Source of the DNA: Aquabacterium sp. OR-4 | Lineage (GTDB): Bacteria > Pseudomonadota > Gammaproteobacteria > Burkholderiales > Burkholderiaceae_C | DNA: 64,000 nt | Direction: 5' to 3' | NCBI RefSeq assembly: GCF_025290835.2 | Contig: NZ_JAOCQD020000001.1 | Span: 682,001 to 746,000 of the forward strand | Shown: piece after piece, positions 1 through 64,000 of the stretch | Numbering within the stretch: position 1 is the first letter of the stretch | How the letters are laid out: every line of letters begins with the position of its first letter | Made by a program: the position numbers and the translations under genes | Notes under the pieces: generated by a model | Databases searched by the model: none | What the model was told of the DNA's origin: nothing | The model's input: the letters and a program-made list of their open reading frames with translations, nothing else

Positions 1-2
1 GC

Positions 3-692
3 AAGACCAAGTTTGCGCACGCGCTTGCGCGCCTTCTCGGCGTGCCGCCACCCTTGGTGGTGTCGTTCGCTGAAGAGACGAACGCTGCGGCGCTGGCGGG
101 CTCATCCACCTTCTGGTCCAACAGTTCTCCGGGCAAGCTCTTCGAGCATTTGGCTTGGGGCAGCCAGGGCAGGGACCCCGTTGCGAATCCCCTCGTGGTG
201 GTGGACGAACTGGACAAGCGGGCCGGCCACACCTTCGATCCGCTGTCGGCCCTGTACAGCCTGCTGGAGGTGGACACCGCCAAGTGCTTCACCGACCAGT
301 CCGTCCCGGACATCACCATCGACGCCAGCCATGTCCGGTTGATCGCCACCGCAAATGACATCGATGCGCTTCCCGAGCCCTTGCGGTCACGTCTGGCCAT
401 CTTCACGATCGAGCCGCCGACGGAACAGCAGTTGGCCGAGATCGTCCGGAACATCTACCGGGCGCTCGTTGCGGGCATGAACATCGCCATGCAGCAAGAT
501 CTGCCCGACGAGGTGGTGCGGCAGGCCGTGGTGTTGAGCCCGCGGGTGATCAAGAGCCGCCTGGAGACGTGCATCGGCCACGCGCTGCTGGCCGGGCGCA
601 CAGAGGTTCAAGGCTGCGACTGGGCGCTGGCCAATCTGGGGCTTGGGGCGCCCCAGCGGGCCAGGATCGGCTTCATCAACGGGGCGGGGTGA
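3..692 (+). CDS. AAA+ ATPase, Lon-like, 5'-truncated by the window
   Basis: The reading frame is open from the window edge, so only the C-terminal 229 residues are seen. The first residues read KTKFAHALARLLG, which looks like the end of a Walker A (GK-T) helix. A Walker B follows (VVVDELDK), then a sensor-1 type ATAN and an arginine-finger region (PEPLRSRL). The layout matches the AAA+ module of Lon proteases, but no Lon protease domain follows: the protein stops soon after the helical lid. It may be a stand-alone Lon-like ATPase as found on mobile elements. The stop lies 2 bp from the stop of the convergent next gene. The substrate cannot be told. Confidence 0.75.
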   Translation, partial: KTKFAHALARLLGVPPPLVVSFAEETNAAALAGSSTFWSNSSPGKLFEHLAWGSQGRDPVANPLVVVDELDKRAGHTFDPLSALYSLLEVDTAKCFTDQSVPDITIDASHVRLIATANDIDALPEPLRSRLAIFTIEPPTEQQLAEIVRNIYRALVAGMNIAMQQDLPDEVVRQAVVLSPRVIKSRLETCIGHALLAGRTEVQGCDWALANLGLGAPQRARIGFINGAG

Positions 693-694
693 AT

Positions 695-1288
695 TCAACG
701 CCCTCCGGGGCGACCGCCACGCTGGCGCGCCAGGGTGTCGTCCAACGCGCTGAACAGCAGCTCGAACATGGGATCTGGCGTCAGCCTCAGGCGCGCCCGC
801 ACGCGCTCTGCGTGTGACACGGTGATGTGCTTGAAGGCGGGGTCCTGCATGCGGGTGCTGACCGATGCCCGGCGTATGCAGATCCGGCAGGTCATGTCGC
901 GGCCGGCTGCGCTGTCCCAGTGCGCCGCCCGCTTCTTGCAGAGCGCGGTGCTGCGAAACGGGCGGGCCAGATGCACGCGGCCGTGTTCCGCCACGCGTTC
1001 ATAGAACGGGTGCAGCGCATGCTGGCGCTGCACTTCCGTTTCCGCAAAACCGCGGATCTGGCCCCACACGTCCGCCATGCTGCCCGGTGCGACGTGCAGG
1101 TCCATCGCCTCGCCCGGCGCCGGGGGCAGTTCGGTCTGAGCTGGTGCGTACACGGCCGTCACGCACAGCCGTTGAAGGACCCAGCGAAACCGGAGGGTGA
1201 AGCCGCGGGCCAGGTCGTTTGATGACAGGCGATCGATGTGGTCGCCGCAGAACTCTGCCCATGGAACGGGTTTGAAAACTTCAAGCAT
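695..1288 (-). CDS. hypothetical protein of the mobilization module
   Basis: A 197-residue protein that I do not recognise. It is basic at the C-terminus (RQRGGRPGGR) and has a cluster CKK...TCRICIRR around residues 117 to 139 that could bind metal, though the spacing fits no known finger. No signal peptide or membrane segment is visible. Its start overlaps the end of the upstream TraD/MobC-like gene by 8 bp on the same strand, so the two are probably translated together. That placement suggests an accessory role in mobilization, but this is inference from position only. Confidence 0.55.
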   Translation of the reverse strand: MLEVFKPVPWAEFCGDHIDRLSSNDLARGFTLRFRWVLQRLCVTAVYAPAQTELPPAPGEAMDLHVAPGSMADVWGQIRGFAETEVQRQHALHPFYERVAEHGRVHLARPFRSTALCKKRAAHWDSAAGRDMTCRICIRRASVSTRMQDPAFKHITVSHAERVRARLRLTPDPMFELLFSALDDTLARQRGGRPGGR

Positions 1289-1577
1289 CGTGGTCCCCGG
1301 AGTATTCGTCGTCGGATGGAAGAATAATGTCCACCGACATGGCCTTTGCCCTTGGCTGTGACGCTTGAAACGCGGAAATGTCTTGTGGCCGGGTCAGTGT
1401 CGACTTGATTATCTCAATCATGTCTGGCTGGTGTCGCTGAACCCAGGCGCCGATGATGATGTTCTGCCGTGTGCGTCGGCGCCGCTCGGCGTCGGCGTCT
1501 TTGGCCAGTACGGTAGCTTTGCGGTTCTTCAGTCGCTGAATTTGTCGCTCAATTGAGTCGATGTCTTCTTGGCTCAT
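1281..1577 (-). CDS. TraD/MobC-like mobilization accessory protein
   Basis: A small 98-residue protein. An N-terminal coiled-coil-like stretch (SIERQIQRLKNRKATVLAKD) is followed by a very basic segment (AERRRRTRQ) and a helical section. This is the build of the small TraD/MobC accessory proteins that sit beside MobA/MobL relaxases and help relaxosome formation. It is divergent from the relaxase gene at 1756, with the predicted oriT in between, the usual arrangement in IncQ-like mobilization regions. The start is supported by an AAGGGATGG stretch a few bases upstream. The family assignment rests on length, composition and context. Confidence 0.6.
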   Translation of the reverse strand: MSQEDIDSIERQIQRLKNRKATVLAKDADAERRRRTRQNIIIGAWVQRHQPDMIEIIKSTLTRPQDISAFQASQPRAKAMSVDIILPSDDEYSGDHDA

Positions 1578-1677
1578 ACGCCATCCCTTTATCTGAAAAT
1601 TCAGTATATTGGGTTTGTCTCGGCAGTTGGTGCCGATGGCTGCGTTTGCTGCCCCGTATATTTGGCCCTCTCCCGGC

Positions 1678-1712
1678 AGGGCGCACTTAGAGTATTCGAC
1701 TGCGTCGAATAC
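1678..1712 (-). other. oriT: predicted oriT, IncQ-like nic region
   Basis: Read on the minus strand, a perfect 8-bp inverted repeat (GTATTCGA at 1692-1699 and TCGAATAC at 1705-1712, 5-base loop) is followed two bases later by TAAGTGCGCCCT (1689 down to 1678). From memory, an inverted repeat followed at once by this core is the arrangement of the IncQ (RSF1010/R1162) origin of transfer, where the relaxase nicks in the core. It lies between the divergent accessory gene and the MobA/MobL relaxase gene. Confidence 0.8.
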
Positions 1713-1755
1713 GTGCGATCGGGTGGCCCCGATACCCCATGAATGGACTGTCAGT

Positions 1756-2655
1756 GTGGCGATCTACCATCTGAGCGCGAAACCGCCGATTCGCCGGGCC
1801 GATGGCCGCTGTGCGACCGCGGCCGCGGCGTATCGAGCCGGCTGCGCGATCGTGGACGAGCGCACCGGCACCCGTCACGACTACCGCCGTCGCCATGGTG
1901 TCGTGTGCGCGCGGCTGCACTTGCCCGGCGGCGCTGAACTGACCGATCGGGCGGCGTTCTGGAACGCGCTTGAACACCACCACCGCCGCAAGGACGCCGT
2001 CCTCGCCAGGGAGGTGGTGATCGGCTTGCCCGCTGAACTGGCGGAGGTGGACCGCGCGCGGGTGGCCAACACCTTCGCCATGGCGATCTCAGCGCGCTAC
2101 GGTGTCGCCGTCGACTGTGCGATCCACCTGCCGTCGGGCCGTGGCGATGATCGAAATCACCACGCACATTTGCTGATCAGCGCTTGCCATGTGGATGGGA
2201 CGGGTGCGCTCGGCAGCAAGGCACTCCTGCTGGATCCGATCCATTGCCGAAAGGCGCGCGTGGGTGATTCCGTGAGCTGGCTGAGGCCGGCATGGGAGCG
2301 CGCGGTCAACGACGCGCTCGCAGAAGTGGGATCTCGGGCGCGCATCGACCACCGCAGTCACGCCGTGCGCGGCATCCATCGTCGGCCAACGATTCACAAC
2401 GGCATCGGCCCCGGCGCTCCGCAGCGCCGCTACCGCAACGAGATGAACCGGCAGCGGAACATCGAGTGCGAGCAAATTGACCAATCCATCCGGCGCTTGC
2501 GCACGCTGAAGAACAAGCTGCTGCAGCGACAAGCCGAGATTGATGCCCGGTGTGCAAGGCTGGGCGGGAAACGCCTTGCAGCGTCCGGTAGCCCATCCCG
2601 CGCGATGAAACCATCGTCACGATCGGCTTCAAAGGCAGGGAAGGTGCGTCCGTGA
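1756..2655 (+). CDS. mobA: MobA/MobL family relaxase
   Basis: This nickase would cut oriT and pilot the transferred strand during conjugative mobilization. The start is set at a GTG giving VAIYHLSAKP, because family members begin with (M)AIYHLS; the frame is open further upstream but runs through the predicted oriT. The N-terminus carries the family's ATAAAAYRAG segment with its tyrosine. Around residue 135 is DRNHHAHLLIS, the HxH metal-binding motif of the MobA/MobL relaxase domain. At 299 residues it is a relaxase domain with a short basic, helical tail and no primase or helicase extension, as expected for a mobilizable rather than self-transmissible element. Confidence 0.88.
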   Translation: MAIYHLSAKPPIRRADGRCATAAAAYRAGCAIVDERTGTRHDYRRRHGVVCARLHLPGGAELTDRAAFWNALEHHHRRKDAVLAREVVIGLPAELAEVDRARVANTFAMAISARYGVAVDCAIHLPSGRGDDRNHHAHLLISACHVDGTGALGSKALLLDPIHCRKARVGDSVSWLRPAWERAVNDALAEVGSRARIDHRSHAVRGIHRRPTIHNGIGPGAPQRRYRNEMNRQRNIECEQIDQSIRRLRTLKNKLLQRQAEIDARCARLGGKRLAASGSPSRAMKPSSRSASKAGKVRP

Positions 2656-2765
2656 ATACCGGTGCTGATGTTGGCGCGAAATTCTTCGGCTTCGCAGTTG
2701 AAAGATCGCAGCGTTGCACCCAGCTAAAAAGTACACAGCTCCACCTCGTGGCCTGATTGGCCGTC

Positions 2766-2819
2766 CTCCTTGAACACCGTGCCTGCCTCCTTGAATGCCA
2801 TGGAACAGATCTCCTTGAA
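2766..2819. repeat. three iteron-like direct repeats CTCCTTGAA
   Basis: Identical 9-mers begin at 2766, 2787 and 2811, so they are spaced 21 and 24 bp, about two helical turns. They lie upstream of the RepL-like gene. The core CTTGAA recurs in the inverted repeat at 2897-2912. Spacing and place resemble iterons of a replication origin. No DnaA box or strongly AT-rich unwinding region stands out, so this is a suggestion only. Confidence 0.45.
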
Positions 2820-2896
2820 ATGTCCGGGATGTATTCGCCGCGGCATAAGATTACTTAGAAGCAGGCGATTCTGAGATTTGCCGAAAACCTCAGTTA

Positions 2897-2912
2897 CTTC
2901 AAGCACTTGAAG
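2897..2912. promoter_or_regulatory. inverted repeat, likely operator of the RepL-like gene
   Basis: CTTCAAG-CA-CTTGAAG is a perfect 7-bp inverted repeat with a 2-bp spacer. It ends 19 bp before the ATG of the RepL-like gene, where an autoregulatory protein would bind. It contains the same CTTGAA core as the direct repeats upstream. Confidence 0.5.
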
Positions 2913-2931
2913 GGCCAAGTGTGAGGTTGAA

Positions 2932-3495
2932 ATGTCCAGTGGGCTGGACTTTCAGTCCGATCCAGGCCCGGCGCACCGCAGCTACTCAATCATGCAACTT
3001 GTCAACGAGCACAACGCCGATCAGCGACTCAAGGAGTTGGACGCCGCCGACGCGGCGGCCGAGCAAGAGTCCAAGAACCACAACTTCCTGCAGTTTCACC
3101 GGGAGTCGTTCAAGCCGTTTCGCGGCCTGATGGCTCGGTCAAACGTGTCGGCACGTGTTCTGCTGTGCCTGGCGCAGGAGATGTCGTTTTCCAATGACAT
3201 CGGCTACAGCGTCGAAGCCTTGATGCGCGACGCTGACGCCTCGCGCAGTTCGGTCTTCGATGCGCTGAGATTGCTGGAGAACGAGAAGTGGATCCAGAAG
3301 TGCTCCAGCTCGGTGGGGACGCACTACCGTGTCAACTCGCGGGTTTTTTGGTCCTCCAAGAAAGCCTATCGGTCCGGCAGTTTCTCGGACGCATTGCTCA
3401 TCCCGGACAAAGACAAGCCCATCAAATCCCAGCGGCTGACGAGCAAGACGGTGGTTGCCAAAGTCGATGTGAAACGAGGCAAGGCTGCGCCATGA
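2932..3495 (+). CDS. RepL-like winged-helix protein
   Basis: A 187-residue protein. The middle (residues about 65 to 140) reads as a winged helix: VSARVLLCLAQEM, then a helix-turn-helix (LMRDADASRSSVFDALRLLENEKWI), then a wing ending in THYRVNSRVFW. This fits the replication/maintenance (RepL) family of plasmid initiators, whose members end their domain with a Y-x-VN-P/S-x-x-FW motif. GAGG is placed properly before the ATG. Iteron-like repeats and an inverted repeat precede the gene. It may start replication of the excised element or act only as a regulator; the sequence does not decide. Confidence 0.6.
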   Translation: MSSGLDFQSDPGPAHRSYSIMQLVNEHNADQRLKELDAADAAAEQESKNHNFLQFHRESFKPFRGLMARSNVSARVLLCLAQEMSFSNDIGYSVEALMRDADASRSSVFDALRLLENEKWIQKCSSSVGTHYRVNSRVFWSSKKAYRSGSFSDALLIPDKDKPIKSQRLTSKTVVAKVDVKRGKAAP

Positions 3496-3538
3496 AGAAC
3501 TGATTGGAAGGCTGGAGGGCCTTCCAATTCAGAGTGCA

Positions 3539-3793
3539 TCAGGGAACGTAGTAGTTGGGCAGTTGCGGAAAGCGCAGCCCCAATCTTTTGCCGGCTGCGA
3601 TCAGGCCCCGCTCGCTCCGCGCCGTAACGACTTTGCCTTTTTGGTTGGTGATGATGCTGTGTGGAATCATGGCCCCGGGATTGGGGTCCAGCCAAACCAG
3701 GCAGGGCAAGGGCTCGCTTTCTGTGCCCCAAGGGGCAATCATCACCGTACCAGGCTGATCCTTGATCTGGGATGCGTCGATGCTGAATCTCAT
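3539..3793 (-). CDS. small conserved-looking hypothetical protein
   Basis: An 84-residue soluble protein I do not recognise. It has beta-strand-like stretches (GTVMIAPWG, LPCLVWLDP, SIITNQKGKVVTARSERGLIAAGKRLG) and no membrane segment or signal peptide. It is the second gene after the AlpA-type regulator on the same strand, 72 bp downstream, so the two probably share a transcript. Codon use and a plausible start support it as real. No function is proposed. Confidence 0.5.
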   Translation of the reverse strand: MRFSIDASQIKDQPGTVMIAPWGTESEPLPCLVWLDPNPGAMIPHSIITNQKGKVVTARSERGLIAAGKRLGLRFPQLPNYYVP

Positions 3794-3865
3794 TTTTGAA
3801 TCTCAACTGAAAATTGGGCCGTCGCACACCGAAGGCGCGGCGGCCCGCTTGATTGCAGGCTTGAT

Positions 3866-4087
3866 TTATTGCGGCAGGATGAGCGAAGGCTTGAGGTCGG
3901 CGATCATTTGATCGATTTCAGGCTCACGCCACGCGACCGTGCGTTTTCCAACGCGGACGGGTTGGGGGTAATGCCCGGCCCTGATTCCTGCATAAAAACT
4001 GGAGCGGCTCACAGGAATTCGCTTCAGAACGTCGTTGATGCGGATGAGGTACTCGCCGCGGCGAATGGGCTTGTCAGACTTGCTCAT
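3866..4087 (-). CDS. AlpA-type helix-turn-helix regulator
   Basis: A 73-residue protein starting MSKSDKPIRRGEY. The frame is open further upstream, but family members begin close to this ATG. The motif YLIRINDVLKRIPVSRSSFY followed by AGIRAGHYPQPVRVGKRTVAW is the excisionase-like MerR/AlpA winged HTH, in which V-S-R-S-S-F-Y is the recognition helix and the GKRTVAW strand the wing. AlpA proteins on genomic islands usually activate the integrase or excision genes. No integrase follows here, so either its gene lies outside the window or this regulator acts on the small gene downstream. Confidence 0.85.
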   Translation of the reverse strand: MSKSDKPIRRGEYLIRINDVLKRIPVSRSSFYAGIRAGHYPQPVRVGKRTVAWREPEIDQMIADLKPSLILPQ

Positions 4088-4275
4088 GGAAGACTTTCGA
4101 AGTTGGATGAGGAAAACTTGCTGCCACCGTTCAGGATGATTATTTTTCTCATCCAAGTGGCAACCAAGTGATTCAAATTCTTCCAGGTAAATGCAGGGTT
4201 GTGCGAGCGGAGCGGTCGCTAATGCCCTGTGCATTCGCTTCGAACGTTTCGTTGGTTTCGTCCGTCTGCGAGAAA

Positions 4276-4290
4276 CTGGTTTGAAACCAG
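4276..4290. repeat. perfect palindrome in the AlpA / RT intergenic gap
   Basis: CTGGTTT-G-AAACCAG is a 7-bp inverted repeat with one central base. It lies in the 265-bp gap (4235-4499) between the AlpA region and the end of the reverse transcriptase gene. The rest of that gap is GC-rich and I see no gene in it. The palindrome could be an operator or part of a module boundary. Confidence 0.35.
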
Positions 4291-4499
4291 ATCGCCGACG
4301 AATCCGTGGCGCATGCCTTGTGCAAGCGGCAACCTTGCGCCAGCTCGGATCCGCGCGGCGGACCTTCAGGCAGCGCGTTCCGGGCGGCGAGGCGTCATCA
4401 GCGCCGGCCGCCGACCACCTGCGCCGGGGCGCAGTGCGCGGCTATGCGCCGCGGTCTGGTGGTGCGGCGGCTTCGTCCGGCGGGGCGGGAGCGGCTTGT

Positions 4500-6236
4500 C
4501 TAGAACTCGTAGGGAGCCTTGCCGGCTGGGGCCTCGTCCAAGTCGTCTTCGGGGGCTGGCATACTCTCCGGCTCTTCGTCGAAGATCACACCTTCGTAGC
4601 CCCCGTCGCTTTCGTCATATTCAAGGAAGTCGTCGGCGTCGTCGCGATCAAAGAATTTGTCGATGTCCTCGGGTGTCAGTTCCTTCAGAACAGCTTCTCG
4701 GATCTTGAAGAGCAGCTTCGATCTTGCGGCCGGGTCGTAAAAGCGGATGCCCCGTTCAGCCAGATCCTTGAAGCGACTATCAGCCAAAGCGTGTGCGGAG
4801 GTGAAACCGCCCCAACCTCGAACACCGGCCTCGTAGCACATCAACCAGAGCTCTTCGCGCAGTGACTCAGCCCCATCGACTGTGCGCCAGAAGTTTTCCT
4901 TCGGCGCCACGGCTAGGAAGCCTGATGCTGACAAGTCCATAAGAAGCAGCGCGCAGACGGAACTTGGCATCACAGAAACCAGACCCACGCACGCGGGGTC
5001 AAGCTGGATTTCCAACTCTTTGCACATCCAAAGGCACCAGGCGACCTCGCTGTGATGACCCAGCCCGGCATGCTCTTGGATCAAGGCCACAACGGTTCGA
5101 GTGATACGCGTGACGTTGAGCGGGTAGCCGTAAAACTTGTAGGTCGCCAGGACCTGCGCGATCGTCTGAAGCGTGTTCGGATGGGACAACGCGACATGGC
5201 ACAGGCGCGCCTCGAAGAGCTCCCAGTTCTCATGCCTGATCAGAACCGACGACGCGCGCTTCAGCGCATACGCCATGACGTTTTCGTCTGCGTTCGTCCT
5301 GGCAAGATCGTTGGCAAGCTCGAAGAAGTGATGAATGTCGGACCGCTGCCGCCGGCCGTGCTTATCGATCTGGAAGCTCCGTAGCTGGTGCGTCCAATAG
5401 TCATCCACGATTTCTGCCACCGAGCAGATCTTGGTCTTCTCGAAGTTGATCTGAAGCTCGAACTCCTTGAGAGCGGACGAGAGAGCAGCCAGCGCGGCTT
5501 CGGCTGCCGCCACGTTCGGGAAGAACAGGAAGTAGTCGTCAACGTAGCGAAACCCAGCAGGCCAGCAGCCAAGCGACGTCGCAAAGAGCAGGTCGACCGA
5601 AGTCGAAATCGCTTCGGCCACTACATGCGATGTATCTGGCCCGATCGGCAGCCCCATGGTCTGCTCGTCTTGACCCTGCCGGAGCGCTTTGTCGATGAGG
5701 TTGCCGAAGAAGTCTGGCGTCGTCTTGTAGCGGTTCTCTTTTGCCTTGGCGGCCTCCTTGGTATGGAGTGCCCACGGCACCGAGTGCGTGTAGATCGTCG
5801 GAAAGAACCGGGAGATGTCGGTTCTGAGCATGTAGCGGTAACCCGCCGACTCGAGAACCTTGAGGTCATGCAACCTCTGCATTGACGGGATGCACGCCGC
5901 CCGACCACCATCGTTCAAAAACCTGGGGTGGCTTCTGCTCAGTCGTGACTTTCGATAGTGCCGAAGAAAGTCCCGCCAGTGCCGCGCCACGAAGGTCGCC
6001 AAGAATAGCTGTGGCACGGGGTTGGTGATGCTCGTCGTTCTGCGCTGATGCCCCGCCCGAGCCACGCTGAAGAGCTCTGCCTTGCAAGCAGGCCACGTGG
6101 GCTTCTCGTCGTTCACGGCCCAAACCGCCTGCAGATCGGCCGCATGTGCGGCCAGCTGCTGGGTGGTGAATGCCGGGGGCAACTGGGATGGAAAGTAGCC
6201 CTTGCCTAGGAGAAGGGTGGCGCGGTCCTTTGCCAT
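4500..6236 (-). CDS. reverse transcriptase of UG/Abi (DRT-like) type, last gene of the hsd operon
   Basis: A 578-residue RNA-directed DNA polymerase. Motif A-like TDISRFFPTIY lies near residue 140, and the catalytic YVDD within FRYVDDYFLFF near residue 230. A long C-terminal half, mostly helical, carries no domain I recognise and ends in a very acidic tail (DEEPESMPAPEDDLDE). It lacks the thumb/maturase layout of group II introns and no intron RNA is adjacent. The TDISRFFPTIY-type motif and long helical C-terminus match the unknown-group/abortive-infection RTs, many of which are antiphage (DRT) proteins. The ATG at 6236 was chosen because GAGGA overlaps the hsdR stop 7 bases upstream, which implies translational coupling. 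I cannot assign it to a numbered DRT class. Confidence 0.85.
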   Translation of the reverse strand: MAKDRATLLLGKGYFPSQLPPAFTTQQLAAHAADLQAVWAVNDEKPTWPACKAELFSVARAGHQRRTTSITNPVPQLFLATFVARHWRDFLRHYRKSRLSRSHPRFLNDGGRAACIPSMQRLHDLKVLESAGYRYMLRTDISRFFPTIYTHSVPWALHTKEAAKAKENRYKTTPDFFGNLIDKALRQGQDEQTMGLPIGPDTSHVVAEAISTSVDLLFATSLGCWPAGFRYVDDYFLFFPNVAAAEAALAALSSALKEFELQINFEKTKICSVAEIVDDYWTHQLRSFQIDKHGRRQRSDIHHFFELANDLARTNADENVMAYALKRASSVLIRHENWELFEARLCHVALSHPNTLQTIAQVLATYKFYGYPLNVTRITRTVVALIQEHAGLGHHSEVAWCLWMCKELEIQLDPACVGLVSVMPSSVCALLLMDLSASGFLAVAPKENFWRTVDGAESLREELWLMCYEAGVRGWGGFTSAHALADSRFKDLAERGIRFYDPAARSKLLFKIREAVLKELTPEDIDKFFDRDDADDFLEYDESDGGYEGVIFDEEPESMPAPEDDLDEAPAGKAPYEF

Positions 6237-6243
6237 GACGTCC

Positions 6244-9200
6244 TCAGGCCCGCGCCGCGCCACCACTGTCAACCGAGGGTTTCGGTGGCAACATCTTGTA
6301 CGTCGCATCAAATACCGAATCCGTCAGCCAGCGCTTGAAGTTCGCGTTATCGCTGAACTGCTTGAACAGCTCAGTGTGGTCGGTCAGCAGCTCCAGCACC
6401 ACGCGCCCCAACGCCTTGTCGTGCTCCAGCTTGGCGTTCTGCTTGCTGGAGTTCTTCTGGGCGTTCTGATAGGCCGTGTCTTGCGCGACCTTGGCCGGAA
6501 TCTCTTCGGCGATCACCTGCCGGATCTTGTCGGCGTCCTTCCAGTCGATGTTGCCGAACAGATCGTTGAAGGTCTTGATGATGTTGGACAGCTTGTCCAC
6601 TTCAGGCTCGGGCAGCCCGCCACCGGCACCCATCGGCGCTGGCTCCAGCGTGCCGTCGGCTTCGTCCATGGCCATCGCCAGTGAGGCGTTCACCTCAGGG
6701 CGGTAGCTGTCCATGTCAATGGCTTCGAGCACGCCTTTGGACAGGTCCTCCTCCTTCGGAGCGGGCAGCTTCGGAATCAGGAAGTTCAGGAAGATCGACA
6801 GCTTCTCCCACGCCGGGTGGCCGTAGGGCAGGATGGCGCCCAGGAAGCCGTAGCTGCGCACGAAGCCCTTGGCCTTGCCCTTGAACTCCACCTGCTGCTC
6901 TTCGTTGAGCTGCTCGGTGTAGACCGCCACGCAGGTATCCAGGATCGGATCAAGGGTGTCGCGCTCGGCGCCGCTCACGAACAACGCCACCAGCTGCTCC
7001 ACCTGCGCCCAGGCATAGACCTGGTGGCCGTCCAGATCGGCCTTCAGATCGTGTAGCTTGTTCGGGTCGGTCTCGCCCACCTGGACCGTGGCGCGGTAGT
7101 AATCCTGGAACGCCGCCTTCACCGCCTCCTCGTTGTCGGCGAAGTCCAGCACGAAGGTGTCGTGCTTTTGCGGGTGTGCCCGGTTCAACCGCGACAGTGT
7201 CTGCACCGCCAGCACGCCGGCCAGCGGTTTGTCGACGTACATCGTGTGCAACAACGGTTCGTCGAAGCCCGTGACGTACTTGTTGGCCACGATCAGAAAG
7301 CGATACGGGTCCTGCTTCAGCTTGGCGGGGATGTCCTTGCTGGGGAAGTCGTTCAGGTCGGCCTCGGTGCGCTTCTCGCCGTTGACCTCGTGCTCACCCG
7401 AGTACGCCACGATGGCCTTGAACGGGCTCTTCATCTCCTTCAGGTAGTCGCTGACGGTGAAGTAGTAGTCCACCGCACGCGCGATACCGCTGCACACGAT
7501 CATGGCGCGCGCATGACCGCCAATCTTGCGTTTGCCCGCCACCTGCACCGTGAAGTGGTCCACCATGATCTCGGCCTTCTTGCGGATCGCCTTTTCATGG
7601 GACTCGACGTAGGCGCGCATCTTCTTCAGCGCCTTCTTCTTGTCGAAGTCTGGATCGTCCTCGACCGTCTTGGCCACGCGGTAGAAGCTGTCCACCGGCG
7701 TGTAGTTCTTGATCACATCGAGGATGAAGCCCTCCGCGATCGCCTGCTTGGTGGTGTAGGTCAACTCCGGCCGCGCGCGGAAATGAACCTTGCCGCCTTC
7801 CTCTTCGCGCTCGCCAAACAGTTCCAGTGTCTTGTTCTTTGGCGTGGCGGTGAAGGCGAAGTAGCTGGCGTTGCCCAGCATCTTGCGCGACTCGATCAAG
7901 TGGTTGACCTTGTCCTCCACCGACTCCTCGTCGCCTTCCTCGTCCCCATCGGCGCCCGACAGGGCCAGATGCATCTTGGCGGTCGTTTTGCCGCCCTGAC
8001 TGGAATGCGCCTCGTCGATCAGCAGCGCAAAGCGTTTGGCCGCCATGCCGCCCAGCTCATCCAACACCCACGGGAACTTCTGCACCGTGGTGACGATGAT
8101 CTTCCTGCCCTGGCTCAGGTAGCCGCGCAGCTCATCGGCGCTGTCGGAGTGGCCGAAGATCGACGACACATGGTCGAAGCCCTTGATGGTGCGGGCGATG
8201 GCGGTGTCCAGTGCGCGGCGATCGGTGATGACCACCACCGTGTCGAACAACGGCTTCAGCAGATCGCCGGATGCCTTCAGCTCCACCAGCTGGTGCGCCA
8301 GCCACGCGATGGTGTTGCTCTTGCCGCTGCCGGCAGAGTGCTGGATCAGGTAGCGGCGGCCTACCCCTTCATGTCGCGCCGCCTGCAGCAGCGCCCGCAC
8401 CGAGCGCAGCTGGTGGAAGCGCGGGAAGACCTGTTTGCGCTTATTCTTGCCCTTCTCGTCCTCTTCCTCGACGACCTGGGCGAAATTCTCGATGATGTTG
8501 GCCAGCGACTCCTTGGCCAGCACCTGCTTCCACAGGTAGTCGGTCTTCAGGCCCTGCGGGTTGGGCGGGTTGCCGGCGCCATCGTTGTGGCCTTTGTTGA
8601 AGGGCAGGAACCACGAACTCTTGCCCGTCAGGTGCGTGCAGAAGCGCACCTCGGCGTCGTCCACCGCGAAGTGCACCATGCAGCGGCCGAGCTGGAACAG
8701 CAGCTCATGCGGCGGCCGCGTGGTCTGGTACTGCACCACCGCGTCCTGCACCGTCTGCTTGGTCAGCGAGTTCTTCAGCTCGAAGGTGATCAGCGGCAGG
8801 CCGTTCAGGAAGATCACCATGTCCAGCGAACGCTGGGCTTCGTCGTTGCTGTAGCGCAGCTGGCGCGTGACGCTGAAGACGTTCTTCTTGAAGTTCTCGG
8901 CCGAGGCCGGGTCGGTGGGCGTGGGCAGCACCTTGTACAGGTCCACATGTGCCGGCCCGTGGCTCACGCCCTTGCGCAGCACGTCCACCACGCCCCGCTT
9001 GGCGATCTCGCCCTGCAGGCGGTGCAGGAACTGGGTTCGCTTGGTGCCTTCCTCCGCCAGGCCGAGGGCGGCGAAGAGCTTGGGCTGCGAGTCCTGCAGG
9101 AAGGCCAGCAGCTTGGGCACATCCAGTGCCAGGTCGCGGTTGTAGTCGGCCGGGGCGCCCTGCACGTAGCGGCCCACCGCATAGTGGCCCGTGCCAGCCT

Positions 9201-9300
9201 GCACGGTGTCGGCGGGCACGGCCTGCGCCGGGGGCTGCCCGGTCAGGTGCCGCACGATCAGGCTTTCCAGCCCCTTTTCAGTCGTGTCCGTCGTCGCCAT
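6244..9300 (-). CDS. hsdR: type I restriction endonuclease subunit R
   Basis: The motor and nuclease subunit of a type I restriction-modification complex, 1018 residues. The N-terminal nuclease core includes VIFLNGLPLITFELKNS (E-L-K of the PD-(D/E)xK fold near residue 170). The translocase follows: Walker A SAGSGKSN near residue 321, DEAH near 426, and FTATPKNKTLELFG as helicase motif III. The C-terminal helical region binds the methylase core. The start at 9300 was preferred over upstream ATGs because AGAGGAAA lies just before it. It overlaps the 3' end of hsdS by 23 bp and is followed at once by the reverse transcriptase gene. All key motifs look intact. Confidence 0.95.
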   Translation of the reverse strand: MATTDTTEKGLESLIVRHLTGQPPAQAVPADTVQAGTGHYAVGRYVQGAPADYNRDLALDVPKLLAFLQDSQPKLFAALGLAEEGTKRTQFLHRLQGEIAKRGVVDVLRKGVSHGPAHVDLYKVLPTPTDPASAENFKKNVFSVTRQLRYSNDEAQRSLDMVIFLNGLPLITFELKNSLTKQTVQDAVVQYQTTRPPHELLFQLGRCMVHFAVDDAEVRFCTHLTGKSSWFLPFNKGHNDGAGNPPNPQGLKTDYLWKQVLAKESLANIIENFAQVVEEEDEKGKNKRKQVFPRFHQLRSVRALLQAARHEGVGRRYLIQHSAGSGKSNTIAWLAHQLVELKASGDLLKPLFDTVVVITDRRALDTAIARTIKGFDHVSSIFGHSDSADELRGYLSQGRKIIVTTVQKFPWVLDELGGMAAKRFALLIDEAHSSQGGKTTAKMHLALSGADGDEEGDEESVEDKVNHLIESRKMLGNASYFAFTATPKNKTLELFGEREEEGGKVHFRARPELTYTTKQAIAEGFILDVIKNYTPVDSFYRVAKTVEDDPDFDKKKALKKMRAYVESHEKAIRKKAEIMVDHFTVQVAGKRKIGGHARAMIVCSGIARAVDYYFTVSDYLKEMKSPFKAIVAYSGEHEVNGEKRTEADLNDFPSKDIPAKLKQDPYRFLIVANKYVTGFDEPLLHTMYVDKPLAGVLAVQTLSRLNRAHPQKHDTFVLDFADNEEAVKAAFQDYYRATVQVGETDPNKLHDLKADLDGHQVYAWAQVEQLVALFVSGAERDTLDPILDTCVAVYTEQLNEEQQVEFKGKAKGFVRSYGFLGAILPYGHPAWEKLSIFLNFLIPKLPAPKEEDLSKGVLEAIDMDSYRPEVNASLAMAMDEADGTLEPAPMGAGGGLPEPEVDKLSNIIKTFNDLFGNIDWKDADKIRQVIAEEIPAKVAQDTAYQNAQKNSSKQNAKLEHDKALGRVVLELLTDHTELFKQFSDNANFKRWLTDSVFDATYKMLPPKPSVDSGGAARA

Positions 9301-10714
9301 CGGTTTCCTCTTCCGTGGTGTCGTTGTCGTCATCATCGCCGAGCGCCGTCAGGTCTTCCTCGGTGATCTGGTCTTCGGGGCTGGGTTGCCAACTGCGTAC
9401 GTCGATTTGGCCCGTGATTACATCGGCAATTTGGCTCTCGCGGTACTCGCGAAGTAGTCGGATCTCCGATTCAGCTTGCGCGATCGCCTTTTCAATTGGC
9501 TCGCAAGCTGTGCTGAGTGCTGTGAGGATCTCGTCTTGCTCTTCTAAGCTCGGCAAGACGACCCCAAGCTTGAAGTAGGCCTTCGAATCCAAGTTTTGGA
9601 TGCCAGTGGTCTGCTTAATGAAGGGCGCGACCACACGGCGAGCGTGCAGGTGACTCAGCAACAGCAGAAGATAGTTCGACCGGACTCGCGCACGGTTGGG
9701 GACGAGCCTAGATAGGAAGTTTGAACATACGGCGTGCTGATTCAGATCGAACGCGACAACCCGACCGACAGGCGTCTTCTCTCCGCCTCCTGACTTTTCA
9801 AGCAAGAGGTCCCCATGCGACAACATCCTCCCTGCACGCTCTGATTTGGTTATTGCACGAACCGTCAGCTTCGACGTTGCGATCTTGAGGCGGTCAGTAT
9901 CGAAGTCGGCAACACGCACACAGACCAAGTGATCCGCCCCATTCTTATCGGTGGGATCAACGCCCCACACGCCAGCACGGCAAACCTGAATGCAGTCGCT
10001 CAAACGTGCCGGCTGCCAGTGGGCTGGAGCATCACCAATCCAGTCAATGCCAGATGGACACAGATTGGTTGAAGCGGAAAGCCCACGCCTGACGATGCGG
10101 TCTACAAGCTCCAACCTCTGCTCAACCAATAGCCCTATGAGATCGCGCTTGGCCTTGATGAAGCGTGCGATCAGAGCATCCTTCGCGCGCAGGTATTCGA
10201 CGATCTTGTCTTGTTCGGCGTGCGGCGGCTGCAGCAGCGGAATGTCCAGAAATTGCGCGGGATACAGCCTCAGTCGCGAAGAACGGATGCCCGTTGAGCG
10301 GCCGATGTACTCCGAAACGTAGGCGCGTGTACGCAGCAGGTAGTCCAGGTACGCGGGGTTGAAGCTGTTGGCGTCGTGCGGACGGTATACGCCGTAAGCC
10401 GGACTCACGATACCCAGGTGGCGGCTGGCACCCAACGCAGCCATCCACGCCCACAAGGTGTTGATCACGATGTCACCAGGTCGCGCCAGCTTTGCACCGA
10501 CGTAGCTCGCAGCCTTGAACATCGTTACCTTTTTCTGGCTGCGGGGGGTGACGCCGGTGAGGTGTGATACCGAGAGCAGTTCCTCTTGACCGGTGCGGGA
10601 GCGTTCGTCCACCTCACGAAAAAAGGTCTTGGCCCGCTGCTCAACCCAGTGGGCAGGCACGGGCGGTAGCCAGCGCATGCGCGGCTGGCGGTAGCTGTCG
10701 TAGGCGGTAGCCAT
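9278..10714 (-). CDS. hsdS: type I restriction system specificity subunit S
   Basis: The DNA-recognition subunit, 478 residues. Two target-recognition domains are visible: the first up to about residue 190, ending in the LLQPPHAEQDKIVEYL conserved helix, and the second up to about 430, ending in VVLPSLEEQDEILTAL. The second begins with the usual IDWIGDAPAHWQ, mirrored by the first domain's WLPPVPAHW. A low-complexity acidic tail follows. Its ATG shares one base with the hsdM stop (TGATG), a coupled arrangement. The two halves are complete, so the enzyme should read a bipartite site; the site itself cannot be predicted by eye. Confidence 0.95.
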   Translation of the reverse strand: MATAYDSYRQPRMRWLPPVPAHWVEQRAKTFFREVDERSRTGQEELLSVSHLTGVTPRSQKKVTMFKAASYVGAKLARPGDIVINTLWAWMAALGASRHLGIVSPAYGVYRPHDANSFNPAYLDYLLRTRAYVSEYIGRSTGIRSSRLRLYPAQFLDIPLLQPPHAEQDKIVEYLRAKDALIARFIKAKRDLIGLLVEQRLELVDRIVRRGLSASTNLCPSGIDWIGDAPAHWQPARLSDCIQVCRAGVWGVDPTDKNGADHLVCVRVADFDTDRLKIATSKLTVRAITKSERAGRMLSHGDLLLEKSGGGEKTPVGRVVAFDLNQHAVCSNFLSRLVPNRARVRSNYLLLLLSHLHARRVVAPFIKQTTGIQNLDSKAYFKLGVVLPSLEEQDEILTALSTACEPIEKAIAQAESEIRLLREYRESQIADVITGQIDVRSWQPSPEDQITEEDLTALGDDDDNDTTEEETDGDDGHD

Positions 10715-13095
10715 CAGGCGGCTCCCACCACTTTCTGCAGCAGGCCTTCGGTCTGCCGCTCCAGCTTCAGGATGTCCTCGCGGATCTCTGCCAGCGTCCG
10801 CATGGGCACCGGCTTGTAGAAGTAGCGCGCAAACGAGACCTCGTAGCCGATCTTGGTGGCGGTCATGTCGATCCAGGCATCCGATGCATGGGGCAACACC
10901 TCACGCTGAAAGAAGGCCTCGATGCCGCCCACCTCGGTCAGCGGCACCTGCTCGGTGTCGCGCAGGTCGGTGTCGGGCTCGTACTCCACCATGGTGCGGC
11001 CCTTGCCATCCTGCTCCAGGTAGGCACCGTCAAAGCCGGGCTCGAAATGGTCGCTGGCTTTGAGCTTGGTGCGCTTGGCGATGACCGGCGGCGCCATCTC
11101 GTCACGCCAGCTCACGGCACGGTAGATCAGCTTCTTGTCGGGGGCGCTGATCTTCTGGCCTGCTGCCTTTATCGCCGCCTCGAACTTGGCGCGAAAGTCG
11201 TTGTGGTCGTCGAACACGTCTTCACCCAGGGCCTTCTGGGCAAGCCGCGCCAGGTCCACCAGCTGCTTGTCGCGGGCCCAGGCGTTCGGGTCCAGCAGCT
11301 TCTTGCGACGCTTCTCGGGCACAGCCTTGCGCGCGGGTTTGGCCTCGCCGTCGTCCTCGGCTTCGTCGTCATCGTCGTCCGAGCCGCCCTCGTCGCCCTT
11401 TAGCCAGGCCTCCATCTCGGGCTTGAGCTTGTGGAACTCAGTGTAGAGCTTCTCGCCCCAGCGGCCGTGGGCCTCGGTGCGCAAGGCTTCGTCACCCGAT
11501 GCGAAGCGCAGGGCTTCGATGGCACGATGGCTGAGCTGGCTCTTCAGGCGCTGCGGGCGCTCGACCGTGATCTTCCAGTATCCGAAGTCGGCGTTGTTGA
11601 ACCACTTGCATTCCGGCCTGGCGGCGGCGGCTTCAGCGTCTGCAGGGGGCTGGGCCAGGTAGTGGTCCATCACGCGCTGGATGTCGTCCTTCGACATCTC
11701 GCAGTTCTTCTTGCCCAGGTTGCGCCGCAGCGGTTGCAGCCAGCGGCTGGCATCGATCAGCTGCACCTTTCCGCGCCGGTGCTCGGCCTTGCGGTTGGTG
11801 AGCACCCAAACGTAGGTGGCGATGCCGGTGTTGTAGAAGATGTTCAGCGGCAGGGCGATGATGGCTTCCAGCCAGTCGTTCTCGATCACCCAGCGGCGGA
11901 CGTTGCTCTCGCCCTGGCCAGCGTCGCCGGTGAACAGTGCCGAGCCGTTATGGACCAGCGCGATGCGGCTACCCAGCTCGGTGTTGTGCACCATCTTCTG
12001 GACCTTGTTGACCAGGAACATCAGCTGGCCGTCGCTGGAGCGCGTGATCAGCTTGAATTCCGGGTCACCGCCGTGCTTGACGATGAAACGCGGGTCGCTG
12101 AACTCCTTCTTGCCGCCCAGGCGGGCCAGGTCGGTCTTCCAGCTCTTGCCATAGGGCGGGTTCGACAGCATGAAGTCGAAGTCGCGCGACGGGAACTGGT
12201 CGGCCGACAGGGTGGACTTGTCGGCGCCGCCGACGATGTTCTCGGCCTCTGCACCTTCGCCCTTCAGCAGCAGATCGGCCTTGCAGATGGCGTAGGTCTC
12301 GGGGTTGATCTCTTGCCCAAAGAGATGGATGGATACCTCTTTGCCATGGTCCTTGGCCAGTTCCAGCAAAGCCTCTTCCGCCACCGTCAACATGCCGCCC
12401 GTGCCGCAGCAGCCGTCGTACAGCGAGTAGGTGCTGGACTGGATCTTGTCGGCCACCGGCAGGAACAGCAGCTTGGCCATCAGGCTGACCACGTCACGCG
12501 GGGTGAAGTGTTCGCCGGCCTCTTCGTTGTTCTCTTCGTTGAAGCGCCGGATCAGCTCTTCAAACACCGTGCCCATGCCGTGGTTGTCCAGGCCTGGCAG
12601 GCGCACGCGACCATCCTCGTCCAGCACGTCCTTGGGCGACAGGTTGACTTCGGTGTTCATGAAGTCGCTGATCAGGTGGCCCAGGATGTCGGCTTCCACC
12701 AGCGTCTGGATCTGATCGTGGAACTTGAACTTGGTCAGGATCTCGCGCACGTTGGGCGAGAAGCCATCCAGGTAAGCGATGAAGCTGTCGCGCAAGCGTT
12801 GCCCACTGGCAATGGCTTGCAGGTCGGCCAGCGTGGTGGCTGCCGTGTTGTAGAAGGCCTGGCCAGCTGCGCTGCGCAGCGCGCCATCCTGGTTGGCGAC
12901 CTGGGCGGCATCCAGCTGCTTCTTCATCGCCAGCACGGCTTGCTTGGTGGGCTCCAGCAGCGCATCCAAACGGCGCAGCACGATGAAGGGCAGGATCACG
13001 TCGCGGTACTTGCCGCGCACATAGACGTCACGCAGTCGGTCGTCTGCGATGTTCCAGATGAAGTCGGCGATCCACTTGAGTTGCGATTGGTCCAT
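10714..13095 (-). CDS. hsdM: type I restriction system adenine methylase subunit M
   Basis: The modification subunit, 793 residues, which N6-methylates adenine in the host target. The start MDQSQLKWIADFIWNIADD matches the family's N-terminal HsdM domain; upstream in-frame ATGs were rejected. The SAM-binding region GCCGTGGML lies near residue 226 and the catalytic NPPYG near residue 312. The C-terminal part is longer than in EcoKI-type HsdM and carries an acidic low-complexity stretch (GGSDDDDDEAEDDGE) before the last helices. It is the first large gene of the hsdM-hsdS-hsdR-RT operon. Two tiny genes and two hairpins lie upstream. Confidence 0.95.
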   Translation of the reverse strand: MDQSQLKWIADFIWNIADDRLRDVYVRGKYRDVILPFIVLRRLDALLEPTKQAVLAMKKQLDAAQVANQDGALRSAAGQAFYNTAATTLADLQAIASGQRLRDSFIAYLDGFSPNVREILTKFKFHDQIQTLVEADILGHLISDFMNTEVNLSPKDVLDEDGRVRLPGLDNHGMGTVFEELIRRFNEENNEEAGEHFTPRDVVSLMAKLLFLPVADKIQSSTYSLYDGCCGTGGMLTVAEEALLELAKDHGKEVSIHLFGQEINPETYAICKADLLLKGEGAEAENIVGGADKSTLSADQFPSRDFDFMLSNPPYGKSWKTDLARLGGKKEFSDPRFIVKHGGDPEFKLITRSSDGQLMFLVNKVQKMVHNTELGSRIALVHNGSALFTGDAGQGESNVRRWVIENDWLEAIIALPLNIFYNTGIATYVWVLTNRKAEHRRGKVQLIDASRWLQPLRRNLGKKNCEMSKDDIQRVMDHYLAQPPADAEAAAARPECKWFNNADFGYWKITVERPQRLKSQLSHRAIEALRFASGDEALRTEAHGRWGEKLYTEFHKLKPEMEAWLKGDEGGSDDDDDEAEDDGEAKPARKAVPEKRRKKLLDPNAWARDKQLVDLARLAQKALGEDVFDDHNDFRAKFEAAIKAAGQKISAPDKKLIYRAVSWRDEMAPPVIAKRTKLKASDHFEPGFDGAYLEQDGKGRTMVEYEPDTDLRDTEQVPLTEVGGIEAFFQREVLPHASDAWIDMTATKIGYEVSFARYFYKPVPMRTLAEIREDILKLERQTEGLLQKVVGAA

Positions 13096-13171
13096 GTTCT
13101 TGTTGTGATGCGTTCTGGTGCTGCCGGTGACCGAATTCTTGTTGCGTGGGCCGAGCCCTTGCACATAAAGA

Positions 13172-13192
13172 GAGCCCGCATGACGCGGGCTC
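13172..13192 (-). repeat. hairpin between the second tiny gene and hsdM
   Basis: A perfect 8-bp inverted repeat (GAGCCCGC / GCGGGCTC) encloses the 5-base loop ATGAC (plus strand). It follows the stop of the 51-residue gene by 24 bp on the minus strand and lies about 77 bp ahead of the hsdM start. No T-run follows, so it is more likely an RNA-processing or attenuating hairpin than a simple terminator. It shares its loop with the hairpin at 13407-13437. Confidence 0.6.
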
Positions 13193-13215
13193 CGGTTCAA
13201 AGAGTTGCTGTGAAA

Positions 13216-13371
13216 TCAACGGCCTTTGGGCTTGGCGCTGGGCCGTTGGGTCAGTGCAGACGCTGCCACCGACTTCACTGCGGCCGGGGTCTTGGGATTG
13301 CTCAACAGCTTCGATGCCGTTGAAGCAACGCGAGCGGAGGTCTGCTCGTTGGTGGGCTTCTTACTTGCCAT
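13216..13371 (-). CDS. 51-residue basic protein upstream of hsdM
   Basis: A short gene beginning MASKKPTNEQTSARVA and ending ALTQRPSAKPKGR. It is rich in Ala, Ser, Lys and Thr and has no aromatic residue. A single amphipathic helix is likely in the middle. Such Lys/Ala/Ser-rich small proteins recur near restriction and plasmid genes, but I know no function. It sits between two hairpins with the same loop and is on the hsd strand, so it may be co-transcribed with hsdM. Regular codon use and clean start and stop support it; its small size leaves doubt. Confidence 0.55.
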   Translation of the reverse strand: MASKKPTNEQTSARVASTASKLLSNPKTPAAVKSVAASALTQRPSAKPKGR

Positions 13372-13406
13372 GACGGATACCTTTCAGTTTCGAGTGCGAC
13401 GGAGAA

Positions 13407-13437
13407 GCAGGCACCCTGCATGACGCAGGGTGCCTGC
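13407..13437 (-). repeat. 13-bp perfect hairpin between the two tiny genes
   Basis: GCAGGCACCCTGC (13407-13419) and its exact complement (13425-13437) enclose the loop ATGAC. It begins 10 bp beyond the stop of the 40-residue gene on the minus strand and ends 35 bp before the start of the next tiny gene. The stem is too stable to be chance, and the loop is identical to that of the hairpin at 13172-13192. Confidence 0.65.
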
Positions 13438-13447
13438 TGGGGACGGG

Positions 13448-13570
13448 TCAGGTGAACAGTTCCATCTGACCGGGGTGCGAACGCCAGTGCTGACAAACGT
13501 GCTCCCGGCGTCCGTACCGGAAGCGGACGTAAGCCCGCACAAAAACGCTCTTCCAGCGGGTGTAGGCCAT
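13448..13570 (-). CDS. 40-residue basic, aromatic protein
   Basis: A very short gene starting MAYTRWKSVFVRAYVRFRYG and ending HPGQMELFT. It is strongly basic and aromatic (RWK, RFRYGRREH, HWRSH). A strong ribosome site, CGAGGAG, lies at normal distance before the ATG, which is the main reason to call it. It is the first gene of the hsd-side transcript, followed by a 13-bp hairpin. A nucleic-acid-binding peptide is plausible from composition, but no family is recognised. Confidence 0.55.
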   Translation of the reverse strand: MAYTRWKSVFVRAYVRFRYGRREHVCQHWRSHPGQMELFT

Positions 13571-13700
13571 GCCAACTCCTCGTAGAAGGGTTGAGGGGTT
13601 TTCACTCTGGCCCGCGCACTGCGAACTGGTAGGATCCGCCGTCTTCGCTAAGACGTGATGTGCTTGGGTGGTTTGGTAGACCCCTTTTCACCTCACCAAG

Positions 13701-13733
13701 GCCCTTGAGTGCGCTAACACTCAAGGGCTTTTT
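13701..13733 (+). terminator. intrinsic terminator, plus strand
   Basis: GCCCTTGAGTG and CACTCAAGGGC form a perfect 11-bp stem with a 6-base loop, followed by TTTTT. The T-run is on the plus strand, yet no plus-strand protein gene precedes it. The flanking genes (ImmA/IrrE gene and the 40-residue gene) both run on the minus strand. A short untranslated RNA from about 13571 onward could end here. Confidence 0.75.
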
Positions 13734-13742
13734 CTTTGTTGA

Positions 13743-14984
13743 TCAAGCTGGTTGGGCAAGCTCCTGCAGTTGGTCAGCAAACAGTCGACGCACATCTGAC
13801 TTGATGCTGCTGAGCAGGCGCCAGTTGCCTGCTTCAAAGCGAACGCGCCCGGCCACGATGGCGGGGTGAATGCGCAGCTTGTCCGCCAAGGCCATCGCGG
13901 CCTCCATCGTCGGCTCTGCGGTCAACCCCGAGGCAAGCCATTCGGCCTGTGGGATCAAGATGTCCCGAGCGCCGTCGTCGGCCTCGCGTTCTTCCTGGGT
14001 CTGTTGATGGACCTTGTCTTCGAGGTTGTCTGCGATGAACCAGTGATCCGGACCCAGGTGTCTTTGGATGTGCACCAGTTCGTGCAGCAACGCGAACCAG
14101 AAATTGTCGAGCCGGTCGTGTCTCAGGGTCAGAGCCACCACGGGGAGATCGCCATCGAACATGGCGGCACCATCGAGGTATGTCTTGCTGAAGTGTTCTT
14201 CGAACACCAGGGCAATGCCCATGTCGGCCAGGAACTCCTGCGCCAACCGCGGCCCTTGTTCGAACCGCGACAGGCGAGCCAGCTCGCGCAGGCGTTCCTC
14301 GGTCAGGCTGCCCTTCACGTATGCCGACTTGAGCTTGAGTTGGCGGGCCTTCTTGAGCGCCGCCACATACCAGGTCAAAAGGCCGTACTCGTCCATCAGG
14401 CGGCTTCCGCTCTGGTGCATCGGGGCGCGCAGCCGCGCTTGGTGGATCGGCAGCAGGTTGAAGCCGCGCATGAAGCCGCGGATCAATTCTTCCGTCTTGT
14501 CCTTGGCTTCTCGGAGGGTGCCGCTGAAGCCTTCGAAGTACCCGCGGGCGAACATCTCCTTGAAGGGGAACTTGGCCGTGTCATAGGGGAGCGCCTCGTC
14601 CAGATCCACTGCATCATCGGTTTGCGCCAGCAACACATCAGCCGCGATGCCCAGGCCCTGATGCAGTTTTCGGATCATGGCAAGGTTGAGCGGGCGCTTG
14701 CGCGCGAGCACCTCGGACACCTTGGGCAGAGAGCCCATGTAGGGCACCAAATCCACCTTCTTGAGGCCGAGCTGGTCCATGCGAAACAGGATGGCTTCGA
14801 TCGGGTCGAGCACCACGGGCTCGACCTTGCTGCGCTCGTAAGACTCGATGACCAGGGCCAGCAATTCCAACTCGGCTTCCTTGCTGGAACCCGGCGTCAC
14901 GTCTTCATCCATCAAAGCCGACAGACGAACGATCGCCGCATCGTAGTCACGCTGCGTCTTGATCACTTTCACCTGTTGCTTCAT
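13743..14984 (-). CDS. higA: HigA-type antitoxin fused to ImmA/IrrE metallopeptidase
   Basis: A 413-residue protein. Residues about 60 to 110 hold an Xre-type helix-turn-helix (LGLKKVDLVPYMGSLPKVSEVLARK) like HigA antitoxins. The C-terminal half is an ImmA/IrrE peptidase with HELVHIQRH (HExxH zinc site) near residue 301 and a downstream EREADDGARDIL that supplies the third ligand. The start at 14984 was chosen for AAGGAACGG upstream. It lies 29 bp after higB on the same strand. HigA antitoxins are usually about 100 to 150 residues, so this is a long, possibly self-cleaving or DNA-damage-responsive version. Neutralising HigB is inferred from gene order. Confidence 0.85.
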   Translation of the reverse strand: MKQQVKVIKTQRDYDAAIVRLSALMDEDVTPGSSKEAELELLALVIESYERSKVEPVVLDPIEAILFRMDQLGLKKVDLVPYMGSLPKVSEVLARKRPLNLAMIRKLHQGLGIAADVLLAQTDDAVDLDEALPYDTAKFPFKEMFARGYFEGFSGTLREAKDKTEELIRGFMRGFNLLPIHQARLRAPMHQSGSRLMDEYGLLTWYVAALKKARQLKLKSAYVKGSLTEERLRELARLSRFEQGPRLAQEFLADMGIALVFEEHFSKTYLDGAAMFDGDLPVVALTLRHDRLDNFWFALLHELVHIQRHLGPDHWFIADNLEDKVHQQTQEEREADDGARDILIPQAEWLASGLTAEPTMEAAMALADKLRIHPAIVAGRVRFEAGNWRLLSSIKSDVRRLFADQLQELAQPA

Positions 14985-15013
14985 GTCCGTTCCTTTCATG
15001 TGCTGCGTCCGAC

Positions 15014-15298
15014 CTAGAACTTCTGCTTGTCGTACTCAGCATGCGTGCCAACCCACTCGATCAGGATCAAGCCGTTTTGGTACTTGGCCTTGATGACCAG
15101 TCGATAGGTGTTGCCCTTGATGTTGAAGATGACCTTGTTGTCTGCCAGGATGCTGGCGTTGGGATAACGGGTCTTGACGTCCTGTGGGCCGGCCCATTGA
15201 GCACGCTCGGCCTCCGAGCGCCACGCGTCGAGCGGCCCACGTGCGTCAGCATGTTTGCGCTTGAAGTCGTCCAGCTTGATGAGGCCAAGTAGCTGCAT
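15014..15298 (-). CDS. higB: HigB-family mRNA interferase toxin
   Basis: A 94-residue ribosome-dependent mRNA endonuclease by family. The sequence runs from an N-terminal helix (LIKLDDFKRKHADARGPLDAW) through the core DVKTRYPNASILADNKVIFN, with GNTYRLVIKAKYQNGLILI as central strands, to the C-terminal GTHAEYDK typical of this family. The toxin gene comes first and the antitoxin second, the higBA order. A good sigma-70 promoter lies just upstream. Length and motifs look complete, so the module may be active. Confidence 0.92.
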   Translation of the reverse strand: MQLLGLIKLDDFKRKHADARGPLDAWRSEAERAQWAGPQDVKTRYPNASILADNKVIFNIKGNTYRLVIKAKYQNGLILIEWVGTHAEYDKQKF

Positions 15299-15309
15299 GG
15301 GTAGATCAT

Positions 15310-15326
15310 GACTGTTTCCCGCAGTC
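15310..15326. promoter_or_regulatory. possible operator in the higBA leader
   Basis: GACTG and CAGTC form an inverted repeat 7 bp apart between the -10 element and the higB start. A HigA dimer could bind here for autorepression. It is short, so chance is possible. Confidence 0.4.
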
Positions 15327-15333
15327 TAGGCAA

Positions 15334-15363
15334 ATGATACTTCTCTTTATTGAAAAGTGTCAA
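15334..15363 (-). promoter_or_regulatory. sigma-70 promoter of higBA
   Basis: On the minus strand the -35 box TTGACA (15363-15358) is followed by an 18-bp spacer and the -10 box TATCAT (15339-15334). This would start transcription about 30 bp before the higB ATG. Confidence 0.7.
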
Positions 15364-15674
15364 ATCTATCGCCGTGGGGAATGGTCGAGGTGCGTCTGCG
15401 GCAAGTCTGGCTATGGGCAGGCTACGCAGTCCGTCGCCACCTTCGTGCTGTACGCGCGGCTGGGACGGGTAGCCCGTGGTGCGAGCTGCCTGCTGTCATC
15501 GACCTTGATACACTGGGTGTGCGACTGGCAGTTGCTTGCCAGGGAATCCGGTGTTGCGGCCATGCGCGCGACCTGCAGTAGAAAATGCAGTAGCGAGTGT
15601 GGTAGCATCTCGATCCTGTAGTCCTGATGCGGGTTTATCGAGTCCTTCGATTCCGCCCCAGGCCACCAGAAAAT
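15364..15674. other. gene-free stretch at the island / tRNA-Gly junction
   Basis: No convincing gene is present. It contains an 8-bp direct repeat TGCAGTAG (15574-15581 and 15586-15593) separated by AAAA. It also holds a 23-base segment at 15646-15668 laid out like a tRNA 3' end: T-loop TTCGATT, five stem bases, seven acceptor bases, then A-CCA. The 5' half of that tRNA is absent. The true tRNA-Gly starts 7 bases later. This would suit the right end of an integrated element. Confidence 0.5.
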
Positions 15675-15750
15675 GCGGGATTAGCTCAGTTGGTAGAGCG
15701 ATACCTTGCCAAGGTATAGGTCGAGAGTTCGAGCCTCTTATCCCGCTCCA
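15675..15750 (+). tRNA. tRNA-Gly (anticodon GCC)
   Basis: A 76-base cloverleaf. The acceptor stem GCGGGAT pairs with ATCCCGC, the discriminator is T, and CCA is encoded. The D-arm is TAGCTCAGTTGGTAGAGC, the anticodon loop CTTGCCAAG, and the T-loop TTCGAGC. It marks the border between the accessory region and the rest of the chromosome. Confidence 0.95.
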
Positions 15751-15849
15751 GCATTTGCGGCAAACGCCAGCCCCCAACCGGGCTGGCGTTTTGCTTTGTG
15801 CGCCCGGTTTGTGCGCCCGGTGCCGCAAGGCGGCGGCCGGGCGCGGCGC

Positions 15850-16482
15850 TCACTGGGTGGTGACGATCGTGACGCGGCGGTTCTCGGGCGCGTCGGCCTT
15901 CTGTGCGTTGAGCAGCTCGCTGGCACCCTTGCCCACCGACGACAGGCGCTCGGGCAGCACGCCCAGCTTGGTGGTGAGGTAGCTCACCACGGCCTGCGCG
16001 CGCTCGGCCGAGAGCTTCTGGTTGAGCTCGTCACCGCCGCGCGGGTCGGCATGGCCTTCCACGCGGAAGCCGAAGCCGGCCAGGCGATCGGACTGCAGCG
16101 CCTTGGCCACCTTCTCGAGCACCGCCACGGTCTCGGGCGTGATGTCGGACGAGCCGGTGGCAAAGGTGATCAGCAGGCTGGCCTTGCCCGGGCCGGGCGG
16201 CTTGGCCGGCACGCCAGGGCGCATCGACGGCCGGATGGCGCGGGTGGCGCCGCTGGCGGCGGCCGATGCGGCCGGCGCGATCTCGAGCGCGTCGACCAGC
16301 GCGTCTTCGGTCACTTGTGCGGCCTTGAGCAACGGGGCGGCCGGCGCGGTTTGGGCGGTGGCAGGCAGTGCGGCGCACAGGGCCAGCGCGGCGGCCGTGG
16401 CCAGGCGCGCGGCGGTCAGGCCGGCGCGGGCCTTGGCGCCGTGCTGGGGCCGATGGGGCCGATGGGGGGCGGCGAAGTTCAT
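15850..16482 (-). CDS. OmpA-like peptidoglycan-binding protein, third gene of the tps operon
   Basis: A 210-residue exported protein. A signal peptide spans about residues 1 to 45, ending ALPATAQ with no lipobox cysteine. An Ala/Pro-rich linker follows, then an OmpA C-terminal domain from about residue 95. Its core GHADPRGG...LSAERAQAVVSYL holds the conserved Asp and Arg that bind the peptide of peptidoglycan. No beta-barrel is present, so it is a periplasmic cell-wall anchor. AGGAG precedes the ATG. It follows the TPS-caspase gene after 95 bp on the same strand and may fix the secreted protein or its pore to the wall. Confidence 0.88.
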   Translation of the reverse strand: MNFAAPHRPHRPQHGAKARAGLTAARLATAAALALCAALPATAQTAPAAPLLKAAQVTEDALVDALEIAPAASAAASGATRAIRPSMRPGVPAKPPGPGKASLLITFATGSSDITPETVAVLEKVAKALQSDRLAGFGFRVEGHADPRGGDELNQKLSAERAQAVVSYLTTKLGVLPERLSSVGKGASELLNAQKADAPENRRVTIVTTQ

Positions 16483-16577
16483 CGCGGACTCCTTGGTGGA
16501 AGTCGACCTTTCGGTCGGTGGGGCAGGTTGTTCAGGGCCGCAGTGTGCCGCGTGCGCGGCGGCGGGGTGTGGATGGC

Positions 16578-19500
16578 TCATCGGGTCAGGCGCTCCTCGA
16601 GGCGACGCTGCTCGAACAGGTAGTCGGCACCCGCTTCGTGGCCGCCGTCGCGTGCGGCACCGTACTGCGGGCGTTGCGGCAGCTGGCGCGCCACGTCGAA
16701 GCGGATCTGCTCGAACAGCGAGCTGCCCGGCTTCCAGCTCGACACCTGGCCCAGCGTCTGCATCAGGCTCCAGGCAAACGGCGAGTGGCCGTTCTTGCCC
16801 GAGTCGAACACCGGCTCGTTGCCGCCCGACGACATCACCACCGCGGCGCGGCGCGCCAGCAGGGCGCTGGCGTCCTGGCTGCCGGTGCCAGTGCCGGTGC
16901 GGATGCGCTCGTTGCTGACCAGGCTGCCCGAGAAGCAGCTGTCGGAGATCATCGCCACCTGTTGCGCCGGCAGCTGGCGCAGCAGCTTGCCGATGTCGGC
17001 GTTGGAGATCCAGGTCTCGGGGCGCGCGGCGTCGGCATCGGCCGGTTGCCAGTAGCCCTGGCCGGTTTTCTCGATCAGCTCGCCGTGGCCGGCGTAGTAC
17101 AGCACCACCGAGTCTTCGGGGCCGACGGTGAACTGCAGCTGGTTCAGCGTCTGGTACAGCATGGCCCGGCTGGGGTTCTCGAGCACCAGGGTCTCGTAGC
17201 CCAGGTTGGTTTCGAGCGAGGCGGCCACCGCCCGTGCATCGCCCACTGCGTTGGACAGCCGCGGGATGCGCGCATCGCTGTACTGGTCGATGCCCACCAG
17301 CACGGCGATCTTGCGCCGGATCTGCGGCAGCGCGGCGCTCTTGACCGCGCGCGCCGACAGCAGGCGCGCGCCCGGCACATTGGCCATCACCGGCGTCACG
17401 GTCACGGCGCCGGCCGGCGTCGCCGCTGCGGCCACGGGGGCGGCCGGCGCTGCGGCCGCCACCGCCGGTGTGGCGCCGCCTGTGGCGGCACCCGGGCCGG
17501 TGCCCGCGGTGGGTGCGGCGGGGGCCACCGGCGCGGCCGACGGCACCGGCATCGGCAGCTGCTGCACCACACGCGCCGGCGCGCCGCCGGCCGGCGACAA
17601 GCCGGCCAGTGGCGAGAACATCAGGCACTGGCCCGAGGCCGCCTGCTCGGCGGTGGCGCAACCCGGGGCGTCGGCCAGGCCCGGGTTCTGCTCGAGGCGG
17701 TTGATGGCCTGGGCGAACACGCTCTTCTTGTACTGCTCGCGTGCGGTCAGCACCGCAGCAATGGTGTCCTTGGACATGCTGTCCAGGTCGAGGCTGGCAA
17801 AGGCGCGGCGCTCGCCGCTGCCGGCCGGCGCCACCACCTGCACGGCATCGAGCGTGCGGCCCTCGGTGGCCGAGCTGGTGGTGGCCGGTATCAGCACCGC
17901 CACCACGGCGGTCTGGGCGATCTTGGGGGTGTCGGTCACCACCGGGGGCACGACCACCGGCGCGTCGATGGCCAGCGCCACGGCATTGCCCGCGGCCTGC
18001 TCGAAGCTGTAGTTGGCCGCGCTGAGGCCGCTGCCGGTGATGGCGTAGCGGCCCGGCGCCGCGCTGGTGGCGGTGCTGGTGCCGAACTGCAGCGTGCCGG
18101 TGGTGGCGCTGGCCAGGCTTTCTTCGCCGACCAGGCCGCTCACGCTGCCGGTCAGTGCGGGCAGGGTGCCGCCCTGCACCACGCTCACCCGGTCGGCCAC
18201 GTAGCGCAGCGTGGCCGGGGTGATGGCGGCGCTGCTGCTCAGGCTGCCCTGCTCGCTGTCGAGGCGGTAGTTGGCGGCGTCGCTGCCGGTGAGGCTGAAG
18301 CTGCTCAGCGTCACGGCCTTGGCGCTGCCCACGCCGGCGGTGTCGAAGCGGCCGGTGGCCAGGCCGCTGACCGAGTCGCCCTCGATCACGCCGGTCAGGC
18401 TGACGCTCTGGGCGCTGGCGGCGGTGCCGCCGTCGTACACCTTGCTGGCGGCGGTGGCCGCGCCCACCTGCAGCGTGCGCGGGCTGATGCTGGCCGTGGC
18501 CGTGGCGCTGTCGAGGGTGTAGTTGCCGGCGTCGGCGCCGCTCAGCAGCAGGTTGCCGAGCTGCACGGTCTTGCCGCTGCCGACGTTCTTGTCGATGAAG
18601 GCGGCGCTGCCGGCGCTGGCCATCACCGCGTCTTCACCCAGGACCCCGCTGAGCGTGAGCGACTGGCCCGGCGTGGCGCGGGTGCTGCCGTCGTAGACCT
18701 TGTCGCTGGCCGTGCCCACGGCGCTCAGCGCCAGCGGCGTGATGCTGGCGGTGGTGGTGGCCGTGCTGGTGCTCAGGCTGTAGTTGCCCGCGTCGGCACC
18801 GACCAGCGTGAAGCCGGTGACCGTGACCAGCTTGTCGCGGCCCACATGCCGGTCGGCAAAGCTGCCGCTCATGCCGGCCAGCGCCACGGTGTCGCCTTCC
18901 ACCGGGCCCGACAGCGTGCCGCCGGCCAGCAGGGCACTGGCGTTGCCGTCGTAGACCTTGCCGATGGCGTTGACCGCGGCCACGGTGATCGGCTTGGGCG
19001 TGATGCTGCCCACCAGGCTGCTGCTGTCGATCGACACGCCGTACACCGGCGCGCCCTGCGCATCGACAAAGCCGGTGCCGGTCATCACCAGCGACATCGG
19101 GATGTCGCTGCCGACATGGCGGCTGTCAAGCACCAGCGAGCCGGTGTAGGCCAGGCCGTCGCGCAGGCCGCTGAGCGAGCTGCCGGCGTCGGCCAGATTG
19201 ACCGCGGTGCTGCCGTCGTACACGCGGCTGTACGGGCTGCTCAGGCCCAGCGTCGGCTGGCTGCTGAACAGGAAGCCGTTGCCGCTTTCGGCCGGGTCGG
19301 CCGCGCCATAGCTGGCCCCGTACTGGCGGAAGCTGGCCTGCAGCGCGCCGTTCTGGAAGGCGTAGCCGTCGCCCAAGGCGGCTGAATCCCAGGCATAGAC
19401 CAGCCAGCGGCCGTTGGGCGCCGACAGCGCCTCGCTGCCCGACTGGTTGAAGAAGCCGATCACGCTGCCGCCGGTGCCCTCTTGCACCAGGCTGGCCGAG

Positions 19501-22442
19501 CGGTCGGCCCGGCTGCCCTGCGAGAAGCTGAAGCCCAGCACCGTGATGGCGGTGCCGGTGGCGCTGGACTGCACGCTGGCATTGGCGCCCAGGCCCAGGT
19601 TGCTGGCCTGGATGGTGATGGCGCCACCGGCGCTCAGCGTGGTGGCGCCGGCGCCGGCGGCGGCCTGGCCATCGGCCTGGCTGGCGGCCAGGGCGCGGCG
19701 CGTGCCGCGGGCCACACCGCCTTCCACTTCAAGCTGGTCGTCGTTGTCGTCGTTGCTGATCAGGCTGCTGTCGAAGTTGCCGATGATGGCCGTGGGGGCG
19801 CTGATGTCCAGCGTGGTGTTCTCGCCGAAGGCCAGGCGCGTGGCCTGGCCCAGGCTGCCGATGGTCAGCACGTTGCCGCGCAGGCTCACGCTGCTGGCAT
19901 TGCCGCTGAGGTGCGCGGCCTCGATCGACAGCGTGCCGCCGGCGGTGATGGCCAGGCTGCGGCCGCTGCCGGCCACGATCTCGCCGCCGATGCTGATGCC
20001 GGTGTCGCCGTCGATCTGCAGCGCGCCGCCCAGGCTCATGTCGAGCGACGCCGGGGCACTGCTGGCCAGGTAGACGGCCAGGTCCTCGCTGCCGCCCGAC
20101 AGCGCGCGGCCGGTCAGTGTGACCGGGGCGCCACCCAGGGCCACCAGCTTGCCGCTGGCGCCGCGCAGGCCCAGGCCAAAGCGGGTGAGCGTGGGCGTGT
20201 CGTCGTCGTTGGACGAGCTGCGGTCCAGCACCTCGCCGGTGATCGCGGCGTAGGCTTCGGCATTGCCGTCGGCCGTGCCCACCTGCACCGGCGCCAGGAT
20301 GTCCACGCCAGCCGGCAGGCTGGCCAGCCGGTAACGGCCCGAATAGGCGCCGCCGTCAACCACCAGGCGCTCGCTGGCGCTGACCAGCCCGCCGGCCAGC
20401 TTGACGCCGGTGCGCATGCCGTCGCCGTCGGAATCGACCGTGCCCAGCAGCCGGATGCGGCGTGCGCTCAGCGTGCTGGCATCGACGATGGCCACGCCGT
20501 TGGTGTCGCCGCTGCTGACCTGGCTGTGGCCGATGATGCTGATCGTGCCGCTGCCGGCGTCGAGCGCCGAGGCCGCCACCGACACACCGTCGCGCAAGCC
20601 GCTGGCATCGGTGGCCAGGGCGCCGGCCACGCCGGTGAAGCTGCTTTCGCAGGCGTTCGGTCCGCAGCTGGTCACGCTGCCGCCGAGGCTGATGTCGCCG
20701 CCCGCCGACACCAGCGTGGACGAGCGCACCGCGATGGCCCCGGCCTGGCCCGAGCGGCCGGCGCTCAGGCTCAGGTTGAGCGCGGCGCCTTCGCTGCGGA
20801 TGGTGCTGCGGTCGATGGTGATGTTGTTGTCGGCCAGCAGGGTCAGGCTGACCGCGGTGCCGGCGGCCGGCTTGATGGTGGCGTTGATGACGCTGATGTT
20901 GCCGTCGTCCTCGCCGCCCTGGCCGGTCTGCACCACCACGTTGTTGCCGGCGTTCAGCGCCGCCACCAGGGTGGCCGTGCTCAGCAGGCCGGGGCTGCCG
21001 GTGCTGGTGAAGCTGGGGCCGTTGCTGATCCGGGTGTCATTGCCCTCGTCGCTGATGATCAGGTCGTAGGGGTCGAGCAGCCAGCGGCCGGCCTGGCCGG
21101 CCGGCGCATCGGCGCGCACCGCCAACGGCCGGGCGTCCAGCCAGCCGCCCGAGGTTTCGATGAAGCCGCCATTGCCGCCCAGGGCGCCACCGCGCGCGCT
21201 CAGCGTGCCGTAGCTGCGGTTGGCCTGGGTGCCCCACAGCACCACGCTGCCGCCCTGGCCCAGGCCCAGCGCGTCGGCGGCCACCGTGGCGCCGGGGGCC
21301 ATGAACACCGCCTGGGCATTGCGCAGCCGCGCATCCTGGCCCTGCACGCCACCGCCCACCAAGGCCGTGCCGCCGCCGGTCTGGCCCGACACATCCACCC
21401 GTGCGCCGTCGAGCAGGCCCACCTGGTGGCCCAGCAGCGTGGCGCTGCCGCCCAGGCCGCTGCTGCCGGTGGCCTCGATCGTGCCGGCCACCAGCAGCGT
21501 GCCGGCCGCGCCGGCGTCGATCTGGATCTGGCCGCCGCTGGCGCCGCTGGCGCTGGTGCGGCTGCCGGCCGACAGGTTGACCGCCTGCGTGCCGGCCAGC
21601 AGCACGCTGCCGCCGCTGCCCAGGCTGTCGGCGCGCACGATGCCCTGCTGGTTGACGATGGCCGCCTGCAGGTCGATGCGCCCGCCGCTGGCCAGGGCCT
21701 GGCCCAGGTTCAATACCTCGCCCTGCGGCGCGCTGACCTGCATGGCCAGGTTGGGCAGGCCGGTGTCGGCCAGTGTGGCGGTGGCGCCCGCGGCCAGCAG
21801 CACCTGGCCGCCCGGGGCCTCGATCAGGCCCTCGTTGCGCACACCGCTGACGCCCAGCAAGATCACCTGGCCACCGGTGCTGCTGCGCAGCTCGCCCTGG
21901 TTGATCACATCGGCCTGGCCGCTGGCGCCGAAGCCGGCCGGCGCGAACAGGTTGTAGCGCCGCGGGGCCCAGTCGGCGTCGGACATGGCCAGCGTGGAGG
22001 CCACCAGGCCGGCCACGTCCACCCGGGCGCCCTGGCCGAACAACACGCCATTGGGATTGAGCAGCCACACCTGGCCATTGCTGGTGAGGCTGCCGAAGAT
22101 CTGCGACGGATCGCTGCCGGTCACGCGGTTGAGCACCCGGCTGGCGGCACTTGGCTGCACAAACTGCACGGCCTGGCCGCTGCCGATCGAGAACTGCTGC
22201 CAGTTCAGGATGGCGTTGGCGCTGTTGGTCACGGTCATGCGCTGGCCGTTGACGGTGGCACTGGCCTGGCCCTGCACCACCTGCAGGCCGCTGGGCAGCA
22301 CGGCGGCGGGGCCGGCGGCCTGCAGCGACAGCGTGGCAAACAGGCCGGCGGCGGCCAGCGCCAGCGGGCGCAGGGCCGGCAGCATGGCGTGGCGGGCACG
22401 CGCGCTGCGGCGCTTGGGGGCGGATGGAAGCGGGAGGTTCAT
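16578..22442 (-). CDS. TpsA exoprotein with YDG/MBG repeats and C-terminal caspase-like protease
   Basis: A 1954-residue surface protein. A long signal sequence is followed by a filamentous-hemagglutinin TPS domain (about 30-300, with QVWLLNPNGVLFG, the NPNG signature). A beta-helix region runs to about residue 1000. Four YDG-type repeats begin near 1075, 1162, 1248 and 1335, each with VYDG, then an MBG-like unit near 1400-1490. An Ala/Pro linker leads to a caspase p20 domain from about 1708: KIAVLVGIDQY, then YYAGHGE with His1786 and ISDSCFSG with Cys1836. The His-Cys spacing of 50 fits an active dyad. The TpsB gene lies 40 bp upstream. GGAG stands 10 bases before the ATG. Caspase fusion to a TpsA adhesin is the odd feature; its target is unknown. 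Confidence 0.9.
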   Translation of the reverse strand: MNLPLPSAPKRRSARARHAMLPALRPLALAAAGLFATLSLQAAGPAAVLPSGLQVVQGQASATVNGQRMTVTNSANAILNWQQFSIGSGQAVQFVQPSAASRVLNRVTGSDPSQIFGSLTSNGQVWLLNPNGVLFGQGARVDVAGLVASTLAMSDADWAPRRYNLFAPAGFGASGQADVINQGELRSSTGGQVILLGVSGVRNEGLIEAPGGQVLLAAGATATLADTGLPNLAMQVSAPQGEVLNLGQALASGGRIDLQAAIVNQQGIVRADSLGSGGSVLLAGTQAVNLSAGSRTSASGASGGQIQIDAGAAGTLLVAGTIEATGSSGLGGSATLLGHQVGLLDGARVDVSGQTGGGTALVGGGVQGQDARLRNAQAVFMAPGATVAADALGLGQGGSVVLWGTQANRSYGTLSARGGALGGNGGFIETSGGWLDARPLAVRADAPAGQAGRWLLDPYDLIISDEGNDTRISNGPSFTSTGSPGLLSTATLVAALNAGNNVVVQTGQGGEDDGNISVINATIKPAAGTAVSLTLLADNNITIDRSTIRSEGAALNLSLSAGRSGQAGAIAVRSSTLVSAGGDISLGGSVTSCGPNACESSFTGVAGALATDASGLRDGVSVAASALDAGSGTISIIGHSQVSSGDTNGVAIVDASTLSARRIRLLGTVDSDGDGMRTGVKLAGGLVSASERLVVDGGAYSGRYRLASLPAGVDILAPVQVGTADGNAEAYAAITGEVLDRSSSNDDDTPTLTRFGLGLRGASGKLVALGGAPVTLTGRALSGGSEDLAVYLASSAPASLDMSLGGALQIDGDTGISIGGEIVAGSGRSLAITAGGTLSIEAAHLSGNASSVSLRGNVLTIGSLGQATRLAFGENTTLDISAPTAIIGNFDSSLISNDDNDDQLEVEGGVARGTRRALAASQADGQAAAGAGATTLSAGGAITIQASNLGLGANASVQSSATGTAITVLGFSFSQGSRADRSASLVQEGTGGSVIGFFNQSGSEALSAPNGRWLVYAWDSAALGDGYAFQNGALQASFRQYGASYGAADPAESGNGFLFSSQPTLGLSSPYSRVYDGSTAVNLADAGSSLSGLRDGLAYTGSLVLDSRHVGSDIPMSLVMTGTGFVDAQGAPVYGVSIDSSSLVGSITPKPITVAAVNAIGKVYDGNASALLAGGTLSGPVEGDTVALAGMSGSFADRHVGRDKLVTVTGFTLVGADAGNYSLSTSTATTTASITPLALSAVGTASDKVYDGSTRATPGQSLTLSGVLGEDAVMASAGSAAFIDKNVGSGKTVQLGNLLLSGADAGNYTLDSATATASISPRTLQVGAATAASKVYDGGTAASAQSVSLTGVIEGDSVSGLATGRFDTAGVGSAKAVTLSSFSLTGSDAANYRLDSEQGSLSSSAAITPATLRYVADRVSVVQGGTLPALTGSVSGLVGEESLASATTGTLQFGTSTATSAAPGRYAITGSGLSAANYSFEQAAGNAVALAIDAPVVVPPVVTDTPKIAQTAVVAVLIPATTSSATEGRTLDAVQVVAPAGSGERRAFASLDLDSMSKDTIAAVLTAREQYKKSVFAQAINRLEQNPGLADAPGCATAEQAASGQCLMFSPLAGLSPAGGAPARVVQQLPMPVPSAAPVAPAAPTAGTGPGAATGGATPAVAAAAPAAPVAAAATPAGAVTVTPVMANVPGARLLSARAVKSAALPQIRRKIAVLVGIDQYSDARIPRLSNAVGDARAVAASLETNLGYETLVLENPSRAMLYQTLNQLQFTVGPEDSVVLYYAGHGELIEKTGQGYWQPADADAARPETWISNADIGKLLRQLPAQQVAMISDSCFSGSLVSNERIRTGTGTGSQDASALLARRAAVVMSSGGNEPVFDSGKNGHSPFAWSLMQTLGQVSSWKPGSSLFEQIRFDVARQLPQRPQYGAARDGGHEAGADYLFEQRRLEERLTR

Positions 22443-22482
22443 CGCAGGGAACTCCGAAATGGGGGGCGGCGCGGCGCGCGCG

Positions 22483-24168
22483 TCAGAAGCTGGCGCCGAG
22501 CGAGACATGGCCACGCCAGTCACCGCGCTGGGTGCTGGCGGCGTCGTCGAAGGCCTGGGCGGCGGCCAGGCGCAGCTGCACCGGGCCCCAGCCCAGGCGC
22601 AGGCCCACGCCGGCCGAGCTGAGCGTGCAGCGGGTCTTGCCGGGGCGGCACAGGGTGTCGGCCTGGTTGTCGATCTGGCCGGCATCCACAAAGCCCAGCA
22701 GGCGCAGGTCGGCGTCGGGGCCCAGCCAGCCGAGCTTGGGCGTGCTGAGCTCGAGCGAGGCCTGCAGGCCGCTGTCGCCCGACAGCTCACGCTCGTGGTA
22801 GCCACGCACCGAGGCGCCGCCGCCAATGCCGAACTGCTCGCCGGGCACCAGCGGGTCGTTGGCCAGCTGAGCCGACATGCGCCCGCCCAGCGCCCAGTCT
22901 TCGAACACCGGCAGGCTCAGGTTGGCGGTGGCGCGCAGCACGGTGTAGCGGCGCTTGGCGCCGGGCCGCACCGCGTCGAAGGCGGCGGCTTCGCCATGCT
23001 TGCCGCCCAGGCCCAGGTTGTGCGCCAGGCCCAGGCTGGCGCCGGCGCTCAGCGCGCCCGAGCGCTGCACGCTGTACTCGGCGGTGAGCGGGTGCACGGT
23101 CACGCTCTGGCCGGCGGTGCCGCAGGCGCCGTCGGGCAGGCCGTCGATGCCGCAGCTGTTGAGGTAGGCGCGGTACTCCAGGCCCACGCTCAGGCGCTGG
23201 TCGAACTCGCCCAGGCGGGGCAGGTACCACTGGGTGCGCGCGCCGGCGATGCGGCCCTTGCCGGCAAAGCGCAGGCCGCCCGCGGCCGTGGACTGCACGC
23301 CACCATCGACGTTGGAGTAGGCGCCGAACAGGTCCAGCGCCGCCAGCATCGACACCAGCGGCAGACGGTAGCCGCCGCTCAGCACCTTGACCTTGGCCGG
23401 ATCGGTGGGCGAGGTCTGGGCCTGCACGCTCAGCACATCGTCATGGCCGGTGATGTCGCTGTGCTGCCAGCCCAGGCTGACCCGCCAGTCACCGGTGCGC
23501 TCGTTGCCGGTGTTGTCGAGGCCCAGGTTCCAGCGCGTGACCGCCTGCTCGTCGACCTTCAGCGTGGCCTCGACCTGGCCGGGTTCGGCACCCGGGGCCA
23601 GCAGCACGCCGAGCTGGCGGCCGGGGTTCTCGTTGGCCAGCTGCAGTTCGCGGTCGATGCGCTGCAGCCGCGGCGTGCTGCCGCTCACCAGGGCCGGCAG
23701 TGCGGCGCGTGCGCGCTCGGCCGACAGGCGCTTGTGGCCCTGCACCGTCAGCTTGGCCAGCTTGCCTTCGAGCACGGCGATGGTCACCACGCCGTCCTTC
23801 ACCGGTTGCGGCGGCAGGTAGGCCACCACCGCGCCGAAGCCGGCCGCGCCGTACAAGGCCTGCACCGCCTCGGCGGCGCGCTTGAGCTCGCTCAGGCTGC
23901 GCTGGCCGCGATAGGGCTCCAGCGTGGTCTTGATCAGGCCGGCATCGAGCAGCGTGTTGCCCTCGATCCAGAAGCCGTTGACCTGCACGGTGGCTTCGGC
24001 GGCCGGGCTCGCGCCGGCGGCGGTGGCCTGCGCCTGGGTTGGAGATGGGGTCTGGGCCTGAACCCTGGCCGCACCGCCGACGGCGCAGACCAGGATGCAG
24101 GCCATGGCCACCGGCCAGCGGGGCATGCGCAGGGCCTGGGGCTTGGCTGGTTGGGGTTGCCGCAACAT
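22483..24168 (-). CDS. TpsB-type outer-membrane transporter (ShlB/FhaC/HecB family)
   Basis: A 561-residue two-partner-secretion pore. The signal peptide (about 1-38) ends in RVQAQ. POTRA domains cover about 60-210 (VNGFWIEGNTLLDAG and LAKLTVQGHKRLSAERA). The rest is a 16-strand beta-barrel ending in the typical C-terminal strand VSLGASF with a terminal Phe. A VRGYHE motif near residue 460 is the conserved VRGY tetrad that pins loop L6. GGAGG precedes the ATG. It is first in the order tpsB-tpsA-ompA, so it should export the caspase-bearing TpsA protein. Confidence 0.93.
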   Translation of the reverse strand: MLRQPQPAKPQALRMPRWPVAMACILVCAVGGAARVQAQTPSPTQAQATAAGASPAAEATVQVNGFWIEGNTLLDAGLIKTTLEPYRGQRSLSELKRAAEAVQALYGAAGFGAVVAYLPPQPVKDGVVTIAVLEGKLAKLTVQGHKRLSAERARAALPALVSGSTPRLQRIDRELQLANENPGRQLGVLLAPGAEPGQVEATLKVDEQAVTRWNLGLDNTGNERTGDWRVSLGWQHSDITGHDDVLSVQAQTSPTDPAKVKVLSGGYRLPLVSMLAALDLFGAYSNVDGGVQSTAAGGLRFAGKGRIAGARTQWYLPRLGEFDQRLSVGLEYRAYLNSCGIDGLPDGACGTAGQSVTVHPLTAEYSVQRSGALSAGASLGLAHNLGLGGKHGEAAAFDAVRPGAKRRYTVLRATANLSLPVFEDWALGGRMSAQLANDPLVPGEQFGIGGGASVRGYHERELSGDSGLQASLELSTPKLGWLGPDADLRLLGFVDAGQIDNQADTLCRPGKTRCTLSSAGVGLRLGWGPVQLRLAAAQAFDDAASTQRGDWRGHVSLGASF

Positions 24169-24395
24169 GGCGCCTCCGCTCCGATTTGTTTCGATTCGTG
24201 CGAATGGTAGGCCGAGAGGGGCGGCGGTCGTCACCTTATGCCCGTGATCGGGGGTGCGCAATCCCGAACACTGTGGACAGGCCGCCACGCCCTGGCCTGC
24301 AGGCCGGTTCGGGCCGGACCGGCGGCCGCTGCCGGCCAAGCGCTTACCATCGCGCCAGCCCCACCGCCATCGACTGCCCGCTCCGGGCGCCCGCC

Positions 24396-26435
24396 GTGAG
24401 CAACACGCCCCCCGATCCGTCACGCCCGTCCGCGCCCACCCAGGTCGACCCCTTCATGCAGCGCCCGCTCGATGCGGGCGGCAGCTCGGGCAATGCCTTG
24501 CCGGTGGGCACCTACCTGGGCGAGTTCGAGCTGCTGGGCGTGGTGGGCGAGGGCGGTTTCGGCATCGTCTACCGCGCCTGGGACCACTCGCTCAAGCGCC
24601 AGGTGGCGGTGAAGGAGTACATGCCCTCGGCCATTGCGCTGCGGGTGGGCAGCGGGGCGCAGGTGCAGGTCAAGAGCGAGCGCCATGCCGAGACCTTTGA
24701 CGCCGGCCTCAAGAGCTTCGTCAAAGAGGCGCAGATGCTGGCGCAGTTCGACCACCCGGCGCTGGTCAAGGTGTACCGCTTCTGGGAGGCCAACGGCTCG
24801 GCCTACATGGTGATGCCGTTCTACGAAGGCGTCACGCTGCGCGACCTGCTGCGCACGCGCAGCGAGCGGCCCGACGAGGCCACCATCCTGGGCTGGATCG
24901 GCCCGGTGGCCGACGCACTGGCGGTGATCCATGCCGAGCAGTGGTACCACCGCGACATCGCGCCCGACAACATCATGCTGCTGGCCGGCACCGGCCGGCC
25001 GCTGCTGCTCGACTTTGGCGCGGCGCGGCGGGTCATCGGCGACATGACGCAGGCGCTGACCGTGATCCTGAAACCCGGTTACGCCCCGGTGGAGCAGTAC
25101 GCCGAGGTGCCGGGCATGAAGCAGGGCCCGTGGACCGATGTCTACGCGCTGGCCGCGGTGGCGCACTTTGCGGTGCGCGGGCGCACGCCGCCGCCGTCGG
25201 TGGGCCGTCTGCTGAACGACAGCTACGAGGCACTGGCCGGTGCCGCCTCGGGCCTGGCCGGCCGCTTCAGCGAGCGCTTTCTGGCGGCCATCGACCGCGC
25301 GCTGGCGGTGCGGCCCGACCAGCGCACGCCCGATGTCGGCACCTTCAAGCGCGAGCTGGGCCTGGGCGAGGCACCGGTGGCGCCGATGGCGGCCGCGGCC
25401 ACGGCCCTGCCGCCGGGCCATGCGGCCCGCGGCAGCGATGGTGGCGCGGCCAGTGGCTTGGGCGTGCCGCTGCCGGGGGTGGCCACTGGCATGCCCACCC
25501 AGGCCGCGCTGGCGCCCACCGTGGCCGCCGGGCCGGTCACGGCCCTGCCGCCCACGGTGGTGATGCAGACCCCGCCGCCGGCGCATGCCGCGGCGCGGCC
25601 CGGCGGCCAGGCCGCCGCCGAGCCCGAGCCCGCGCCCGGCAGGGCCGCCGCCCGCCTGCCGGTGGCGGGCCTGGCCGCTGCCGCGCTGCTGCTGGCCGCC
25701 GGCGGTGCCTGGTGGGCGCTGCGGCCGGCCGCGCCGGTGGCCGGTGGGGCCGTGGCGGTGCCGGCCAGCACGGCAGGGCCGGCGCAGGCCGCGCCCGTGG
25801 CGCCACCTGGCGCGACGGCGGCCGGGGCTGAATCAACCGCTGCAGCGACCAATGCGACAAATCCGGCCAATTCGGCCAATGCAGGACAGGCGGCCAATGC
25901 GGCGCCCGCCGCTGCCGGCTTCGACATCGCGGCCGAGTTTGCCCGCGTGATGCAGGCGCAGACGCCGGGCTACGGCCTGGACGTATCGCTGGAAAAAAGC
26001 AGCCTGCGCATCGACCGCGACAAGCTGAGCTTTACCGTGCGCTCGTTGCAGGAAGGCCATGTCTATGTCTTCTACAACGGCGCCGACGGCCAGCTGCAGC
26101 AGCTCTATCCGAACGGCCTCACGCCGGCACCGCGCATCGCCAAGGGCGGCACGCTGAAGCTGCCGCAGGGCCGGCTCGACTTCAACGTGGCCGGCCCGGC
26201 CGGCGTCAGCCGCCTGCTGGTGATGGTGAGCCGCTGGCCACGCGACCATGGCGAGTACGGCCCGCGCGAGGACAACGGCTTTCGCAGCTTTCCCACCGGG
26301 GCGGCTGCGGCTGCCAAGCAGGCCGCGCACCGCGGCCCGCTGCCGCTGCTGGCCGGCAATGCGCAGTGCCCGCCGGGCGGCACCTGCGAAGACGCCTTTG
26401 GCGCCGCGATGACCACCTTCGACGTGGTGCCCTGA
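24396..26435 (+). CDS. transmembrane Ser/Thr kinase with C-terminal DUF4384 domain
   Basis: A 679-residue protein from a GTG start; an ATG at 24456 is the alternative. The kinase domain runs from about residue 42: GEGGFGIVY (P-loop), VAVKEYMP (Lys), HRDIAPDN near 185 and DFGAARRVIGD. The usual Lys two residues after the catalytic Asp is Ala. An Ala/Pro linker leads to one membrane helix (VAGLAAAALLLAAGGAWWAL, about 422-444). Beyond it is a DUF4384-type domain (about 510-660, with KLSFTVRSLQEGHVYVFY and LLVMVSRWPRD). The kinase is thus cytosolic and DUF4384 periplasmic. It is divergent from tpsB. DUF4384 often occurs with caspase domains, which supports a link to the neighbouring TPS-caspase. 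Confidence 0.88.
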   Translation: MSNTPPDPSRPSAPTQVDPFMQRPLDAGGSSGNALPVGTYLGEFELLGVVGEGGFGIVYRAWDHSLKRQVAVKEYMPSAIALRVGSGAQVQVKSERHAETFDAGLKSFVKEAQMLAQFDHPALVKVYRFWEANGSAYMVMPFYEGVTLRDLLRTRSERPDEATILGWIGPVADALAVIHAEQWYHRDIAPDNIMLLAGTGRPLLLDFGAARRVIGDMTQALTVILKPGYAPVEQYAEVPGMKQGPWTDVYALAAVAHFAVRGRTPPPSVGRLLNDSYEALAGAASGLAGRFSERFLAAIDRALAVRPDQRTPDVGTFKRELGLGEAPVAPMAAAATALPPGHAARGSDGGAASGLGVPLPGVATGMPTQAALAPTVAAGPVTALPPTVVMQTPPPAHAAARPGGQAAAEPEPAPGRAAARLPVAGLAAAALLLAAGGAWWALRPAAPVAGGAVAVPASTAGPAQAAPVAPPGATAAGAESTAAATNATNPANSANAGQAANAAPAAAGFDIAAEFARVMQAQTPGYGLDVSLEKSSLRIDRDKLSFTVRSLQEGHVYVFYNGADGQLQQLYPNGLTPAPRIAKGGTLKLPQGRLDFNVAGPAGVSRLLVMVSRWPRDHGEYGPREDNGFRSFPTGAAAAAKQAAHRGPLPLLAGNAQCPPGGTCEDAFGAAMTTFDVVP

Positions 26436-26447
26436 CGCACCGCGCGC

Positions 26448-26467
26448 GCCGGCCGCTACCGGCCGGC
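26448..26467. terminator. hairpin between convergent genes
   Basis: GCCGGCCG and CGGCCGGC form a perfect 8-bp stem with loop CTAC between the kinase stop and the DUF805 stop. No T-run follows on either side, so it is a possible bidirectional pause or Rho-dependent end. Confidence 0.4.
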
Positions 26468-26468
26468 C

Positions 26469-26837
26469 TCAGCGCAGGCTCGGCGGCGCCGGCCCGTGGG
26501 CGTTGGGCCCGGCCTGGCCGCGCTGCAGCGCAAACAGCAGCAGCACCGCGGTGCCCAGCACCGGCACCAGCCCCAGCAGCAGCCACCAGCCGCTGCGCCC
26601 GGTGTCGTGCAGGCGGCGCACTGCCACGCCCAGGGCGGGCAGCAGCACGGCCAGCGAGAACAGGCTCGAGAAAAGGCCCATGCCGGTGCTGGCATCGAGC
26701 TGCCCGGTGATGCCGTCGATGGCCGTCAGAAAGGCCGAGATCAGCAGGTAGAACAGCAGGAAGAAGCCGTACTCGCGGCGCGCCGCGCGACCGTGGAACA
26801 CCGCGTAGCGCTGCAGCGAGTGCACGAACCAGTCCAT
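26469..26837 (-). CDS. DUF805 family membrane protein
   Basis: A 122-residue inner-membrane protein with three to four helices (EYGFFLLFYLLISAFLTAI, SSLFSLAVLLPALGVAVRRL, WWLLLGLVPVLGTAVLLLF). The conserved DUF805 traits are present: an N-terminal GRA-R-x-E-Y/F segment (FHGRAARREYGFF) and the VRRLHDTGRSGWW motif. The function of the family is unknown. It starts 6 bp after the patatin gene's stop on the same strand, so the two are almost certainly co-transcribed. Confidence 0.88.
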   Translation of the reverse strand: MDWFVHSLQRYAVFHGRAARREYGFFLLFYLLISAFLTAIDGITGQLDASTGMGLFSSLFSLAVLLPALGVAVRRLHDTGRSGWWLLLGLVPVLGTAVLLLFALQRGQAGPNAHGPAPPSLR

Positions 26838-26843
26838 GCGCGC

Positions 26844-28154
26844 TCAGGGCAGTTCGATGTCGGGTGGCGCGCTGATCACCGGCAGCGGCGCGGTCACCTG
26901 GGCCCAGGCCGCGGCGGGCGTCGCCGGCTCGGGCGGGCGGCTGGGGCGCTGCACCGGCCAGGCGAAGAACTGGTAGACCTCGTCGGCGCGGGCCAGGGTG
27001 TCGGCCTCGCCCAGCGCCATCAGCTCCTTCGTGAACGGCGCCTCGAACAGCAGGTAGCTGGCCAGCGCGGCACCGCGCGCATCGGGCCCCACGCCGCCCA
27101 CGCCCACGCCGCGCAGCAGCGCACGCACGGGGGTGGGCAGGTTGTCGAGGTGGCGGGTGGCGATGTCGTCGATGCGCTGGCTGGGCGAGATCACCAGCGA
27201 CTCCAGCGGCCGCAGTGGCGTGTCCTGGCGCACGCTGTCGGGCAGCAGGGCCAGCGTGCGGTTGATGCGCTGCATGCGCTCGATGTCGACCGTGAGCGCA
27301 TCCAGAAAGATGCTCGACATGGCATGGCCGGCGATCTGCGCCAGGCTGGGGTAGTCGGCATCGGGATGGCGCGGCGCCTGGGCCGGCGGCTCGTGCATGC
27401 GGCCGGCGCCGATGATCAGCAGCCGTTCGGCGCCCAGGTGGATGGCCGGCGACAGCGGTGCGCTCTGGCGCATGCTGCCGTCGCCATACCAGCCGGCATG
27501 GCCGCCCGGCCCGGCCACGCGTGCGGCCGGAAAGATGAACGGGATGGCCGACGAGGCCAGCAGGTGCTCGATGCCGATCTGCTCGGTGGGCAGGGCGATG
27601 CGCTGCGAGCGCAGCCAGGGCTCGATGGGCTGCGCGGCGCTGTAGAAGGTGACGTGCTCGCCGGTGGAGTAGCTGGACGCGGTGACCGCCAGCGCGTGCA
27701 GCTGGCGCTGCTGCAGCAGCATCGGCAGGCGGTGCAGCGGCACGGCCTGCTGCAGCAGCTCGCCCAGCGGCGCGTTGTCGAGCAGCGAGCGCGGGCGCAG
27801 CTTGCGAAAGCGGGCGATCAGCCAGCCGGCCGACAGCATGGTGAGCCAGCGCGCGCCGGTGCGCAGCACGCCCAGGGCGTCGGCACGGTAGACCTGGTCG
27901 GCGCTGAAGTTCTCCCACACCCGGCCCAGTACCTCCACCGCGCCTTCAAAGCGGTCGGCATGGCAGGCCAGCGCGGCGGCATTGATGGCGCCGGCCGAGG
28001 TGCCGGTGATCACGCCGAAGGGGTTGGACAGCCGGGCGCGGTGGCCCAGGCGTTCGCGCCGCAGCCGTGCAATGGCGCGCAGCACGCCCACCTGGTAGGC
28101 GGCACGCGCGCCACCACCACTGAGCACCAGGCCGGTGAGCGGGGTTTCGACCAT
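26844..28154 (-). CDS. patatin-like phospholipase
   Basis: A 436-residue lipid acyl hydrolase. The oxyanion motif GLVLSGGGARAAYQVG is at the N-terminus, the nucleophile elbow GTSAG near residue 48, and the partner Asp in WYGDGSM near residue 230, so the Ser-Asp dyad is complete. There is no signal peptide, so it should act inside the cell or at the membrane inner face. A long C-terminal part (TLAL..., PVRALLRGVG...) fits the larger bacterial patatins with a DUF3336-free layout. The ATG at 28154 gives the standard short lead; an in-frame ATG 24 bp upstream is possible. Confidence 0.9.
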   Translation of the reverse strand: MVETPLTGLVLSGGGARAAYQVGVLRAIARLRRERLGHRARLSNPFGVITGTSAGAINAAALACHADRFEGAVEVLGRVWENFSADQVYRADALGVLRTGARWLTMLSAGWLIARFRKLRPRSLLDNAPLGELLQQAVPLHRLPMLLQQRQLHALAVTASSYSTGEHVTFYSAAQPIEPWLRSQRIALPTEQIGIEHLLASSAIPFIFPAARVAGPGGHAGWYGDGSMRQSAPLSPAIHLGAERLLIIGAGRMHEPPAQAPRHPDADYPSLAQIAGHAMSSIFLDALTVDIERMQRINRTLALLPDSVRQDTPLRPLESLVISPSQRIDDIATRHLDNLPTPVRALLRGVGVGGVGPDARGAALASYLLFEAPFTKELMALGEADTLARADEVYQFFAWPVQRPSRPPEPATPAAAWAQVTAPLPVISAPPDIELP

Positions 28155-28300
28155 GCGCCTGACTGTATCCCGCGGCATTGCGCCAGGTGAGGGCGTATTG
28201 CATGCCTGGCGCGGCGGCGAGACGGCATCGGGCCGTTGGCCAGGGCGTCCGCACCGCCGCCAGGCGGGGGGCGCTTGTTCGTGAGCCCGGGGGGCAGCGG

Positions 28301-29679
28301 TCAGTAGGTTTCGAGCTGCAGCCGGCCTTCGCGCTGCAGCGTGGCGCCCACCGTGTCCCAGTCGAGCCCGGCGCCGCTGGCGATGTCGCGCAGCGCCAGC
28401 ACCACGCCTTCTTCCATGGCCTTCAGGCCGCAGACGTAGAAGTGCGCGTTGGCGTCGGCCAGCAGCACGGCCAGGTCGGCGGCGCGCTCGCGCAGCGCGT
28501 CCTGCACGTACTTGCGCGGCTGCCCGGGCGTGCGGCTGAAGGCCAGGTGGATGTCGATGAAATCTTTGGGCAGGCTTTGCAGCGGGCCGAAGTAGGGCAG
28601 CTCCTCCTTGCTGCGCGCACCGAAGAACAGCATCAGCCGGCCGCCTTCGAACTGGCCGCTGCTGCGCTGCCGCCGCCGCCACTCGGTCATCGCCCGCATC
28701 GGCGCGCTGCCGGTGCCGGTGCAGATCATCACGATGTGGCTTCTGGGGTGGTTGGGCATCAGGAAGCTGCTGCCGAAGGGCCCGATCACCTGCACCGTGT
28801 CGCCCAGCTGCAGGTCGCACACGTAGTTGCTGGCCACGCCGCGCACCGGGCGGCCCTGGTGATCCTCGAGCACGCGCTTGACGGTGAGCGACAGGTTGTT
28901 GTGCCCCGGCCGCTCGCCATTGCGCGGGCTGGCCACGCTGTACTGGCGCGCATGGTGCGGCCGGCCGCTGGCGTCGCTGCCCGGCGGCACGATGCCGATG
29001 CTCTGACCCTCCAGCACCGGAAAGGGCATGGCGCCGAAATCGAGCACGATGTGGTGCGTGTCGTACTCGGTGCCGACCTCGGTGACGCGCAGGTTGCCCA
29101 CCACGGTGGCGGTGACGAAGGGCTGCGCCGCGGGGTGGCGCAGGTTCGGGCCGTAGAGGTTGGTGTACGGGTGCGCGGCGCTCCAGGGCGGCAGGGTGGC
29201 GCCGTAGCGGCCGGCCTGGAAGGCGGGCTGGCCGGCGGTGTCGGCGGCCTGCCGTGCCGGTGCTTCAGCCACCACCGCATCGGACTCATCGGCACCGGCT
29301 TCGGCCAGCTGCTCGCTGCTCAGCTCGGCCGGCAGGGTGTCCCAGCCCAGCTGTTCGTCGAGCGTGTAGGCACGCGTCTGGGGCACACGCCGGTAGTTGT
29401 CGATCGAGCCGGTGGGGCAGGGCGAGATGCAGGCGTTGCACCAGTTGCAGAGGCTGGCATCGACCACGTAGTTGCGGCTGTCGTGCGTGATCGCGCCGAC
29501 CGGGCACATGGTCTCGCAGGTGTTGCAGCGGATGCAGATCTCGGGGTCGATCAGGTGCTGCCGAACGATGAGCCCCCACGCTCCCTCCGGTCGCTGCCCC
29601 CCGAGGGGGCTCGGGCTGTGGACCGGCAGAGCCGGATCCACGCCCGCCCTGGGTTCAATGCTTGCGTCTGCCACGGTCG

Positions 29680-29683
<4 letters not shown>
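28301..29683 (-). CDS. boxA: benzoyl-CoA 2,3-epoxidase reductase subunit BoxA
   Basis: The electron-transfer partner of BoxB in aerobic benzoyl-CoA epoxidation, 460 residues. Two 4Fe-4S ferredoxin motifs sit at Cys50/53/56/60 and Cys79/82/85/89. A flavodoxin-reductase unit follows: the FAD motif [11 protein letters not shown], then the NADPH-binding [14 protein letters not shown] and a C-terminal [11 protein letters not shown]. It starts with GTG and shares the four bases GTGA with the end of boxB, so the two subunits are translationally coupled. It takes electrons from NADPH. Confidence 0.95.
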
Positions 29684-31107
<1,424 letters not shown>

Positions 31108-31152
31108 GGAAATCTCCTGTCAGACAGTGACGTGGTCGGAATATTCAGCACG

Positions 31153-31277
31153 GTTTGATGGTTCAGCCGCCGTAGCGAGCGGGTCGAGCTGGCGTCGAGC
31201 AGCGCAGCCGTACACCCGTACGGCGAGCAGCGCAGGCGCGAGATCGGTTCGCGCAGCAGGCGGATGAGCCATCAAAC
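31153..31277. repeat. long imperfect palindrome with central hairpin between boxC and boxB
   Basis: The outer arms 31153-31171 and 31259-31277 are complementary at 17 of 19 positions (GTTTGATGGTTCAGCCGCC type). At the centre is a perfect 7-bp hairpin (GCCGTAC, loop ACCC, GTACGGC, 31207-31224). It is flanked by two copies of CGAGCAGCGCAG (31196-31207 and 31224-31235). The right arm covers the boxC stop codon. In the mRNA this would fold into a large structure between boxC and boxB. Confidence 0.75.
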
Positions 31278-32930
31278 ACGATGCCAGTCGAACTGGGCCT
31301 TGTCGCCCTTGCCGTAGACCTTGAGGGCCCCCTTCTCGCCCACCGCGTTGGGCCGCTGGAAGATCCAGTTCTGCCAGGCGGTGAGGCGGCCGAACACGCG
31401 GGTGGCCATGCTCTCCACGCCGTTGAAGCGCAGGTTGGCCTCCATGCCGGTGAGGGCGTCGGGGCTCATCGCCACGCGCTCTTCGATCGCGATGCGGGTC
31501 TCGTCGGGCCAGTCGATGTCGTCGGGGTTGCTGGTCACCAGGCCCAGCGCGAAGGCTGCGTCGGCGTCCAGCCGCTGGCCCTGCGTGGCGCGCACGGCGT
31601 CGAGCGCCGGGGCTTCGTCGTAGAAGCGCCGGCCCAGGCGGCTCTGGCCGGTGGCCATCGGGTACATGCCGAAGTTGGCGCCGCTCACCGCCAGCCTGGG
31701 CGTGCGCGCGGCGTCGTCGGGCAGCATCAGCATGTAGCTGCGGTCGCAGGCCAGCGCCAGCTCGAGGAAGCTGCCCGCAAAGCACGAGCCCGGCTCGATC
31801 AGCGCGAACAGGCTGCGCGAGCTGACATCCAGGCGGCTGAAGGTGCGGCGCAGGTGGCCGATGGTGGCGCGCACCAGCCAGTGGTCGCCCAGCGCGGCCA
31901 GGGTCTCGTCCAGCGCCAGCACGGCGGCGGCATCGCCTTGGGTCTTGAGCAGCCAGGTGCCGATCTCGGGCTCGTTGGTGCGCATCTCGAGGATGGCGTC
32001 GTCGAGCTCGCGCGCCAGCACCAGCGGGTACCAGGCGGCACCGGCGGCCTCGATGCCGGCCACATCGGCGGGCTGGGCACCGCTGGGGGCGCGCACCGTG
32101 AAGGTGGCGGTGCGGCGGGCGCGGTCGATCTCCACGGTGACGTGGCCGTAGCGCAGCGCGTCGGCTTCCAGGGTCTTGTTCAGCGGGCTTAAGCGTACGC
32201 CAGCGGCATGCGCCGGGCGGTGGCTGGTGGCGGCCAGGTGCTGGGCGCGCTCGTGCACCTTCTGCGCAAACACGGCGGGCTTGGCGATGTCGTCGACCAG
32301 GCGCCAATCTTTGGCCCGTTGCCCGCGCACGCCCTCGGTGGTGGTGCAGAAGATGTCGGCCAGGTCGTGGCGCACGCGGCGCTTGTCGGTCACGCGGGTC
32401 AGGCCGCCGGTGCCGGGCAGGACGCCCAGCAGCGGCACCTCGGGCAGGCTCACGGCGCTGCTGCGGTCATCGACCAGGATGATCTCGTCGCAGGCCAGCG
32501 CCAGCTCGTAGCCGCCGCCGGCGCAGGCGCCGTTGACGGCGGCCAGGGTGCGCAGCCCGTCGAGGCTGGACGAATCCTCCAGGCCGTTGCGCGTCTCGTT
32601 GGTGAACTTGCAGAAGTTCACCTTCCAGGCATGGCTGCTGAGGCCCAGCATGAAGATGTTGGCGCCCGAGCAGAACACCTTGTCGCGGCTGCTGGTGAGC
32701 ACCAGGGTGCGCACCGTGGGGTGCTCGAAGCGCACGCGGTTGATGGCGTCGTTCAGCTCGATGTCCACGCCCAGGTCGTAGCTGTTGAGCTTGAGCTTGT
32801 AGCCCTGCGCCAAGCCGCCGTTTTCGTCGACACCCATCGCCAGCGTGGCGATGGCGCCTTCGACCTTCAGCGCCCAGTGGCGGTAGCGGGAGGGGTCGGT
32901 CTGGTAGTCGACTCGGGCGGCTTGGCTCAC
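31272..32930 (-). CDS. boxC: 2,3-epoxybenzoyl-CoA dihydrolase BoxC
   Basis: Opens the ring of 2,3-epoxybenzoyl-CoA, releasing formate and giving 3,4-didehydroadipyl-CoA semialdehyde. It is a 552-residue double crotonase-fold protein. The first half has DKVFCSGANIFMLG (oxyanion-hole region) and NGACAGGGYELALACD; the second half has CFAGSFLELALACDRSYML. The length is right for BoxC and it has no other known fold. It heads the boxCBA transcript. The start MSQAARVDYQTDPSRYRHW is the family's. BoxD-type aldehyde dehydrogenase and the benzoate-CoA ligase are not in the window. Confidence 0.95.
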   Translation of the reverse strand: MSQAARVDYQTDPSRYRHWALKVEGAIATLAMGVDENGGLAQGYKLKLNSYDLGVDIELNDAINRVRFEHPTVRTLVLTSSRDKVFCSGANIFMLGLSSHAWKVNFCKFTNETRNGLEDSSSLDGLRTLAAVNGACAGGGYELALACDEIILVDDRSSAVSLPEVPLLGVLPGTGGLTRVTDKRRVRHDLADIFCTTTEGVRGQRAKDWRLVDDIAKPAVFAQKVHERAQHLAATSHRPAHAAGVRLSPLNKTLEADALRYGHVTVEIDRARRTATFTVRAPSGAQPADVAGIEAAGAAWYPLVLARELDDAILEMRTNEPEIGTWLLKTQGDAAAVLALDETLAALGDHWLVRATIGHLRRTFSRLDVSSRSLFALIEPGSCFAGSFLELALACDRSYMLMLPDDAARTPRLAVSGANFGMYPMATGQSRLGRRFYDEAPALDAVRATQGQRLDADAAFALGLVTSNPDDIDWPDETRIAIEERVAMSPDALTGMEANLRFNGVESMATRVFGRLTAWQNWIFQRPNAVGEKGALKVYGKGDKAQFDWHRV

Positions 32931-32986
32931 GGTGGGCTCCTCGGCGGTGCCGCGGCTGGCGGCTTAGGCAGGATAGTGCGTTGGTC

Positions 32987-33049
32987 TGCAATCAGTGCAG
33001 GCAGTATCGTGCATGTCAATGGGCGTGGTCAAGCAATTCGCTGCATGCA
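32987..33049 (-). promoter_or_regulatory. boxC promoter region with TGCA clusters, likely BoxR operator
   Basis: Five TGCA tetramers occur in 63 bp (32987, 32996, 33010, 33042, 33046), including the palindrome CTGCATGCAG. A minus-strand -35 TTGACA (33019-33014) is followed at 17 bp by a weak -10 ACTGAT. BzdR/BoxR regulators are known to bind palindromes built on TGCA. The spacing here (N5) is not exactly the published N6, so the exact site is inferred. Confidence 0.5.
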
Positions 33050-33116
33050 GCGCTGGTGGCGGGGTGGGGCCGGCTCGGCGGGGGAGGGGCGGTGGGCCGG
33101 GTGCCGGCGGGCGGGG

Positions 33117-34022
33117 TCAGGCCAGCGGCAGCCTGAGGGCCTGGCGCACCAGCTCGCGCAGTGCGGCAAAGCTGGGCTCCAGCGCCTGGGCACTGGTGTC
33201 GAGGCTGAACTCGGCCTTCGAGTAGAACGCGGCGCGGCCGGCCAGGATGCGCTTGAGGTCGTCCATGGCCTCGGCGCTGGCGGCCATCGGTCGCATGTCG
33301 CCCTGGGCGGCCACGCGTTTCATGTGGTCTTCGGGGTTGGCCTGCAGCCACACCGTGGTGCAGTGCGCCAGCAGCAGGTTGAAGGTGGCGGGGTCGGACA
33401 CCAGGCCGCCGGGCGTGGCGATCACCGCCTCGGGGTAGATCTGGATCGCCTCTTCCAGCGCGCGGCGCTCGTAGCGGCGGTAGGCGTTCTGGCCGTACAG
33501 CGCCTGGATCTCGCTGATGCTGCAGCCGGCAAACTTCTCGATCTCGCGGCTCAGCTCCACGAAGGCAAAGCCCAGGTCGTCGGCCAGCAGCTGGCCCAGC
33601 GTGGACTTGCCGGCCCCGCGCAGGCCGATCAGCGCCACCCGCGGGCTGCGCCCGGCATTGCCGCCGCCGGTGCCCAGCAGCTCGCCCACGGCCACGCGCA
33701 CGCGGCGCAGCGTGGCCTCGTCGCGGTGCTCGAGCAGCTCGCGCAGCAGCAGCCACTCGGGCGTGGAGGTGGTGATGTCGCCGGTCAGCTCGGCCAGCGG
33801 GCAATGCAGGGCCTGGGCCACCTGCTGCAGCACCAGGATCGACGCATTGCCAATGCCGTACTCGAGGTTGGCCAGGTGGCGCTCGCTCACCGCCGCGGCC
33901 AGGGCCACGGCCTTGCGGGTCATGCCGCGGCGCGCCCGCAGCGCTCGCGCGCGCTCGCCCAGGGCCACCAGGAACGGGTTTTTGTCGTCGGACTCGGCGC
34001 CGGCGTCGGGGTCGCCGGCCAT
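33117..34022 (-). CDS. boxR: BoxR-type benzoyl-CoA-responsive repressor
   Basis: A 301-residue regulator. Residues about 15 to 75 form an Xre-type helix-turn-helix (RRGMTRKAVALAAAVSERHLANLEYG). The rest is a shikimate-kinase-like fold with P-loop GLRGAGKST near residue 132, which binds benzoyl-CoA in BoxR/BzdR proteins instead of making shikimate phosphate. It lies directly upstream of boxC on the same strand. The ATG at 34022 was chosen for the GAGG seven bases before it; a GTG at 34052 is in frame. It should repress the box genes until benzoyl-CoA appears. Confidence 0.92.
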   Translation of the reverse strand: MAGDPDAGAESDDKNPFLVALGERARALRARRGMTRKAVALAAAVSERHLANLEYGIGNASILVLQQVAQALHCPLAELTGDITTSTPEWLLLRELLEHRDEATLRRVRVAVGELLGTGGGNAGRSPRVALIGLRGAGKSTLGQLLADDLGFAFVELSREIEKFAGCSISEIQALYGQNAYRRYERRALEEAIQIYPEAVIATPGGLVSDPATFNLLLAHCTTVWLQANPEDHMKRVAAQGDMRPMAASAEAMDDLKRILAGRAAFYSKAEFSLDTSAQALEPSFAALRELVRQALRLPLA

Positions 34023-34045
34023 GGCCGCCTCATGAACTATCGTGC

Positions 34046-34074
34046 TTGACACCCGAACTCCTCAAACCTATCGT
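34046..34074 (+). promoter_or_regulatory. sigma-70 promoter of the alpha/beta hydrolase gene
   Basis: TTGACA (34046-34051), a 17-bp spacer and TATCGT (34069-34074) lie between divergent boxR and the hydrolase gene. The -35 box shows that an upstream TTG at 34046 is better read as promoter than as a start codon. Confidence 0.55.
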
Positions 34075-34144
34075 TGCCGGCACGCACAATAATTCATCCG
34101 ATTCGGCGCCGCAACCCGAATCGACCGGCGGCAAGGCGCGTGAG

Positions 34145-35074
34145 ATGACCCCTGCACCCGGGCCGGTTTCGGCCCCACCGGCTCCACCGGCTCCACCGGC
34201 TCCACCGGCTCCACCGGCTCCACCGGCTCCACCGGCTCCACCGGCCCACCCTGTCGCTCCGGCCACCCCCGTGCAGTTCGTCGACATCGACTGGGCCACG
34301 CGCCGGGTGTGCATCGAATATCAGTGGCTGGGCGTGGCCGACGCCGCCGCGCCGCTGCTGGTGTTCTTGCACGAAGGCCTGGGTTCGGTGTCGATGTGGC
34401 GCGAGTTTCCGGCCCGGCTGTGCGCCGCGCTGGCCTGCCGCGGACTGGTGTACTCGCGGCCCGGCTATGGCCGCTCGACGCCGCGGGCGGCCGATGAAGC
34501 CTGGGCCCCCGACTTCATGCACCGCCAGGCGCACGAGCTGCTGCCGGCACTGCTGGCGGCGCTGGCGGTGGATGTGCAGGCGCAGCCGCCCTGGCTGTTC
34601 GGCCACAGCGACGGCGGCTCGATCGCGCTGCTGCATGCCGCGCGCTGGCCCGACCGGGTGGCCGGCACCGTGGTGCTGGCACCGCACATCCTGGTCGAGC
34701 CGCTGTCGCTGGACAGCATCGCCCAGGCGCGCGAGGCCTACCGGCACGGCGGGCTGCGCGGCCGGCTGGCGCGCCACCATGCGCAGCCCGACAGCGCCTT
34801 CTGGGGCTGGAACGACATCTGGCTGCACCCCGCCTTCCGCGATTGGGCCATCGGCGACGCGCTGCGCGGCATCCGCGGCCCGCTGCTGGCCATCCAGGGG
34901 CGTGACGACGAGTACGGCACGCTGGCGCAGATCCACGGCATTGCCGAGCGCTGCCCGCAGACGCAGCTGCTCGAGCTGCCCGCCTGCGGCCACTCGCCGC
35001 ACCGCGACCAGCCGCAGGCGGTGATCGACGCGGTGCAGGCCTGGATGGCGCCGCACCGGGCGGCAAAGGTCTGA
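34145..35074 (+). CDS. alpha/beta-fold hydrolase linked to the box cluster
   Basis: A 309-residue hydrolase from the ATG at 34145. An unusual Ala-Pro-Pro repeat tract (residues about 10-36) precedes the catalytic domain. Visible motifs are FLHEGLGSVSMW (oxyanion loop), GHSDGGS (nucleophile Ser in G-x-S-x-G form), GRDDEYGT (acid) and CGHSPHRDQP (His), so the triad is complete. It is divergent from boxR. Thioesterase or lactonase action on box intermediates is plausible from location only; similar hydrolases accompany box clusters in other Burkholderiales. Confidence 0.85.
   Translation: MTPAPGPVSAPPAPPAPPAPPAPPAPPAPPAPPAHPVAPATPVQFVDIDWATRRVCIEYQWLGVADAAAPLLVFLHEGLGSVSMWREFPARLCAALACRGLVYSRPGYGRSTPRAADEAWAPDFMHRQAHELLPALLAALAVDVQAQPPWLFGHSDGGSIALLHAARWPDRVAGTVVLAPHILVEPLSLDSIAQAREAYRHGGLRGRLARHHAQPDSAFWGWNDIWLHPAFRDWAIGDALRGIRGPLLAIQGRDDEYGTLAQIHGIAERCPQTQLLELPACGHSPHRDQPQAVIDAVQAWMAPHRAAKV
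34172..34250 (+). repeat. 9-bp tandem repeat GCTCCACCG encoding Ala-Pro-Pro
   Basis: One GCCCCACCG unit at 34172-34180 is followed by seven exact GCTCCACCG units to 34243 and a partial one. It lies inside the hydrolase gene near its 5' end. Because the unit is 9 bp, length change would not break the frame, only lengthen or shorten the tract. Confidence 0.9.
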
Positions 35075-35139
35075 CCGGGGCGCGGCGCGGTGTGGCGCGG
35101 CGCTGCCGCCAGGGGCCCGAGCCGGGCCGTGGCCGCTGA

Positions 35140-37686
35140 TCAGCGCGGCTCGCCGCGTTGCTCGGCCTCGCGGCGCGCCTTGGCGCATTCGGGATGGTTG
35201 CGCAGCTCGGGTGCCCGGTTGCACTGGCGCTCGATGCAGGCCCACAGCGCGATCAGTACCCGGCCCTCGCAGCGCTCGGCCGGGCTGAGCACGCGGGCCT
35301 TCAGCAGCATGCCGTCGGCCTCGGGGTCGAGGTCAGCGGCCGCCGCCGCTGCACGTGCCGGTGCCGCCGCGGGCGGCGTGGCCGGCGGGCTGTTGCCTGG
35401 CACGGTGGTGGTGGCTGGCGCCGGCACGGGGGCCGGCGGCAGCGCCGCTGCAGCGCGTGCAGGTGCCGGAGACGGCGCGGCCGTGCCGGCCGCCGGGCGC
35501 GCGGCAGCGGCCGAGGCGCCAGCCGCCGCTGGCGGGCTGGCCGGCGCGGGCTGCGCACCGGGCGCCGCAAGCGGTGCGGCCGCCGGTGCCGCCGTGGGCG
35601 CCGGGGCTGGGGCGGGGGCCGTGGCAGGCGGGGGCAGCATGGGCCAGCGGTAGGCGCGCGCCGGCGCGCTGCTGGCGGTGGCGCCCGCTGCCGCCTGGCC
35701 CGTCGCGGCGGGCGCGGCCGGCATGGCGGGCGAGCTTGGCCGGGTCTGCGGCAGCGGCCGCCCAGCCGGGTCGGGCGTCGGCCGGCTGGCCGCACCGACG
35801 CTGGCCGTCATCGCCGCTTCCGGCGCAGCCAGCCGCGGCGAGGGCACCAGCGGCGATGACGCTTGCGGCGATGGCGCCTGCGGCGATGGCGCCTGCGGCG
35901 CCGCCGGCATGGGCGATGGCAGGGGCACGGCTGCCTGCGACGCAGCCGCCGCGGCACTGCTGGCCGCGGCCGCGGCCGGGGGCGGCACCGGCGCGGCCCC
36001 ATCGCCCAGACTCCACCAGACACCGGCGCCCACCGCCAGCGCCGCACTCAGCGCCACCGGCAGCGGCCAGCGCGCCGGGGCTCGCACGGTGGCTGGCGCA
36101 GCTTGCGGTGCCGGCTGCGGCGTGGGCCACAGGCGCTCGATGATCGGCGGCGCCGGCCCGGTGGGCGCTGCGGCCGTGGCCTGGGTGGGCGCTGCACCGG
36201 CGGGCAGCGGGTGGCCGGGCGGCCCGTGGCTCAATGGCGCTGGGCCTGTCGGCGCATTGGCCGCGGGCCGGTCGGCTGGCGGCGCCGGCGGATGGGCCAG
36301 ATGAGGTGCCGGCTGATGTGCCGGTTGCTGTGCCGGTTGATGTGCCGGCTGATGTGCCGGTTCAGGCGCTGGCTGTGCGTTCGCGCCGGCCAGGCCCGGG
36401 GCCGCCTGCGATGCCAGGCGGGGCGTCGGGCCTGGCTTGGCGCCCGCAATGTCATCCGACCGGCCACCCGGCAACGCGCGCTGCGCCAAGGCCGATGCCG
36501 GGCGATCCGCCGCCGCCGCGCTGGCGGGCCCGCTGGCGCCACCGCCCGCGGGCCCGGTGCCGGGCGCGGGTGCCAGCGGGCCGTCGAGCCCGATGTCCAG
36601 GTGGGCGGGCGATGCGGCGTCGCCCAGCACGGCGGTGGGTGCCCAGCCGGGTGGGGCGCCAGCCGCGGGCAGCAGCTCGGTGGTGGCGTCGGGCGCCGTG
36701 GTGGCCGCCGCCGCCGGCGCGCCGGTGTCGGGCACGCCGTGGCGCATGGTCTGGGTGCGCGCGTAGTGGGTGGCGGGCAGCGGCGGCTCGCGGCGGCCGG
36801 CCAGGGCCTCGGCCAGTTCGGCCACCTGCTGCGGCCGGTCGGCCGGGCGCGGCTGCAGCATCCAGTCCACGCAGCGCAGAAAGCGCTCGCTGCAGCCGGG
36901 CAGGGCCTGCAGCGACAGCGGCACCAGGTCGTCGTGCACGGTGCGGGTAGTGGCCGGCGGCGGCGCACGGCCCAGCAGCAGAAAGTGCAGCGTGGCGCCC
37001 AGCGCATACAGGTCGGTCCACGGGCCCTGCTTGACCGTCACCGCCTCGCCGTACTGCTCGATCGGCGCATAGGCCGGCTTCAGGATGGCGGTGAGCGCCA
37101 TGCTCTTGTCGCCGATGACGCGCCGCGCGGCGCCGAAGTCCAGCAGCACCGGGCGGCCGTCGGGCTCGAGCAGCACGTTGTCGGGCGATACGTCGCGGTG
37201 GAACACGCCCTCGCGGTGCAGCCGCTCCAACGCGCCCAGCAGGGGCTCGACGATGCTGCGCAGCCAGGCCTCGTCGGGCGGGTGCTGCAGCAGGCGGCGC
37301 ACCTGCTGCAGGTTCTGCCCGGCGTAGAAGGGCATGGCCATGTAGGCGGTGTGGTGCGCCTCCCAGTAGCGGTGCACCTTCACCAGCGAGGGGTGGTCGA
37401 AGCGCGCCAGCAGCCGCGCCTCGTTGACGAAAGAGCGCAGGCCCAGGGCAAACGATTCGCTGTTGGCCTGCGACAGCACCGCCACCTCCAGCGTGGCTGG
37501 GCTGCGGCCGGCCAGCGAGCCGGGCATGTACTCCTTGATGGCCACCTCGCGCTCGAGCGCGTGGTCGAAGGCCAGGTAGACGATGCCGAAGCCGCCCACG
37601 CCCAGGACGCGGCGGATCTCGTATTCGCCCAGCCGCGTGCCGCGCGGCAGCGCGCTGGGTGGATCGGCGGGGTCGTGGCTGGACAT
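35140..37686 (-). CDS. transmembrane Ser/Thr kinase with long Ala/Pro-rich region
   Basis: An 848-residue protein. The kinase domain covers about residues 20-290: LGVGGFGIVY, VAIKEYMP, HRDVSPDN, DFGAARRVIGD and KQGPWTDLYALG. It is clearly a paralogue of the kinase at 24396, with the same change of the catalytic-loop Lys (here Ser). A very long Ala/Pro/Gln region with short repeats (PAHQ units, PQAPS units) surrounds a membrane helix near 535-560 (LPVALSAALAVGAGVWW). The C-terminal 60 residues have three Cys (CEGRVLIALWACIERQC) and would be periplasmic. The start MSSHDPADPP was chosen over an upstream ATG by comparison with the paralogue. Confidence 0.85.
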   Translation of the reverse strand: MSSHDPADPPSALPRGTRLGEYEIRRVLGVGGFGIVYLAFDHALEREVAIKEYMPGSLAGRSPATLEVAVLSQANSESFALGLRSFVNEARLLARFDHPSLVKVHRYWEAHHTAYMAMPFYAGQNLQQVRRLLQHPPDEAWLRSIVEPLLGALERLHREGVFHRDVSPDNVLLEPDGRPVLLDFGAARRVIGDKSMALTAILKPAYAPIEQYGEAVTVKQGPWTDLYALGATLHFLLLGRAPPPATTRTVHDDLVPLSLQALPGCSERFLRCVDWMLQPRPADRPQQVAELAEALAGRREPPLPATHYARTQTMRHGVPDTGAPAAAATTAPDATTELLPAAGAPPGWAPTAVLGDAASPAHLDIGLDGPLAPAPGTGPAGGGASGPASAAAADRPASALAQRALPGGRSDDIAGAKPGPTPRLASQAAPGLAGANAQPAPEPAHQPAHQPAQQPAHQPAPHLAHPPAPPADRPAANAPTGPAPLSHGPPGHPLPAGAAPTQATAAAPTGPAPPIIERLWPTPQPAPQAAPATVRAPARWPLPVALSAALAVGAGVWWSLGDGAAPVPPPAAAAASSAAAAASQAAVPLPSPMPAAPQAPSPQAPSPQASSPLVPSPRLAAPEAAMTASVGAASRPTPDPAGRPLPQTRPSSPAMPAAPAATGQAAAGATASSAPARAYRWPMLPPPATAPAPAPAPTAAPAAAPLAAPGAQPAPASPPAAAGASAAAARPAAGTAAPSPAPARAAAALPPAPVPAPATTTVPGNSPPATPPAAAPARAAAAAADLDPEADGMLLKARVLSPAERCEGRVLIALWACIERQCNRAPELRNHPECAKARREAEQRGEPR

Positions 37687-37752
37687 CGTGCAACGAGGAT
37701 AGCAGCCACCCTGCACGGGGCGGCGGCCCCGCTCAAGGGGCTGTGGCCGGGC

Positions 37753-38895
37753 TCAGCGGGCGGCCTTCAGCGCATCGGCAATCGCCTGGTTGGCCGCCGC
37801 GGCGCCGTAGAGCAGCGCGCGCGCCGTGGCCGGGCCGTCGAGCTCGAGCAGGGTGTCCAGGCGCGGCGGGTCGCCCGGCGCCACGCCCAGCTTGCGGCCC
37901 AGCGCCAGCAGGGCTGCCAGCGCATCGGCCGGGGCGCGGCCGGCCTCGGCTTCGGCCGGCACCAGACGGCCGAACTCGGGTGCCAGCACCAGCGCCTCGG
38001 CCAGGTTCACCAGTGCCAGCTGGCCATGGGCCAGCACCAGGGCGGCCTGCGGCGCGGGCACCACCTCCATCAGCGGTGACAGCGCCGGCGCGCTGCCGGC
38101 AAAGCCCGAGCGGCGCGCCATGCCGCCGTCAAGCCCGCCCAGGTTCACCGCAATGGCCAGTGACAGGCCCTCGATGCCCTGGGCCGCGAAGGCCAGGCGC
38201 GCGGCCAGATTGCCCGGGTTCAGGCCACCCGGCACACGCGGCACGATGCCCATGCCGCTGGGGGCCAGCACCAGGTAGCGGCGCAGCGTGTCGCCGCTGC
38301 GCGCGCTCACGATCACCGGTGCCGCGGCCGTGCTGGCCGGGGCATCGGCCTCGTACACCGCGCGGCCCTGGCCCAGCAGCGTGGCCGCGGCCTCGGGCTG
38401 CACGCCGGCGGCCGCCAGGCGGGCCTGCAGATCGGCCCAGGCGCGGTCGGTCAGGGCCTGCAGCGCGGCCAGGTCGGGGTGGGCGCGCAGGGCCAGCTGC
38501 AGCGCGGGGCTGTCCACCGGGCGGCCCAGGGCCAGCGCGGCCTCGGGCGCGGCGGGCTGCTCGCTGCCCACCTCCACCAGCAGCTGGTACTCGGCGATGT
38601 AGAAACGCTTGCCCTGGAGCTGCAAAGCGCCGCTGGTGCGCGGCGAGGGCATGGCCAGCCCCACCGGGCGCTGCAGCGCGGCAGCAATGGTGTCGAGGCT
38701 CAGGGGCTGCAGAACCCTGGCCGGCGCCTTGGGCGGGGCCGGGCCGTCGGCCGGGCCCTGCGCGTGCGCTGCCGGCGCGGCCAGCCCCACCAGCAGCGCG
38801 GCGCAGTTGAGGGCGCTGGCCACGGCCGCGGGCCGGGCACTGGCCGGTGGGCAGAACCGGCGAACCAGCGAGCGGATCAAGGCGACAGCCGACAT
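37753..38895 (-). CDS. secreted protein of unknown function
   Basis: A 380-residue protein that I do not recognise. The first 45 residues form a signal peptide (SALNCAALLVGLAAPAAHAQ). The mature part is Ala/Leu-rich with a few patterned stretches (GKRFYIAEYQLLVEVG, RRYLVLAPSGMGIVPRVPG, LAIAVNLGGLDGGMARRSG). It could be a periplasmic or surface protein. It lies 66 bp downstream of the opposite kinase's start on the same strand, and upstream of gph in divergent orientation. The ATG at 38895 is favoured because it puts the signal peptide at the N-terminus. Confidence 0.65.
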   Translation of the reverse strand: MSAVALIRSLVRRFCPPASARPAAVASALNCAALLVGLAAPAAHAQGPADGPAPPKAPARVLQPLSLDTIAAALQRPVGLAMPSPRTSGALQLQGKRFYIAEYQLLVEVGSEQPAAPEAALALGRPVDSPALQLALRAHPDLAALQALTDRAWADLQARLAAAGVQPEAAATLLGQGRAVYEADAPASTAAAPVIVSARSGDTLRRYLVLAPSGMGIVPRVPGGLNPGNLAARLAFAAQGIEGLSLAIAVNLGGLDGGMARRSGFAGSAPALSPLMEVVPAPQAALVLAHGQLALVNLAEALVLAPEFGRLVPAEAEAGRAPADALAALLALGRKLGVAPGDPPRLDTLLELDGPATARALLYGAAAANQAIADALKAAR

Positions 38896-39023
38896 CGCTG
38901 CCGATGCTACGTCAGCCCCTGGGCTACAGTGCCGCGCGTTGCGGGCCATCGCCGTGATCGCCCCCGCCCCGGCCGCCGCGCGTCTTGCGTGCAGGCCCTC
39001 CACCCTTGTTGCCGCCCCTGCCC

Positions 39024-39683
39024 ATGTTCGCTCCCCTGCAAGCCGCCATCGTCGACCTGGATGGCACCCTGGTCGACACCGTGGGCGATTTCGAGCTGGC
39101 GCTCAACCGCATGCTCGACGAGCTGGGCCTGCCGCAGGTGCCGCGGGCCTTCATCGAGCGCACCGTGGGCAAGGGCAGCGAGCACCTGATCCGCAGCACG
39201 CTGCTGGCCGTGGGCGCCGATGCCGAGGCGCTGGCCGACCGCGCCTGGCCGCTCTACCAGCGCCACTACCTGGCCATCAACGGCCAGGCCTCGCGGGTCT
39301 ATCCCGGTGCGCTGGAGGGCCTGCAGCGCCTGGCCGCTGCCGGCCTGCCGCTGGCCTGCCTGACCAACAAGCCGGGCGCCTTTGCGCGGCCGCTGCTGGC
39401 GGCCAAGGGCCTGGATGGCTTTTTCAGCCAGGTGTTCGGGGGCGATGCCTTTGCCCGCAAGAAGCCCGACCCGCTGCCGCTGCTGGAAACCTGCCGCGCG
39501 CTGGGCAGCGTGCCGGCGCGCACGCTGATGATCGGCGACTCGAGCAACGACGCCCAGGCCGCGCGCGCGGCCGGCTGCCCGGTGGTGCTGGTGGACTATG
39601 GCTACAACCATGGCCAGCCGGTGCAGGCCAGCGCACCCGATGCGGTGATCTCGCGCCTCGACGCGCTGCGCTGGCCGCTGTGA
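39024..39683 (+). CDS. gph: HAD phosphatase, phosphoglycolate phosphatase-like
   Basis: A 219-residue HAD-superfamily enzyme. Motif I is DLDGTLVD with nucleophile Asp11, motif II is LTNKP, motif III the Lys in FARKKPDP, and motif IV GDSSND. The helical cap and overall length match Gph, which clears 2-phosphoglycolate made in DNA repair. In betaproteobacteria gph stands just upstream of trpE, as here (with one gene between), which supports the name. The ATG at 39024 was chosen because the upstream extension is Pro-rich and unlike the family. Confidence 0.88.
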   Translation: MFAPLQAAIVDLDGTLVDTVGDFELALNRMLDELGLPQVPRAFIERTVGKGSEHLIRSTLLAVGADAEALADRAWPLYQRHYLAINGQASRVYPGALEGLQRLAAAGLPLACLTNKPGAFARPLLAAKGLDGFFSQVFGGDAFARKKPDPLPLLETCRALGSVPARTLMIGDSSNDAQAARAAGCPVVLVDYGYNHGQPVQASAPDAVISRLDALRWPL

Positions 39684-39719
39684 GCGCGCGCCGGGCGCGG
39701 GTGAAAGGCTCTCAGCCTG

Positions 39720-40364
39720 TCAGTTCAACGGGCTGGCGGTGGCGGGCTGGCGGCCCAGCAGCGCGTCCTTGAGCAGGTGGTCGGCGGGCGACTTGCCCAG
39801 CCAGATGCGCAGCAGGCCGTTGAAGAACTCGGGCTCGGGGATCGGCTCGTTCATCGCCTTGCCGTTGACCCGCACCACGGTGCCGCTGGCGGGGGTCCAG
39901 TCGACGCTGAACTGGTCGCCGGTGACCAGCTTCTTCTTGGCCGCAAAGATTTCGGCCAGCCGGATGGTGCCGGGAATGCTGCGCGAAAACTCCTCGCGCG
40001 GCGCGTTGTCCTGCATGCCGCGGGTGAACAGGCGGCCGAGCTCGTTGGCGTCGATGTCGCGCAGCATCACCACGTGGATGCGCTTGGGCCCGCCCTGGGC
40101 CAGCACGGCCTCGGGGCTGCCGGCCTTGGCGCCGAGGTACAGCCCGGCGGTGTAGACCTTGAACATGGCCTTGTAGCGCACGCCGGCCCCGTTGAGCTGC
40201 AGCACGCTGCCGCCCAGGCTGACCTGCGGCTCGTAGCGCACACCGGCCGTGTCAGGCTGCGCACGGGCCGTGATCGGCAGCAGCAGGCCGGCCACGATGC
40301 CGGCCGCGGCGAGTCCCGTCGTCAGCAGGCGCATGGCGATGGGGTGAACAGGACGGGGCAACAC
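39720..40364 (-). CDS. chalcone-isomerase-like exported protein
   Basis: A 214-residue protein with an N-terminal signal peptide (TTGLAAAGIVAGLLLPITARAQ) and a chalcone-isomerase-like domain: GVRYKAMFKVYTAGLYLGAKA, then KRIHVVMLRDIDANELGRLF, then NEPIPEPEFFNGLLRIWLG. The bacterial family (Chalcone_3) is periplasmic with no proven enzyme activity. The start is a GTG at 40364 with AGGAG four bases upstream; an in-frame ATG 30 bp inside would also give a signal peptide. It converges on gph and is divergent from the trp operon. Confidence 0.85.
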   Translation of the reverse strand: MLPRPVHPIAMRLLTTGLAAAGIVAGLLLPITARAQPDTAGVRYEPQVSLGGSVLQLNGAGVRYKAMFKVYTAGLYLGAKAGSPEAVLAQGGPKRIHVVMLRDIDANELGRLFTRGMQDNAPREEFSRSIPGTIRLAEIFAAKKKLVTGDQFSVDWTPASGTVVRVNGKAMNEPIPEPEFFNGLLRIWLGKSPADHLLKDALLGRQPATASPLN

Positions 40365-40589
40365 AACACTCCTATGCAGGCACGGCGGCGTGATCGCGCA
40401 CGCCGCCCGCGATGGTACTTGTGGTTACCAGGCGGCCTGTGAATCTAGCGTATTCGATAAATATGACACAGGCCCCGAACATGGGGTGGCTGGCCGCCGC
40501 GCCGCCGCCCCGTGGCGGGGCCGCCATCGGCAAAGGCCGTCACCGGTGGGTCATCGGCGGGTCAAATGGCCGCTGCTACACTCGTTGCC

Positions 40590-40670
40590 ATGTTCATTGC
40601 GCGCACTCAGACCAAAGGGTCGGCCGACCGGGGGGCTTGGCCCTGGCGACGCTCGTCCGCCTTCGTCTGA
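40590..40670 (+). CDS. trpL: candidate trp leader peptide
   Basis: A 26-codon reading frame, MFIARTQTKGSADRGAWPW then RRSSAFV. It has Trp codons at positions 17 and 19 and ends 182 bp before trpE. Two Trp codons one apart in so short a frame are the mark of a trp attenuator. A GCACC-TGC-GGTGC hairpin and a GACGC/GCGTC pairing lie downstream, but there is no U-run, so a classical terminator is not shown. No ribosome site precedes the ATG. Extended -10 bases TGCTACACT stand just upstream, which would make the message nearly leaderless. Confidence 0.4.
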   Translation: MFIARTQTKGSADRGAWPWRRSSAFV

Positions 40671-40852
40671 CGCGCCTGCCGGCCGGCGTCTGCAGCACCT
40701 GCGGTGCCTGACAGCCCCCGCGCCCCACGGCCCGCCCCCTTGCCTGTTGTCGCAGCCGCTGCACGCGCGCCGCGATCTGCCCCAAACCCTTGCCATGCCG
40801 CAGCCGGTGCCTCGATGTGCGCCCGCGGCTGGCGCGCCGGAGGCCTGTTGTC

Positions 40853-42328
40853 GTGATCACTGAACTTGAATTCCAGAGCCTGGCCGCGCAAGGCTACAAC
40901 CGCATTCCGCTGTTGACCGAGGCCTTTGCCGACCTGGAAACCCCGCTGTCGCTCTACCTCAAGCTGGCTGGCGGTGCCAAGCACAGCTTCCTGCTCGAAT
41001 CGGTGGTGGGCGGCGAGCGCTTCGGCCGCTACAGCTTCATCGGCCTGCCCGCACGCACGCTGCTGCGCGCCACCGGCTTTGCCACCGAGGTGGTCACCGA
41101 CGACCAGGTGGTCGAGCGCCACGAGGGCAATCCGCTCGATTTCATCGCCGCCTACCAGCAGCGCTTCAAGGTGGCGCTGCGCCCGGGCCTGCCGCGTTTT
41201 TGCGGCGGCCTGGCCGGCTATTTCGGCTATGACGCGGTGCGCTTCATGGAGCCCAAGCTGGCCAAGGTGCGCAAGGCCGACGGCCTGGACACGCCCGACA
41301 TCCAGCTGCTGCAGACCGAGGAGCTGGCGGTCATCGACAACCTGTCGGGCCGGCTGTACCTGATCGTCTACGCCGACCCCGGCCAGCCCGAGGCCTACTT
41401 CAAGGCCAAGCGCCGCCTGGCCGAACTGGCCGACAAGCTGCGCTACTCGGTCACCGCGCCGCAGGTCAGGCGCGGTGCCAGCCACAGCGTCGAATACGAG
41501 CTGTCGCAGCCCGAATACGAGCGCATGGTCGAGCGCACCAAGGACTACATCGCCGCCGGCGACTGCATGCAGGTGGTGATCGGCCAGCGCCTGAAAAAGC
41601 GCTACACCGAAAGCCCGCTGAGCCTGTACCGCGCACTGCGCTCGCTGAACCCGAGCCCGTACATGTACTACTACGACATGGGCAGCTTCCAGATCGTGGG
41701 CGCCAGCCCCGAGATCCTGGTGCGCGAGGAGGCCACGCCCGAGGGCCAGAAGGTCACCATCCGCCCGCTGGCCGGCACACGCCCGCGCGGTGCCACGCCC
41801 GAGCGCGACGCCGCGCTGGCGGCCGAGCTGCAGGCCGATCCCAAGGAGCGGGCCGAGCACCTGATGCTGATCGACCTGGCGCGCAATGACATCGGCCGCA
41901 TCGCCAAGACCGGCACGGTGAAGGTGACCGAGGCCTTCGAGATCGAGCGCTACTCGCATGTGATGCACATCGTCAGCAACGTCGAAGGCCTGCTGAAGGA
42001 CGGCATGAGCAACATGGATGTGCTCAAGGCCACCTTCCCGGCCGGCACGCTGAGCGGCGCGCCCAAGATCCGCGCCATGGAGATCATCGACGAGCTGGAG
42101 CCCGTCAAGCGCGGCATCTACGGCGGCGCCTGTGGCTACCTCAGCTTTGCCGGCGACATGGACGTGGCCATCGCCATCCGCACCGGCATCGTGCAGAACA
42201 ACACCCTGTACGTGCAGGCCGCGGCCGGCGTGGTGGCCGATTCGGTGCCGGCGATGGAGTGGAAGGAAACCGAGCACAAGGCGCGCGCCCTGCTGCGCGC
42301 CGCCGAGCTGGTGGAAGAAGGCTTCTGA
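40853..42328 (+). CDS. trpE: anthranilate synthase component I
   Basis: Makes anthranilate from chorismate with ammonia from TrpG, the first step of tryptophan synthesis. It has 491 residues and the chorismate-binding core is complete: IGQRLKKRY, LNPSPYMYYYD, IRPLAGTRPRG, ATFPAGTLSGAPKIRAME and the C-terminal RTGIVQNNTLYVQAAAGVV. The N-terminal feedback-binding region with LLES near residue 42 is present, so Trp inhibition is expected. The start is a GTG with GGAGG about ten bases upstream; the frame is open further upstream but not family-like. Confidence 0.96.
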   Translation: MITELEFQSLAAQGYNRIPLLTEAFADLETPLSLYLKLAGGAKHSFLLESVVGGERFGRYSFIGLPARTLLRATGFATEVVTDDQVVERHEGNPLDFIAAYQQRFKVALRPGLPRFCGGLAGYFGYDAVRFMEPKLAKVRKADGLDTPDIQLLQTEELAVIDNLSGRLYLIVYADPGQPEAYFKAKRRLAELADKLRYSVTAPQVRRGASHSVEYELSQPEYERMVERTKDYIAAGDCMQVVIGQRLKKRYTESPLSLYRALRSLNPSPYMYYYDMGSFQIVGASPEILVREEATPEGQKVTIRPLAGTRPRGATPERDAALAAELQADPKERAEHLMLIDLARNDIGRIAKTGTVKVTEAFEIERYSHVMHIVSNVEGLLKDGMSNMDVLKATFPAGTLSGAPKIRAMEIIDELEPVKRGIYGGACGYLSFAGDMDVAIAIRTGIVQNNTLYVQAAAGVVADSVPAMEWKETEHKARALLRAAELVEEGF

Positions 42329-42346
42329 GGACGAAGGAGAACGACC

Positions 42347-42937
42347 ATGCTGTTGATGATCGACAACTACGATTCCTTCACCTTCAACCTGGTGCAGTAC
42401 TTCGGTGAGCTGGGCCAGGACGTGCGCGTGATCCGCAACGACGAGATCACGGTGGACGAGATCGGTGCGCTCAAGCCGCAGTACCTGGTGCTCTCGCCTG
42501 GCCCCTGCTCGCCGGCCGAGGCCGGCGTGTGCGTGCCGGCCATCCAGGCCTACATCGGCAAGCTGCCCATCCTGGGGGTGTGCCTGGGCCACCAGAGCAT
42601 CGGGGCGGCGCTCGGCGGCAACATCGTACGCGCCAAGACCCAGATGCACGGCAAGGCCGATGTGCTGAGCACCGACCAGCAGGGCGTCTACCTGGGCCTG
42701 CCCAGGCAGTTCAACGTGATCCGCTACCACTCGCTGGTGATCGAGCAGGCCAGCTGCCCGAAGGAGCTGGTGGTCACGGCCACCAGCCAGGACGGCGAGA
42801 TCATGGGCGTGCGCCACCGCGACCTGGCCGCCACCGATCAGCCGCTGGAAGGGGTGCAGTTCCACCCCGAGAGCATCCTGTCGGAGCACGGCCACGCGAT
42901 GCTGCGCAACTTCCTCAACTTGGGCCGAGGCGCCTGA
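42347..42937 (+). CDS. trpG: anthranilate synthase component II (glutamine amidotransferase)
   Basis: Releases ammonia from glutamine for TrpE; in many bacteria the same protein serves para-aminobenzoate synthase. It has 196 residues. The class I triad is Cys79 (GVCLGHQ), His173 and Glu175 (FHPES). It sits 18 bp after trpE with AAGGAG before the ATG. Its stop shares the A of TGATG with the next gene's start. Confidence 0.96.
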
Positions 42938-44001
42938 TGAGCGGCGTGGCCTACGGATCCGGTATCGGCACCCGTGCCGCCGGCCCGGTGGTTGATCTGC
43001 GCAGCGACACGGTGACGCGGCCCACCGCGGCGATGCGTGCGGCCATGGCCGCCGCCGAGGTGGGCGACGACGTGTTCGACGACGACCCCACGGTGCATGC
43101 GCTGCAGGCCCGCATCGCCGCGCTGCTGGGCAAGGAGGCCGCGCTGTTCATGCCCAGCGGCACGGCCAGCAACCTGTGCGCGCTGCTCACCCATGGCACG
43201 CGCGGCGACGAGTACATCGTCGGCCAGCTGGCGCATTGCTACCGCTACGAGGGCGGCGGCGGCGCAGTGCTGGGCGGGCTGCAGCCGCAGCCGCTGGCGA
43301 TGCGCCCCGACGGCACGATGGACCTGGCCGACATCGCCGCGGCCATCAAGCCCGACGACCTGCACTTCGCCCGCAGTCGCCTGCTGTGCCTGGAGAACAC
43401 CTGGAACGGCAACGTGCTGCCCGCCACCTATGTGGCCGAGGCCACCGCGCTGGCCCATGGCCGCGGCCTGGCCACGCACCTGGACGGCGCGCGCCTGTTC
43501 AACGCCGCCGTGGCCTCGGGCGCAGTGCCGGCCGCACTGGCGCACGGCTTCGACACGGTCAGCGTGTGCTTCAGCAAGGGCCTGGGCGCGCCGGTGGGTT
43601 CGGCCCTGGTCGGCCCGGCGGAGTTCATCACCCGTGCGCGGCGCTGGCGCAAGGTCACCGGCGGCGGCCTGCGCCAGGTGGGCCTGCTGGCCGCCGCGGC
43701 GCTGCATGCGCTGGACCACCATGTGGCGCGTCTGGCCGACGACCATGCCCGGGCCCGTCGCCTGGCAGACGGCCTGAGCGGCCTGCCGGGCCTGAGCGTG
43801 ACGCCGCCGCAGACCAACATCGTCTTCGCCAGCCTGCACGGCGTGGCCGAGGGCCGCGGTGCGGCGCTGCTGGCCCACCTGGCCACGCGCGGCGTGCTGG
43901 CCACCGGCCTGATCGGCCTGCGCTTCGTCACCCACCTCGATGTCGACGATGCCGGCATCGACCGCGCCGTTGCCGCGGTGCGCGAATTTCTGCTGTCCTG
44001 A
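42937..44001 (+). CDS. ltaE: low-specificity L-threonine aldolase
   Basis: A PLP enzyme of fold type I that splits threonine or allo-threonine to glycine and acetaldehyde, 354 residues. The family opening VDLRSDTVTRPTAAMR is followed by MPSGTASNLCALL, THLDGARLFNA and CFSKGLGAPVGSAL with the PLP Lys214. A Gly-rich segment (EGGGGAVLGG) fits substrate binding. It is inserted between trpG and trpD and coupled to trpG by TGATG. Why it rides in the trp operon is unclear; glycine supply is one guess. Confidence 0.93.
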   Translation: MSGVAYGSGIGTRAAGPVVDLRSDTVTRPTAAMRAAMAAAEVGDDVFDDDPTVHALQARIAALLGKEAALFMPSGTASNLCALLTHGTRGDEYIVGQLAHCYRYEGGGGAVLGGLQPQPLAMRPDGTMDLADIAAAIKPDDLHFARSRLLCLENTWNGNVLPATYVAEATALAHGRGLATHLDGARLFNAAVASGAVPAALAHGFDTVSVCFSKGLGAPVGSALVGPAEFITRARRWRKVTGGGLRQVGLLAAAALHALDHHVARLADDHARARRLADGLSGLPGLSVTPPQTNIVFASLHGVAEGRGAALLAHLATRGVLATGLIGLRFVTHLDVDDAGIDRAVAAVREFLLS

Positions 44002-44030
44002 CCCCCTGAACCGCTGCCAGGAGATCCGCC

Positions 44031-45065
44031 ATGCCGATCACCAACACCGAAGCCCTGACCCGCGTCATCGAGCACCGCGAGATCTTCCACGACGAGATGC
44101 TGGCGCTGATGCGCCGCATCATGCAGGGCGAGATGTCGCCGGTGATGATCGCGGCCTTTGCCATCGGTCTGCGCGTCAAGAAGGAAACGGTGGGCGAGAT
44201 CGCCGCCGCCGCCCAGGTGATGCGCGAGTTCGCCACGCCGGTGGCGGTGGCCGACCGCACGCACCTGGTCGACATCGTCGGCACCGGCGGCGACGGCTCG
44301 CACACCTTCAACATCTCCACCGCGTCCACCTTCGTGGCGGCCGCGGCCGGCGCGCGCGTGGCCAAGCACGGCGGGCGCAGCGTGTCGTCCACCTCGGGCT
44401 CGGCCGACGTGATCGAGGCCCTGGGCGCACGCATCGACCTGAAGCCCGAGCAGGTGGCCGCGTGCATCGCCGAGACCGGCATCGGCTTCATGTTCGCGCC
44501 CAACCACCATGCGTCGATGAAGCATGCCGCGCCGGTGCGCAAGGAGCTGGGCGTGCGCACCCTGTTCAACATCCTGGGCCCGCTGACCAACCCGGCCGGC
44601 GCGCCCAACACGCTGCTGGGCGTGTTCCACCCCGATCTGGTGGGCATCCTGGTGCGCGTGCTGCAGCGCCTGGGCGCCGAGCATGCGCTGGTGGTCTACG
44701 GCATGAACGGCATGGACGAGGTCTCGCTGTCGGGCGAGACCCTGGTGGGCGAGCTCAAGAACGGCGAGGTGCGCGAGTACGTCGTGCACCCCAGCGACTT
44801 CGGCCTGCCGGTCTACGACAGCCGTGTGCTGCGCGTGGCCAACCGCGACGAATCGGTGCAGTGCATCCAGCGCGCGCTGGCCAACGAGGACGGCCCGGTG
44901 CGCGACATCGTGCTGCTCAACGCCGGTGCGGCGCTGTATGCGGCCGGCGTGGCCGCCAGCGTGGCCGAAGGCGTCAAGCGTGCCCGCGAGGCCGTGGCCT
45001 CGGGCGCGGCAGTGGCCCGGCTGAACCAGTTTGTCGCCGCCACGCAGCGCCTGGGCGCTGCCTGA
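44031..45065 (+). CDS. trpD: anthranilate phosphoribosyltransferase
   Basis: Transfers phosphoribose from PRPP to anthranilate, the second step of the Trp branch. It has 344 residues. The PRPP loop [15 protein letters not shown], the anthranilate-site [17 protein letters not shown] and [10 protein letters not shown] are all present. AGGAG precedes the ATG. It lies 29 bp after the aldolase gene and 19 bp before trpC. Confidence 0.96.
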
Positions 45066-45084
45066 CCGTCCAGAGGAACTCGCC

Positions 45085-45882
45085 ATGTCCGACATCCTGA
45101 ACAAGATCGTCGAGGTCAAGTGGACCGAGGTGGCCGCTGCGCGCGCCGCCGAATCCGAGGCCGCGCTGCGCATCCGCGCCGACGAGGTCAACCGACTCAA
45201 CCCGCCACGCGGTTTTGCCGCGGCGCTGCAGGCCAAGGTGGCCGCCGGCCTGCCGGCCGTGATTGCCGAGGCCAAGAAGGCCAGCCCCAGCAAGGGCGTG
45301 ATCCGCGCCGATTTCCGCCCCGCCGACATCGCCGCCAGCTACCAGCGCGGCGGCGCGGCCTGCCTCAGCGTGCTGACCGACCGGCCGTTCTTCCAGGGCT
45401 GCACCGAATACCTGCAGCAGGCGCGCGCCGCCTGCACGCTGCCGGTGATCCGCAAGGACTTCCTCGTCGACCCCTACCAGGTGCTGGAAGCGCGGGCAAT
45501 GGGTGCCGACGCCATCCTGCTGATCGCCGCATGCCTGGCCGATGCGCAGATGGCCGAGCTGGAAGCTTGCGCTGTCGAGCTGGGCCTGGATGTGCTGGTG
45601 GAGGTGCACGACAGCGACGAGCTCGAGCGCGCGCTGCGCCTGAAGACGCCGCTGGTCGGCATCAACAACCGCAATCTGCGCACCTTTGACGTGTCGCTCG
45701 ACACCACGCTGGGCCTGCTGCCGCGCGTGCCTGCCGACCGCCTGCTGGTCACCGAATCGGGCATCGTGGGCCCGGCCGATGTGCGCCGCATGCGCGAGGC
45801 CAACGTGCACGCCTTTCTGGTGGGCGAGGCCTTCATGCGCGCCGACGACCCGGGTGCCGAGCTGGCCCGGCTGTTCGCGTGA
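45085..45882 (+). CDS. trpC: indole-3-glycerol-phosphate synthase
   Basis: A TIM-barrel enzyme of 265 residues that closes the indole ring. Seen motifs are [14 protein letters not shown] (phosphate/Lys), [45 protein letters not shown] and [11 protein letters not shown]. It is monofunctional; the trpF isomerase is not fused and not in the window. AGAGGAAC precedes the ATG at 45085. Its stop overlaps the ung start by GTGA. Confidence 0.96.
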
Positions 45883-46736
45883 GGCGCGGCTCGGCAGCGC
45901 CGGTCGACATGGCCGCGCCAGCGGCAACCCGCGCAGTGGCCGGATCGGCGCAGGCCAGCCTGTTTGACGCGCCGGCCGGCGCCGCCCCGGCGCCTCCGCC
46001 AGCCGCCAGCAACCGCCTGGCCGAGCCGATCGATGCCGTGCTGGCGCATGCCGCCACCAGGCTGGGCGACTGGGCGCCCTTGATCGCGGCCTGGGCGGCA
46101 TCGGCCGAAGGCCAGGCGCTGCGCCGCTTCATTGCCGGCCGCCAGGCCGCCGGAGCCACGATCTACCCGGCCGACGTGTTCCACGCCCTGCGCCTGACCC
46201 CCCGCGCCGCGGTGCGTGTGGTGATCCTGGGTCAGGACCCTTACCACGGCCCCGGGCAGGCCGAGGGCCTGGCCTTTTCGGTGCCCGCCGGCCAGCGCAT
46301 CCCGCCCAGCCTGCGCAACATCGATGTCGAGCTGCAGCGCGATCTGGGCCTGCTGCCGCCGGCGCACGGCCAGCTGTCCTGCTGGGCGCGCCAGGGCGTG
46401 CTGCTGCTCAACACCACCCTCACCGTCGAGGACGGCCAGCCGGCCAGCCACGCCCGGCAGGGCTGGGAGGCGCTGACCGACGCGCTGATCCGCGCCACCG
46501 CCGCCGACGCGGGCGACAAGGCCTACCTGTTGTGGGGCGCACATGCGCAGGCCAAGCGGGCCTTGATCGACGCGGCCGGTGCCGGCCGGCACCGCGTGCT
46601 GTGCGCCAACCACCCCTCGCCCTTGTCGGCGCGCCGCCCGCCCGTGCCCTTCATCGGCTGCGGGCATTTCGCGGCGGCCCAGGCCTTCGCGGCTGAGCGC
46701 CATGCCGACCTGCCGCGGCTGGACTGGCGGCGCTGA
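45879..46736 (+). CDS. ung: uracil-DNA glycosylase
   Basis: Removes uracil from DNA to start base-excision repair. It has 285 residues with the family 1 water-activating loop [13 protein letters not shown] (Asp120) and the minor-groove loop HPSPLSA. An N-terminal Ala/Pro-rich extension of about 45 residues is longer than in E. coli Ung and contains QASLFDA, which resembles a clamp-binding motif. The GTG start overlaps the trpC stop; an ATG at 45909 would remove only ten residues. It is probably translated from the trp message. Confidence 0.93.
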
Positions 46737-46777
46737 ACGGCCGCGGGGCTTCAGAACGCCAGCCCAGCCGGCAGTCA

Positions 46778-46806
46778 TTGTTGTGTCATGGAAACTCTGC
46801 TATAGT
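46778..46806 (+). promoter_or_regulatory. promoter of the tRNA-tuf-secE operon
   Basis: TTGTTG (46778-46783), a 17-bp spacer and TATAGT (46801-46806) place a start about 10 bp before tRNA-Tyr. This should drive tRNA-Tyr, tRNA-Gly, tRNA-Thr and tuf together. Confidence 0.75.
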
Positions 46807-46823
46807 CCTCAGTTCTTCGCCGC

Positions 46824-46909
46824 GGAGGGGTGCCCGAGTGGCTAAAGGGGGCAGACTGTAAATCTGTTGGCTTACGCCTACGCTGGTTCGAATCCAGCCT
46901 CCTCCACCA
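46824..46909 (+). tRNA. tRNA-Tyr (anticodon GTA)
   Basis: An 86-base class II tRNA. The acceptor GGAGGGG pairs with CCTCCTCC-type bases, the anticodon loop is CTGTAAATC, a long variable arm follows, the T-loop is TTCGAAT, and CCA is encoded. It is first of three tRNAs ahead of tuf. Confidence 0.95.
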
Positions 46910-46970
46910 AGCGAAGAAAAAATTGTTGGGCCTTGATGCGCGGCACGCGAGTGCATCGGGGTATGGCAAG

Positions 46971-47044
46971 GCGGGAGTAGTTCAATGGTAGAACCTTGGC
47001 CTTCCAAGCTAATGACACGGGTTCGATTCCCGTTTCCCGCTCCA
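46971..47044 (+). tRNA. tRNA-Gly (anticodon TCC)
   Basis: A 74-base cloverleaf. GCGGGAG pairs with TTCCCGC, the anticodon loop is CTTCCAA, the T-loop TTCGATT, and CCA is encoded. It is second in the tyr-gly-thr-tuf series. Confidence 0.95.
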
Positions 47045-47110
47045 GCGTGCGGATGGTTCTTTGAAGTCGGTACCGGATTGCGCCTTGTCGGGTTCAATCC
47101 TGTGTCGACT

Positions 47111-47185
<75 letters not shown>

Positions 47186-47232
47186 CCTATCATTCTCTTC
47201 ATTTACCTGTTTGATCGCGAGGAGCGCGCAAC

Positions 47233-48423
<1,191 letters not shown>

Positions 48424-48436
48424 GAGGTTCGTCCGC

Positions 48437-48512
48437 AGGGGTGTAGCTCAATTGGTAGAGCGCCGGTTTCCAAAACCGAAGGTCGGGGGTTCGATTCCCT
48501 CCGCCCCTGCCA
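48437..48512 (+). tRNA. tRNA-Trp (anticodon CCA)
   Basis: A 76-base cloverleaf. AGGGGTG pairs with CGCCCCT (one G-T), the discriminator is G, the anticodon loop is TTCCAAA, and CCA is encoded. It stands 13 bp after tuf and before secE, the usual place in betaproteobacteria. Confidence 0.95.
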
Positions 48513-48689
48513 CCCGCCTGAAGACCTGATCGTCGCCAAAGGCACGCTGCACCAGCGGCACCCTTTCGATACCGCCCTGAACGGCGCAGCCCGCAGGCCC
48601 AAACAGGCCGGCGGGCTTTGCTGCTGATGGATACGTCGCACTGCCGCGCTGCCCGCTGGGCCGATGCAGGTGCTGCGAGCAAGAAGCAC

Positions 48690-49076
48690 ATGGCCACCAA
48701 CACTCCGATCGAAACTGTTTCCACCGGCGCCGACAAGGCCAAGCTGGCCGCCGCGGGTGTGCTGGTTGTGGCGGCTGTGGTGGCCTACTACCTGCTGGGC
48801 AAGCAGGATCTGTGGCTGCGCGTGCTGGCGCTGCTGGTGCTGCTGGCTGGCGCCGTGGCCACCTTCTTCGCGGCCGAGACCGGCAAGCAGCTGATCGCCT
48901 TCGGTCGCGATTCGGTCAAGGAGACCAAGAAGGTCGTCTGGCCAGCGCGCAAGGAGGCCATGCAGATGACGGGTTACGTGTTTGCGTTCGTGTTTGCGAT
49001 GGCGATCTTCCTGTTCGCCACCGACAAGACGATCGAGTGGGTGCTGTACGACCTGATCCTGGGCTGGAAGCGCTGA
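48690..49076 (+). CDS. secE: protein translocase subunit SecE
   Basis: Part of the SecYEG channel. This 128-residue form has three membrane helices (AGVLVVAAVVAYYLLG, VLALLVLLAGAVATFFAA, MTGYVFAFVFAMAIFLF), as in E. coli SecE. The conserved cytoplasmic hinge ETKKVVWPARKEAMQMT is intact. The ATG at 48690 was preferred over an upstream ATG because it gives the family length. It is followed by nusG after 15 bp. Confidence 0.95.
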   Translation: MATNTPIETVSTGADKAKLAAAGVLVVAAVVAYYLLGKQDLWLRVLALLVLLAGAVATFFAAETGKQLIAFGRDSVKETKKVVWPARKEAMQMTGYVFAFVFAMAIFLFATDKTIEWVLYDLILGWKR

Positions 49077-49091
49077 AGAGGTTGCCGAGCA

Positions 49092-49679
49092 ATGAGTGAA
49101 CTGACGCCCCAGGCCGAATCGGCCGAGACCCCCGCTGCCCCGGTCAACCCGATGCGCTGGTATGTGGTGCATGCCTACTCGGGCATGGAGAAGGCCGTCG
49201 AGCGCAACATCCGCGAGCGCATCGAGCGCGCGGGCATGCACGACAAGTTCGGTCGCATCCTGGTTCCCACTGAAGAAGTGGTTGAGCTGAAGAACGGCAA
49301 GAAGTCGGTCACCGAGCGGCGCTTCTTCCCCGGTTACGTGCTGGTCGAGATGCTGATGGACGACGAGTCCTGGCACCTGGTCAAACACACCAGCAAGGTC
49401 ACCGGCTTCGTGGGCGGTGCCAAGAACAAGCCGGCACCGATCTCGGAATCCGAGGTCATGAAGATCGTCAACCAGATGCAGGAAGGTCTGGAGAAGCCGC
49501 GGCCCAAGGTCGAGTGGCAGGTCGGCGAGCTGGTGCGGGTCAAGGAAGGCCCGTTCACCGACTTCAATGGCGCGGTCGAAGAAGTCAACTACGAGAAGTC
49601 CAAGGTGCGGGTGTCGGTCACGATCTTCGGTCGTGCCACGCCGGTCGAACTCGACTTCGCGCAGGTCGAGAAGGTCTGA
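49092..49679 (+). CDS. nusG: transcription termination/antitermination protein NusG
   Basis: Binds RNA polymerase and couples it to Rho or to the ribosome. It has 195 residues: an NGN domain opening with [24 protein letters not shown], then a KOW domain ([22 protein letters not shown]). A short acidic N-terminal lead of about 15 residues is present. The usual position after secE supports the call. Confidence 0.97.
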
Positions 49680-49798
49680 TTCTCACGGGGCTGATGGCGT
49701 GGCGCGACCCGGCGCCGCCAGCCCGGCAAAGCAACAGGGTCGCATCGACGAGGAGCCGGGCCCGCGTGTCCGGCGTTTGAACTCGATAGGAGCCATTC

Positions 49799-50230
49799 AT
49801 GGCAAAAAAGATCGTCGGCTTCATCAAGCTGCAAGTGCCGGCGGGCAAGGCCAATCCTTCGCCCCCGATCGGTCCCGCGCTGGGTCAGCGTGGTCTGAAC
49901 ATCATGGAGTTCTGCAAGGCGTTCAACGCCCAGACCCAGGGCGTTGAGCCGGGTCTGAAGCTGCCCGTGGTGATCACTGCCTACGCGGACAAGTCCTTCA
50001 CCTTCGTGCTGAAGTCGCCCCCGGCGACCGTGCTGCTGAAGAAGGCCGCCAAGATCGAGAAGGGTTCCGGTCGCGCGCACCTGGACAAGGTGGGCAAGAT
50101 CAACCGCGCCCAGCTCGAGGAAATCGCCAAGGTGAAGGTCAAGGACTTGACCGCCGCCGACATGGATGCCGCCGTGCGCACGATCGCCGGCTCGGCCCGC
50201 TCGATGGGCCTGATCGTGGAAGGGGTCTGA
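49799..50230 (+). CDS. rplK: 50S ribosomal protein L11
   Basis: A 143-residue component of the GTPase-associated centre that binds 23S rRNA. The sequence opens [20 protein letters not shown] and carries [20 protein letters not shown]. It is full length. It begins 119 bp after nusG with AGGAG upstream and is one base short of overlapping rplA. Confidence 0.98.
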
Positions 50231-50231
50231 C

Positions 50232-50930
50232 ATGGCCAAGCTCACCAAGCGTCAAAAGACGACGGCCGGCAAGGTCGACAGCCTCAAGCTCTACACCTTC
50301 GATGACGCCATGGCGCTCATCCGCGAATGTGCCGTCGCCAAGTTCGACGAGTCCATCGACGTCGCCGTCCAGCTGGGCGTGGACGCCAAGAAGTCGGACC
50401 AGGTGGTGCGTGGCGCCGTCGTGATGCCCAACGGCACCGGCAAGACCAAGCGCGTGGCCGTGTTCGCCCAAGGTGCCAAGGCTGAAGAAGCCAAGGCCGC
50501 TGGCGCCGACATCGTCGGCATGGACGACCTGGCTGCCGACATCAAGGCCGGCAACATGAACTTCGACATCGTGATCGCCTCGCCGGACACGATGCGCATC
50601 GTCGGTACCCTGGGCCAGATCCTGGGTCCGCGCGGCCTGATGCCGAACCCCAAGGTCGGCACCGTGACGCCCGATGTGGCCACCGCGGTGAAGAACGCCA
50701 AGGCCGGCCAGGTGCAGTACCGCGTCGACAAGGCCGGCATCATCCACGGCACGATCGGTCGCCGCTCGTTCGACAACGACAAGCTCAAGGGCAACCTGGC
50801 TGCGCTGCTGGACGCACTGACCAAGTCGAAGCCGGCCACCAGCAAGGGCGTGTACCTGCGCAAGCTGGCCGTGTCGTCGACCATGGGCGTCGGCGTGCGC
50901 GTCGACCTGCAGACGGTCGCCGCCAGCTAA
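50232..50930 (+). CDS. rplA: 50S ribosomal protein L1
   Basis: A 232-residue protein of the L1 stalk. [17 protein letters not shown], the rRNA-binding loop, is present, as is the closing [12 protein letters not shown]. It lies one base after rplK. In E. coli L1 represses this operon by binding its own leader; the same is likely here. Confidence 0.98.
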
Positions 50931-51244
50931 GGCGAGCTGAATCTGGCCGGCGCGAAGGTCTTGCGCGCCGGCTGAACAAGATTGGTGGGCCGCCCGGGGC
51001 AGCAATGCCGTGGGCGGGCCATCCAAGACCGCTGGTGCAGCCGACTGCGGCTGCCTAATCGCCGGGCACATGTCCCGCGCGGCCAGCGCAGATGGCGGTC
51101 CCGCCTGAAGGAATTGGGTCTTGGCCATGCCCCCGGGCAAGGTGAAGGTCGGATGCCGGAAGGTTTGGTCGCTGCAACCCGGGTGCGCCGGGGGTGGGTC
51201 GAATCAAGCCCTGCCACCGGTGCGTTTTAGTGAGGAGCAGACCT
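50931..51244 (+). promoter_or_regulatory. rplJL leader region
   Basis: A 314-bp gap without a gene. A perfect 9-bp hairpin follows rplA (GCCGGCGCG 50946-50954 with CGCGCCGGC 50964-50972), then a second near-perfect stem (about 50983-51022, GGGCCGCCC type). The rest is GC-rich. In other bacteria this stretch carries the rplJ promoter and the L10(L12)4 binding site that controls L10/L12 synthesis; I cannot mark that site exactly. Confidence 0.5.
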
Positions 51245-51769
51245 TTGAGTCTCAATCGCAACGAGAAAGCGGCCGTGGTCGCGGACGTGTCGGCCCAGGC
51301 CGCCAAGTCCCAGACGCTCGCGCTGGCCGAGTACCGTGGCCTCACCGTCGAACACCTGAACAAGCTGCGCGTCGAAGCGCGTGCCAAGGGTGTGTATCTT
51401 CACGTGCTGAAGAACACCCTGGCCCGTCGCGCCGTCGCCGGCACCCCGTTCGAGGTGGCCGCGGAGACCATGGCCGGTCCCCTGATCTACGGTTTTTCCG
51501 CTGATCCGGTGGCCGCGGCGAAAGTCATCGCCGACTTTGCCAAGGGCAACGACAAGCTGATCATCAAGGGCGGCGCGTACGCCGGCAAGGCACTGGACGT
51601 CAACGGGCTCAAGTCCCTGGCTTCCATCCCGAGCCGCGAAGTGCTGATCGCCCAGGTGGCCGGCCTGTTGAAGTCGCCGATTCAGCGCATGGCCGGCGTC
51701 ATCGCCGCTGTCGCCGAGCAGAAGGGTGGCGGCGCCGAAGCGCCGGCAGCCGAAGCTCCGGCCGCCTGA
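51245..51769 (+). CDS. rplJ: 50S ribosomal protein L10
   Basis: The base of the L7/L12 stalk, 174 residues. It begins with a TTG codon ([14 protein letters not shown] follows), placed eight bases after GAGGAG, and matches family starts; the frame is open upstream but unlike L10. [16 protein letters not shown] and the closing L12-binding helix with an Ala-rich tail are visible. Confidence 0.96.
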
Positions 51770-51826
51770 ATCGCGCCACACCGCTACTGAACCTACCCAA
51801 TTTTTTCCGACTGAAGGAAGACCAAA

Positions 51827-52204
51827 ATGGCATTCGACAAAGACGCTTTCCTGGCCGCGATGGACAGCATGACCGTCATGGAACTCAATGACCTGGTGAA
51901 GGCCATTGAAGAGAAGTTCGGCGTGTCCGCCGCTGCGATGGCCGCCCCGGCCGCCGGCGGTGGCGGTGGCGCTGCTGCTGCCGTGGAAGAGAAGACCGAA
52001 TTCAACGTCGTGCTGCTCGAAGCCGGCGCCCAGAAGGTTTCGGTCATCAAGGCCGTGCGCGAACTGACGGGCCTGGGCCTGAAGGAAGCCAAGGACCTGG
52101 TGGACGGCGCTCCGAAGAACGTCAAGGAAGCCGTGCCGAAGGCCGACGCCGAAGCCGCTGTGAAGAAGCTGGTGGAAGCCGGCGCCAAGGCCGAAGTGAA
52201 GTAA
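51827..52204 (+). CDS. rplL: 50S ribosomal protein L7/L12
   Basis: A 125-residue multicopy stalk protein. It has the N-terminal dimerisation helix ([19 protein letters not shown]), an Ala/Gly hinge and the C-terminal factor-binding domain ([33 protein letters not shown]). It is followed by a partial terminator before rpoB. Confidence 0.98.
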
Positions 52205-52224
52205 TCACGGCCCATCCGTCGACA

Positions 52225-52256
52225 GGCTGGCCCCGGGGCAACCCGGGCCGGCTTTT
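52225..52256 (+). terminator. attenuating terminator between rplL and rpoB
   Basis: GCTGGCCC (52226-52233) and GGGCCGGC (52245-52252) form an 8-bp stem with one G-T, followed by TTTT. It lies 22 bp after rplL. A partial terminator at this spot lowers rpoBC relative to rplJL in other bacteria. The rest of the 319-bp gap to rpoB shows no gene. Confidence 0.6.
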
Positions 52257-52523
52257 CGCGCTTTCCGGGTTTTCCCCGGAGAGCACCTGGAAACGCCGGG
52301 CAGGTTATCCTGCAAGGCTTTTCCAAGTGTTCTCTGATCCGACTGCAGAGAACCGGTTTGGTCGGGCTCCGGTGCAATGCCGGGGTTGTCCGCCAGCGGC
52401 TGGTAGTGGCCAGCCACCAAGCTTTCGGGCCGTCGCAATCGTCGCGACGCCACCCCGCGAGAGCCAGTCGCCGACGTGACGCACACCTTCGGCCCCGGTG
52501 TGCGTCGTCGACACGGAGTTTCC

Positions 52524-56645
<4,122 letters not shown>

Positions 56646-56676
56646 TCGGCCGACACAGGAACACAGGAGAAATCAC

Positions 56677-60912
<4,236 letters not shown>

Positions 60913-60970
60913 TCGTCCGCGGTGCGCGGCCGGCGACGGCTGGCCCGCACCGATGTCGACCACACCCCCC

Positions 60971-60997
60971 AAGGGGCGGCCGCGAGGTCGCCCCTTT
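60971..60997 (+). terminator. terminator of the rpoBC operon
   Basis: AAGGGGCG and CGCCCCTT form an 8-bp stem with a 10-base loop, followed by a short T-run. It lies 58 bp after rpoC. The stem would also serve the convergent PIN-domain gene. Confidence 0.7.
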
Positions 60998-61003
60998 GTC
61001 GTT

Positions 61004-61528
61004 TCAGGCCGCGGCCGAGGGTGTTGCGCCGCCGCTCGCCTGCCAGCGAGCGGGGGCCAGCACGGTCACGCCGCGCGGCAGCGCGCGCCGCGCCAGGTGC
61101 AGCAGCGCGCGGTCGCGGCTGAACAGCCAGCGGGCCGGCCAGGCCAGGGCCAGATCGATGAACTTCTGGTCGTCAGGGTCGCGGCAGATCAATGGCGGCC
61201 CGGGGACAGCGGCCGCGGGCACCAGGCTCACATGCTGGTGCACCGTGGCCAGGACGCGGTCAGGGTCAAGCGTCCAGCGCGCGTCAAACGGTCGGCCCAG
61301 CACGTGCGCCAGTTCGTCGACCATGGCCTGGGTGGCCACCCAGCGCAGCTGCCCGGCAGCCAGCGCGCGCACCAGCGGCTGCACGCCGACATCACCGAAC
61401 ACCAGCCAGTCCAGCACCACGTTGGTGTCGATCACGGCGCACTCTGCCGGCGCCGCCACGGCGTGGTCCGCGGTCGGCTGGGGGGCCCTGTGGGCCGGTG
61501 CATCCATGGCGTGGGTGGGCCGAGACAT
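61004..61528 (-). CDS. PIN-domain ribonuclease, putative toxin
   Basis: A 174-residue protein of the PIN family often listed as a putative toxin-antitoxin toxin. The acidic site residues are in CAVIDTNVVLDWLV (first Asp), VDELAHVLG (Glu) and RDPDDQKFIDLALAW (two Asp); LFSRDRALLHL gives the last. The nuclease therefore looks complete. It lies on the minus strand between rpoC and rpsL. No small antitoxin gene stands next to it. The start overlaps the zone of the rpsL promoter, 8 bp away. An in-frame ATG seven codons later is an alternative. Confidence 0.85.
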   Translation of the reverse strand: MSRPTHAMDAPAHRAPQPTADHAVAAPAECAVIDTNVVLDWLVFGDVGVQPLVRALAAGQLRWVATQAMVDELAHVLGRPFDARWTLDPDRVLATVHQHVSLVPAAAVPGPPLICRDPDDQKFIDLALAWPARWLFSRDRALLHLARRALPRGVTVLAPARWQASGGATPSAAA

Positions 61529-61536
61529 CAGTGACC

Positions 61537-61565
61537 TTGTGGAAAAACCAGGCGCTGAATATAAT
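61537..61565 (+). promoter_or_regulatory. promoter of the str operon
   Basis: TTGTGG (61537-61542), a 17-bp spacer and a consensus TATAAT (61560-61565) lie about 200 bp upstream of rpsL. Transcription should start near 61572. The remaining leader has no gene. Confidence 0.75.
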
Positions 61566-61774
61566 CGCGGGCTTTTCGGCAGTTACGTCATCCGCATCGA
61601 CGGGTGACTCCGGGCAGACGTCAAGACAGGCGTCGAACTCCGCAACCAGATGTCGGTCATTCGGCAGTCTGGCGGGGTTCGGCGCCGTTCGCGCTTTTCG
61701 CTCGGATTTTCGGAAGCCGCTGTGGCTTTCCGGTGGCCGAAATGTGCGTGACTTCAAACGGGAACAAGTTACCT

Positions 61775-62149
61775 ATGCCAACCATCAACCAGCTCGTGCG
61801 CCACGGCCGTGAGGTCGAGGTCACCAAGAGCAAGTCGCCTGCGATGCAGAACTGCCCGCAGCGCCGCGGCGTGTGCACCCGCGTGTACACCACCACCCCC
61901 AAGAAGCCGAACTCGGCGCTGCGGAAGGTCGCCAAGGTGCGTCTGACCAACGGCTTCGAGGTCATCAGCTACATCGGCGGTGAAGGCCACAACCTGCAAG
62001 AGCACAGTGTTGTGCTCGTGCGCGGCGGCCGTGTGAAGGACCTGCCGGGCGTGCGCTACCACATCGTGCGCGGCTCGCTCGACCTGCAGGGCGTCAAGGA
62101 TCGCAAGCAGTCGCGCTCGAAGTACGGCGCGAAGCGTCCGAAGAAGTAA
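61775..62149 (+). CDS. rpsL: 30S ribosomal protein S12
   Basis: A 124-residue protein of the decoding centre. It starts [16 protein letters not shown] with a GGGAAC ribosome site upstream; the frame is open earlier but not family-like. [16 protein letters not shown] contains the Lys of the streptomycin-sensitive form (PKKPNSA), and [13 protein letters not shown] is intact. Confidence 0.98.
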
Positions 62150-62349
62150 ATGGCCGCTGCGGGCCCTGGCGCTGACGCCGGGTTCGTCAAGCGGTGGTCA
62201 TGACCGGCTGCCATGCTGCCGGCTCATGGTTTTTGCGGCGCATTCGCCAACGTGCGGATGGCCGAGTAAGCGAGGGGGTTCGTTGCGTGACCTCCCAGGC
62301 GGTGAGCCTTGATGGCCCTGCCAGCTGAAGCTGACAAAGGAAGAGTGAA

Positions 62350-62820
62350 ATGCCACGTCGTCGCGAAGTACCGAAGCGCGAGATCCTCCCTGACCCGAAA
62401 TTCGGTTCGGTGGACCTGTCCAAGTTCATGAACGTCATCATGGAGTCCGGCAAGAAGGCCGTGGCTGAGCGCATCATCTATGGCGCCCTCGACCAGGTCG
62501 AGAAGAAGGCCGCCAAAGACCCGCTCGAGGTGTTCATGGTTGCGCTGAACAACGTGAAGCCCATGGTCGAGGTGAAGTCCCGCCGTGTGGGTGGTGCGAA
62601 CTACCAAGTTCCCGTGGAAGTTCGTCCTGTCCGCCGGATGGCCCTGGCCATGCGCTGGCTCAAGGAATCGGCCCGCAAGCGCGGCGAGAAGTCGATGGCT
62701 GCACGCCTTGCCAACGAGCTGCTGGAAGCCAGCGAAGGCCGTGGCGGCGCGATGAAGAAGCGCGACGAAGTTCACCGCATGGCCGAAGCCAACAAGGCGT
62801 TCTCGCACTTCCGCTTCTAA
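62350..62820 (+). CDS. rpsG: 30S ribosomal protein S7
   Basis: A 156-residue 16S rRNA-binding assembly protein: [39 protein letters not shown] and a closing helix. AAGGAAG precedes the ATG. It lies 200 bp after rpsL in a gap where I see no gene, and 76 bp before fusA. Confidence 0.98.
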
Positions 62821-62896
62821 GCCCCGTACCAGCCCTTCGGCCGCCCCTGCGGGTTATCACTGACCCGAGGGCGGCCCCTGCATTTGGAGATCCATC

Positions 62897-64000
62897 ATGG
62901 CCCGCAAGACCCCCATCGAGCGCTACCGCAACATCGGTATCAGTGCGCACATCGATGCTGGCAAAACCACCACCACCGAACGCATCCTGTACTACACCGG
63001 TGTGAACCACAAGATCGGTGAAGTGCACGACGGTGCGGCCACGATGGACTGGATGGAGCAGGAGCAGGAACGCGGCATCACGATCACCTCGGCTGCCACC
63101 ACCTGTTTCTGGAAGGGCATGGATCTGTCGCTGCCCGAGCACCGCATCAACATCATCGACACCCCCGGGCACGTCGACTTCACCATCGAGGTGGAGCGTT
63201 CGATGCGCGTGCTCGACGGCGCCTGCATGGTCTATTGCGCAGTGGGTGGTGTGCAGCCCCAGTCGGAAACCGTCTGGCGCCAGGCCAACAAGTACCACGT
63301 GCCGCGTCTGGCCTTCGTCAACAAGATGGACCGCACCGGCGCCAACTTCTTCAAGGTCGTTGACCAGATGAAGACGCGCCTGAAGGCCAACCCCGTGCCC
63401 ATCGTGATTCCGATCGGCGCCGAAGAAAACTTCAAGGGCGTGGTCGACCTGCTCAAGATGAAGGCCATCTTCTGGGATGAGGCCTCGCAGGGCATGAAGT
63501 TCACCTACGAAGAGATCCCGGCGGATCTGGTCGAGCTGGCCCAGGAATGGCGCGAGAAGATGGTCGAGGCTGCGGCCGAGGCCAACGAAGAGCTGATGAA
63601 CAAGTACCTCGAGTCGGGCGACCTGACCGAGGACGAGATCAAGACGGCGATCCGCACCCGCACCATCGCGGCCGAGATCCAGCCGATGTTCTGCGGCACC
63701 GCGTTCAAGAACAAGGGCGTGCAGCGCATGCTGGACGGCGTGATCGACTTCATGCCCTCGCCGATCGACATCCCCCCGGTGCCCGGCACCGACGAGGACG
63801 AGCAGCCCGTCACCCGCCGTGCGGCGGACGACGAGAAGTTCGCCGCGCTGGCGTTCAAGCTGATGACCGACCCGTTCGTCGGCCAGCTGACCTTCGTGCG
63901 CGTGTACTCGGGCGTGCTGCAGTCGGGCTCGACCGTCTTCAACCCGATCAAGGGCAAGAAGGAGCGCATCGGCCGGATTCTGCAGATGCACGCCAACCAG
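62897..64000 (+). CDS. fusA: elongation factor G, 3'-truncated by the window
   Basis: The translocation GTPase; the first 368 residues are seen and the frame is open at the window edge. The P-loop AHIDAGKTT (17-25), switch [23 protein letters not shown] and [10 protein letters not shown] are present, with the start of domain II ([13 protein letters not shown]) at the end. It continues the rpsL-rpsG-fusA order. Confidence 0.98.

Follow-up and report, generated by a model that had tools for sequence, protein, structure and literature searches.

In our reading of the field, work on caspases in bacteria deals mainly with their part in stress or cell death. The described enzymes that come closest to the one considered here are the orthocaspases and metacaspases (C14B) and the paracaspase MALT1, with which it has in common p20 and p10 in one chain, a His-Cys dyad, aligned S1 Asp positions, and the fold. 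The part consulted of a 2016 Baltic Sea survey speculates that betaproteobacterial metacaspases serve extracellular protein degradation (PMC4933709), and polymorphic toxins, according to the accessible text of Zhang et al. (2012, PMC3482391), likewise include exported caspase domains that are sometimes the C-terminal-most ones; the caspase export routes named in that text are T2SS, T7SS, PVC, and TcdB/TcaC, and its T5SS entry lists only HINT. Two-partner secretion (TPS) exoproteins, or TpsA proteins, such as EtpA, FHA, and HMW1, share a TPS domain, an adjacent TpsB, and a long repetitive body. The word “caspase” is absent from the main text, in the part covered, of an overview of type V passengers (PMC6555100), and “haemagglut” and “hemagglut” are absent from the main text, figures aside, of the portion seen of an article that counts 71 partner domain types (PMC3501461).

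Here, we describe a locus in the window (the whole 64,000-nucleotide stretch of Aquabacterium sp. OR-4 DNA that was analyzed) in which a TPS exoprotein carries a caspase. Among the full-text literature matches listed, a search that most subscription papers and figures lay outside, we found no description of such a protein, in agreement with the first-pass annotation of this DNA, which knew of no described betaproteobacterial system of the kind. The family thus appears to be undescribed so far, while being built from two known kinds of protein, the TPS exoprotein and the orthocaspase. We consider it probable, from sequence and structure models, that the gene product is an exoprotein of type Vb (two-partner) secretion and that an orthocaspase whose catalytic site is intact serves as its C-terminal effector, and we infer from this the steps of export, maturation, and extracellular cutting outlined further below.

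A TpsA-type reading frame that ends in a caspase

The exoprotein frame lies on the minus strand (22442..16578, stop codon included), where the ATG at 22442 gives a TpsA-type protein of 1954 aa with a C-terminal caspase; on the plus strand, 16578..22442 holds a stop within the frame read. The mechanical list of open reading frames opens the same frame at a TTG at 22826, inside the TpsB gene. A TPS domain, four YDG repeats, an MBG-like unit, and a caspase had been recognized in a 1954-residue frame at first pass, with the strand left unstated, and Pfam bears this out: all four domains (TPS, YDG, MBG_2, and Peptidase_C14) score above their cut-offs. The TPS secretion domain (residues 47-224; 21771..22304, minus strand) matches PF05860 at 8.7e-32 (111.4 bits versus a cut-off of 33.5) and NCBIfam adhes_NPXG at 9.1e-26, and the N-terminal third of the protein (residues 33-668) matches the sequence of EtpA (8vba) at 4.8e-75. 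The beta-helix-like body that follows (about residues 225-1060; 19263..21770, minus strand) has an approximate outer limit and is assigned by similarity to EtpA, in sequence only, up to residue 668. It is succeeded by the four YDG repeats (about residues 1066-1412; 18207..19247, minus strand), found by Pfam as four stretches at 5.5e-61 with motifs at residues 1073, 1162, 1248, and 1334, and by an MBG_2 domain (residues 1414-1486, the best of two stretches; 17985..18203, minus strand; 1.1e-12). Over its whole 1954 aa, the exoprotein holds five cysteines.

Directly upstream of the exoprotein gene is that of a TpsB transporter of 561 aa (22483..24168, minus strand; ShlB 4.4e-29, POTRA_2 1.1e-12), whose longest frame is 22483-24423 and whose likely start, by inspection, is the ATG at 24168; gene starts and signal peptides were judged by eye throughout. 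With Peptidase_C14 and TPS in one frame and TpsB adjacent, the proposal that a caspase is carried on a TPS exoprotein holds. A spurious long GC-rich frame was also considered and was rejected on the strength of the four Pfam domains, the TpsB, and a conserved family.

The caspase domain looks catalytically competent

The caspase domain spans about residues 1705-1945 (16608..17330, minus strand), with Peptidase_C14 matching residues 1710-1927 at 1.1e-18 (68.2 bits versus a cut-off of 21.4). Structure prediction, which had been suggested as a check on the first-pass reading, gave a complete caspase fold, both in the AlphaFold model and in fold comparisons. By motif and by alignment, the catalytic pair falls exactly on the residues proposed for it, His1786 in YYAGHG (codon 17085..17087) and Cys1836 in SDSCFSG (codon 16935..16937, both minus strand); judged by the global fold match and the motif alignment on which the dyad rests, the catalytic site looks intact. 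Filing the domain under NCBIfam caspase_w_EACC1, to which it is weakly related (66.8 bits, below the cut-off of 140), was rejected.

A scan of a species-genome collection with two peptide patterns returned 355 matches, 345 of them relatives, and the best 80 of these were analyzed. By pattern, the His motif is present in 80/80 and the Cys motif in 78/80; the two loci missed by the pattern read DSCYAG, which brings the catalytic Cys to 80/80. Because D1834 and the Cys are part of one of the two search patterns, this conservation is partly by construction. A fairer test comes from members detected by Pfam or profile (22, of which 8 are on the same contigs as public loci): both catalytic residues are kept in 22/22. 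Seven of these 22, together with the closest relatives and the second copy in the window’s genome, were the seeds of alignment A1. The same 22 members and 49 alignment rows also keep D1735 and D1834, which align (by alignment only) with Asp residues of metacaspase-4 and which we take to be the acidic S1 pocket positions for Arg/Lys; these two positions would predict that the exoprotein caspase prefers Arg or Lys. Pseudo-orthocaspases are known (PMC6426788, in the part consulted), and the domain might by analogy be an inactive fold serving as a binding or structural tip, but we regard this as extremely improbable in view of the His and Cys counts in the 80 motif-found and 22 profile-found members and of the S1 Asp residues in the latter. 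By every sequence and model test applied, the caspase looks like a competent enzyme.

A Cys-pair module and a linker precede the caspase

Two further regions lie upstream of the caspase domain. The first, a helical module at about residues 1548-1609 (17616..17801, minus strand), contains Cys1595 and Cys1606 and is recognized by its Cys pair and by a module profile; like the downstream OmpA-like gene and the divergent upstream kinase described below, it was absent from the first-pass annotation. The second is a Pro/Ala-rich linker (about residues 1610-1704; 17331..17615, minus strand), which has low confidence or is disordered in the AlphaFold model. A Cys pair by the loose pattern C-x4-14-C precedes the caspase in 97/97 family frames that have at least 90 aa before it (75/75 public, 22/22 others), a count in which some frames represent one contig taken twice. 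In alignments A2, A3, and A4, the rows were picked by the Cys-pair pattern (matched by 59/80 loci), so that its invariance there is by construction. Across 399 genomes of the order, the module profile gave 15 matches in 13 genomes; 15/15 sit just upstream of a family caspase, and they correspond one-to-one to the family caspases of at least 250 bits (15 in the same 13 genomes). That the pair is universal is an idea that we dropped: an Azospirillum relative is without it, and one relative, L158, has only a weak module match. A Foldseek search of the PDB with just the module found no match, which is no proof of a new fold.

Basic residues stand beside the linker (R1693, R1698, K1701, and R1709-K1711), although they are no proof of a cleavage site. 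In the structure alignment, composed of 48 of the 80 loci and the window protein (whose row begins at residue 1559, the first 11 module residues being absent), an LPxIxRK-like motif is found in 48/49 rows, with R/K within the 14 preceding residues in 44/48, a signal that is weak given the composition. These features would suit a caspase that acts in cis as a maturation protease, releasing or maturing the fibre by cutting the linker or the body, and that has no external substrate. Caspase-like domains have been proposed as an autoprocessing device in polymorphic toxins (PMC3482391, accessible text), and the processing of FHA by the separate protease SphB1 is a precedent (PMC6070651, part consulted). 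However, in the accessible text of the former, the processing caspase of a polymorphic toxin usually lies upstream of the toxin domain, whereas only 0-17 aa follow the caspase domain to the C terminus in the 51 fused frames among the best 80 of 345 relatives. The “self-processing adhesin” of the first-pass annotation may describe part of what the protein does, but it fits poorly as the whole function, since the same cassette is also found on smaller signal-peptide-like proteins without a TPS adhesin; as a complete account, we find self-processing rather unlikely.

TPS-caspase exoproteins recur in many betaproteobacteria

A survey of TpsA proteins for fused caspases had been proposed together with the first reading, and its outcome exceeds chance: among the best 80 of 345 relatives, 51 have TPS and caspase in one frame, with lengths of 1269-3573 aa. 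Of the remaining 29, 27 have frames cut off at their start by the limit of the contig or of the stretch analyzed, and 2 (L118 and L145) are in broken or short frames. TpsB is directly upstream in 49 of the 51 fused loci; in the remaining two, the frame starts right at the edge of the locus. The hosts of these 80 are mostly Burkholderiales, joined by Nitrosomonas, Nitrosospira, Gallionella, Rhodocyclaceae, one Desulfobulbaceae bin, and a bin labelled Chitinophaga that is probably misbinned. The TPS-caspase design is thus found across numerous betaproteobacteria, and in a small number of other proteobacteria, and is not peculiar to the window’s organism.

Eight of the 13 caspase-bearing genomes of the order have TPS with caspase. 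One of them is the window’s own genome (G000), which has one intact and one interrupted copy: its second TpsB-TPS-caspase locus (L012; contig 2, 129640-140289) has a single stop codon separating its TPS and caspase portions, so that at least one copy may be decaying. In G254 and G403, the family caspase locus is cut at contig ends, and in four places (G079, G406, G232, and the second one in G341) the caspase follows a signal-peptide-like N terminus without TPS. A class sample of 323 genomes added two TPS-module-caspase proteins in one genome (G555) and a signal-peptide-like form in another (G660). The five signal-peptide-like relatives (L149, L150, L151, L162, and L167) have the same Cys module and caspase in frames of 365-718 aa, without TPS. 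More distant versions, under the annotation haemagglutinin N-terminal protein, are present in four Azospirillum plasmid records; in one of these, WP_247894518.1 (L204, Azospirillum sp. B510 plasmid), a protein of 1743 aa with TPS and a C-terminal caspase, the sole Cys is the catalytic one, and no TpsB is annotated within 18.7 kb.

The caspase is the most conserved part of the exoprotein

In comparisons with three relatives, the caspase shows 83/73/71% identity, the TPS domain 74/70/66%, the module 82/60/65%, and the helix 56/46/47%; the module is less conserved than TPS in two of the three pairs (60 and 65% versus 70 and 66%). In dN/dS across the three relatives, the caspase has 0.44/0.53/0.37, TPS 0.62/0.58/0.60, and the helix 0.99/1.01/0.88; these are Nei-Gojobori estimates, which are rough in GC-rich genes and serve only for comparison between parts. 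In all three pairs, the caspase is the most conserved part of the exoprotein.

This result bears on the “protease weapon” of the first-pass annotation, if weapon is meant in the CDI or polymorphic-toxin sense. The TPS architecture and the C-terminal position of the caspase would fit a CdiA-CT-like toxin delivered into competitors, and caspase toxins have been proposed for other export routes (PMC3482391, accessible text). Yet a caspase that is conserved while the body varies is the opposite of what is expected of a polymorphic toxin, 43 of 44 TPS-borne caspases fall into one clade (see below), and the next gene encodes an OmpA-like protein, with no immunity candidate recognized, although an immunity protein of unfamiliar type might be encoded elsewhere. 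This sense of the claim is therefore not supported, and we judge a CDI-type toxin very unlikely.

The descent of the cassette was followed in a maximum-likelihood tree of 62 caspase domains, in which 44 TPS-borne rows (L012 included, though its parts occupy separate open stretches) and 5 signal-peptide-like ones cluster in a single clade (100/100), apart from 13 other proteobacterial caspases. Within it, 43 of the 44 TPS-borne caspases group together (96/87), and L158 stands apart. According to this topology, the cassette is one family that was joined to TPS either twice or once with a loss. Its occurrence without TPS on other proteins argues that what is kept is the protease, and not adhesin maturation. 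A further, separate association of TpsA and caspase is found in three genomes of the window’s genus (L013, L058, and L067): the frame of a giant TpsA (4028 to 5303 aa) ends in a stop codon overlapping the beginning of a distinct gene, for a caspase that belongs to another clade, bears a twin-Arg-like leader (by eye), and is not detected by the family profile.

Envelope and signaling genes recur beside part of the loci

The next gene downstream in the window, 95 bases past the exoprotein stop, encodes an OmpA-like protein of 210 aa with a signal-like N terminus by eye (15850..16482, minus strand); its scores against OmpA-like representatives reach 139 bits, and one of these representatives is Pfam OmpA at 1.2e-20. 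On the other side, divergent from TpsB, lies a gene for a Ser/Thr kinase of 659 aa with a C-terminal DUF4384 (24456..26435, plus strand; start by inspection) and one membrane-like segment by eye; Pkinase (1.9e-25) and DUF4384 (9.4e-14) were scored by Pfam on the longer frame 24039-26435. Kinases with DUF4384 are present in the window and at L134. Further out in the window, all on the minus strand, are a patatin-like phospholipase frame beyond the kinase (26844-28820; 3.7e-26), a HigB-type toxin (15014-15298; 4e-28) adjoining a protein with a sub-threshold IrrE/M78 match (13743-14999), and a type I restriction-modification set (6244-13200) with R subunit, specificity subunit, and N6 methylase.

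To gauge such neighbors, we compared 12 TPS-caspase loci (the cases) with 20 TPS loci that lack a family caspase (the controls), in stretches of at most 20 kb. The cases are not independent of one another, since two genomes supply two each; the query representatives came from case loci or the window and could favor the cases; and the controls were picked by rough criteria (a low contig number and enough sequence on either side) and not at random. With these limits, an OmpA-like gene was found in 9/12 cases versus 0/20 controls (Fisher p 8e-6), a Ser/Thr kinase in 6/12 versus 0/20 (p 0.001), a PP2C in 4/12 versus 0/20 (p 0.014), and a T6SS-type FHA protein in 3/12 versus 0/20 (p 0.044). Two control stretches (L187 and L202) are shorter than 20 kb, and 7 of the 20 controls have no match to the family TPS profile though Pfam finds TPS; the family caspase is in none. 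The OmpA-like gene is downstream and on the same strand in 8 of its 9 cases and about 9 kb upstream in the other (L180). None of the four neighbor types was found in 3/12 cases, including the second copy in the window’s genome. Among the best 80 of 345 relatives, many of whose flanks are cut, at least one of the four types is present at 36 loci and none at 44, and OmpA-like genes are present at 32. The five signal-peptide-like relatives have none of the four in the sequence examined, so the neighbors go with the TPS form, or some of it, and not with the cassette.

Some relatives show fuller sets. At L098, L101, L111, L119, L127, L177, L178, and L182, the TpsA-caspase gene is followed downstream by a T6SS-type FHA protein, a PP2C phosphatase, and an OmpA-like protein, with a Ser/Thr kinase also present at all of these except L127. 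Another recurrent downstream set, a small protein with a signal-like N terminus together with CHASE2-type proteins, is found at L113, L115, L130, L133, L137, and L141. A general dependence on T6SS was rejected: TssA is present at 8/80 and TssB at 5/80 of the best 80 of 345 relatives, neither was found in the stretches examined around the 12 cases, and TssB has no match in the window’s genome, so that T6SS is not required.

The recurrent kinase, FHA, PP2C, and OmpA neighbors suggest a regulated use at the cell envelope and, with it, a possible regulation of the exported caspase. It is conceivable, though doubtful, that an envelope phospho-signaling pathway related to the one that drives type VI secretion has the TPS-borne caspase as its output; in such a pathway, the Ser/Thr kinase with DUF4384, the PP2C phosphatase, the T6SS-type FHA protein, and the OmpA-like periplasmic protein would control export, activation, or release of the surface caspase. 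If so, the cassette would be a general exported effector brought to the envelope by different carriers, a TPS stalk or a bare signal peptide, and the second caspase clade would play this part from a gene of its own, coupled to a giant TpsA.

Some TPS proteins retain their C-terminal portion in the periplasm. Were TpsB transport to pause in this way here, the cassette would stay periplasmic and act upon a signal, in surface shaving or an envelope response, with the OmpA-like protein as partner. A periplasm-held C terminus would suit the OmpA-like neighbor, which is the next gene in the window and is enriched in the case-control comparison above, and the DUF4384 kinases also speak in its favor, but OmpA-like genes occur at only 32/80 of the best 80 of 345 relatives; we consider a periplasm-held caspase improbable.

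Proposed mode of action and comparison with known systems

Under our preferred reading, that of a type Vb exoprotein with an orthocaspase as its C-terminal effector, the protein would be exported by Sec and then pass through TpsB, the beta-helix and YDG body would form a stalk of variable length, and the protease would fold outside or at the outer membrane, assuming that the C terminus is exported. The caspase would probably mature through a cut following an Arg or Lys residue within the disordered linker or next to it. Once mature, it could cut proteins outside the cell or at the cell’s own envelope. In some members, that of the window included, the kinase encoded beside the exoprotein may regulate the caspase.

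If many environmental betaproteobacteria do carry a conserved caspase with an intact catalytic site to their surface through a simple exporter of two proteins, orthocaspases would gain an extracellular function that can be tested, and the TPS pathway a class of effectors that are cysteine proteases. The family would also be a concrete candidate for the extracellular metacaspases on which the part consulted of the Baltic Sea survey speculates (PMC4933709). Compared with polymorphic-toxin caspases, as far as the accessible text of PMC3482391 describes them, the window family has a conserved C terminus and no recognized immunity gene. The window protein differs from known TPS exoproteins in ending in a caspase. 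Unlike orthocaspases and MALT1, finally, this caspase is borne on a TPS exoprotein and preceded by a Cys-pair module and a linker, and its family forms a clade of its own (100/100) relative to the 13 other proteobacterial caspases.
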